In this document: positions 1-34,459 of the stretch, one piece after another
Numbering within the stretch: position 1 is the stretch's first letter
Layout of the letters: the number at the start of each line of letters is the position of its first letter
Origin: an uncultured Chitinophagales bacterium
GTDB taxonomy: Bacteria; Bacteroidota; Bacteroidia; Chitinophagales; JAHDHT01
Length of the DNA: 34,459 nt
NCBI GenBank assembly: GCA_938023075.1
Contig: CALHDG010000253.1
Location: 1 to 34,459, forward strand
Direction of reading: 5' to 3'
Made by a program: the position numbers and the translations under genes
The notes under the pieces: model-generated
What the model saw: the letters and a program-made list of their open reading frames with translations, nothing else
Told to the model about the DNA's origin: nothing
Database searches by the model: none

Positions 1-545
1 GTTCACATAGATTCCTTGTAATACATACGCTATGTGTTCTATCTGCCTATGTGGTTCTAATATTATACGCTACTTTCCTTGAACCACATAGATATTTAGT
101 TCACATAGATTCCTTGTAATACATACGCTATGTGTTCTATCTGCCTATGTGGTTCTAATATTATACGCTACTTTCCTTGAACCACATAGATATTTAGTTC
201 ACATAGATTCCTTGTAATACATAGTCTATGTGTTTTATCTGCCTATGTGGTTCTAATATTATACGCTACTTTCCTTGAACCACATAGATATTTAGTTCAC
301 ATAGATTCCTTGTAATACATAGTTTATGTGTTTTATCTGCCTATGTGGTTCTAATAATGTATGCTTAGACAGTATTTCTTTGAACCACATAGATATTTAG
401 TTCACATAGATTCCTTGTAATACATAGTCTATGTAGTTCTAATATTATACGCTACTTTCTTTGAACCACATAGATATTTTAGTTCACATAGTAAGTTTCG
501 AAAATATGCCTTATGCTATGTGTTCTATCTGCCTATGTGGTTCAA
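1..545. repeat. Tandem array of ~98-bp palindromic units
   Basis: Units begin with gttcacatag at 1, 99, 197, 295, 400 and 482, so the first three periods are exactly 98 bp, the fourth is 105 bp (an altered segment near 355-380), the fifth is 82 bp (internal deletion) and the last is partial. Each full unit contains an 11-bp perfect inverted repeat, ctatgtggttc paired with gaaccacatag across about 23 nt, plus a second weaker pair cacatag/ctatgtg. The array touches the left edge and may continue beyond it. It stops about 10 bp from the end of the GxxExxY gene. It is not a CRISPR, because there are no unique spacers between the units. Confidence 0.95.
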
Positions 546-554
546 ACATACCAT

Positions 555-971
555 TTAGTAATCCGGCAAATCCCGATAAAACTCATTAACCATGGTTTTC
601 TGTCCATATTTAAAAATGTTGGTACAGTTAAAGTTAATAAGAATTCCTTTTGGCTTTTCTAACATTCTCATATAGGTTAACAATACCGCCTCGTGAATAG
701 GCAAGATGCCTGCCATCGCTTTCAGTTCAACAATAATCAAATCTTCTACTAATACATCATATCGTAAATCTGCTTCTAAATAAACGCCTTTATATTCCAA
801 AGGTACTTTTTGTTGAGATACGGCTGTTAACTTTTGTAATTGCAATTCTCTCAAAAAACATTTTTCATATACGCTTTCCAATAAGCCGGGTCCTAATTCT
901 TTATGTACGGCAATAGCACAGCCAATTATTTTATAGCTCAAATCATCCACTAATTGCTTGGTAACTCTCAT
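555..971 (-). CDS. GxxExxY family protein (PD-(D/E)XK nuclease-like)
   Basis: This 138-residue protein carries the signature of the GxxExxY family (PDDEXK_3): ELGPGLLESVYE near residues 25-36, giving G29, E32 and Y35. A nuclease-like core follows, with D72 in the segment RYDVLVED and E82-L-K84 in VELKA, which fits a PD-(D/E)XK fold. The length is typical of the family and the gene looks intact. The cellular role of the family is not established. The start is the ATG at 969-971. No Shine-Dalgarno is visible, as usual in Bacteroidota. The stop lies about 10 bp from the 98-bp tandem array, and an ATPase fossil lies upstream on the same strand, so this corner looks like accessory DNA. I am sure of the family and not of any function. 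Confidence 0.88.
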   Translation of the reverse strand: MRVTKQLVDDLSYKIIGCAIAVHKELGPGLLESVYEKCFLRELQLQKLTAVSQQKVPLEYKGVYLEADLRYDVLVEDLIIVELKAMAGILPIHEAVLLTYMRMLEKPKGILINFNCTNIFKYGQKTMVNEFYRDLPDY

Positions 972-1069
972 GGTTTTATTATTTTATGAATTAAATATAT
1001 AAAATCTTTATTCATTCAAAAATAATAACTCTTTGAAATTGAATATGAATTGGTTAAAGTAAGTACAAC

Positions 1070-1306
1070 TTAACACCTCTTGAAAATTAAGTTGTTCAAA
1101 AATTTGAGCGTTGTGGGTTGCGTATCAATATGTAAAGCTTTATACAACATCTCCAACAAATTGCTCTTCACACTCGCATTCTTTCCGATAATAATATTTA
1201 AGCCATCACAAAATTCTACTTCAGCCTCTTTAATAGATTTGTAACCTTTAAGCTTTGCTTCTTTTAAATAAAAGGGTTAAGTTTGGTTAACTGCAGTTTC
1301 TGCCAT
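1070..1306 (-). pseudogene. Fossil N-terminus of an AAA/RecF-like ATPase
   Basis: Reading the minus strand from the ATG at 1304-1306 gives MAETAVNQT, then an in-frame TAA at codon 10. The same frame then continues for about 68 codons to a TAA at 1070-1072. The continuation includes KLKGYKSIKEAEVEF and the Walker A-like GKNASVKSNLLE. In the AAA_21/AAA_23-type ATPases, which include OLD- and RecF-like proteins, this is normally GKNGSGKSN, so the second P-loop glycine has become valine. Everything after the Walker A region is missing. A premature stop, a damaged P-loop and the missing body together indicate a dead remnant. The intact GxxExxY gene occupies the place where the C-terminal part would have been. 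Confidence 0.75.
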
Positions 1307-1429
1307 TGCTGATTTTTTTTATTCAAAGATAAACTTATTTATGTTTTGATAGAGATGGATTAAAGCAAATCAAAAAAAGCCAAATGTCAATTTTAATGTT
1401 TAATTTTGATTTTTTTAATAGTGTTTAAT

Positions 1430-1966
1430 ATGCGATCTGATCAGCTTATAATATTTGCAAACTTTATACTTATTGTTTGTATAGTAGTGATAACTGCCTG
1501 TGCCAGCAACAGTGTAAACGAAAACAAAACCACCGCCCCAACTGTAAAAGAAGAAGCAAATACCACACCCAAAAATCCGACTATCAATTGGATGACCTTG
1601 CCTGAAATGGAAACTGCCATGTTAAGCAAGCCGAAAGATATTTTAATTATGGTATACGCCATTTGGTGCGAAGAAAGTAAACGCTACGAAGAAACCACCT
1701 ACCAAGAAAGCAACATTATAAAATATATAAATGAGCATTATTACGCTGTAAAAGTTGATGCCGAAGAAGCCAAAACCTTAACTTACCGGGGTAAAGAATA
1801 CAACATTCATCCTAATACCGGGCATAATGAAATTGTATATGAATTGAAGGCTCGTTCAATACCCTGTTTGGTTTTTTTAGATGAAGATTTTGAATTACAA
1901 GGACATAAAATGGGTTACACCAATATGGAAGATTTAGATGAATTATTGTTTACCTATAATGATTAG
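1430..1966 (+). CDS. Thioredoxin-fold lipoprotein with a CxxS site
   Basis: I chose the ATG at 1430 because the longer frame would need a TTG at 1406. The resulting 178-residue protein starts with a hydrophobic signal peptide and an ITAC lipobox (Cys24), so it is probably a lipoprotein. A Ser/Asn/Thr/Lys-rich spacer follows. The mature domain resembles the thioredoxin_7/DUF255 group: VYAIWCEESKRYEE, then YYAVKVDAEE, a cis-Pro-like ARSIPCLVFLDED loop and a C-terminal helix. The active site is W-C-E-E-S, with Cys80 and Ser83, so the resolving cysteine of CxxC is absent. That makes disulfide isomerase or monothiol chemistry, or a purely structural role, more likely than dithiol reduction. It is apparently monocistronic. 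Confidence 0.75.
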   Translation: MRSDQLIIFANFILIVCIVVITACASNSVNENKTTAPTVKEEANTTPKNPTINWMTLPEMETAMLSKPKDILIMVYAIWCEESKRYEETTYQESNIIKYINEHYYAVKVDAEEAKTLTYRGKEYNIHPNTGHNEIVYELKARSIPCLVFLDEDFELQGHKMGYTNMEDLDELLFTYND

Positions 1967-2094
1967 GTAAGTAAAGTTTGGCAAAGTTAAGTTCATTTTG
2001 CGATCACTTCGACACAAACATCATCGTACAATTTGAGGCATCTTGATAGAGTCCGGATTTTGGCGCGTTTGAAAAGACGACTGCGGTTTATAAA

Positions 2095-2200
2095 TTAGCC
2101 CCGATAGCAGTGGTTATGCTGCCTGAAGCGTTGGCAACTGAAGCATTGCCGCAGCATTTGAACGGATAGCGGGGAGCCCGTTACCTAAAAGCTGCATTGT
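2095..2200 (+). ncRNA. Flavo-1-like structured RNA element
   Basis: The segment begins TTAGCCCCGATAGCAGTGG and ends GAACGGATAGCGGGG followed by a short tail. The two GATAG boxes sit at the base of a structure in which ccccg (2099-2103) can pair with cgggg (2170-2174). An inner arm, atgctgc (2116-2122) with gcagcat (2151-2157), encloses a variable loop. From memory this matches a conserved intergenic element common in Bacteroidota, which I believe is the Rfam Flavo-1 motif. The name is from recall, but the paired boxes are visible. It lies downstream of the thioredoxin-like gene on the same strand, so it may sit in that 3' UTR. Confidence 0.6.
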
Positions 2201-2214
2201 TTCGCTTCAATAAA

Positions 2215-2256
2215 AAAATCTTGTAAAACAGTTATTACGCTGCTCTACAAGATTTT
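2215..2256 (-). terminator. Intrinsic terminator of the protease gene
   Basis: There is a perfect 11-bp stem, aaaatcttgta (2215-2225) with tacaagatttt (2246-2256), and a 20-nt loop. On the minus strand it is followed by a run of T (seven consecutive), as expected for the end of the tail-specific protease transcript that stops at 2280. Only four T follow on the plus strand, so it would be a weaker stop for the opposing transcript. Confidence 0.75.
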
Positions 2257-2279
2257 CCAATATATGATATTTTATTTTA

Positions 2280-4466
2280 CTAAGATTTCAACTCGCCCAA
2301 AATATTCAGGGCTTCATAAATGTAGAAATCTTTGTTTAAAATTTTCAACCATTCTTCATTGCGTTCTTTTTTGCTTTCATCACTTTCAATTTCGTCCACA
2401 TCATCTTTTAAGTTGGCAATTGTAATGCTTTCAATTTTCTTTTCTAAATCATCAAACTTATCGTCGTCTTGTTTAAGCGCATCGTTTTCGGCTTTAAAGG
2501 TTTCGAAGTGTAAACTTCTGTCGGTATTGTCGCGCTGCTCTTTTAACTTTAGTGCTTGCTCTCTTACTAACTGAAACAATTCACTATCCTTAACACGCTC
2601 AGTACTACTGGCTTTTATACTCACCACCTCATCGCTTAAATCATCAACTGAAGTATATTTTGCCGGTTTAATTTCTGACCAAGGCATCACATTATCTTTC
2701 AAGCGTTCGCCATATTCAATTTCTGCATAAGTGTCTGGCAAAACAATATCGGGTTCCACGCCTTTTTTTTGAGTAGAACCGCCGTTTATACGATAAAACT
2801 TTTGAATGGTTAACTTAACCGATCCCAACGGACGTACATAGGCAAATTCTGGGTTCAACATTCTATCTAAGTTATGAAAACGTTGCACCGTTCCTTTTCC
2901 ATAAGTAGATTCGCTACCGATTACAATGCCGCGATCGTAATCTTGTATGGCAGCCGCAAAAATTTCGGATGCCGAAGCACTATTAGAATTGACCAATACG
3001 GTTAAGGGACCATCATATTGTACCGATGGATCGTAATCATTATGTAAACGTGCCGGACCTTTTTTACCTTTTACCTGCACTATAGGACCTTGCTCAATAA
3101 ACAAACCCACCATTTGAACCACATCTTGTAAAGATCCACCGGTGTTGTTTCTCAGATCAATTACCAAACCTTCAATATCTTCTTTTTCAAATTTTTCTAA
3201 TTCTATTTTAATGTCTTTATAACAACTTCTGCCATTGCGTTGATCACTAAAATCAGAATAGAAAGAAGGTAAATCAATATAACCCAATTTGGTTCCTTCA
3301 TTTTCAATTACGGCACTTTTGGCGTAGGTATCTTCCAAAATAACCACATCTCTAATGATTGGGACAACGGTTTGCGTACCATCAATTTTTTTAACGGTTA
3401 AGCGTACTTCCGTTCCTTTTTTGCCTCTAATTAATTTTACTACTTCATCCAATGGCATATCTACTACATCAACCGGCTCGTCTTCACCTTGCGCTACTTT
3501 TAAAATGGTATCTTCGGCTTTTAACTCCCCTTGTCGAGAAGATGGACTACCTGGAATAATAGCGTTTACTTTGGTATAAATACCTTCTTGTGTTAAACGT
3601 GCGCCAATGCCTTCTAACTTGCCGCGCATGTTAATGTCAAAGTTTTCCTTATCTTCCGGCGGATAATAGCTGCTGTGTGGATCAATAGCTTGTGTTATGG
3701 CGTTCACATATTGTGCAAAATAATCATCGTCATTGCGTTGGTTTAAGCGAACAAACCAATCATTATAGGTTTTAGCTACCTTTTCACGCATCTCTACTTC
3801 TAACTCCTCAAAAGTTTTCGGTTCTTTTTTTTCCTCTACTTTTAAATCATCAACTAATTCATCACCTTTAACATTAACCGATTCTTCAGCTAATTCTTTT
3901 TTTGTTGCTTTCTCCTTTTCCGCAGTTTCTTTCTCTTCTTCTTGTGCATTTAAATGATCGGAAATTCTAATCATTACATTGTACTTCAAAATTTTTCTCC
4001 AACGATCTTTTAATTCAGCTTTGGTTTCACAAAAATCTAATTTTTCTTCATCAAACTCGATACTCTCATTAACAGAAAAATCAAATGGTTCGGCTAAAAT
4101 TTCATCAATATAGCCTTTTAATTCTTTTTGCCGTTCAATTAAAGTAGTGTGGGCTTTTTCGTAAAATTCGAAATTGAGATCCTGTACAAATTCATCTAAC
4201 TCTAACTTGTAGGGTTCTAAAATGGCTACATCCGATTGAAGTAAATATCTTTTTTGTTGATCAATATTTTTTAAATACAAATCATACACCTTTTCAGCAT
4301 ACTCGTCAGTGTATTTCATGTTATCATAATGATATTCATCAATATGACTTAATATAACGGACAATAAAATCTGTTCTTTAGAAAAACGTTCATCAGAAAT
4401 GTTTGCCGAAACACAGGCTATACTTAGCACGAGTGCTGAAAGGATCAGCGTAAATTGTTTGCGCAT
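2280..4466 (-). CDS. prc: Carboxy-terminal processing protease (Prc/CtpA, S41)
   Basis: This 728-residue protein is a tail-specific periplasmic protease of the long Prc type. Residues 1-21 form a signal peptide ending VSA. Residues 30-260 form the N-terminal helical domain, interrupted by a highly charged Glu/Lys-rich insert at about 174-225. A PDZ domain spans about 275-365. The S41 core contains the active-site segment NSNSASASEIF and GKGTVQ, giving Ser498, Asp509 and Lys524 as the Ser-Lys site by alignment with E. coli Prc. The spacing is one residue longer than in E. coli. The last 130 residues form the DUF3340-type C-terminal domain. Its substrates are probably misfolded or C-terminally tagged envelope proteins, as for the family. 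Transcription appears monocistronic, with a promoter box at 4577-4584 and a terminator at 2215-2256. Confidence 0.93.
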   Translation of the reverse strand: MRKQFTLILSALVLSIACVSANISDERFSKEQILLSVILSHIDEYHYDNMKYTDEYAEKVYDLYLKNIDQQKRYLLQSDVAILEPYKLELDEFVQDLNFEFYEKAHTTLIERQKELKGYIDEILAEPFDFSVNESIEFDEEKLDFCETKAELKDRWRKILKYNVMIRISDHLNAQEEEKETAEKEKATKKELAEESVNVKGDELVDDLKVEEKKEPKTFEELEVEMREKVAKTYNDWFVRLNQRNDDDYFAQYVNAITQAIDPHSSYYPPEDKENFDINMRGKLEGIGARLTQEGIYTKVNAIIPGSPSSRQGELKAEDTILKVAQGEDEPVDVVDMPLDEVVKLIRGKKGTEVRLTVKKIDGTQTVVPIIRDVVILEDTYAKSAVIENEGTKLGYIDLPSFYSDFSDQRNGRSCYKDIKIELEKFEKEDIEGLVIDLRNNTGGSLQDVVQMVGLFIEQGPIVQVKGKKGPARLHNDYDPSVQYDGPLTVLVNSNSASASEIFAAAIQDYDRGIVIGSESTYGKGTVQRFHNLDRMLNPEFAYVRPLGSVKLTIQKFYRINGGSTQKKGVEPDIVLPDTYAEIEYGERLKDNVMPWSEIKPAKYTSVDDLSDEVVSIKASSTERVKDSELFQLVREQALKLKEQRDNTDRSLHFETFKAENDALKQDDDKFDDLEKKIESITIANLKDDVDEIESDESKKERNEEWLKILNKDFYIYEALNILGELKS

Positions 4467-4576
4467 TGTTTTCTTTATTTATATTTATTATTATTTTAAG
4501 ATAGAATTGTTATTTGATAACAGATAAATGTGGATTTGCATCTAATAAACTGCAATTTAAACTATTTAGTACATTA

Positions 4577-4584
4577 CAAATATA
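4577..4584 (-). promoter_or_regulatory. TAnnTTTG -7 box upstream of prc
   Basis: The minus strand reads TATATTTG, a perfect match to the Bacteroidota -7 consensus TAnnTTTG, about 110 nt upstream of the protease ATG. A clear -33 TTTG box is not visible at 19-21 nt spacing, so the call rests on the -7 box alone. Apart from this, the ~300-bp gap between prc and the plus-strand gene at 4766 contains no gene that I can see. Confidence 0.4.
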
Positions 4585-4765
4585 CGACTAATATTAAATA
4601 ACTTTAAAAAAGGCTATGTTCAAAAAAAACAGTAATCCCCTTTTACAAAGCATTTGTTGATAAGACCTTCTTTTACACAAAAGTTACAAATGGTGCGAAG
4701 TAGTATCTTTTTTTTATCCTATCTTACAACTTAATTTGAAACTCATCTTTTAAAATAAAAAAGTA

Positions 4766-6399
4766 ATGAAAATAAATTTACTTGCCGCAATTGTTATAAT
4801 GACACTCGGTGTTGGCAACAAAGGTATGGCTCAACAAACCTTTGATTGTAAAGTAGCAACTGCCTATGATTTTTTGGATGTAAATAGTGTTAGAGCAAGA
4901 GTCAATCAAGGAGGTACAATGTGGTGGGATTAAACAATGCCCGTTATGAAGTACCTAAAACAGATTCTGGAATAAAAAAACATGTAATTTTTGCCGGAGC
5001 GATATGGATGGGTGGTTTAGACGATTCTAAAACCTTAAGAGTGGCTGCTAACACCTATCGGCAATCTGGTAATGATTTTTGGACCGGTCCTTTAGAAAAT
5101 GAAACTACTGATCAATTGAATTGTAGTAATTTTGATCGCATCTCAAAAGTATATCGAACAGAAATCAATGACTTTAAAGCCTTTGGCAACATAACGGATA
5201 ATTTAAGATACTATCCGGCGAAAAATAACCCGCAATTACATAAAGAATATGGACAATCTTTACCCAAAGATCAAGATTATGCCCCTTTTGTTGATGTGAA
5301 TAAAGATGGGATTTACAACATTGAAGATGGGGATTACCCGAAAATAAAAGGTGATCAAAGTTTGTATTGGATAATAAATGATTTGGGAAACATACATACG
5401 GAAACCAACGGAAACCCGATTGGGGTAGAAGTAAAAAATACGGCTTATGCTTATGCCAACACTTCTTCAATTTTAGATACTACTACCTTTTATCGTTTTG
5501 ATATTACCAATCGTTCACGATTTAACTACACTGATTTTATTTTTGGGTTGTGGGTTGATTGTGATTTGGGAAATTTTGGAGATGACCATATTGGAGTTGA
5601 TACCATAGATAATTTTGCTTTTGTATATAATGGTGATGATTTTGATGATGGCGCAGAAGGCTATGGTAACAACATTCCAATTTTAGGTGTGGCTATGTTA
5701 CGCGCACCTTACACCCCACTTAATGATCAATCAAGTTTAGGTGCTTTTTTTAATTACGAAACAGACTTTGGAACTCCTCGTCATTGGGGAGATTATTATG
5801 GTATATTACAGGCTATTTTCAGAAATGGACATCATTTAACTTATGGAGGAAACGGATTGGGTGTAGAAAATCCACCTACCAAATATATGTATTCGGGCAA
5901 TCCATCTGACAGCTTGGGAAATGCATGGTCAGAATGTTCGGTACCAAATACTCCTGCAGACCGTCGCTTTTTGCTATGCTCCAAACCGTTCAACTTACCT
6001 AAAGGTGCCACGGCGAGTTTGGAGTTTGCGGTGATTACCTCTTTTGATGTGCAATATCCTTGTCCTGATATTACGAATTTTAAAAAGACGGTACAATATG
6101 TTCAAAACTTTTATGATGCACTTCCAGAAAATGAGCCAACTTCTGCAAATTCAACAGCAGTACTTCAACATGCAGTTCAGGTATTTTATGATCCACAACA
6201 TCATATTGCACATATTTCATCTAACTATAAATTTGATAGTGCCACTTTATTTTCTATACAAGGTATTCAAATAGATCAACCTTATTTTATGGATGATAAT
6301 ACGTTGAAATTCGAAAACAATCTTACCGCAAGTTTATACATCTTAAAACTACAAAGCGCAGATGGAAAAACTTTCATACAAAAAATATTATTTAAGTAA
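4766..6399 (+). pseudogene. T9SS-sorted secreted protein, broken by a -1 frameshift
   Basis: The gene starts at the ATG at 4766 with a signal peptide, MKINLLAAIVIMTLGVG, ending near MAQ. It reads in frame for about 51 codons to TMWWD followed by a TAA at about 4932. The rest (about 485 codons) continues in another frame from 4921 without interruption. Adding one base to gattaaac (gatttaaac) restores WWDLNNARYEVP, the expected join in this type of Bacteroidota secreted protein. The body has a GGLD...ANTYRQSG segment, a calcium-loop-like DVNKDGIYNIEDGDYP, and no recognisable enzymatic motif. The last ~75 residues form a type A T9SS sorting domain (LFSIQGIQI, LKFENNLTASLYILKL, QKILFK). The restored length is about 544 residues. 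A real lesion and a sequencing or assembly error are both possible. Confidence 0.82.
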
Positions 6400-6474
6400 A
6401 CGGTAAAGAGATATATACAAAATCAGCATTATCGATAAAAATAATGTCTGTCATCCCTCATCTGTCTTCTGGCA

Positions 6475-7641
6475 TCAAAATCGAACAACATAAGCCAAGC
6501 CAACCTGCTGCCGGTTAAGAAAAGATTTAAAATCGGCTTCTTTATATATAGGTAATACCGATTGCTTAAACAAACATTGAAATCGCAATGCCTGAGAAGT
6601 GTTTATTGTATAATCAAACTGCAAGCCTAAACCAATGTAAGGTATTAAGTTTTGTGGTTGATTTTGACGATGTAGTGGAGCACTGTTCGAAGGTTCAAAA
6701 TTAAGTGTATTGGTATGAATAGATTGTAAACGATCTTCCACAAAAAGTACCTGTTGAATGCCGCTTAGAAATACGGTTTCTCCACTTAATTTGACAAATT
6801 CAATAAATTTAGCGGATAGACTAACCCCGGCATCCACCGCAAAAATCTGTTGTTTGTTATGTATATCGAGCTTTAGTTCGGTGATTTCTTCTAATAGGTC
6901 GTTTGTATTTTTAATAGCAAGATTTGAATTGATAAAACCGATAGGAGAAGCAATTGTAACCGGGAAAGTATTGATGGGATTCCTATTGTTGTATAATACA
7001 TTTTCATTTTGATTGGATTGTAAAGCTATTTGCTCATACTGTAAAGAGGCTTTGAAAGTAGTTTTGGAGTTCAACTTTTTTTGCATACTGGCGGAAACAT
7101 AAAAGCCTTTACCGGATTTATGGTTGAAATTGACTGATTTTAGAGACTTTGAAAAAGCTTGGTTTAATCGTAAATTCCAACTGCTGTAACCCGTAGAAAA
7201 TTCGTAGTGCCATTTTTTTGATTGTTCAGGTATTATATTGAACATGATATTTTTGGTATGAAGCGATTGGTTGTTTTGACTTAAACTGTGTTCTTTCAAA
7301 CTCAAACGAGTAACTAATGATGCGCTGCCTTTTTCAACCTTATTTTTTGGAAGAACGTTTTTGTTTTGAAAGATCGAAGGTATTTTAACGACTAATGGTT
7401 TCGAATCATCTTTTAGTGCTAATTCATTTTTTTCATTAAAGATTAAGTCACTCTTTTTTTTATTCAAATTATTAACTACTTCTTTATTTGAATAAGCATT
7501 ATTTGACCGGTGCTTTTGGGTAGTAATTTGAGCAGTCCTGTTTTCAGTGGATGAATTGGTATCTGACTTTTCATCTGCAAGGGTTTCAACTATATTTACA
7601 GTGCTAATTTTTTTATCAGAAAGGCGTTGTATTGGGCTCAT
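6475..7641 (-). CDS. Beta-barrel half of a split anti-sigma/outer-membrane protein
   Basis: This 388-residue frame starts at an ATG at 7639-7641, directly after an in-frame TAA. The first ~125 residues are Asn/Lys/Ser/Thr-rich linker. The remainder (for example WHYEFSTGYSSWNLRL, GFYVSASMQKKL, IPYIGLGLQFDYT, and a terminal VGLAYVVRF) shows the alternating pattern and final aromatic residue of an outer-membrane beta-barrel. There is no signal peptide or membrane anchor, so on its own it could not be exported. Its linker continues in composition from the frame ending at 7616. The simplest reading is one ~530-residue protein (cytoplasmic domain, one TM helix, periplasmic linker, barrel) interrupted by a one-base frame change within the 26-bp overlap. 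Translational coupling with a separate product is the alternative. The precise family is not recognised. Confidence 0.7.
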   Translation of the reverse strand: MSPIQRLSDKKISTVNIVETLADEKSDTNSSTENRTAQITTQKHRSNNAYSNKEVVNNLNKKKSDLIFNEKNELALKDDSKPLVVKIPSIFQNKNVLPKNKVEKGSASLVTRLSLKEHSLSQNNQSLHTKNIMFNIIPEQSKKWHYEFSTGYSSWNLRLNQAFSKSLKSVNFNHKSGKGFYVSASMQKKLNSKTTFKASLQYEQIALQSNQNENVLYNNRNPINTFPVTIASPIGFINSNLAIKNTNDLLEEITELKLDIHNKQQIFAVDAGVSLSAKFIEFVKLSGETVFLSGIQQVLFVEDRLQSIHTNTLNFEPSNSAPLHRQNQPQNLIPYIGLGLQFDYTINTSQALRFQCLFKQSVLPIYKEADFKSFLNRQQVGLAYVVRF

Positions 7642-8065
7642 TTATCTTCTTAGCTAAATCCTTACTTAATAAGCTTTGGTTGTCTTTTTCAAGTTTGGTT
7701 GCCTGCTTATTTAATATTGTTCTGCTGTTCTTTTGAATTTCATTTGATTGATTACTTCTCGTTATATTAGAAAAATCTTTATTAACGGATAAGTCGTCTT
7801 GATGCTGCTTTTTACTATTTAAATTAGCAGTTGATTGTTGATGCGTAATTATAGTTTCCTCCGTACTTTCATTTAAATAGAAATAAGTAAGCGTTCCACC
7901 TATTAAAAATATAAAAGGCAGTAAAACCCATAACCAACGATCTCTTTTTTTAGAATAAATAGCAGCCTCAATATTAGGAAATATTTTATCAGAAGGTTGC
8001 AACCAATCTTCATTTTCAACATTGGCATGCTCAAAAATATCGTGTATGTCTTTATCTTCAAACAT
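7616..8065 (-). CDS. Anti-sigma-like single-TM protein (N-terminal half)
   Basis: This 149-residue protein has a short cytoplasmic domain with MFEDKDIHDIFEHANVE and WLQPSDKIFPNIEAAI. One transmembrane helix follows at about residues 43-65 (RWLWVLLPFIFLIGGTLTYF), then ~85 residues of Asn/Gln/Lys/Ser-rich periplasmic linker that ends abruptly at TGA. The start codon overlaps the end of the sigma factor gene by 8 nt (ATGTTTGA), which implies translational coupling. An ECF sigma factor paired with a single-TM partner is the classic sigma/anti-sigma arrangement. In many Bacteroidota the partner continues into an outer-membrane barrel. Here the barrel is in the next overlapping frame, so this is probably the first part of a single broken gene. 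Confidence 0.72.
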   Translation of the reverse strand: MFEDKDIHDIFEHANVENEDWLQPSDKIFPNIEAAIYSKKRDRWLWVLLPFIFLIGGTLTYFYLNESTEETIITHQQSTANLNSKKQHQDDLSVNKDFSNITRSNQSNEIQKNSRTILNKQATKLEKDNQSLLSKDLAKKINEPNTTPF

Positions 8066-8708
8066 GGTTTTGAGGTTTTGTATAATGCTGATTATTTATG
8101 TTTTGTTGTAGCATTCTACGTGCTTTTAGTAATTGTGTTTTACTGGTACTTATAGAAATTTGCAAAGATTCTGCAATTTCCCGATGACTATATCCATCAA
8201 TAACAAACATATTAAAGACTGTACGGTAACCTTTGGGTAACTGAGTAATTAGCTGGGTTAACTCTTTTAAACTTAATGCACTAATTGCATTTTCATTAAC
8301 AGGCATTTGAAAAGCTACATCGTTTATATCTTCAGAAAATTTTAAAATATTATTTTTGCGTAGATGCATTAAACACGTATTTACAACTACTTTGTTAGAC
8401 CAAGTGATGTATTTCGATTTTGTGGCATCGTATTGTTTCAAATCTCTGTAAATTAAAATATAAGCGTCTTGTAAAACATCTTCTGCATCAATTTTGTTTT
8501 TTACATAGCGCAAACAAGTTAGCAAATGATTTTTAGCATACCGTTCATACAAAGTTCTGAAAGCTGGTTTACTACCCGATAAAACAGCATGTATAATCTC
8601 TATGTCGGTTTGTTTTGTTTGCAACGCCTGGTTTGTATCTGCAAGTATACCATTTATCTCCTTTTTACTCACTCTTCCCGCCGGTATTGCAATACGCTGT
8701 ATGTTCAA
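8058..8708 (-). CDS. ECF RNA polymerase sigma factor
   Basis: This 216-residue sigma-70 family factor has an extracytoplasmic-function layout. Region 2 spans about residues 36-120, with AFRTLYERYAKNHLL, DAEDVLQDAYILIYRDL and a YITWSNKVVVNTCLMHLRK recognition helix. Region 4 spans about 145-200, with LPKGYRTVFNMFVIDGYSH and REIAESLQISISTSKTQLLK, the promoter -35-binding helix-turn-helix. There is an N-terminal extension of about 35 residues. No internal ATG offers a better start. It is first in an operon with its probable anti-sigma partner (8-nt overlap). The regulon is unknown. The convergent T9SS cargo gene is a plausible partner by position only. Confidence 0.92.
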   Translation of the reverse strand: MNIQRIAIPAGRVSKKEINGILADTNQALQTKQTDIEIIHAVLSGSKPAFRTLYERYAKNHLLTCLRYVKNKIDAEDVLQDAYILIYRDLKQYDATKSKYITWSNKVVVNTCLMHLRKNNILKFSEDINDVAFQMPVNENAISALSLKELTQLITQLPKGYRTVFNMFVIDGYSHREIAESLQISISTSKTQLLKARRMLQQNINNQHYTKPQNHV

Positions 8709-8732
8709 TTGTGATTTAATTTAAAAATCTCG

Positions 8733-8741
8733 CAAATTTTA
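8733..8741 (-). promoter_or_regulatory. Possible promoter of the ECF sigma operon
   Basis: The minus strand reads TAAAATTTG, one base longer than the TAnnTTTG consensus, about 25 nt before the sigma factor ATG. A TTG lies about 18 nt further upstream, inside the small palindrome cttgcaag. The spacing is acceptable but the -7 box is imperfect, so this is a weak call. Confidence 0.3.
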
Positions 8742-8763
8742 TTTTGAGACTTGCAAGATTCTA

Positions 8764-8887
8764 AGGAATGATGAAAAAATAAATTTACCATCTATAATAA
8801 AGCAATTTTTTGATAAACGAAGCATTTCAACCTAGTATATTGAAAAATTGCAAAGTCAGTATGTAAATTTATTTTTTGCTCATTCCT
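8764..8887 (+). repeat. Long-hairpin repeat, copy 1 (short form)
   Basis: The ends aggaatgatgaaaaaataaa and tttattttttgctcattcct are near-perfect inverted terminal repeats of about 25 bp. Further in, gcaatttt (8802-8809) pairs with aaaattgc (8844-8851). The central GTCTTAG-type hairpin present in the other copies is missing, so this copy is ~124 bp. It lies about 55 bp upstream of the sigma factor gene. Confidence 0.85.
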
Positions 8888-8933
8888 AATCTATATAAAA
8901 GGAGAAATTAAATTAATAATAAATTTTACTTTT

Positions 8934-9092
8934 AGGAATAATTCAAAAATAACTGTCCATTTTTACCTTTGAGATTTTCCGATTTACTTCATTAAAAATA
9001 CTCGGCTTAGCACCACTAAGCCTGCGTTTTTTAACTGGTATATCAAAAAATCTCTTTGCCAAAATTTGAACATTTATTTTTTCATCATTCCT
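8934..9092 (-). repeat. Long-hairpin repeat, copy 2 (inverted)
   Basis: Read on the minus strand, this ~159-bp copy begins aggaatgatgaaaaaataaa and aligns along its length with the copy at 9775. The central hairpin is ggcttag (9004-9010), loop cacca, ctaagcc (9016-9022). The next stem is gagatttt (8971-8978) with aaaatctc (9047-9054). Both stems differ in base sequence from the copy at 9775, yet still pair. Confidence 0.85.
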
Positions 9093-9544
9093 TAATATTT
9101 GTTGATACTGTTTCTATTCTGCAAAAATCTAATGTACTTAAGTACTTCTAACTTAAATAGGATTCTTGCTAATTTTTTTACTCTTTGCTATTTTATTTAG
9201 TTAAAAACTAATCCTTAAAAAATTATGTGCGACAGGTTGTTGAAAGGTTGCCTGAACGTTAAATATTTTTTGAATACATTGTATCTCCAATCAATAGTTA
9301 AGTTATTTAGTTGGCTTATATAAATTTCTATTCTAAGCTATTCAATAAAAATTTTTGATAAAACATATGTTAATAATTTATACATTACAACTTAATTAAA
9401 ACAATTTTTTTAAGATAAAAGCGTGTGATAAAAAAAGATATAATTCATAGTAAGTATATTTACTATGCATAAAAATTTATAAACCAATACAAATAAAATG
9501 GGTTAACAAATTTTAAGAATAAAAATCAAAAATCACGAACTAAT
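9093..9544. other. AT-rich gene-free stretch with two small palindromes
   Basis: I see no gene here. The stretch holds a perfect 12-bp palindrome, gtacttaagtac (9134-9145), and a perfect hairpin, catagtaa (9446-9453) with ttactatg (9460-9467) around gtatat. Either could be an operator, but no partner is identifiable. The rest is AT-rich without recognisable signals. Confidence 0.5.
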
Positions 9545-9669
9545 TGACGATAAAATTCGTCTATATAACTGAATGCACGATTATGAAACGGCATTCAAAT
9601 AATAGTTTAGGTTTTTTCATAATGCTAATTGGTTTTGTAGGCAGCCCCGATTTTTCGGGGCTGTTTTTT
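9545..9669 (+). ncRNA. Candidate small RNA ending at a strong terminator
   Basis: The only support is structural. A short hairpin, gacga/tcgtc, lies near 9547-9562, followed ~80 nt later by an excellent intrinsic terminator. No credible gene ends at that terminator: the nearest upstream plus-strand gene is the T9SS pseudogene ending at 6399. Some short transcript must therefore end there. The 5' end and any function are unknown. A small hydrophobic peptide starting at the ATG at 9583 is an alternative, but it would have to read through the terminator. Confidence 0.35.
9642..9669 (+). terminator. Strong intrinsic terminator
   Basis: A perfect GC-rich stem, cagccccg (9642-9649) with cggggctg (9656-9663), closes a six-base loop and is followed by six T (9664-9669). 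It faces the plus strand and insulates the O-antigen ligase-like gene from upstream transcription. Confidence 0.9.
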
Positions 9670-9726
9670 GTTGCGCTCTTTTCGTATTATTCTTTCTTAA
9701 TTGTTTTTATTTTAAATGATCTAATG

Positions 9727-9733
9727 TACTTTG
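9727..9733 (+). promoter_or_regulatory. Possible promoter of the ligase-like gene
   Basis: TACTTTG lies just after the terminator, with a TTG about 24 nt upstream. The box is one base short of TAnnTTTG. If it is used, the transcript would carry the whole hairpin repeat at 9775-9932 in its 5' leader. Confidence 0.3.
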
Positions 9734-9774
9734 TGAGTACATTAATTTTATGATAGTTGCTTCATCTAATTGTT

Positions 9775-9932
9775 AGGAATGATGAAAAAATAAATTTACT
9801 TTTTATGATAAAGCAATTTTTTGATAGACGAGGCGAAAAACGCAGTCTTAGTGGGGCTAAGACAAGGCTTTTCAACGAAGTATATCGGAAAATTGCAAAG
9901 TCAGAATGTAAAGTTATTTTTTTCTCATCCCT
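9775..9932 (+). repeat. Long-hairpin repeat, copy 3
   Basis: This is the full-length 158-bp form. The two ~75-bp arms fold on each other: aggaatgatgaaaaaataaa against the complement of the end ctcatccct, gcaatttt (9813-9820) with aaaattgc (9889-9896), and gtcttag (9845-9851) with ctaagac (9857-9863) around the loop tgggg. It ends 19 bp before the likely ATG of the ligase-like gene. An open frame runs through it by chance into that gene. Confidence 0.9.
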
Positions 9933-9951
9933 TAACAAACTATTCTTGTTT

Positions 9952-11838
9952 ATGGGCTTAGCTTTAATGATAAGTCTGTTAATTTTTAGTTGCGCATTAT
10001 TTCCTCCTAATCAGGTTTTTTATATCGGTATACACGATAGACTTTTGCTTTCAATAGCCGGCATTGTTGGTTATTTTATTTTAAAGTTTTTTATAACCAA
10101 TAAGTGCGTTAAATTCGGTTGGTATGATTGCGTTTTTTTTAGCTTTATTTTCATCACGCTAATTTCGCAGTTTTGGGCACTAAATTCTATAGATGCATTA
10201 AGTGTTACTTTTAGTTGGCTTTTTTACTATTGTGTTTTTAAATTTGTTCAAGATTGGAATGAGCACTCTCCATACAATAAATACTTCTTAACGATACTTC
10301 AAACTATATTAATATTTAATCTATCTATTGTTGTTGGTTATTTAGTCTACAAAGGCTTTTCTTTTGAAAGTTATACCCTTCAATTTAATAATCAGCAAAC
10401 CGATAATCTTACATTCTTACTCAAATCACATAGAAATTATATAGCAACATATTTGATTTTACTAAGCAGTGTAGCTTGGTATTATCTTATAAAAAGTAAA
10501 AAAAATAGTATAAGGATAGTTGGTTTAATGTTTATAGTTTTAACATTTTTAGCCCTTTTACTCATTCGATCTAGAGGTGGCTTGCTCGCGCTAACTTGTC
10601 TGTTTATTCTATATATCTTATTTAGCATGTGGAATATTAAACGCCAAGTGCTAATAAATGCATTTGTTTTATTGGTCAGTAGTTATGTTATTTTTGAATG
10701 GGTAAGTTCTCTTCAGCAAAATGAAAGCACTTACCTGTATTTAATAGACCCATTGTACGGAGTAAAAAGTACTGGAGGGGACGAACGATTGCGCTTATGG
10801 AGAACTACTTTTCAACTTTTTTTAGAAAAACCAATTTGGGGACATGGAAGCGGTAGTTGGATGTATGAATACATGAAATATGGTGTTGGGGATTTTAGAC
10901 AAATAGATTATACAGATGATTACTTTAAAACCACTCATAATGTATTTTTAAATATATTGTTTTGCAACGGCATCATAGGCATCACTTTGTTTTTGTATTT
11001 AATGGTAGGTTTTCCTGTTTATAAATGCTATAAAAACTTTACTTTAAATACAAACATGCTTGTTAGCCTAATTGCATTAATTGGTGTGTTAATTATGATG
11101 CAATTTTATGGAGATTTTGACATTAGAGGTGGTGTTGTAGGAGGAGCACCAATGATGCTTTTTATATTGATCGGCATAATAATTAAACAAGAAAACAATA
11201 TAATTAACTTTAAAATATCAAACCTGTTAATAACCGTAATGGGTATAGGTATAATTTTCTATTACTTAAGCATTAAGGCAAACATGTCAAATTATCGTAT
11301 TTTTAATAAAATGTTAGTTATGGAAAACTATGAAAGCTGTAAAAATATATTAAATGATTTTGATGAAAGCGTTATACAATTTAGTCACCTTGGTGTTACA
11401 GAACATTATTTAAATTATCAAATAATGGAAAAATTGCAATATAGAAACCAAGCCGTTGAGCATTTAGAAAAACAACTCAATCTACACCCCTACAGTTTCA
11501 GCCTGTGGTATCAACTTGGGGTAGAAAATCAGCGGCAGAATTATTTAGATAAAGCCATTAATTGTTTTGAAAAGGCGCTCCTTTATAATTGCGATTATGT
11601 AAGAGCCAAAGTTCGTTTATATTGTGTGCATACCTTACTCGGTAATCAAGAGCAAGCCAAAAAATATAAAAATGAATTTTATATAATGAAATATTATTTG
11701 AAACGGTATCAAGCCAACGAAAAAATATGGAAAAATTTTCCGAAAGCAGTACGCAAAAAAAGACATTACCGGTGGCAATTAAACCTAGTCAACAAGTTTC
11801 ACCGGAAACATGGTATTGATATTGACATCTTAAAATAA
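9952..11838 (+). CDS. O-antigen ligase/polymerase family membrane protein with TPRs
   Basis: From the ATG at 9952 this is a 628-residue polytopic membrane protein. A longer frame opens at 9757, but its extra 65 residues are almost all encoded by the hairpin repeat, so I reject that start. About ten hydrophobic segments fill the first ~440 residues. The Wzy_C/WaaL-type signature is visible: SHRNYIATYLILL, then RSRGGLLAL, the periplasmic-loop segment WGHGSGSWMYEY and THNVFLNILFCNGIIG. The C-terminal ~130 residues contain TPR-like helices (AVEHLEKQLNLHPYSFSLWY and LDKAINCFEKALLYN). The family transfers or polymerises lipid-linked glycans at the periplasmic face, but the glycan substrate cannot be inferred. 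No other polysaccharide genes are nearby. The gene is flanked on both sides by hairpin repeats in the same orientation. Confidence 0.82.
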   Translation: MGLALMISLLIFSCALFPPNQVFYIGIHDRLLLSIAGIVGYFILKFFITNKCVKFGWYDCVFFSFIFITLISQFWALNSIDALSVTFSWLFYYCVFKFVQDWNEHSPYNKYFLTILQTILIFNLSIVVGYLVYKGFSFESYTLQFNNQQTDNLTFLLKSHRNYIATYLILLSSVAWYYLIKSKKNSIRIVGLMFIVLTFLALLLIRSRGGLLALTCLFILYILFSMWNIKRQVLINAFVLLVSSYVIFEWVSSLQQNESTYLYLIDPLYGVKSTGGDERLRLWRTTFQLFLEKPIWGHGSGSWMYEYMKYGVGDFRQIDYTDDYFKTTHNVFLNILFCNGIIGITLFLYLMVGFPVYKCYKNFTLNTNMLVSLIALIGVLIMMQFYGDFDIRGGVVGGAPMMLFILIGIIIKQENNIINFKISNLLITVMGIGIIFYYLSIKANMSNYRIFNKMLVMENYESCKNILNDFDESVIQFSHLGVTEHYLNYQIMEKLQYRNQAVEHLEKQLNLHPYSFSLWYQLGVENQRQNYLDKAINCFEKALLYNCDYVRAKVRLYCVHTLLGNQEQAKKYKNEFYIMKYYLKRYQANEKIWKNFPKAVRKKRHYRWQLNLVNKFHRKHGIDIDILK

Positions 11839-11868
11839 CAACCAATTTTTTTTTGTTAATACATTATA

Positions 11869-12026
11869 GTAAGGCGGAGAAAATAAACCTACTTTTTATG
11901 TCAAGTCATTTTTTGATAGACGAGGCGAAAAACATAGTCATAGTGGGGAACTAAGACGAGGCTTTTCAACGAAGTATATCGAAAAATGGCAAAGACAGAA
12001 ATGAAGATTTATTTTTGTAGCATTAC
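11869..12026 (+). repeat. Long-hairpin repeat, copy 4 (diverged)
   Basis: This copy is in the same orientation as the one at 9775 and shares tttttgatagacgaggcgaa and gcttttcaacgaagtatatc with it. The terminal repeats and the central hairpin (gtcatag versus ctaagac) have drifted. The middle stem is gtcatttt (11905-11912) with aaaatggc (11983-11990), a third version of this pairing, with one U-G wobble. It starts ~30 bp after the ligase-like gene. Confidence 0.8.
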
Positions 12027-12087
12027 ATAGCTATTAGGGCATTACTTTTTGTTATCAAATTATGTACATTTACACAAAACAAAAACC

Positions 12088-13533
12088 ATGAAATCAAATA
12101 TTATCATACTCATTTTGCTGCTGTTTAGCATAAGCCTTCGCGCTCAAATTCCAACTACTAATGAGGAAGATGAAAAAGTAGTGCGCAGTATTTTTGATGA
12201 ATCGTTAATTGACGGACGTTGCTACGAACGTTTAAGAACCTTATGTAAAGATATTGGTCCACGATTGAGTGGATCGGTTGGAGCCATAAGAGCAGTAGAA
12301 TGGGCAGTTCAGGAAATGGAACAGCTTGGTTTTGATACAGTATATAAACAAGCCTGCATGGTACCACATTGGGAGCGTGGCGAAAAAGAATATGTTGCCG
12401 CACACAGCGCATCTATGGAAAAACCTTTACAATTAAAAGCATGCGCTTTAGGCTATTCATTAGGTACACCGCCCGAAGGCATTAAAGGAAAAATTGTTAA
12501 GGTAACCGGTTTAGAAGAGGTGGAAGCCATGACACCCAATGAGCTGAAAGGCAAAATAGTGTATTACAGTCGCCCGATGGACCCAACTCATATCCAAACT
12601 TTTCATGCCTATGGCGGTTGTGTAGACCAACGTTCGCGCGGTGGCATTACCGCACAAAAAAAAGGAGCCATTGGAGTAATTGTACGCTCTATGGGTTTGC
12701 GTATTGACGATTATCCGCATACCGGCACAATGGATTATGGGGGCGAATTGCCCGACATTCCTTCTTGCGCCATTAGCACCAAAGCTTCTGAAGATTTAAA
12801 TGCTTTATTAGAAAAAGATCCGGACGTTGAATTAGAAATGCGGATGAATTGCCGTCGTTTAGAAGATAAATTATCGTACAATGTAATTGGTGAAGTTTGG
12901 GGAAGCGAACATCCTGATGAATACATAGTAGTTGGTGGACATTTAGATTGCTGGGATAATGCCGAAGGGGCACATGATGATGGAGCGGGCGTCGTTCAAT
13001 CCATTGAAGTATTGCATTTGTTTAAAACTTTAGGCTTGAAAAATAAACATACTTTACGGGCTGTATTATTTATGAATGAAGAAAATGGTACCAGAGGTGC
13101 CAGAAAATATGCCGAAGAAGCCAAAACAAAAAACGAAAAGCACGTAGTAGCTATTGAATCAGATTCTGGTGGTTTTGTGCCTAGAGGTTTTAATGTGGAT
13201 GGCACCGATGAAGCCGTACCTCAAATGCTCAAACAAATAGGCGGTTGGGAAGCCTTGTTAGAGCCCTACAATCTGCATCGTTACAAAAAAGGCTTTGGTG
13301 GAGTAGACATTAATTTCTTAAAAGATCAACAAGTTCCGTTGGTAGGCTTTTATCCCGATCCGCAACGCTATTTTGATATTCACCATACCGAATTAGATGT
13401 TTTTGAACAAATTAATAGAAGAGAGTTGGTTTTGGGAGCCGCTTCAATAGCCTCCTTAGTTTATTTAATTGATACCTATGGTTTCGGTTTTACACCGGCT
13501 TATAAGGCAGTAGAGAAAGTGCCAAAAGGTTAG
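12088..13533 (+). CDS. M28 family metallopeptidase with PA domain
   Basis: I start at the ATG at 12088, which gives a clean signal peptide (MKSNIIILILLLFSISLRAQ). The frame also offers an upstream start at 12049 that would put 13 polar residues before it. The mature protein of about 460 residues has a protease-associated (PA) insert around residues 110-250, followed by the M28 zinc peptidase core. Visible ligands are His285 in GGHLDCWD, Asp297 in EGAHDDGAG, the Glu331-Glu332 pair in FMNEENGTRGA, Asp359 in IESDSGG and the His in DIHHTELD (432-433). The organisation resembles carboxypeptidase Q-type aminopeptidases/carboxypeptidases, so it probably trims peptides in the periplasm or outside the cell. 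All catalytic positions are intact. It is apparently monocistronic. Confidence 0.92.
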   Translation: MKSNIIILILLLFSISLRAQIPTTNEEDEKVVRSIFDESLIDGRCYERLRTLCKDIGPRLSGSVGAIRAVEWAVQEMEQLGFDTVYKQACMVPHWERGEKEYVAAHSASMEKPLQLKACALGYSLGTPPEGIKGKIVKVTGLEEVEAMTPNELKGKIVYYSRPMDPTHIQTFHAYGGCVDQRSRGGITAQKKGAIGVIVRSMGLRIDDYPHTGTMDYGGELPDIPSCAISTKASEDLNALLEKDPDVELEMRMNCRRLEDKLSYNVIGEVWGSEHPDEYIVVGGHLDCWDNAEGAHDDGAGVVQSIEVLHLFKTLGLKNKHTLRAVLFMNEENGTRGARKYAEEAKTKNEKHVVAIESDSGGFVPRGFNVDGTDEAVPQMLKQIGGWEALLEPYNLHRYKKGFGGVDINFLKDQQVPLVGFYPDPQRYFDIHHTELDVFEQINRRELVLGAASIASLVYLIDTYGFGFTPAYKAVEKVPKG

Positions 13534-13640
13534 ATGCCAACAACCGACAATCTATTCTAATCCATGGATAAGGTCAGTTTCCTTATCATTACTTAAACCG
13601 CTTGCAACAAATACTCTTTCTTTTTCTTAATAATAAATAG

Positions 13641-13648
13641 TACTTTGC
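13641..13648 (+). promoter_or_regulatory. Likely promoter box of the YjbR-kinase pair
   Basis: TACTTTGC lies 17 nt before the ATG at 13665. This resembles the Bacteroidota -7 box but is one base short of TAnnTTTG. No convincing -33 element is seen. The preceding gap also holds a weak hairpin (gataagg, 13567-13573, with ccttatc, 13581-13587) after the M28 gene, without a T-run. Confidence 0.35.
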
Positions 13649-13664
13649 AAACTGCCAAGCAATC

Positions 13665-14042
13665 ATGTTAATTGACAATGTAGAAGTATTTAGAAGCTAT
13701 TGCTTACAAAAGAAAGGGGTAACCGAAGCGTTTCCTTTTGATGAGACCACACTTGCCTTTAAAGTTATGGGTAAACTGTTTGCCTTAACAGCTTTGCAAG
13801 AAACCGATTTTAGAATTAATCTAAAATGCGACCCCGATTGGGCAATTGAACTAAGAGAGGAGTATAATAGCATTGTGCCCGGCTATCATATGAATAAAAA
13901 ACATTGGAACACCATTATTGTAAACTATGAAGTACCCAATGAATTATTAATGAAACTGATTGATCACTCCTACAATTTGGTAGTAAAAAAACTAACTAAA
14001 AAGCAACAGTTAGCATTAAATAATCTATCGAACAATGAATGA
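13665..14042 (+). CDS. MmcQ/YjbR family protein
   Basis: This 125-residue protein matches the MmcQ/YjbR fold along its full length. It has an N-terminal helix with VEVFRSYCLQKKGVTEAFPF, the characteristic ETTLAFKVMGKLFALTALQE strand pair, NLKCDPDWAIELREEY, and the PGYHMNKKHWNTI segment before a C-terminal helix. The family is called DNA-binding on the basis of its double-wing fold (CyaY-like), but no cellular function is established. The stop overlaps the start of the next gene by 8 nt (ATGAATGA), so the two are co-translated. Confidence 0.9.
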   Translation: MLIDNVEVFRSYCLQKKGVTEAFPFDETTLAFKVMGKLFALTALQETDFRINLKCDPDWAIELREEYNSIVPGYHMNKKHWNTIIVNYEVPNELLMKLIDHSYNLVVKKLTKKQQLALNNLSNNE

Positions 14043-14997
14043 ACATATAGTAAATGCCGATTGGTTTGTGTTACACAATCCATCTTCGGGGGGCGGTTTA
14101 GGTAAGCGCGATTGGCCCAAAATTGAAAAATTATTGCATCAAGTTGGCATTAATTTTATTACCAAAGCAACAGAGTATAAAGCACACGCTATCGACATTA
14201 TTACTAAAGCCTTAGATAAAAACTATAGCAAATTTATTGTAGTAGGTGGCGATGGTAGTTTAAACGAAACCATGAATGCCATTATCAATTATGGCAGCCA
14301 AAAAGCCGAGCAATGCGTAATTGGTTATTTACCGGTTGGCACCGGTAACGATTGGGCAAAAACCATGAAAATACCCGCCGGAAATTATCAAAAAGCCGTT
14401 CAAATCATTTTAAATAAACAAGTGCTGCGGCAAGATGTAGGCTTGGTAACCTGCACCGCTAACGGGCAAACCGTTCAACGATATTTTATGAATATTGCCG
14501 GCATTGGTTTTGGTGGTTATGTAAGCAGAGGCTTAGATAATTCGAGAGCCAATGGCTACAAACCCGGCAAACTCGCTTACTTATGGTCGGTATTAAAAGG
14601 GATGTTCAAATACAAAGCCGAACGATTAAAATTTCATTTTAACAACGAAGTAAAAGACTCTACCCTCTATTTTAGTGCGGTAGCCATTGGTAAATTTTTT
14701 GGCGGCGGCATGCAGCCCGCACCACATGCCCATCCGGCAGATGATTTGTTTGAAGTGACCATAGTTGACAAGCTCAATCCTTTCAAAGTAATACGTGCTA
14801 TGCGCAATTTTTACAGTGGAAAAATAGGACATTACAAAGAAGTTAATTTTTACAAAACCAAAAACTTAGAAGTAAAAAACAACAATGCCCCCTTACTTAT
14901 TGAAACCGATGGAGAGTTTATTGGGCAAACACCCGCAACCTTTGAGTTAGTGCCCAACAAAATTAACGTAATTATCAATAACCAGGAATATCTGTAA
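14035..14997 (+). CDS. Diacylglycerol kinase-family lipid kinase
   Basis: This 320-residue cytoplasmic protein belongs to the YegS/DagK catalytic family. It has the N-terminal FVLHNPSSGGGLGK loop, the nucleotide-binding VVGGDGSLNETMNAI (GGDGS at about 71-75) and LPVGTGNDWAKTM (about 99-111). A C-terminal beta-sandwich domain contains KFFGGGMQPAPHAHPADD and LIETDGEFIGQTPATFEL. The family phosphorylates lipid alcohols such as diacylglycerol or sphingoid bases with ATP. The true lipid here is unknown. Bacteroidota that make sphingolipids make a sphingosine-type substrate conceivable, but that is inference. It is translationally coupled to the YjbR gene. Confidence 0.9.
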   Translation: MNEHIVNADWFVLHNPSSGGGLGKRDWPKIEKLLHQVGINFITKATEYKAHAIDIITKALDKNYSKFIVVGGDGSLNETMNAIINYGSQKAEQCVIGYLPVGTGNDWAKTMKIPAGNYQKAVQIILNKQVLRQDVGLVTCTANGQTVQRYFMNIAGIGFGGYVSRGLDNSRANGYKPGKLAYLWSVLKGMFKYKAERLKFHFNNEVKDSTLYFSAVAIGKFFGGGMQPAPHAHPADDLFEVTIVDKLNPFKVIRAMRNFYSGKIGHYKEVNFYKTKNLEVKNNNAPLLIETDGEFIGQTPATFELVPNKINVIINNQEYL

Positions 14998-15639
14998 AGA
15001 AATTGACTAGGATCAATTAAGAAAATACAAAAATGTTGACGGTCAAAATTTGCAGACTGATCAATTTACGTATTCAATTTTCTAAACTATTTTTTTTGAA
15101 GCGAAAGATTTGAGCATGAGGCAACTTTGGGTTCCGCTTTCCGCTCAAATGCCATTTTTTCTCCAATGGGTTTCCAACCCATTGAAAAACGGCATAACCG
15201 CTGCAATTCTATCTAAGTGTCGTTCGGAATATTGAATGTCATTTATTTATACATTAAAAATAATTCAACATTCATTATTCGTTAATCGATATTCGTTGTT
15301 CATTAAATAGTCATCCGTTAAATATCGAATATCGAACACCGAATTTTGAATGACGAATTTTTCCATTCGAAAAACAACACTTAGCTGCTAAATAACCCAA
15401 TGCACTTTAGTGCTGTTGGCTTGGAAATCGGGGCTAGTTTAAAAACTTCGGTGCTTCGTTGCAATACCAACATCAAGTCGCTTTCCTACTAGCCCACTTA
15501 CTTTGTAGTAGGTGGTTGTTGGGTTCGCTTTGCTACAGATACAAAATCAAGTTCAGCTCAGGTTTCAGTATAACGCACAAGTCGAGGTATAGTCAGCTAT
15601 CTCAAATAACTACTGCCGAAACTTCAATAACGCATCTCT
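14998..15639. other. Gene-free stretch with nested palindromes and ATTCGATATTC-type repeats
   Basis: No gene is visible. From 15164 to 15184 there is a perfect 9-bp hairpin, caatgggtt/aacccattg. From about 15225 to 15375 there are many degenerate copies of motifs such as atcgaatatcgaa and attcgttgttcatt. At 15404-15420 gcac-ttta-gtgc sits in an outer ccaa/ttgg pair. An 8-bp pair, gggctagt (15431-15438) and actagccc (15488-15495), encloses 49 nt. None is followed by a T-run. This may be a decayed repeat element or a structured RNA. Confidence 0.5.
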
Positions 15640-16587
15640 TTACCAAGCTAAATGAAATAAGGCATCGCCCTGATTGACGACCGTAGCATTATTATGCCCT
15701 AAAATGTAACCATCGCGCGCAGCTTTCACATCAATTTGATAATTGTTGTGGGGGTCGTGAATAGAACCCAATAGCTCATCTTGTCGAACAAATAATCCGG
15801 AAGATTTCTCCCAAATAAACAAACCCGAACTTTCTGCCCTCTGCCATGTTGATTTTACAAAATTCTGGCTTGGAATAAGATCGCTTGCTTGTTCCAAATC
15901 AATCATATTTAAATGATGCATTACGTTTTTGATGCCTTGCAAAGCCACTTCAATAGAAAAGCCATCATAGCGCAACGATTCACCGCCTTCAAAAACAATG
16001 GTTGACTTTCCTTGCTTAATCGCTTCTTGTCTAAATGATTTTTCAATTACGTGATTACCTAACATAACCGGCGCACCAAAAGCCACTGCCAACGCTTTCG
16101 ATCGTTCGTCATCTATGGTATACCGAATTTGGGGATAATTATACCGGCTTCGCCCACCTGTATGAAAGTCGATGGCATAATCAATTTGTGGGAAAATGGT
16201 TTTGCTCAACACATATGCCACCTGAGCTGCTAAAGAACCTTTTTTGCTGCCAGGAAAACTTCGATTGACATCTTTCCCATCCGGCACTTCTCTTGAAAAA
16301 TTAATGAAGCCATAAATATTGATCAAGGGCATCACAACGACTGAACCGCACAACAAGTTGTCGTAAAATTGTTTAACTAAAGAACGCCGTACAATTTCAA
16401 TGCCATTTACCTCATCGCCATGCAAACCCGCACAAACTAACAATACCGGACCTTCTTTGGCACTGCTGAAAACGTGCACCGGCAAATCAATTTTAGTACC
16501 TGAAGGCAAATCAGCAATATCAATTTTTACCGAGCCGCTGCTACCCGGTTTAAATGTTGTTTTATTAATGTTTAACACCGCAGGCAT
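15640..16587 (-). CDS. Succinylglutamate desuccinylase/aspartoacylase family protein
   Basis: I prefer the ATG at 16585-16587 (315 residues), because the 21 extra residues available upstream have no family character. It is an M14-like zinc hydrolase of the AstE/ASPA group: CAGLHGDEVNG supplies His56 and Glu59, DVNRSFPG supplies Arg109, AIDFHTGG supplies the third zinc ligand His142, and VFEGGES supplies the likely catalytic Glu200. The C-terminal ~80 residues form the barrel-sandwich domain (SGLFVRQDELLGSIHDP and GYILGHNNATVVNQGDALF). The family cleaves amide bonds of N-acyl amino acids or peptides, and the substrate is not evident. In other genomes relatives sit next to rimK, but no ligase is present here. 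It stands alone on the minus strand. Confidence 0.9.
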   Translation of the reverse strand: MPAVLNINKTTFKPGSSGSVKIDIADLPSGTKIDLPVHVFSSAKEGPVLLVCAGLHGDEVNGIEIVRRSLVKQFYDNLLCGSVVVMPLINIYGFINFSREVPDGKDVNRSFPGSKKGSLAAQVAYVLSKTIFPQIDYAIDFHTGGRSRYNYPQIRYTIDDERSKALAVAFGAPVMLGNHVIEKSFRQEAIKQGKSTIVFEGGESLRYDGFSIEVALQGIKNVMHHLNMIDLEQASDLIPSQNFVKSTWQRAESSGLFIWEKSSGLFVRQDELLGSIHDPHNNYQIDVKAARDGYILGHNNATVVNQGDALFHLAW

Positions 16588-16816
16588 AGTTACGTAAAAA
16601 ATTTTATTTGGGGTGGGGGGAATTGTTGAGTGGGAGTTTGCGCAAATCATTGTTTGTGAAAATATTCTTTGTGCAAACCGATAGTCAATGTTGCATCAAA
16701 TGATAAACGTAAATGGTTTATCTAAGTTAGGTAACATTTGTAAAACTGAATAACTGATAAAGCGACAATGAAATATTATATATTGTATAATAATAAAATT
16801 AATGTTAATGATTTAC

Positions 16817-17043
16817 TTACTGAAGTTTCGGTAGTAAAATAATTGCTGTTCCAATGGAACCTTTTCCATTGTTTCAACAAAAGCATAGCCACTTTACTAC
16901 AACAAGTGAACAGGTTCACTTGGATGATTTTATGCTTTATATTTTGAATTAAGTTGACTTAACCTTATTGAGTATTTCAATTTCCATAAATAATTTATAT
17001 TGAAGTTATTATGAAATAAATACTATTACCGAAACTTAAGTTA
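16817..17043. mobile_element. MITE-like element with ~20-bp inverted ends
   Basis: The left end ttactgaagtttcggtagta (16817-16836) and the complement of the right end tattaccgaaacttaagtta (17024-17043) match at 17 of 20 positions and bound ~227 bp without coding potential. Inside lies a perfect 9-bp stem with a two-base gap, caagtgaac (16903-16911) and gttcacttg (16914-16922), nested in aagcata (16881-16887) / tatgctt (16931-16937). No transposase is present. It sits ~215 bp upstream of the act promoter. A clear target-site duplication is not visible. Outside it, the 16588-17234 gap contains no gene that I can see. Confidence 0.5.
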
Positions 17044-17233
17044 CTTATTTGCATGCTAGCATAATCTTGTTCTCCTTTTTTATTTCAATTTGATACCAAC
17101 TTTTACCACTCATCATTTTTTCGCAATTTATCTTAACAAATAATTCAAAAACACCGTACAAATTAATAGCAACATATTTAATAAGAAATTTGTAAGGTTC
17201 AATCAAAAACTATTTTATTTTTTTTTAAGAAAA

Positions 17234-17266
17234 TGTTTCTACTAAACAAAACAAGTACTACCTTTG
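17234..17266 (+). promoter_or_regulatory. Promoter of the act-cox supercluster
   Basis: TACCTTTG at 17259-17266 matches the TAnnTTTG -7 consensus exactly. About 20 nt upstream, TGTTT (17234-17238) is an acceptable -33 element. The ATG of actA follows 52 nt downstream. No other good promoter is seen within the operon, whose gaps are mostly under 40 bp. Confidence 0.7.
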
Positions 17267-17318
17267 CCCCCGAAAAGGGAGACATGCAATTTGCAATTAA
17301 TTTGAAGAAAAGCCACAC

Positions 17319-18578
17319 ATGGCAACAATGATAGATATTTTTAAACTTAGCATAAGTAAACTACTACTGCTAACTACCTGTCTTTTTCTACTCAATGTCA
17401 ATGTTTTTAGTCAAGATGAACTAATTAAGCAAGGCGAATCTATATTTAAAGCCAACTGCGCCAGTTGCCACTATGTTACCAACAAACGGATGACAGGACC
17501 AGGCTTAGCAGGTGCCGTTCAACGTTGGGAAGAAAACGCGTCCATCGAAAAATTATACGAATGGATTAGAAATTCACAAGCCGTTATAAGATCCGGTGAT
17601 GTACCTTACGCCAACAAACTGTATGAAGAGTACAACAAATCGGTGATGACGGCATTTGCTCTTAGCGATGATGATATTAGTGCCGTTTTACTTTATATAG
17701 AAAACCCACCAGTTGAAGTAGGTAAAGATCCTGGCGATGACGAAATGGTAGAGACAAAAGCTTTATCCTGGTCCGATCCATCGGTAATTTTTATGGTGGT
17801 GGTATCTATTATTTTAGCCGCCATTGGTTTTTTGCTGAGCCGTTTAATTGGCAATTTGCGGCGTATGTCGTATCAGGCAAAAGGTTTGCCGGTACCCGAG
17901 CGGGTGCCAATAGTAAGAAGATTAACGGATAAACGTTTTCTAGCGGCAGCTTCAATTTTATTGGTAATCTTTTTAGCAGTTTCAGCTTTTGATGTAACTA
18001 CCAATATGGGTAGACAACAAAATTATCAACCCACTCAACCCATTGCCTTTTCGCACAAATTGCACGCGGGCATTAATGGCGTTGATTGCCAGTATTGCCA
18101 CAGCGGTGCGCGTAAGGGTAAGTCGGCTGTTATTCCATCAGCTAATGTTTGTATGAATTGCCATAAGGCAATAGAAGAAGGACCAGAATACGGCAAAACA
18201 GAAATTGCAAAAATTTATGAAGCCGTTGATTGGGATCCGGAAACACAAACCTATGGCGACAATCCGAAACCCATTGAATGGGTACGTATACATAACCTTC
18301 CAGATCATGTTTATTTTAATCATGCTCAACACGTTAATGTAGGTGGTGTAGAATGTCAAACTTGCCACGGACCTATAGAAGAAATGGAAAAAGTATACCA
18401 ACACGAAACCTTAGGCATGGGTTGGTGTATTGATTGTCATAGAGAAACGGAAGTGCAATTTGCTGCTAACGATTATTATCAAATATATGAACAGCTTCAC
18501 AAAGATTTGAAAGAAGAAGGAAAGAAAGTGACAGTGGAGGATATTGGTGGCACAGAGTGTCAAAAGTGTCATTATTAA
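17319..18578 (+). CDS. actA: ACIII subunit ActA, multiheme cytochrome c (six CxxCH)
   Basis: This is the multiheme c subunit of Alternative Complex III, the menaquinol:cytochrome c/oxidase oxidoreductase that replaces the bc1 complex. In its 419 residues I see a signal peptide (1-31), then a class I monoheme cytochrome c domain with CASCHY (C47-H51) and a candidate Met110 ligand. Two TM helices lie at about 155-175 and 207-224. The pentaheme domain has CxxCH motifs at 257, 278, 346, 370 and 414. The classical pentaheme ActA has five, so the N-terminal domain adds a sixth. The last motif is at the very C-terminus. ActA receives electrons from the ActB Fe-S clusters. It is the first gene after the promoter and lies 31 bp before actB. 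The ATG four codons in is an equally possible start. Confidence 0.95.
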   Translation: MATMIDIFKLSISKLLLLTTCLFLLNVNVFSQDELIKQGESIFKANCASCHYVTNKRMTGPGLAGAVQRWEENASIEKLYEWIRNSQAVIRSGDVPYANKLYEEYNKSVMTAFALSDDDISAVLLYIENPPVEVGKDPGDDEMVETKALSWSDPSVIFMVVVSIILAAIGFLLSRLIGNLRRMSYQAKGLPVPERVPIVRRLTDKRFLAAASILLVIFLAVSAFDVTTNMGRQQNYQPTQPIAFSHKLHAGINGVDCQYCHSGARKGKSAVIPSANVCMNCHKAIEEGPEYGKTEIAKIYEAVDWDPETQTYGDNPKPIEWVRIHNLPDHVYFNHAQHVNVGGVECQTCHGPIEEMEKVYQHETLGMGWCIDCHRETEVQFAANDYYQIYEQLHKDLKEEGKKVTVEDIGGTECQKCHY

Positions 18579-18609
18579 TCAAAATAAATAAAACGATTTA
18601 AAGCTGAAT

Positions 18610-21600
18610 ATGGCTAATAGAAAGTTTTGGCAAAGCTACGAAGAGTATACCAACGACCCGGAATACGTAGAAAAGAAACATAACGAATTTGCAGAAAAAT
18701 TGCCGTTCGCTTCATTTGAATTGGCAACGCAAAAAAGTACACCTCGTCGTGATTTTTTGAAAATGTTGGGTTTTAGTGTTTCAGCTGCAGCAATTGCTGC
18801 CAGTTGCGAACAACCTATCCGCAAAGCCATTCCCTACGTTATTCAACCAGAAGAAATTACGCCCGGTGTGGCTAACTATTATGCGTCTTCATTTATTAAT
18901 GGAAATGATTACAGCAGCATCTTAGTAAAAACCAGAGAAGGCAGACCGATCAAGATTGAAGGGAATCCCAACTCATCCATGTCGCCAAATGGTGGTACAG
19001 ATGCAAGGGCGCAAACTTCGGTAATTAGTCTATATGATAATGCACGTTTAAAAAATCCAAAAATTAATGGAGAAGTTACCACTTGGGAAGAAATAGACCG
19101 AGTTGTTGGTGGTGATTTAAGAGAGATAGCCAGACAAGGCAAAAAAATTGTACTGCTAAGTTCAAACATCGTTAGTCCTACTACCAAAAAGTTGATTAAC
19201 GAATTTGGGGCAACGCTCGGCAATTTTGAACACGTGAGTTACGAACCTATTTCGTATGCCGGCATAATCGAAGCCAATAAAAAATCTTTTGGCAAAAATA
19301 TTATTCCATCTTACGATTTTAGTAAAGCCAATATGATTGTTGGTTTTGAAGCTGATTTTTTAAGTACATGGTTATCGCCCAATGAATTTTTAGGTCAATA
19401 TTCTAAAGCAAGAAAAATTAGCCGTAAAAACACCAAAATGGCTAAGCATGTTCAGTTTGAATCATTAATGACCAATACCGGCAGTAATGCAGACGAACGG
19501 TATATAGTAAAGCCTGCTTACTTGCCAATGGCGGTTGGTGCTTTATACAATGCGATTGCGGCTAAATCAGGTGCAGCTTCTTTATCAGGTAATTTTAACA
19601 TTGGTTTAGATACCAATACAATTAATAAAACTGCCAGACAACTTTGGAATAACAGAGGGGCTTCGCTAGTAGTTAGTGGTTCAAACGACCCCAATGTACA
19701 AGTGTTGATTAATGGAATCAATAATATGTTGGGCAACTATGGCTCAACTATTGATTTGAATAAACCATATAACATTGGTAACAGCAGCGATGAAGCCTTC
19801 CAACGCTTAATAGCTGAAATGGATAGAGGACAAATTCACGGTTTATTAATATACAATACTAATCCAGCATATTCTTACTTTAATACTGCCCGTTTTGCAG
19901 AAGCTATAAAAAAAGTAGTCGTTACCGCTTCTTTTAATGATAGAGAAGATGAAACCGCATCTTTAGTAAAATTCTTTTTACCAGATAATCATTATTTAGA
20001 AAGTTGGAATGATGCGGAACCGAAAAAAGGTACTTTTAGTTTAGCGCAACCTTGCATTCGTCCTTTATTTAATACACGCCAGTTTCAAGATACTTTGTTA
20101 AGTTGGATGGGCAAAGATGAAAGTTTTTATGATTATTTAAAAGCAAATTGGACGAAGAGCATTACCGGTAACTGGGATAAAGCCTTACACGATGGTGTGT
20201 ATGAAGGAAAAGTAAAAAGTGCAGAAATTAATTATGCCGATACTGGTGGAGGAAATTTGGCTGCTTCGGCAACCAGCGCTGCATCAGCTATCATTCGTAA
20301 GGCAACTGGCATTGGCGACCAATTAGAATTGGTTTTGTATCAAGGTTTAATTGGTGATGGAAAATATGCGAATAATCCATTTTTACAAGAAATTCCAGAT
20401 CCGGTTACCAAAGTCGTTTGGGAGAATTGTTTACTAATTTCAAAAGCCACAGCAGAGGCATCTGGTTTTATAGAAGGAGACTTATTTAGAATTAGTGCAA
20501 GAGGTAATGCTTTAGAGTTGCCTTTATTATATCAACCCGGTATGGCTGATAATACCTTGGCAGTTGCTATGGGTTACGGCAGAACAAACGCAGGTTCAGA
20601 TAATTGTAATAAAGGAGCTAATGTATATCCATTAGTAAGTTATAATGAAGCCAATAAAACCTTTGATTACAACATTAAAGGTGAAGAATTTAAATTAGCC
20701 CGTATTGGTGGTACGCAAGCAATTGCTCGTACACAAATGCATCATAATATTAATGATTATTTGGCTGATTCAAATGAACCCAGTCAATACGATAGAAAAG
20801 AACAGTTGGTGCGTGAGGCTACCTTAGCGGAATATAAAGAAGACCATTGGGCAGGTAATGCTATTGGTAAAAAATTTAGAGACCCGCATTTCTGGGATCA
20901 TCATATGGTTACTTTATATGATAAAAGACCAGAACTAAAAGAAGGGCATCATTGGGGAATGGCGGTTGATTTAACGGCATGCACCGGATGTAATGCTTGT
21001 GTTGCGGCTTGTAATATTGAAAACAATGTGCCGGTTGTAGGTAAAGAAGAGGTATTTAGAGCGCACGAAATGCATTGGTTGAGAATTGACCGCTATTATA
21101 TTGGTAAAGATGACAATCCTTCGGTGGCTTACCAACCGATGATGTGCCAAATGTGTGACAATGCACCTTGCGAAAATGTTTGTCCGGTTTCGGCAACCAA
21201 CCATAGTGCCGAAGGTTTAAACCAAATGGCATATAACCGTTGCATTGGTACAAGATATTGCGCGAACAACTGTCCGTTTAAAGTACGTCGTTTTAACTGG
21301 TTCGATTATCAGGGAGCGGATTCGTTTATAGCTAAAACTGCTTTTGATAATGATGAAAATGTAACCTTAGCTGACGATTTAAGCCGCATGGTTTTAAACC
21401 CCGATGTTACCGTTCGTTCAAGAGGGGTGATGGAAAAATGTAGTTTCTGTGTACAACGTATTCAAACAGGCAAACTAGATGCGAAAAAAGAAGGTAGAGC
21501 CTTAGAAGAAAATGATATTAAAACGGCTTGCCAACAGGCTTGTTCTGCAGGTGCTATTACCTTTGGTGATATGAATGATAAAAACAGCAGAGCATTTAAA

Positions 21601-21720
21601 TTGACGAAGTTAGATGAACGTTCTTATGGTTTATTAGAAGAACTGCACGTATTACCTTCGGTGAAATATTTAACTAAAATTAGAAATACAGAGCAGCTTC
21701 AGCAAGATGCGCTCTCATAA
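18610..21720 (+). CDS. actB: ACIII subunit ActB, Fe-S / molybdopterin-like protein
   Basis: This 1036-residue protein is the large periplasmic subunit of ACIII. A twin-arginine motif STPRRDFLKMLGFS (about 44-57) leads to a hydrophobic stretch and Cys66 in AIAASCEQ. This suggests Tat export and lipid anchoring, as reported for ActB of other Bacteroidota. Residues ~70-780 resemble the molybdopterin oxidoreductase fold, which in ACIII binds no cofactor. The C-terminal ferredoxin-like domain (~780-1010) holds the four Fe-S cluster motifs: CTGCNACVAAC, CQMCDNAPCENVC, CIGTRYCANNC and CSFCVQRI with CQQAC. These pass electrons from the quinol site in ActC toward the hemes of ActA. The length and all Cys motifs are normal. 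Confidence 0.96.
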   Translation: MANRKFWQSYEEYTNDPEYVEKKHNEFAEKLPFASFELATQKSTPRRDFLKMLGFSVSAAAIAASCEQPIRKAIPYVIQPEEITPGVANYYASSFINGNDYSSILVKTREGRPIKIEGNPNSSMSPNGGTDARAQTSVISLYDNARLKNPKINGEVTTWEEIDRVVGGDLREIARQGKKIVLLSSNIVSPTTKKLINEFGATLGNFEHVSYEPISYAGIIEANKKSFGKNIIPSYDFSKANMIVGFEADFLSTWLSPNEFLGQYSKARKISRKNTKMAKHVQFESLMTNTGSNADERYIVKPAYLPMAVGALYNAIAAKSGAASLSGNFNIGLDTNTINKTARQLWNNRGASLVVSGSNDPNVQVLINGINNMLGNYGSTIDLNKPYNIGNSSDEAFQRLIAEMDRGQIHGLLIYNTNPAYSYFNTARFAEAIKKVVVTASFNDREDETASLVKFFLPDNHYLESWNDAEPKKGTFSLAQPCIRPLFNTRQFQDTLLSWMGKDESFYDYLKANWTKSITGNWDKALHDGVYEGKVKSAEINYADTGGGNLAASATSAASAIIRKATGIGDQLELVLYQGLIGDGKYANNPFLQEIPDPVTKVVWENCLLISKATAEASGFIEGDLFRISARGNALELPLLYQPGMADNTLAVAMGYGRTNAGSDNCNKGANVYPLVSYNEANKTFDYNIKGEEFKLARIGGTQAIARTQMHHNINDYLADSNEPSQYDRKEQLVREATLAEYKEDHWAGNAIGKKFRDPHFWDHHMVTLYDKRPELKEGHHWGMAVDLTACTGCNACVAACNIENNVPVVGKEEVFRAHEMHWLRIDRYYIGKDDNPSVAYQPMMCQMCDNAPCENVCPVSATNHSAEGLNQMAYNRCIGTRYCANNCPFKVRRFNWFDYQGADSFIAKTAFDNDENVTLADDLSRMVLNPDVTVRSRGVMEKCSFCVQRIQTGKLDAKKEGRALEENDIKTACQQACSAGAITFGDMNDKNSRAFKLTKLDERSYGLLEELHVLPSVKYLTKIRNTEQLQQDALS

Positions 21721-21739
21721 AATATAAATTAAAAAAAGA

Positions 21740-23281
21740 ATGGGTCATAATTACTCATCACCATTAAGAGAACCGCTGGTTACCGGTAATAAATCGTATC
21801 ACGATGTTACCGAAGATATATGCAAGCCAACCGAAACAAAGGGAACCCCAATGTGGTGGTTGGTTACCGGTATTGCTTTCTTTTTTGTTATTATCTATAT
21901 TATATCAGTAATAGCAACGGTTTGGAAGGGTATTGGCATGTGGGGCTTAAACAAAACCGTCGGTTGGGCTTGGGATATCACCAATTTTGTTTGGTGGGTT
22001 GGTATTGGTCACGCCGGTACCTTAATCTCGGCTATCTTACTCTTATTCCGCCAAAAATGGAGAACCGGGGTAAACCGCGCCGCAGAAGCAATGACGATTT
22101 TTGCCGTTATCTGTGCCGGGCAGTTTCCTTTAATACATATGGGTAGAATCTGGTACGGTTTCTTCATCTTTCCATATCCCAACACAAGAGGAGGGGAGGG
22201 AATCAGCAGTTTGTGGCCCAACTTCAATTCGCCCTTATTGTGGGATGTTTTTGCGATCTCTACTTATTTAACCGTATCGTTATTATTCTGGTATTCAGGC
22301 TTAGTTCCTGATTTTGCCACAATAAGAGATCGGGCAAAAGGCTGGCGTAAAAAAATATACAATGTACTGGCTTTTGGTTGGCAAGGTAAAGCTAAGCAAT
22401 GGCAACGTTTCGAATCTTTATCGCTGGTATTGGCAGGTTTAGCCACACCCTTGGTACTTTCGGTACACACTATTGTTTCGTTCGACTTTGCTACTTCGGT
22501 TATACCGGGTTGGCATACTACCATCTTTCCACCATACTTCGTTTCTGGAGCAATTTTCTCTGGTTTCGCTATGGTATTAACCTTAATGTTAATTGTAAGA
22601 AAGGTGCTGAAATTAGAAGATTACATAACGCTTGCCCATATCGAATCGATGAATAAGGTAATCATCTTAACCGGTTCAATAGTCGGTATAGCTTATATTA
22701 CAGAATTGTTTGTTGCCTGGTATTCGGGTAACCCTTATGAGCAATGGGCTTTCTTAAGAAACAGAATTGCCGATCCTTGGATTTTTGGTCCTTTGCTTGG
22801 TGTAGAAGAAGGGCAACACGCACCTTACTGGTGGGCATATTGGGCTATGATGACTTGTAACGTAATTTCTCCTCAACTTTTTTGGATTAGAAAATTGCGT
22901 AGAAGCATCGCCTTTACCTTCTTTATGTCTATAGTAATTAACATTGGTATGTGGTTCGAGCGATTTGTAATTATTGTAACTTCTTTACATAGAGATTTCT
23001 TACCCTCAAGCTGGTCGTATTATTCACCAACTATAGTAGAGGTGGGTATTTTTACTGGAACTTTAGGGGTGTTCTTCTTCTTGTTCTTGTTGTTTGCCAA
23101 ATTCTTCCCGGTGGTAGCTATCGCGGAAGTGAAGTCGATTTTAAAAACTTCAGGCGACCAATATGTATCTGATTTCAAAGAAAAAGATGAGCAATTCTTA
23201 GAAAAGGTATCGAAAAGAGAATTAATATTTGAAAACGGAAAGTCGGGTGGACTGGTTCCTAATCCAACTTTTAAAAAATAA
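21740..23281 (+). CDS. actC: ACIII subunit ActC, NrfD-like quinol-oxidising subunit
   Basis: This 513-residue integral membrane protein of the NrfD/PsrC family has about ten TM helices and is the main menaquinol-binding subunit of ACIII. Candidate quinol-site residues are His133 in FPLIHMGR and Asp169 in SPLLWDVF. A further polar cluster lies in [13 protein letters not shown]. The N-terminal ~35 residues are soluble and contact the neighbouring subunits, and the C-terminal ~50 residues are a charged tail. It lies 19 bp after actB and 3 bp before actD, consistent with co-translation. The sequence shows no lesion. In the complex it is paired with the structurally related ActF. Confidence 0.96.
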
Positions 23282-23284
23282 ATT

Positions 23285-23830
23285 ATGGCTAAAACATTTG
23301 TAGTCGCATTATATAAAGATGAGGAAGTTTTAATGAAAGCAGTAAAACACATTAAAACTGCCGGCGTTAAAATTACCGATGCCTTAACACCATTTCCGGT
23401 GCACGGCTTAGATGAAGCCATTGATGTACCTGAAACCCGTTTGCATACCGCAGGCTTTTTGTTTGGCTTGTTGGGTTTTTTAACTGCCTTAACTTGCATG
23501 ACTTTAATCAGCACGGTTGATTGGCCCATTAATTATGGTGGGAAACCCAATTTTTCGTTGCCGGCATTTATACCCATTACTTTTGAGGTTACGGTTTTGT
23601 TTGCATCGGTAGGTATGGTAATTACTTATTTTTTAAGAAATGGCTTATCAATATTTAACAGCACCGAAGTAATTGATGAAAGAATTACCGACGACCATTT
23701 TGCGCTGTTATTTGACGCAACAGAATTTACTGATGAAGGAATGGCAAAAGTAAATAATATTTTACAAGAATCGGGGGCAGTTGAAGTGAATATGAGAACC
23801 ATGGAAAAATACAAAAATTTAAACAGATAA
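23285..23830 (+). CDS. actD: ACIII subunit ActD (DUF3341)
   Basis: This 181-residue DUF3341 protein is the small ACIII subunit. It has a cytoplasmic N-terminal domain with TFVVALYKDEEVLMKAVKHI and TPFPVHGLDEAI. Two TM helices follow, at about 57-80 (GFLFGLLGFLTALTCMTLIS) and 97-118 (FIPITFEVTVLFASVGMVI). The cytoplasmic C-terminal domain includes DDHFALLFDATEF, which resembles a ferredoxin-like repeat. The role is structural: it caps ActC and ActF on the cytoplasmic side. The length is typical. It lies between actC (3 bp) and actE (20 bp). Confidence 0.94.
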   Translation: MAKTFVVALYKDEEVLMKAVKHIKTAGVKITDALTPFPVHGLDEAIDVPETRLHTAGFLFGLLGFLTALTCMTLISTVDWPINYGGKPNFSLPAFIPITFEVTVLFASVGMVITYFLRNGLSIFNSTEVIDERITDDHFALLFDATEFTDEGMAKVNNILQESGAVEVNMRTMEKYKNLNR

Positions 23831-23850
23831 TAAAGAAAGGATTTAGAGCT

Positions 23851-25257
23851 ATGCGCTTTGTAATATATATAATAAGTGTTGTTTCGTTAATAATAGCAGG
23901 TTGTGGGGCTGCCGGTGATTATACAGGTATAGAATATATGCCTGATATGAAACATAGCCGTGCAATGGAAACCTACACACCAAGTACGGTTTTTGCTGAT
24001 GGTAAAACTGCCCAATTGCCCGCTGAAGGAACAATTGCTTCGGGTTTTATGCCCTATAATTACGAAAATACGAACGAAGAATATGAAAGAGCAGGAAGAG
24101 AAGTTTTTAGCCCTTTCAATAATATTGAACATCAAAATGCTGTAGAAGAAGGCAAAAAATTATACAACATTTACTGTGCGGTATGCCACGGTAAAGGCGG
24201 TAAAGCTAACGGAACCCTTATTGAAAATGGAAAATATCCACCTCCCCCTTCTTATTTTAGAGAAGATATTTTACGTTTACCTGAGGGCAAAATGTTTCAC
24301 AGTGTTACCCATGGAAAAAATTTGATGGGTGGCTATGCTACTCAATTAAACCAAGAAGAACGGTGGAAGGTGATCTCTTACATTAGAGATATGCAAGTAA
24401 AACACATTGTAAAAGAAGAAAAGATTTCTGAAGAAGCCGCTTTACAACAAATTTTTAAAGGTTCAGGCTATATTAGTAAAGCGCAGGCAGCCGCTATGGA
24501 AGTAGCACGGGTAAAAGAGGAAGCCGCCAAGATAGATGATGAATATGCCGGCTTAAAATCTTTAGAGGAGTTGTTGGCAGAACATCATGCACATGGAGGT
24601 GACCATGGGCACGGAGGTGGACATGGTGGGCACGACGATGATCATCATGGCACTAAAGCAGGAAATAAGAGTGATGATCACAGCCACGACCATGATCATG
24701 GAACACATAAAGAAGGTCACCACCATGATGCCGACCATCAGCAAGAAGAACATCAAGATGAAAGCCACCTGAATGAACATAAAAATAGTATTAAAGAAGC
24801 CATAAGCTCAACGGCTGCTCAAATGGTTGATAAAGTTGAAGATGCAGGCGATGCCGTTAGTTCAAAAATGGCAAAAGAGTTTAAAGGTTTAGGCGATGCG
24901 TTAGATATACAAAGCGGTCAAACTTTTGTATTGAACAATGTTTTGTTCGCTACCAGTAAATCTACCCTAAAAAAATCATCTATACCCGAGTTGAAGCAAT
25001 TAAATGAAATATTATCCAACAACCTCAATTTAAGAATTGAGCTAAGGGGGCATACCGATAGTATGGGAAAAGATGATATTAATATGGAACTATCTCAGGC
25101 AAGAGCGCAAGAAGTTGCGAACTATTTAATTAAAGAATTGAAAGTTTCAGCCGAAAGAATTGAAACCAAAGGTTTTGGTGAGTCGCAGCCTGTTGCCCCT
25201 AACGATACACCCGAAGGAAGACAAAAAAACAGAAGAACAGAAGTAAAGTTTCTATAA
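23851..25257 (+). CDS. actE: ActE cytochrome c fused to a His-rich linker and OmpA domain
   Basis: This 468-residue lipoprotein has three parts. Residues 1-18 form a signal peptide with lipobox IAGC (Cys18). The monoheme cytochrome c domain (~95-185) has CAVCH at 109-113 and a likely Met159 ligand in GKNLMGGYA, and is the ActE module of ACIII. A helical segment follows, then a very His/Asp/Gly-rich stretch at about 245-310 (for example HDDDHH, DHSHDHDHG, EGHHHDADHQ). Residues ~355-468 form an OmpA-type peptidoglycan-binding domain with RGHTDSMGKDD, LSQARAQEV, GFGESQPVAPND and RRTEVKF. Asp403 and Arg418 match the diaminopimelate-binding pair. Ordinary ActE is only the cytochrome part (~200 residues). 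The fusion would tie the complex to the cell wall, and the linker may bind metal. Both roles are inferences. Confidence 0.92.
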   Translation: MRFVIYIISVVSLIIAGCGAAGDYTGIEYMPDMKHSRAMETYTPSTVFADGKTAQLPAEGTIASGFMPYNYENTNEEYERAGREVFSPFNNIEHQNAVEEGKKLYNIYCAVCHGKGGKANGTLIENGKYPPPPSYFREDILRLPEGKMFHSVTHGKNLMGGYATQLNQEERWKVISYIRDMQVKHIVKEEKISEEAALQQIFKGSGYISKAQAAAMEVARVKEEAAKIDDEYAGLKSLEELLAEHHAHGGDHGHGGGHGGHDDDHHGTKAGNKSDDHSHDHDHGTHKEGHHHDADHQQEEHQDESHLNEHKNSIKEAISSTAAQMVDKVEDAGDAVSSKMAKEFKGLGDALDIQSGQTFVLNNVLFATSKSTLKKSSIPELKQLNEILSNNLNLRIELRGHTDSMGKDDINMELSQARAQEVANYLIKELKVSAERIETKGFGESQPVAPNDTPEGRQKNRRTEVKFL

Positions 25258-25261
25258 TTAC

Positions 25262-26449
25262 ATGAATCAGAATTTTATTTTACCGGATAAATTAAGAAAT
25301 ATTTTCTTTGGCGTTCTTGGCGCAGGAGTATTATTCTTAATCATTGGCATGATTGGTGCTTGGGGCAATCCTTCACGCATTTTTACAGCTTTGTTATATA
25401 ATTCTTTTTTCTTTCTCGGAATTAGCATAATCGGCTTGTTTTTTTGTGCCGTACACGAAATTGGTTTTGGTGGTTGGATGATTTCTGTAAAACGAATTGC
25501 CGAAGCCATGAGTACTTTTGTGCCGGTGGCAGGCATCATTTTACTAGTTACCGTGTTAATTGGTATGCACGATATTTACCATTGGACACATAGCGAATTA
25601 TACGATATAAATGGAGATCAATACGATGCTTTACTCGCCAAAAAAACCAGCTTCTTAAATGCCGGCTTTTTCTCAGTCCGTTCAATTATTTATATTGCCT
25701 TGTGGATTGGACTAGTAATTTGGTTTAGAAGAAATTCATTAGCCTTAGATAAAACAGGCTCAATTGAAACCTATCGTAAAAGCAAAATGATCAGTGCTAT
25801 ATTTTTGGTTGTTTTTGCAGTAACCAGTTCTACTTGTACTTGGGATTGGCTAATGTCAATTGATCCACATTGGTACAGTACTTTATATGGCTGGTATTGT
25901 TTTGCTTCTATATTCGTTTCAGGCTTATGCACTATTGCTTTAATTGCAATGGGTTTAAAAAGTATGGGTTATTTAGAATATGTAAACAAAGAGCACATAC
26001 ATGACTTGGGTAAAATGATATTTGGATTTAGCATTTTCTGGACTTACCTTTGGTTTAGCCAGTTTATGTTAATTTGGTATGGTAATATTCCGGAAGAGAC
26101 TTTATATTTCTACCAACGCTTTAATGGTGGATATAAGTTTGTTTTCTTTTTGGTATTGTTTATCAATTTTGTATTTCCATTTTTCACTTTAATAACTGCT
26201 GGTGCTAAAAGAACATTTGGAGTAATGCTATTTGCTTGCCCTGTAATATTGTTAGGGCATTGGTTAGATTTTTATGTGTTAACCATGCCAGGTGCAGTAA
26301 AGGAAAGCAACGGAATAATTTTAGAATTAGGAATAGCCTTATGTTATACCGGAGGTTTTTTGTTGTGGGTTTTCTGGCAATTACAAAAAGCACCCTTACT
26401 TCAAACTACCCATCCATTTGTTCAAGAAAGTTTATATCATCATACATAA
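25262..26449 (+). CDS. actF: ACIII subunit ActF, second NrfD-like membrane subunit
   Basis: This 395-residue polytopic protein has about ten TM helices and is the pseudo-symmetric partner of ActC in ACIII, often annotated as quinone-binding subunit 2. Visible segments include IGMIGAWGNPSRIFTALLYN, WMISVKRIAEAMSTFVPVAG, IYHWTHSELYD, the SSTCTWDWLMSIDPHWYSTL motif and LLGHWLDFYVLTMPG. It binds no heme or Fe-S cluster. The family is thought to contribute to proton movement or stability. It starts 4 bp after actE and lies 14 bp before coxB. Confidence 0.93.
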   Translation: MNQNFILPDKLRNIFFGVLGAGVLFLIIGMIGAWGNPSRIFTALLYNSFFFLGISIIGLFFCAVHEIGFGGWMISVKRIAEAMSTFVPVAGIILLVTVLIGMHDIYHWTHSELYDINGDQYDALLAKKTSFLNAGFFSVRSIIYIALWIGLVIWFRRNSLALDKTGSIETYRKSKMISAIFLVVFAVTSSTCTWDWLMSIDPHWYSTLYGWYCFASIFVSGLCTIALIAMGLKSMGYLEYVNKEHIHDLGKMIFGFSIFWTYLWFSQFMLIWYGNIPEETLYFYQRFNGGYKFVFFLVLFINFVFPFFTLITAGAKRTFGVMLFACPVILLGHWLDFYVLTMPGAVKESNGIILELGIALCYTGGFLLWVFWQLQKAPLLQTTHPFVQESLYHHT

Positions 26450-26463
26450 AAAATAATAAATAA

Positions 26464-27504
26464 ATGACAGGTTTATTAGGCTTACTAATTGTTGCGTTGA
26501 TTATTTGGATAATTTTTTTGTTATCTAAAGCCAACGAGTTTGTGTCTGATATAAAAGGAGAAGAAAATGCCGAAGACAGCTCTAACCGCTTTAATGCGTT
26601 AATGTGTTTAGCATTTTTAATTTTGGGTATGATAGGCTTCGCGTGGAGCGTATTTCATTATGCCCCTATGTTTTTGCCACCACCCGCATCTGAACATGGT
26701 GCTTGGATTCGGCAAATGTTTCAAGTATCAACAGTGCCTATTGTAATTGTGTTTTTTATTACACACGTAATGTTGTTTTGGTTTGCCTACCGGTATCAAT
26801 ACAAAAAAACAAACCGGGCAGTACACTTTGCACATTCAACCAAATTAGAAATTATTTGGACAGCCATACCCGCTGTGGTTATGGTAATACTAGTGGCTAT
26901 TGGTTTAGTTAATTGGTTTAAAATATTTGATGACCCACCGGCAGAATCATTAGTGGTTGAAGCAACCGGTCAGCAATTTTTGTGGCATTTGCGCTACTCA
27001 GGCGAAGATAATGTACTAGGCAGCAAATCAGTTTATGATATCAGTTCAGATAATCCTTTTGGTATGGATTGGGAAGACCAAGCCGGTTTAGATGATTTTA
27101 AGTCGGATACACTGATGATGCAATTGAATCAACCCATCTTAGTAAAAATAAATTCTTTAGATGTGTTGCATAGTTTTTACTTGCCACATTTTAGAGTTAA
27201 AATGGATGCAGTGCCAGGCATACCCACCCAATTTTGGTTTATACCAACTAAAACAACCCAAGAAGCCAGAGATGAAAGAGATGACCAGAAATTTAACTTT
27301 GAATTAGCATGTGCCGAATTATGTGGTGCTTCGCATTTTAATATGAGAAGAGTAGTAAAGGTTTTAGAAGAAGAAGATTTTAAAGCATGGAAAGCAAGAC
27401 AAGTACCCATTTATACCGATTTGGGTATAGAAAAAAAATTAAAGGAAGCTGAAAAAGCAAACAACGAAAATAATCAATTAAAAGGGGAGACGGTCGGCAT
27501 ATAA
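26464..27504 (+). CDS. coxB: Cytochrome c oxidase subunit II
   Basis: This 346-residue subunit carries the CuA electron entry site of the terminal oxidase. Hydrophobic helices lie at about 3-20, 44-64, 91-109 and 130-150, the last two being the canonical pair. The cupredoxin domain follows. CuA ligands are His236 in DVLHSF and Cys283, Glu285, Cys287, His291 and Met294 in CAELCGASHFNM. There is no fused cytochrome c domain, so this is not a caa3-type subunit II, and electrons must come from a separate c heme such as that of ActA or ActE. The ~35-residue C-terminal tail is Lys/Glu/Asn-rich. It lies directly between actF and coxA. Confidence 0.96.
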   Translation: MTGLLGLLIVALIIWIIFLLSKANEFVSDIKGEENAEDSSNRFNALMCLAFLILGMIGFAWSVFHYAPMFLPPPASEHGAWIRQMFQVSTVPIVIVFFITHVMLFWFAYRYQYKKTNRAVHFAHSTKLEIIWTAIPAVVMVILVAIGLVNWFKIFDDPPAESLVVEATGQQFLWHLRYSGEDNVLGSKSVYDISSDNPFGMDWEDQAGLDDFKSDTLMMQLNQPILVKINSLDVLHSFYLPHFRVKMDAVPGIPTQFWFIPTKTTQEARDERDDQKFNFELACAELCGASHFNMRRVVKVLEEEDFKAWKARQVPIYTDLGIEKKLKEAEKANNENNQLKGETVGI

Positions 27505-27540
27505 TGTTGACGAATGTAATTATATTTTAAAAGAAAAATT

Positions 27541-29409
27541 ATGGCAGGAACAAAACATGAGACCATGGTGGTGAACAAAGAGTTGTATCACGAGCATGTG
27601 CACGATGACCATCACCACCACCACGAAGAAGGTTTTATCACAAAATACATTTTTAGTCAAGACCATAAAATGATTGCCAAGCAGTTTTTGATATCAGGCA
27701 TTGTATGGGCAATTTTAGGTGGTTTATTATCTACCCTATTTAGGTTACAGCTCGGTTGGCCCGAAGAAAATTTTGGTATTTTAGAAACACTATTAGGGCG
27801 TTGGGCACCCGACGGTAAAATACTGCCAAGTTTCTATTACTCTATGGTAACTATGCACGGTACCATTATGGTGTTTTTTGTATTAACGGCAGGCTTAAGT
27901 GGTACCTTTAGTAATTTATTAATTCCGTTTCAAATTGGAGCGAGAGACATGGCATCCCCATTTATGAACATGCTATCGTACTGGTTTTTCTTTATTGCCG
28001 GTGTTATTATGCTTGCCTCCTTTTTTGTAGAAACAGGTCCGGCTTCTGCCGGTTGGACGATGTATCCACCGCAAAGTGCCTTGCCACAATCAAGCGTTGG
28101 CTCCGGTTTTGGTACCGACCTTTGGTTGATGAGTATGGCAATGTTTATTGTATCGGTTTTGTTGGGTGGTTTAAATTACATTACCACCGTTTTAAATATG
28201 CGAACCAAAGGCATGACCTTAATGCGTATGCCACTAACGGTTTGGGCGTTTTTCTTTACTGCTATTATTGCTTTATTGTCTTTTCCGGTATTATTATCAG
28301 CCTCTTTATTATTATTATTTGATCGAAATCTCGGAACCAGTTTTTACTTATCCGACATTTATATAGCGGGTGAGGCTTTAGCCAACTCTGGCGGTAGCCC
28401 CATTTTGTTCCAGCACTTATTTTGGTTTTTAGGGCATCCCGAAGTATATATTGTAATATTGCCTGCAATGGGTATCGTATCGCACGTTTTAGCAACCAAT
28501 GCCCGTAAACCTATTTTTGGTTATGGAGCGATGGTTTACTCCATTTTGGGTATCGCCATTTTATCTTTTATTGTTTGGGCGCACCATATGTTTGTATCGG
28601 GCTTAAACCCATTTGCAGGCGGTGTATTTGTTATCTTTACATTATTAATAGCCGTACCCTCTGCCATAAAAGTGTTTAATTGGGTTACTACTTTGTGGAA
28701 AGGCAACATCCGTTTTACACCGGCAATGCTCTTTTCCATCGGTTTTGTCTCGCTTTTTATATCAGGTGGATTAACAGGAATTTATCTGGGTAATTCTGCT
28801 TTAGATATTCAATTACACGATACTTATTTTGTAATTGCTCACTTCCATATAGTAATGGGTATGGCGGCTTTCTTTGGTATGTTTGCCGGAGTATATCATT
28901 GGTTTCCAAAATTATTTGATGGAAAAATGTTAAATCAAACTTTAGGTACTATACACTTTTGGATTACCATGGTTGGAAGCTATTTAATTTTTTGGCCTAT
29001 GCATTACATGGGTATGAGTGGCGTACCAAGAAGATATTATGAATTCTCAAATTTTGAATTTGCCAAAGGCTACGAAGATTTAAATGTGTTCATCAGTACA
29101 GTTGCAGTTATTGTTTTTATTGCACAATTCTTTTTTATTGTCAACTTCATTTACAGTGCAATAGCCGGCAAACGTATGGAAACTAAAAATCCTTGGGAAT
29201 CAAATTCATTGGAATGGACCTCATCTATAAAAGGCATACATGGTAATTGGCCCGGTGAAATACCAGAGGTACATCGTTGGCCCTATGATTACAGTAAAGA
29301 TGGCTATGATTATATTCCACAAACTGTTCCGCAAGGTAAAGAAGACCAGTTTTTGTTAAAGAAACAACCTGCTGAAAATGCGGCTTTATTAGAAGAAAAA
29401 AGAGTATAA
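27541..29409 (+). CDS. coxA: Cytochrome c oxidase subunit I (aa3, A1 type)
   Basis: This 622-residue catalytic subunit reduces O2 to water and pumps protons. There are about twelve TM helices and all metal ligands are present: His106 (heme a, in VTMHGTIM), His299 and cross-linked Tyr303 in FLGHPEVYIV, His348-His349 (CuB, in WAHHMFV), and His434 (heme a3) and His436 (heme a) in VIAHFHIV. The GHPEVY motif with Glu301 places it in heme-copper type A1. The N-terminus carries an unusual His/Asp/Glu-rich stretch at about residues 17-30 (HEHVHDDHHHHHEE), which faces the cytoplasm in the normal topology. CoxB lies 36 bp upstream and ctaB 25 bp downstream. Confidence 0.97.
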   Translation: MAGTKHETMVVNKELYHEHVHDDHHHHHEEGFITKYIFSQDHKMIAKQFLISGIVWAILGGLLSTLFRLQLGWPEENFGILETLLGRWAPDGKILPSFYYSMVTMHGTIMVFFVLTAGLSGTFSNLLIPFQIGARDMASPFMNMLSYWFFFIAGVIMLASFFVETGPASAGWTMYPPQSALPQSSVGSGFGTDLWLMSMAMFIVSVLLGGLNYITTVLNMRTKGMTLMRMPLTVWAFFFTAIIALLSFPVLLSASLLLLFDRNLGTSFYLSDIYIAGEALANSGGSPILFQHLFWFLGHPEVYIVILPAMGIVSHVLATNARKPIFGYGAMVYSILGIAILSFIVWAHHMFVSGLNPFAGGVFVIFTLLIAVPSAIKVFNWVTTLWKGNIRFTPAMLFSIGFVSLFISGGLTGIYLGNSALDIQLHDTYFVIAHFHIVMGMAAFFGMFAGVYHWFPKLFDGKMLNQTLGTIHFWITMVGSYLIFWPMHYMGMSGVPRRYYEFSNFEFAKGYEDLNVFISTVAVIVFIAQFFFIVNFIYSAIAGKRMETKNPWESNSLEWTSSIKGIHGNWPGEIPEVHRWPYDYSKDGYDYIPQTVPQGKEDQFLLKKQPAENAALLEEKRV

Positions 29410-29434
29410 AAAAAGAACATAAACATCAATAGCT

Positions 29435-30340
29435 TTGAAAAATACAATCGCAATACAAAATAGTTGGTTTAGTGCTGTACAAGCTAAAATAAACGATTAT
29501 TGTCAATTGTTTAAGTTGAAGTTAAACCTCGTTGTAGTTTTTTCGGCAGTAGTGGGTTATGTACTCGCTGCAGGATCGGCTTTTGCTTTGGTAGATTTGC
29601 TGATGTTGATTTTGGGTGGCTTTTTAATTACTTCATCGGCAAATGCTATTAATGAAGTGTTAGAAGTAGATTACGATAAATTAATGAAGCGCACCAAAGT
29701 TCGTCCGCTGCCTTCTGGTAGAATGAAAAGCAACGAAGCCATTCTGGCTGCCGGATTAACCGGATTGGCAGGCTTGTGGTTATTTGGTTTGTACTTTAAT
29801 ATAATGGCGGCTTTTGTTGCCGGGCTTTCCCTTATATCTTACGCATTTATCTATACACCTTTAAAACGAATTTCTCCAATAGCTGTTTTTGTTGGAGCAA
29901 TTCCAGGAGCTTTACCACCCGTAATTGGTTGGATTGCCTTTACCGGAAGCCTTACCATTGAACCCATTTTATTATTTGCGGTTCAATTTTTCTGGCAGTT
30001 TCCACACTTTTGGGCAATAGGCTGGTTAGGTCACGATGAGTATGTAAAAGCCGGTTTTAAAATGTTGCCTTCTAAAAAAGGAAAAGATAAACAAACTGCT
30101 TTTCAAAGCATAGTGTATGCTTTAGTATTAATACCGCTTGCTATATTTGGTACTATGTATGGGGTAGGGTATAGGCTTACCATTTTAATGTCGGTAGTTG
30201 CCGGTATTTTGTATGTGTTGCCTGCCATTCGCTTATACAAAACCTGTGAAGACAAAGCAGCCTTAAAGCTGATGTTTGCTTCCTTTTTATATTTACCCTT
30301 AATGCAAATTAGTTGGATCATCGATAAATTTTGGATTTAA
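29435..30340 (+). CDS. ctaB: Protoheme IX farnesyltransferase (heme O synthase)
   Basis: This 301-residue UbiA-family prenyltransferase with about nine TM helices farnesylates protoheme IX to heme O, the precursor of heme A for CoxA. The first metal-binding motif is NEVLEVDYDKLMKRTKVRP (N-x3-E/D-x3-D type), with the RP-L-P-SGR extension. The second active-site loop is WLGHDEYVKAGFKMLPSKKG. No ATG lies near the N-terminus, and the start appears to be TTG at 29435 (TTGAAAAATACA), giving a normal soluble N-terminal segment before the first helix. The stop is 2 bp before the next gene. A heme A synthase (CtaA) gene is not in the window. Confidence 0.95.
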   Translation: MKNTIAIQNSWFSAVQAKINDYCQLFKLKLNLVVVFSAVVGYVLAAGSAFALVDLLMLILGGFLITSSANAINEVLEVDYDKLMKRTKVRPLPSGRMKSNEAILAAGLTGLAGLWLFGLYFNIMAAFVAGLSLISYAFIYTPLKRISPIAVFVGAIPGALPPVIGWIAFTGSLTIEPILLFAVQFFWQFPHFWAIGWLGHDEYVKAGFKMLPSKKGKDKQTAFQSIVYALVLIPLAIFGTMYGVGYRLTILMSVVAGILYVLPAIRLYKTCEDKAALKLMFASFLYLPLMQISWIIDKFWI

Positions 30341-30342
30341 GT

Positions 30343-30942
30343 ATGGCAAGTTTAGGATATAAATATGAATATAACAGCCCGGTGCATCCGAAGCAATTTG
30401 CTTTGTGGTTGGGTATTGGCAGTATTATTATGAGTTTTGCCGGCTTAACCAGTGCCTACATTGTAAAAAAAGGTGCCGGTTACTGGGTAGAGTTTAGTTT
30501 ACCACAGTTTTTTACTTTTAGTACCCTAGTGGTAGCAGCCAGTAGTTTGTTTATTCAGTTGGCTTATGTTTTTCATAAAAAATTAAAAGATAAAATAGCA
30601 ATAACTTTTTTAAGTTTAACCTTTATAATGGGGTTGGCTTTTTTAATTTTACAATATAAGGGTTGGATAGAATTGACCAATAAAGGCATTGCATTAGATG
30701 GTAACCCATCGGGTTCGTTCGTCTATGTAATTTCAGGTTTACACTTTGCCCATATTGTTGGTGGGCTTATTGCTATGTTCTTTTTATTGGCTATTAAGTG
30801 GTGGCGCTTAAAACGACCTATTAAAAAATTAATGAACGAAGTAGACCCCGAACGAAATACCTCTTTAAAATTAATGACCACTTACTGGCACTTTGTAGGC
30901 ATTTTGTGGGTATACTTATTTATATTTTTTCAATTTAACTAA
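30343..30942 (+). CDS. Cytochrome c oxidase subunit III, first copy
   Basis: I start at the ATG at 30343, 2 bp after the ctaB stop. A TTG at 30331 would overlap ctaB. The 199-residue membrane protein has about five helices and belongs to the heme-copper oxidase subunit III family: PKQFALWLGIGSIIMSFAGL, TFSTLVVAASSLF, SGLHFAHIVGGLIAMFF and TTYWHFVGILWVYLF. It lacks the first two helices of mitochondrial-type subunit III. Two tandem subunit III genes of different length are common in Bacteroidota oxidase operons. The second copy follows 17 bp downstream. Confidence 0.88.
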   Translation: MASLGYKYEYNSPVHPKQFALWLGIGSIIMSFAGLTSAYIVKKGAGYWVEFSLPQFFTFSTLVVAASSLFIQLAYVFHKKLKDKIAITFLSLTFIMGLAFLILQYKGWIELTNKGIALDGNPSGSFVYVISGLHFAHIVGGLIAMFFLLAIKWWRLKRPIKKLMNEVDPERNTSLKLMTTYWHFVGILWVYLFIFFQFN

Positions 30943-30959
30943 AGCAAATAAAATAACAA

Positions 30960-31700
30960 ATGGCTAATACAGCTGTTATAGACGGAAAATCAAGTTGGTC
31001 GGGTGGTAAACGCCCCATGGAAGCTAGCTATGGTAAATTAATGATGTGGTACTTTCTGCTATCAGATGCATTTACTTTTGGGGCATTACTAATTACCTAT
31101 GCTACCTTAAGGGTAAGTGCCGGTTGGACAGAGGGTTGGTCGCAAGCCAATGATGTTTTTCAAGCCTTTCCTGGTGTAGAAGCCTTAAACGGTACTCCGC
31201 TTGCTTTTGTTACCTTAATGACTTTTATATTGATCTTAAGTTCAGTATTTGTGGTACGGGCAGTGCAAGAAGGTCATCGAATGAACCAAAGAGGTGTTGC
31301 CATATGGATGTTTTGGGGTATTATTGGTGGTATCGCTTTTTTGGCTTGCCAGGGTTTAGAGTGGTATGGCTTAATTGTGCACGAAGGTATGACGATGAGT
31401 TACAATCCCTTCCATCCTGAAACCGGTTTAAAAAATGCAGTATTTGAAAATGGGCATATTGTAAAAGAAGCGGTTTCGCCAGGTCCGAAAGCCTTTGGTA
31501 ATTTGTTCTTTTTAATTACGGGCTTTCACGGTACACACGTTGCCAGTGGAGTATTAATTAATGTTATCATATTCATTCAAACTTTACGTGGCGTTTATCA
31601 AGAACGCGGACACTACGAAATGGTAGAAAAAGTGGGTTTGTATTGGCACTTTGTTGATTTGGTATGGGTATTTGTATTTTTGGTATTTTATCTTTTGTAA
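30960..31700 (+). CDS. coxC: Cytochrome c oxidase subunit III, second copy
   Basis: This 246-residue subunit III has about five helices and a typical core: KLMMWYFLLSDAFTFGALLI, VTLMTFILILSSVFVVRAV, FWGIIGGIAFLACQGLEWY, FFLITGFHGTHVASGV and GLYWHFVDLVWVFVFL. A ~45-residue hydrophilic loop at about 140-175 (NPFHPETGLKNAVFENG) separates two helices. It is more similar to standard CoxC than the 199-residue neighbour. Its role is structural, stabilising CoxA against turnover inactivation. The gap to the next gene (74 bp) holds a degenerate gtcagaagccagaagttaga repeat near 31704. Confidence 0.92.
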   Translation: MANTAVIDGKSSWSGGKRPMEASYGKLMMWYFLLSDAFTFGALLITYATLRVSAGWTEGWSQANDVFQAFPGVEALNGTPLAFVTLMTFILILSSVFVVRAVQEGHRMNQRGVAIWMFWGIIGGIAFLACQGLEWYGLIVHEGMTMSYNPFHPETGLKNAVFENGHIVKEAVSPGPKAFGNLFFLITGFHGTHVASGVLINVIIFIQTLRGVYQERGHYEMVEKVGLYWHFVDLVWVFVFLVFYLL

Positions 31701-31774
31701 AGGTCAGAAGCCAGAAGTTAGAACTTGAAAATAATTTAAATTAGTAATCGAAATAATATAGAAAATCATAAACT

Positions 31775-32122
31775 ATGTCTCATCATTTATCAGACGAGCA
31801 ATATAAATCTCAGAAACGAGCGGTTTGGAGAGCAACCCTCATTCTTGGTGTAGTTACTTTAGTAGAAATTGGTTTAGCACTGATGCATTACAATGATGTT
31901 TTTGGAATGCACAGTTTACCGAAATCTATTTTAAGTTCTTTCATGATTATTTTAAGTTTGTTAAAGGCTTATTTTATTGTGGGCGAATTTATGCACATCC
32001 GCTATGAAATGCGCGCCTTAACCTTAACCATATTAGTTCCCTTAATATTTTTGGTTTACGGTGTTATTATGTTTATGTGGGAAGGCTCAGCTTGGTTGGC
32101 ATTACGTAAATTGTGGGGATAA
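31775..32122 (+). CDS. Cytochrome c oxidase subunit IV-like protein
   Basis: This 115-residue protein has three TM helices (about 18-37, 46-72 and 80-105) and matches the prokaryotic subunit IV / CyoD-like family. It has VWRATLILGVVTLVEIGLAL, then KAYFIVGEFMHIRYEMRAL, a typical internal signature, and a final helix ending in WEGSAWLALRKLWG. It has no redox centre and assists assembly or stability of the oxidase. Its place after the two subunit III genes is the usual one in Bacteroidota. Confidence 0.88.
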   Translation: MSHHLSDEQYKSQKRAVWRATLILGVVTLVEIGLALMHYNDVFGMHSLPKSILSSFMIILSLLKAYFIVGEFMHIRYEMRALTLTILVPLIFLVYGVIMFMWEGSAWLALRKLWG

Positions 32123-32140
32123 TGCCTTACCAACGTCATG

Positions 32141-32182
32141 CTGGAAAAATTTATGAAGCGTAGAGAAATAAATTTTGTCCAG
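32141..32182. repeat. Imperfect hairpin between coxD-like and sco genes
   Basis: ctggaaaaattta (32141-32153) pairs with taaattttgtccag (32169-32182), a ~13-bp stem with one bulge and a 15-nt loop. The flanks gtcatg and tatctcc recall the gtcatgctg...cagcatctc palindromes common in Bacteroidota genomes. There is no T-run, so it is not a classic terminator, but it could attenuate or process the operon message. Confidence 0.45.
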
Positions 32183-32217
32183 TATCTCCTTTAATTTCAA
32201 CCGTAGTTTTTAAATAA

Positions 32218-32892
32218 ATGACCGAAGACAAAAATAAGGCAAGCAGGAGTAGAACCGTTCTATTGTTGCTTTTTATTTTTCCAGGTATCGTTGCCACGTA
32301 TTTATTATTTATGACTTTTACTGGTCCGCCACCCAAACCCGTTTTACCATATTATGGTATTAATAATGCTGATACTCTTCAATTACCTGATTTTGATTTC
32401 ACCGATCAATTAAACCAGTCAATTTCACGGCAAGCATTTCAAGATAAAATTAAAATCATTCACTTTTTTAACACCACTTGTATAGATGGTTGTGTAGAAG
32501 TAGTCAGAAATTTAGTAAACGTACAAGACTATTTTAAAGAAGGTGAAGATGTACAATTGCTTTCTTTTACAACAGATGTATCAAACGACCAGCCAGCAGC
32601 TATAAAAAAATTTGGAGAATTGCATGAAACCAACAACCGTCAATGGGCTTTTGTAACGGTCTCTTCTAAAGTCCAAGAAAATTCCTATGCGCAATTTATT
32701 CAACATCCTTTTTTTAATTTACAAGAAGCTAAAGCACTCAATCTAAGCGTTCATCAAAAAATTATTTTGGTCGATAAAAAAGGTACAATAAGAGGCTACT
32801 ATGATGGATTGAATAAAACACAAACTCAACAACTGCAAGAACATATTGAAATTTTGAAACTAGAATATGGTACGCAGGAAAAGTATCGCTAA
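32218..32892 (+). CDS. SCO1/SenC family copper chaperone
   Basis: This 224-residue membrane-anchored thioredoxin-fold protein has one TM helix at about 13-33 and a periplasmic domain. The copper site is Cys88 and Cys92 in FNTTCIDGC with the distal His179 in LSVHQKIILVDKKG. The IRGYYDG segment that follows is typical of SCO proteins. It delivers copper to, or reduces, the CuA centre of CoxB, which fits its location in this operon. The proline usually found right after the second cysteine is replaced by valine (CIDGCV). The protein is otherwise complete. Confidence 0.92.
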   Translation: MTEDKNKASRSRTVLLLLFIFPGIVATYLLFMTFTGPPPKPVLPYYGINNADTLQLPDFDFTDQLNQSISRQAFQDKIKIIHFFNTTCIDGCVEVVRNLVNVQDYFKEGEDVQLLSFTTDVSNDQPAAIKKFGELHETNNRQWAFVTVSSKVQENSYAQFIQHPFFNLQEAKALNLSVHQKIILVDKKGTIRGYYDGLNKTQTQQLQEHIEILKLEYGTQEKYR

Positions 32893-32928
32893 CTACTAAT
32901 TACTTGTATTTTTTAGCTAAGTAAAATT

Positions 32929-33801
32929 GTGTTGATTCGTATATGTAAATACAATGTATATCTGCTGATAATATTGCTAGGTTTGTTTAGTATGGCAGGA
33001 TGCAAAAACCATCAAGTTCTGCAATATTCGCCACCTGTTAAAACCAGCGATTGGTGTGTATTGCAGCCGTGTGTGCAGTTAGGCAAATGTATTATAAGCC
33101 AGCCCACCTCCAGTGCTTTAGTATTTATTTTAACATGGTTTACTTTTTATGCGGCTTATCATTTTTATAAAACGCATCAAAATCAAAAGTCTAGATATTG
33201 GTGGTTTGTTTCGCTTTTGTTGGCAGGAATAGGCGCGCTGTTTGCAGGTATTAGTTTTCAAATGTTTGGTTATCATATTAAATGCCAAGGAAATGAATAT
33301 TGTCATTTAACCAGTTGGTGGGAAATTGCGTACAACATGTTAACCGTTTGGGCTTCAGCAACTTTGTTGTTGGCTGTTGCTCATTCATTTTTAAGTAAAA
33401 GGAAACAACGTTTGTGTGTCTACTATGCGGTAATCTTAGGAATGCTTTATCCTTCAATTTGCCTAGTTGGGGCGATTTTACCAAATCAATTTTTGCTCTC
33501 TTTTGAAGCTATGATTTTATTTACCCTACCGGCTTATCTGTTTATCATAATATTGCACACGGTGTATTATCTTAAAGAAAAAAATAAAGTAGTTGAAAAA
33601 TACATATATGCTTGGGCTATTTTGGCACTTACCTTCATTTGCTATACCGTTTATACCGTTGGTGGATATACTCAAATATTGTGGAAACAAAATATTTGGT
33701 TTTCTGAAAATGATGTATTGCACGGACTCATGATAATTTGGTTGTGGTATGTTTTCACTTATCTAAGTCCTTATATACGAGATGCACAATTAACGGATTA
33801 A
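32929..33801 (+). CDS. Polytopic lipoprotein of unknown function
   Basis: I do not recognise this gene with confidence. No ATG fits; GTG at 32929 or TTG at 32932 gives a signal peptide with lipobox SMAGC (Cys25). After a Cys-containing external segment (SDWCVLQPCVQLGKCII) come about seven TM helices, spread over residues 60-285. Conserved-looking polar points include FGYHIKCQGNEYCH, WWEIAYNMLTVWASATLL, VAHSFL and a final ENDVLHGLMIIWLWYVF. The seven helices with buried His/Asp recall the ceramidase/CREST-type membrane hydrolases, but that is a weak impression. It follows sco by 36 bp and closes the respiratory cluster, where other Bacteroidota often have DUF420. An oxidase assembly role is possible by position only. 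Confidence 0.7.
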   Translation: MLIRICKYNVYLLIILLGLFSMAGCKNHQVLQYSPPVKTSDWCVLQPCVQLGKCIISQPTSSALVFILTWFTFYAAYHFYKTHQNQKSRYWWFVSLLLAGIGALFAGISFQMFGYHIKCQGNEYCHLTSWWEIAYNMLTVWASATLLLAVAHSFLSKRKQRLCVYYAVILGMLYPSICLVGAILPNQFLLSFEAMILFTLPAYLFIIILHTVYYLKEKNKVVEKYIYAWAILALTFICYTVYTVGGYTQILWKQNIWFSENDVLHGLMIIWLWYVFTYLSPYIRDAQLTD

Positions 33802-34230
33802 TAACTGTTGAAATGCTAATAAAAACCACCTTTAATTTTGAGTTTACCAGAGGATAAAGCGATTTGATGTAGCTTTTGAAAGGAAGCAGTGCTGAAAAAA
33901 GAACAAGTGTCAAGTGTTCATCCGTAACTAAAGTACTTATTTATGAAATTATTTTTTCAATATTCCACTTTGTTCAAATAATTTTCTGTTTAGAATTTAG
34001 ACAAATCGAGTATTCAATTTTTCTATTACGGTCTGATAATTAAATAATTATATTCATTTTGTTGCTTTTATCGAACAAAAATCAGTTACAAGTATTGAAA
34101 AGTGTTACTACAAATATGGTTATTTTAAATTACCTTTAATTTTTGAAAGCTACAACCAACCTTTTCACATTACTTACAAGTCTTTATTTATAGTAAATAA
34201 ACATCCAATGTTAATATTTAAATTAATAGA
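33802..34230. other. AT-rich gap, no gene seen
   Basis: This stretch follows the respiratory cluster. I find no open frame of note and no T-run terminator. TACCTTTA at 34131-34138 is a near match to the -7 box, 93 nt before the next small ORF, but too weak to call a promoter. Confidence 0.5.
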
Positions 34231-34335
34231 ATGAAATTTTTAACCTATTTGTTGCTTGTAGCAGTATCGCTATTTCATTTTACAAATAATAAAACAGCAA
34301 GTTTTATAATTAATATTGAAACGGGAACTAACTAA
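34231..34335 (+). CDS. Possible 34-residue secreted peptide
   Basis: The short frame encodes MKFLTYLLLVAVSLFHFT followed by 16 polar residues ending in IETGTN. It begins with a plausible signal sequence and ends 26 bp before the next secreted-protein start. It could be a real small exported peptide, a leader, or the decayed N-terminus of a former gene. Nothing identifies a function. Confidence 0.35.
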   Translation: MKFLTYLLLVAVSLFHFTNNKTASFIINIETGTN

Positions 34336-34361
34336 TTTAACAAAACATATAAAAAACAATT

Positions 34362-34459
34362 ATGAATTATTTTACAAATATTAAACTATCCTTACCCATT
34401 ACTATTATCTTACTTTTGTTAAGCGGCGTTACTTTTAACTTAAAAGCTCAATGCCCGGT
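34362..34459 (+). CDS. Secreted protein, N-terminus only (runs off the window)
   Basis: From the ATG at 34362 the frame stays open to the window edge and encodes a signal peptide: MNYFTNIKLS, then a hydrophobic LPITIILLLLSGVTF, then NLKAQCPG. The KAQ ending followed by Cys-Pro is common in Bacteroidota extracellular proteins sorted by T9SS, but only 32 codons are visible, so the product cannot be named. Confidence 0.6.
   Translation, partial: MNYFTNIKLSLPITIILLLLSGVTFNLKAQCP

Follow-up and report, generated by a model that had tools for sequence, protein, structure and literature searches.

A mobile-hairpin family with a conserved folded center in one Bacteroidetes order

The four long-hairpin repeats in the window, by which we mean the whole 34,459-nt stretch of DNA analyzed here (contig CALHDG010000253.1 of an uncultured Chitinophagales bacterium), are part of a large mobile-hairpin family in one Bacteroidetes order. 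The family is a MITE with a fixed center and free ends, its center being conserved, unlike that of ordinary MITEs. On balance, we favor the reading that its members are non-autonomous MITEs, that DDE transposases mobilize them in trans, and that a folded strand is needed for their spread. No published description of the hairpin family was found in the available parts of the open-license literature.

The elements lie where a preliminary description of this DNA had placed them, the last being off by one base. Element 1 (8764..8887, + strand; 124 nt; R1 model match of 105.9 bits, fold z of -6.8) is bounded by a TAA target duplication (left 8762..8764, right 8887-8889). Element 2 (8934..9092, - strand; 136 bits, z of -8.8) is a full-length hairpin of subfamily SF1, listed in that cluster as L001:660-818, with its tip module at 8985..9040 on the - strand (motif positions; alignment A1) and a TTA duplication at 8932..8934 and 9092-9094. 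Element 3 (9775..9932, + strand; 188.6 bits, z of -6.1), full-length and SF3-like, carries its tip module (GACGAGGC ... AACGAAGTA) at 9827..9882 on the + strand (motif positions; R2 tip-model match C253:9816-9892) and is flanked by TTA at 9773..9775 and 9932-9934. Element 4 (model match 11868..12027, + strand; 147.8 bits, z of -6.4) is a full-length hairpin with SF14-like ends (AGTAAGGC ... GCATTACA), a tip module at 11919..11976 on the + strand (motif positions) and an ATA duplication at 11866..11868 and 12027-12029. Each of these duplications was read from identical 3-bp flanks.

Four related hairpins had been claimed; three are full-length, and the one at 8764-8887 has lost its tip module through an internal deletion. 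All four are real as folded elements, since each out-folds every one of its 200 dinucleotide shuffles (z from -6.1 to -8.8). Their terminal inverted repeats have arms of 25-28 nt, and the end motif AGGAATGATGAAAAAATAAA has four matches in the window (at most 3 mismatches) against 0.03 expected. The compensatory variants described earlier were recovered in the middle stem (gcaa/ttgc, gaga/tctc and gtca/tggc), in the apical stem (gtcttag/ctaagac and ggcttag/ctaagcc) and near the ends (tttac/gtaaa and tgttc/ggaca). It was likewise found that no protein near the elements explains the hairpins; of the five neighbors scanned, four matched Wzy_C, Peptidase_M28, sigma-70 and YjbR, and the fifth had no match.

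When copies were collected genome-wide by model search, as the preliminary description had proposed, the family proved far larger than four, with about 150 or more copies in the window's own genome. Elsewhere in this genome, all 150 scored candidates (of 7945 from a loose first pass) match the model at E ≤ 1.8e-13, and 145 of these matches span all 158 positions; at most 40, 150 or 24 candidates were scored per genome, so that copy numbers are minima. The copies, 124-165 nt long among the model matches in genome and window, form four subfamilies, all with the same hairpin. End matches in this genome number 140+144, against 2+0 for the reversed pattern; the element ends here are of the AGGAATGA type. 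Identical 3-bp flanks, mainly TTA or TAA, surround 114 of 153 copies, compared with a mean of 43 and a maximum of 58 when the flanks were re-paired in 200 trials. Because most copies carry such 3-bp target duplications, the family is MITE-like; its members are also short, lack a transposase gene and have terminal inverted repeats. Eleven stretches at uncovered end matches turned out to be more copies, nested copies, broken halves, or 56- and 71-nt internally deleted forms.

In the tip module, two 3x3 internal loops (CGAGG opposite CGNAG) face each other around a short A/T stem, and the hairpin stem below it extends to the element ends. Over 66 matches, 92.0% of cells are paired, both sides change in 24 of 25 pairs, and the covariation score is 0.607, against 0.155 for shuffled and at most 0.100 for slid alignments; the underlying alignment (A5) was built on the model, so that its pair counts lean toward structure. 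All 66 rows entered the covariation score, including three weak extra readings (two on the opposite strand and one at a second place in L183) and one that is cut off, and these four rows were dropped for loop conservation. In the remaining 62, counting tip-loop positions that are unpaired and not part of the terminal loop, 14 of 21 reach 87-100% conservation and the other seven 47-77%, while between genomes the ends and stems diverge yet still pair. A tip that is largely constant between distant species, on a covarying stem, suggests a role for the folded single strand in spread.

A 77-nt tip model found relatives in 35 of the 198 genomes of the order, the window's own genome counted, and had no match in 163. 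Membranihabitans (G056) has 204 end matches; a weak match of 29 nt was seen in G025. The 81-nt tip from a relative, G172, had no match in the plasmid and phage collections. Among the matches listed for a 21-nt pattern, eight records from non-Bacteroidetes and Mucilaginibacter were put to the model (L247, L256, L262, L266, L267, L290, L291 and L321); seven failed at E 0.01 and are taken to be chance matches, L321 being the sole one to pass.

The wobbles reveal which strand folds. On one strand GU pairs number 88, against 22 of the mirror mismatch AC, where composition predicts 1.34 to 1; the count is restricted to positions that the search model did not include and draws on 38 representatives of 32 genomes (two or three each from five genomes), with L199 aligned over 13 nt only. 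By zone, GU stands to AC as 9 to 2 in the inner stem, 74 to 14 in the end zone and 5 to 6 beyond the element. With GU so far above AC on one strand, it is one particular strand that folds, and these counts together with the covariation score bear out the earlier claim that the fold is kept beyond mere inheritance. They also bear on a rival account, that these are ordinary MITEs in which a palindrome relic has had one arm recopied from the other by template switching, the paired changes being functionless. Template switching is known to correct imperfect palindromes, and transposase binding alone keeps both ends of an ordinary MITE alike, but recopying is strand-neutral, whereas GU exceeds AC 4 to 1, end zone included. 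Since it also leaves unexplained both the loop positions conserved across families and the fixed asymmetric loops in young, near-identical copies, we regard this account as improbable.

Copies that have already landed behave differently. Changes within subfamilies show no bias (GU to AC, 136 to 132), nor do singleton changes (45 to 44), and the singleton rate in the unpaired tip, 0.021, is not lowered relative to the 0.013-0.016 of the paired zones. Unclustered, older copies show no GU excess either (94 to 96; 18 counted), which fits decay and is equally what no constraint would give. The landed copies look neutral, and, as pairing between genomes is strand-specific, selection appears to act on the spreading lineage and to keep the fold there. 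The earlier notion of a maintained fold stands for the spreading lineage and seems not to hold for resident copies, to judge by their GU/AC counts and singleton rates. One repeat family in this way separates two selections, none detected on landed copies and strong on the spreading lineage.

The same counts weigh on the idea that the hairpin is a structured RNA useful to the host, through protein binding or control of neighboring mRNAs, and merely spread by MITE ends. Strand-specific pairing and conserved loops do resemble a protein-bound RNA, and among the own-genome copies that lie between tandem genes the sense direction prevails, 46 to 20, a possible hint of an RNA or host effect. However, landed copies mutate similarly in tip loops and stems with no preference for GU over AC, the orientation bias is absent in other genomes (16 to 17; 71 copies, 65 loci), and the tip model has no match in 163 of the 198 genomes. 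Where a genome has just one or two matches, the eight loci compared adjoin different ORFs, and a syntenic host gene was rejected when their ORF lists, read by eye, had nothing obvious in common. Rfam 15 structured RNAs share covarying stems and conserved loops with the family, but none reached threshold on 12 loci from other genomes, and window positions 8400-12400 gave five weak matches, all far below thresholds. We consider a host RNA unlikely; bacterial intergenic repeats can covary strongly without being a host RNA gene. Far less credible still is a palindromic element living in frame inside genes, like the Rickettsia palindromic elements: frame +0 runs uninterrupted through 50 of 149 copies, and in element 3 it continues into the following gene, but stops break it in the other 99, and an ORF spans one of 157 copies (32 of them not assessable at the 100-aa setting). 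A coding role was rejected, as own-genome copies do not lie within genes and even the best frame is open in only those 50.

As to what moves the hairpins, the ends in G172 are common to a 1112-bp IS630-family element (NF033545, 192.9 bits against a cut-off of 100) present in seven equal-length copies with 0-10 differences. TA stands at both ends of 11 aligned hairpin copies and 8 IS copies and was read as the target duplication; with common ends and a TA target, the G172 hairpins qualify as MITEs of the IS630 element. Window copies lack the 2-bp TA duplication of IS630 MITEs, theirs being 3 bp and mostly TWA. From the common ends in this one relative, the IS630-family element is likely the mobilizer. 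The approximately 100 of 284 end matches listed for the window's own genome revealed no transposase with ends of this kind; DDE_Tnp_4 (one hit, a fragment) and DDE_Tnp_1 (seven hits) were rejected as candidates, having no end motif nearby at up to 4 mismatches. Nor did Membranihabitans show an end pair around an insertion sequence among the matches listed.

A linked transposase or RAYT had been anticipated; a transposase was found in kind, in G172, and an association with a RAYT was not. REPINs, moved as single-stranded DNA by a RAYT (Y1) transposase, resemble the family in forming hairpins at high copy number, in their compensatory changes and in being selected as a replicating unit, according to the part of the source available (PMC3116915). 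In REPINs, however, the ends are kept, the spacer varies and there is a tie to a Y1 enzyme; the present family shows the opposite pattern, along with target duplications and a partner of DDE type. The Y1 domain (PF01797) occurs in 27 of 35 element-bearing genomes and in 153 of all 198 in the order, the same share, and it did not turn up in one genome that is 98% complete and has 27 element matches. Insertions in G172, whose ends are those of an IS630 element, have no replication-strand bias (15 of 25; the strand was deduced from 20 sampled stretches), and this argues against a single-strand route of the IS200 kind. With neither Y1 association nor absence of target duplication, a REPIN-like origin is very doubtful.

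In the mechanism that we favor, DDE transposases of resident insertion sequences would move the elements in trans, with insertion at TA or TWA sites, often C-TWA-G, leaving the 2-3 bp duplications that are observed. One particular strand would have to fold for continued spread, pairing being kept there and wobbles tolerated, as the pair statistics indicate. That strand, single-stranded DNA or RNA and probably protein-held at the tip module, may be a mobilization intermediate or a cis-acting aid, and might help, for example, by drawing the two ends close to each other. Should movement require a folded strand, cut-and-paste of small elements gains a step absent from the usual picture. A bolder reading, which we hold tentatively, makes the folded tip module (RNA or DNA) the true selfish unit, outlasting family divergence while its ends switched transposases: an IS630 element that duplicates TA would serve it in one relative, and an enzyme that duplicates TWA would do so in Membranihabitans and in the window's genome. 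If so, these elements would make up a class of MITEs whose defining part is the center, with a folded intermediate in DDE transposition. The family is directly testable: it is abundant, it has a cultured host (Membranihabitans marinus), and one relative carries a transposase that is probably its partner.

Bacterial MITEs such as ERIC, NEMIS/Correia and RUP are like the family in their length of about 160 bp, terminal inverted repeats, predicted hairpins, short target duplications and mostly intergenic placement. In known MITEs the ends are the conserved part; here, by contrast, the center is conserved across bacterial families and the ends are not, and covariation is strand-specific. Transcripts of bacterial MITEs form stable stem-loops, according to the available part of a review (PMC10969869). 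CGTC-tagged REPs are likewise short palindromes without a dedicated transposase that occur in Bacteroidetes among other phyla (PMC3733652, in the part available); that part reports no two-loop tip module, and these REPs measure 20-40 bp, compared with about 160 nt for the present family.

We confirmed the four hairpin repeats of the preliminary description at 8764-8887 (+), 8934-9092 (-), 9775-9932 (+) and 11868-12027 (+), each of which folds far better than shuffled sequence. A covariance model of the full-length hairpin, built from 32 copies, was searched against the 6.12 Mb genome (288 contigs, the window being CALHDG010000253.1); 150 of 150 scored candidates matched with E-values no higher than 1.8e-13, and 145 covered all 158 model positions. 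Model matches and nearby matches, with duplicates removed, gave 157 copies, 153 with both flanks, a minimum to which more may be added, as 150 candidates were scored and a first look gave 7945.

The hairpin elements are mobile. Identical 3-bp flanks lie directly outside the GGAAT...ATTCC ends of 114 of the 153 copies, as they do at all four window copies, and 96 of the 114 are TTA or TAA; random re-pairing of left and right flanks gave a mean of 43 identical pairs and a maximum of 58 (200 trials). The base most common before the 3-bp flank is C, and after it G. Copies are intergenic, with an ORF spanning 1 of 157 (32 of the 157 not assessable), and also occur nested and in tandem. Two short copies (L204:1978-2033 and L202:1935-2005; 56 and 71 nt) have both ends and no middle, and are internal deletions that took out the tip. 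Copies of equal score stand at the starts of several contigs (positions 16-98) of genome G075; assemblies thus seem to break at the repeat, and draft genomes probably understate its copy number.

Relatives share mainly the tip of the hairpin. BLAST of 59 genomes returned two weak partial hits beyond the own genome, and one weak hit, in another family of the order, is to the tip, with stem and ends wholly different. A 77-nt tip model matched in 35 of 198 Chitinophagales genomes (own genome counted), in all 21 genomes re-searched, and in 5 of 395 genomes of a phylum sample, all five from the same order; among the matches listed, named motif records are mostly Saprospiraceae, Chitinophagales and unplaced Bacteroidetes MAGs. 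Predicted foldings of relatives are hairpins of ~160 nt or longer with unlike stems and, in most, a similar tip; a few copies are worn or end early (e.g. L176, L184, L199). A roe deer colon MAG of Clostridia also has a tip-module match (47.7 bits; L321:5389-5464); its best fold departs from a single simple hairpin, although by eye the outer arms seem alike. The contig may be wrongly binned, the element may have spread beyond the phylum, or the match may be due to chance.

The tip consensus is roughly GACRAGGC-AAAAAC-RYAG-[stem-loop]-CGAG-NNTTTT-NAACGMAGTA. We read its predicted fold as two like 3x3 internal loops, CGAGG opposite CGNAG, which would flank a short A/T stem in opposite orientations. 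Across 62 sequences, 14 of the 21 unpaired tip positions outside the terminal loop are 87-100% conserved and seven are 47-77% conserved. C-GNA-G is an unusually stable DNA mini-hairpin loop, and tip strands of this type would fit a single-stranded DNA role; the strands read CGAAG and CGCAG.

Pairing in the hairpin is under selection. Among 66 tip-model matches, 92.0% of cells are paired (67.2 shuffled), 24 of 25 pairs show both-sided changes, and the covariation score is 0.607, compared with 0.155 shuffled and 0.060-0.100 when partners are slid by 1-3 columns. As these matches had been aligned to the model, pairs lying outside its 77 nt were examined as well. There, 38 representatives from 32 genomes carry 88 GU versus 22 AC mismatches, for an expectation from base composition of 1.34 to 1; 31 representatives are GU-richer, 4 AC-richer and 3 tied. 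The counts are 9 to 2 in the inner zone, 74 to 14 in the end zone and 5 to 6 in control sequence beyond the elements. A GU mismatch on one strand reads as AC on its complement, so a single strand is favoured, and the excesses of AG over CT (52 to 14) and GG over CC (16 to 3) run in the same direction, which fits folding of that strand as RNA or DNA alike.

Landed copies look free of this selection. The own-genome copies form four subfamilies (n = 39, 36, 31 and 27, plus 20 others) with mean internal distances of 0.07-0.10, whose consensus sequences diverge in the ends, the middle stem and the part near the tip; the arms of each still pair. Within subfamilies, changes from Watson-Crick pairs number 136 GU and 132 AC; singletons give 45 and 44, and older unclustered copies 94 and 96. 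Singleton rates range from 0.007 at unpaired end sites (3 mutations, 14 sites) to 0.021 in the unpaired tip; landed copies thus show no protection of the tip. The four consensus sequences together show 24 GU versus 6 AC. The folded form is thus maintained, as had been proposed, but in spreading lineages and not in resident copies, a pattern that speaks against mutational origins, for example strand-biased deamination. One copy (L142:842-918) has one arm of one subfamily type (SF3) and the other of another (SF1), and looks like recombination between subfamilies.

On the best reading, spread requires that one strand of the entire element folds, in a manner that we infer. A role as a host RNA is less likely: copies between tandem genes are sense-biased in the own genome (46 to 20), a bias not seen in other genomes (16 to 17).

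A likely mobiliser is seen in a relative, the closed genome G172, where 11 near-identical aligned copies end in TATACCCG...CGGGTATA, which we read as TA sites. This end pattern has 55 matches versus 1 for the reversed pattern; besides the hairpin pairs there are seven with a spacing of 1112 bp and one with 3.7 kb. The protein of the 1112-bp element has 351 aa, carries DDE_3 and HTH_33 domains and is an IS630 transposase (NCBIfam, 192.9 bits, cut-off 100). This element has ~25 terminal bases in common with the hairpin; over the outermost 70 bases at either end, no other likeness is apparent. The suspicion of a linked transposase is borne out in kind by these shared ends in one relative; a partial search of the own genome found none sharing the hairpin ends. 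Since the own genome duplicates three bases, not two, its enzyme is probably other than the G172 type. Insertions in G172 gave a negative replication-strand test (15/25), making an IS200-like route less likely.

The element works like a MITE, MITE tests being positive except that no partner was found in the own genome; compared with known MITEs, here the centre is conserved and the ends drift. REPINs are likewise hairpins with compensatory changes (PMC3116915), but they retain their ends and are associated with RAYTs. The RAYT link suggested earlier was not borne out, the Y1 domain (PF01797) showing no association with hairpin-bearing genomes. Rfam gave no match above threshold, and no description of the family was found in the literature searched; the portions of a MITE review searched by term mention stem-loop transcripts, and IS630, Bacteroid and compensatory do not occur there (PMC10969869).

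Beside these repeats, the frame of a Wzy_C (O-antigen-ligase-like) gene (9757-11838, +) is open upstream through all of the element at 9775-9932, and annotators may place the gene's start inside this mobile element. An intrinsic-terminator-like sequence, gcagccccgatttttcggggctgttttttgtt, lies at 9640-9675, within a stretch (8708-9757) without an ORF of at least 80 aa. A long gene run at 17319-31700 reads, on the ORF list only, like an operon for an alternative complex III and a caa3-type oxidase.
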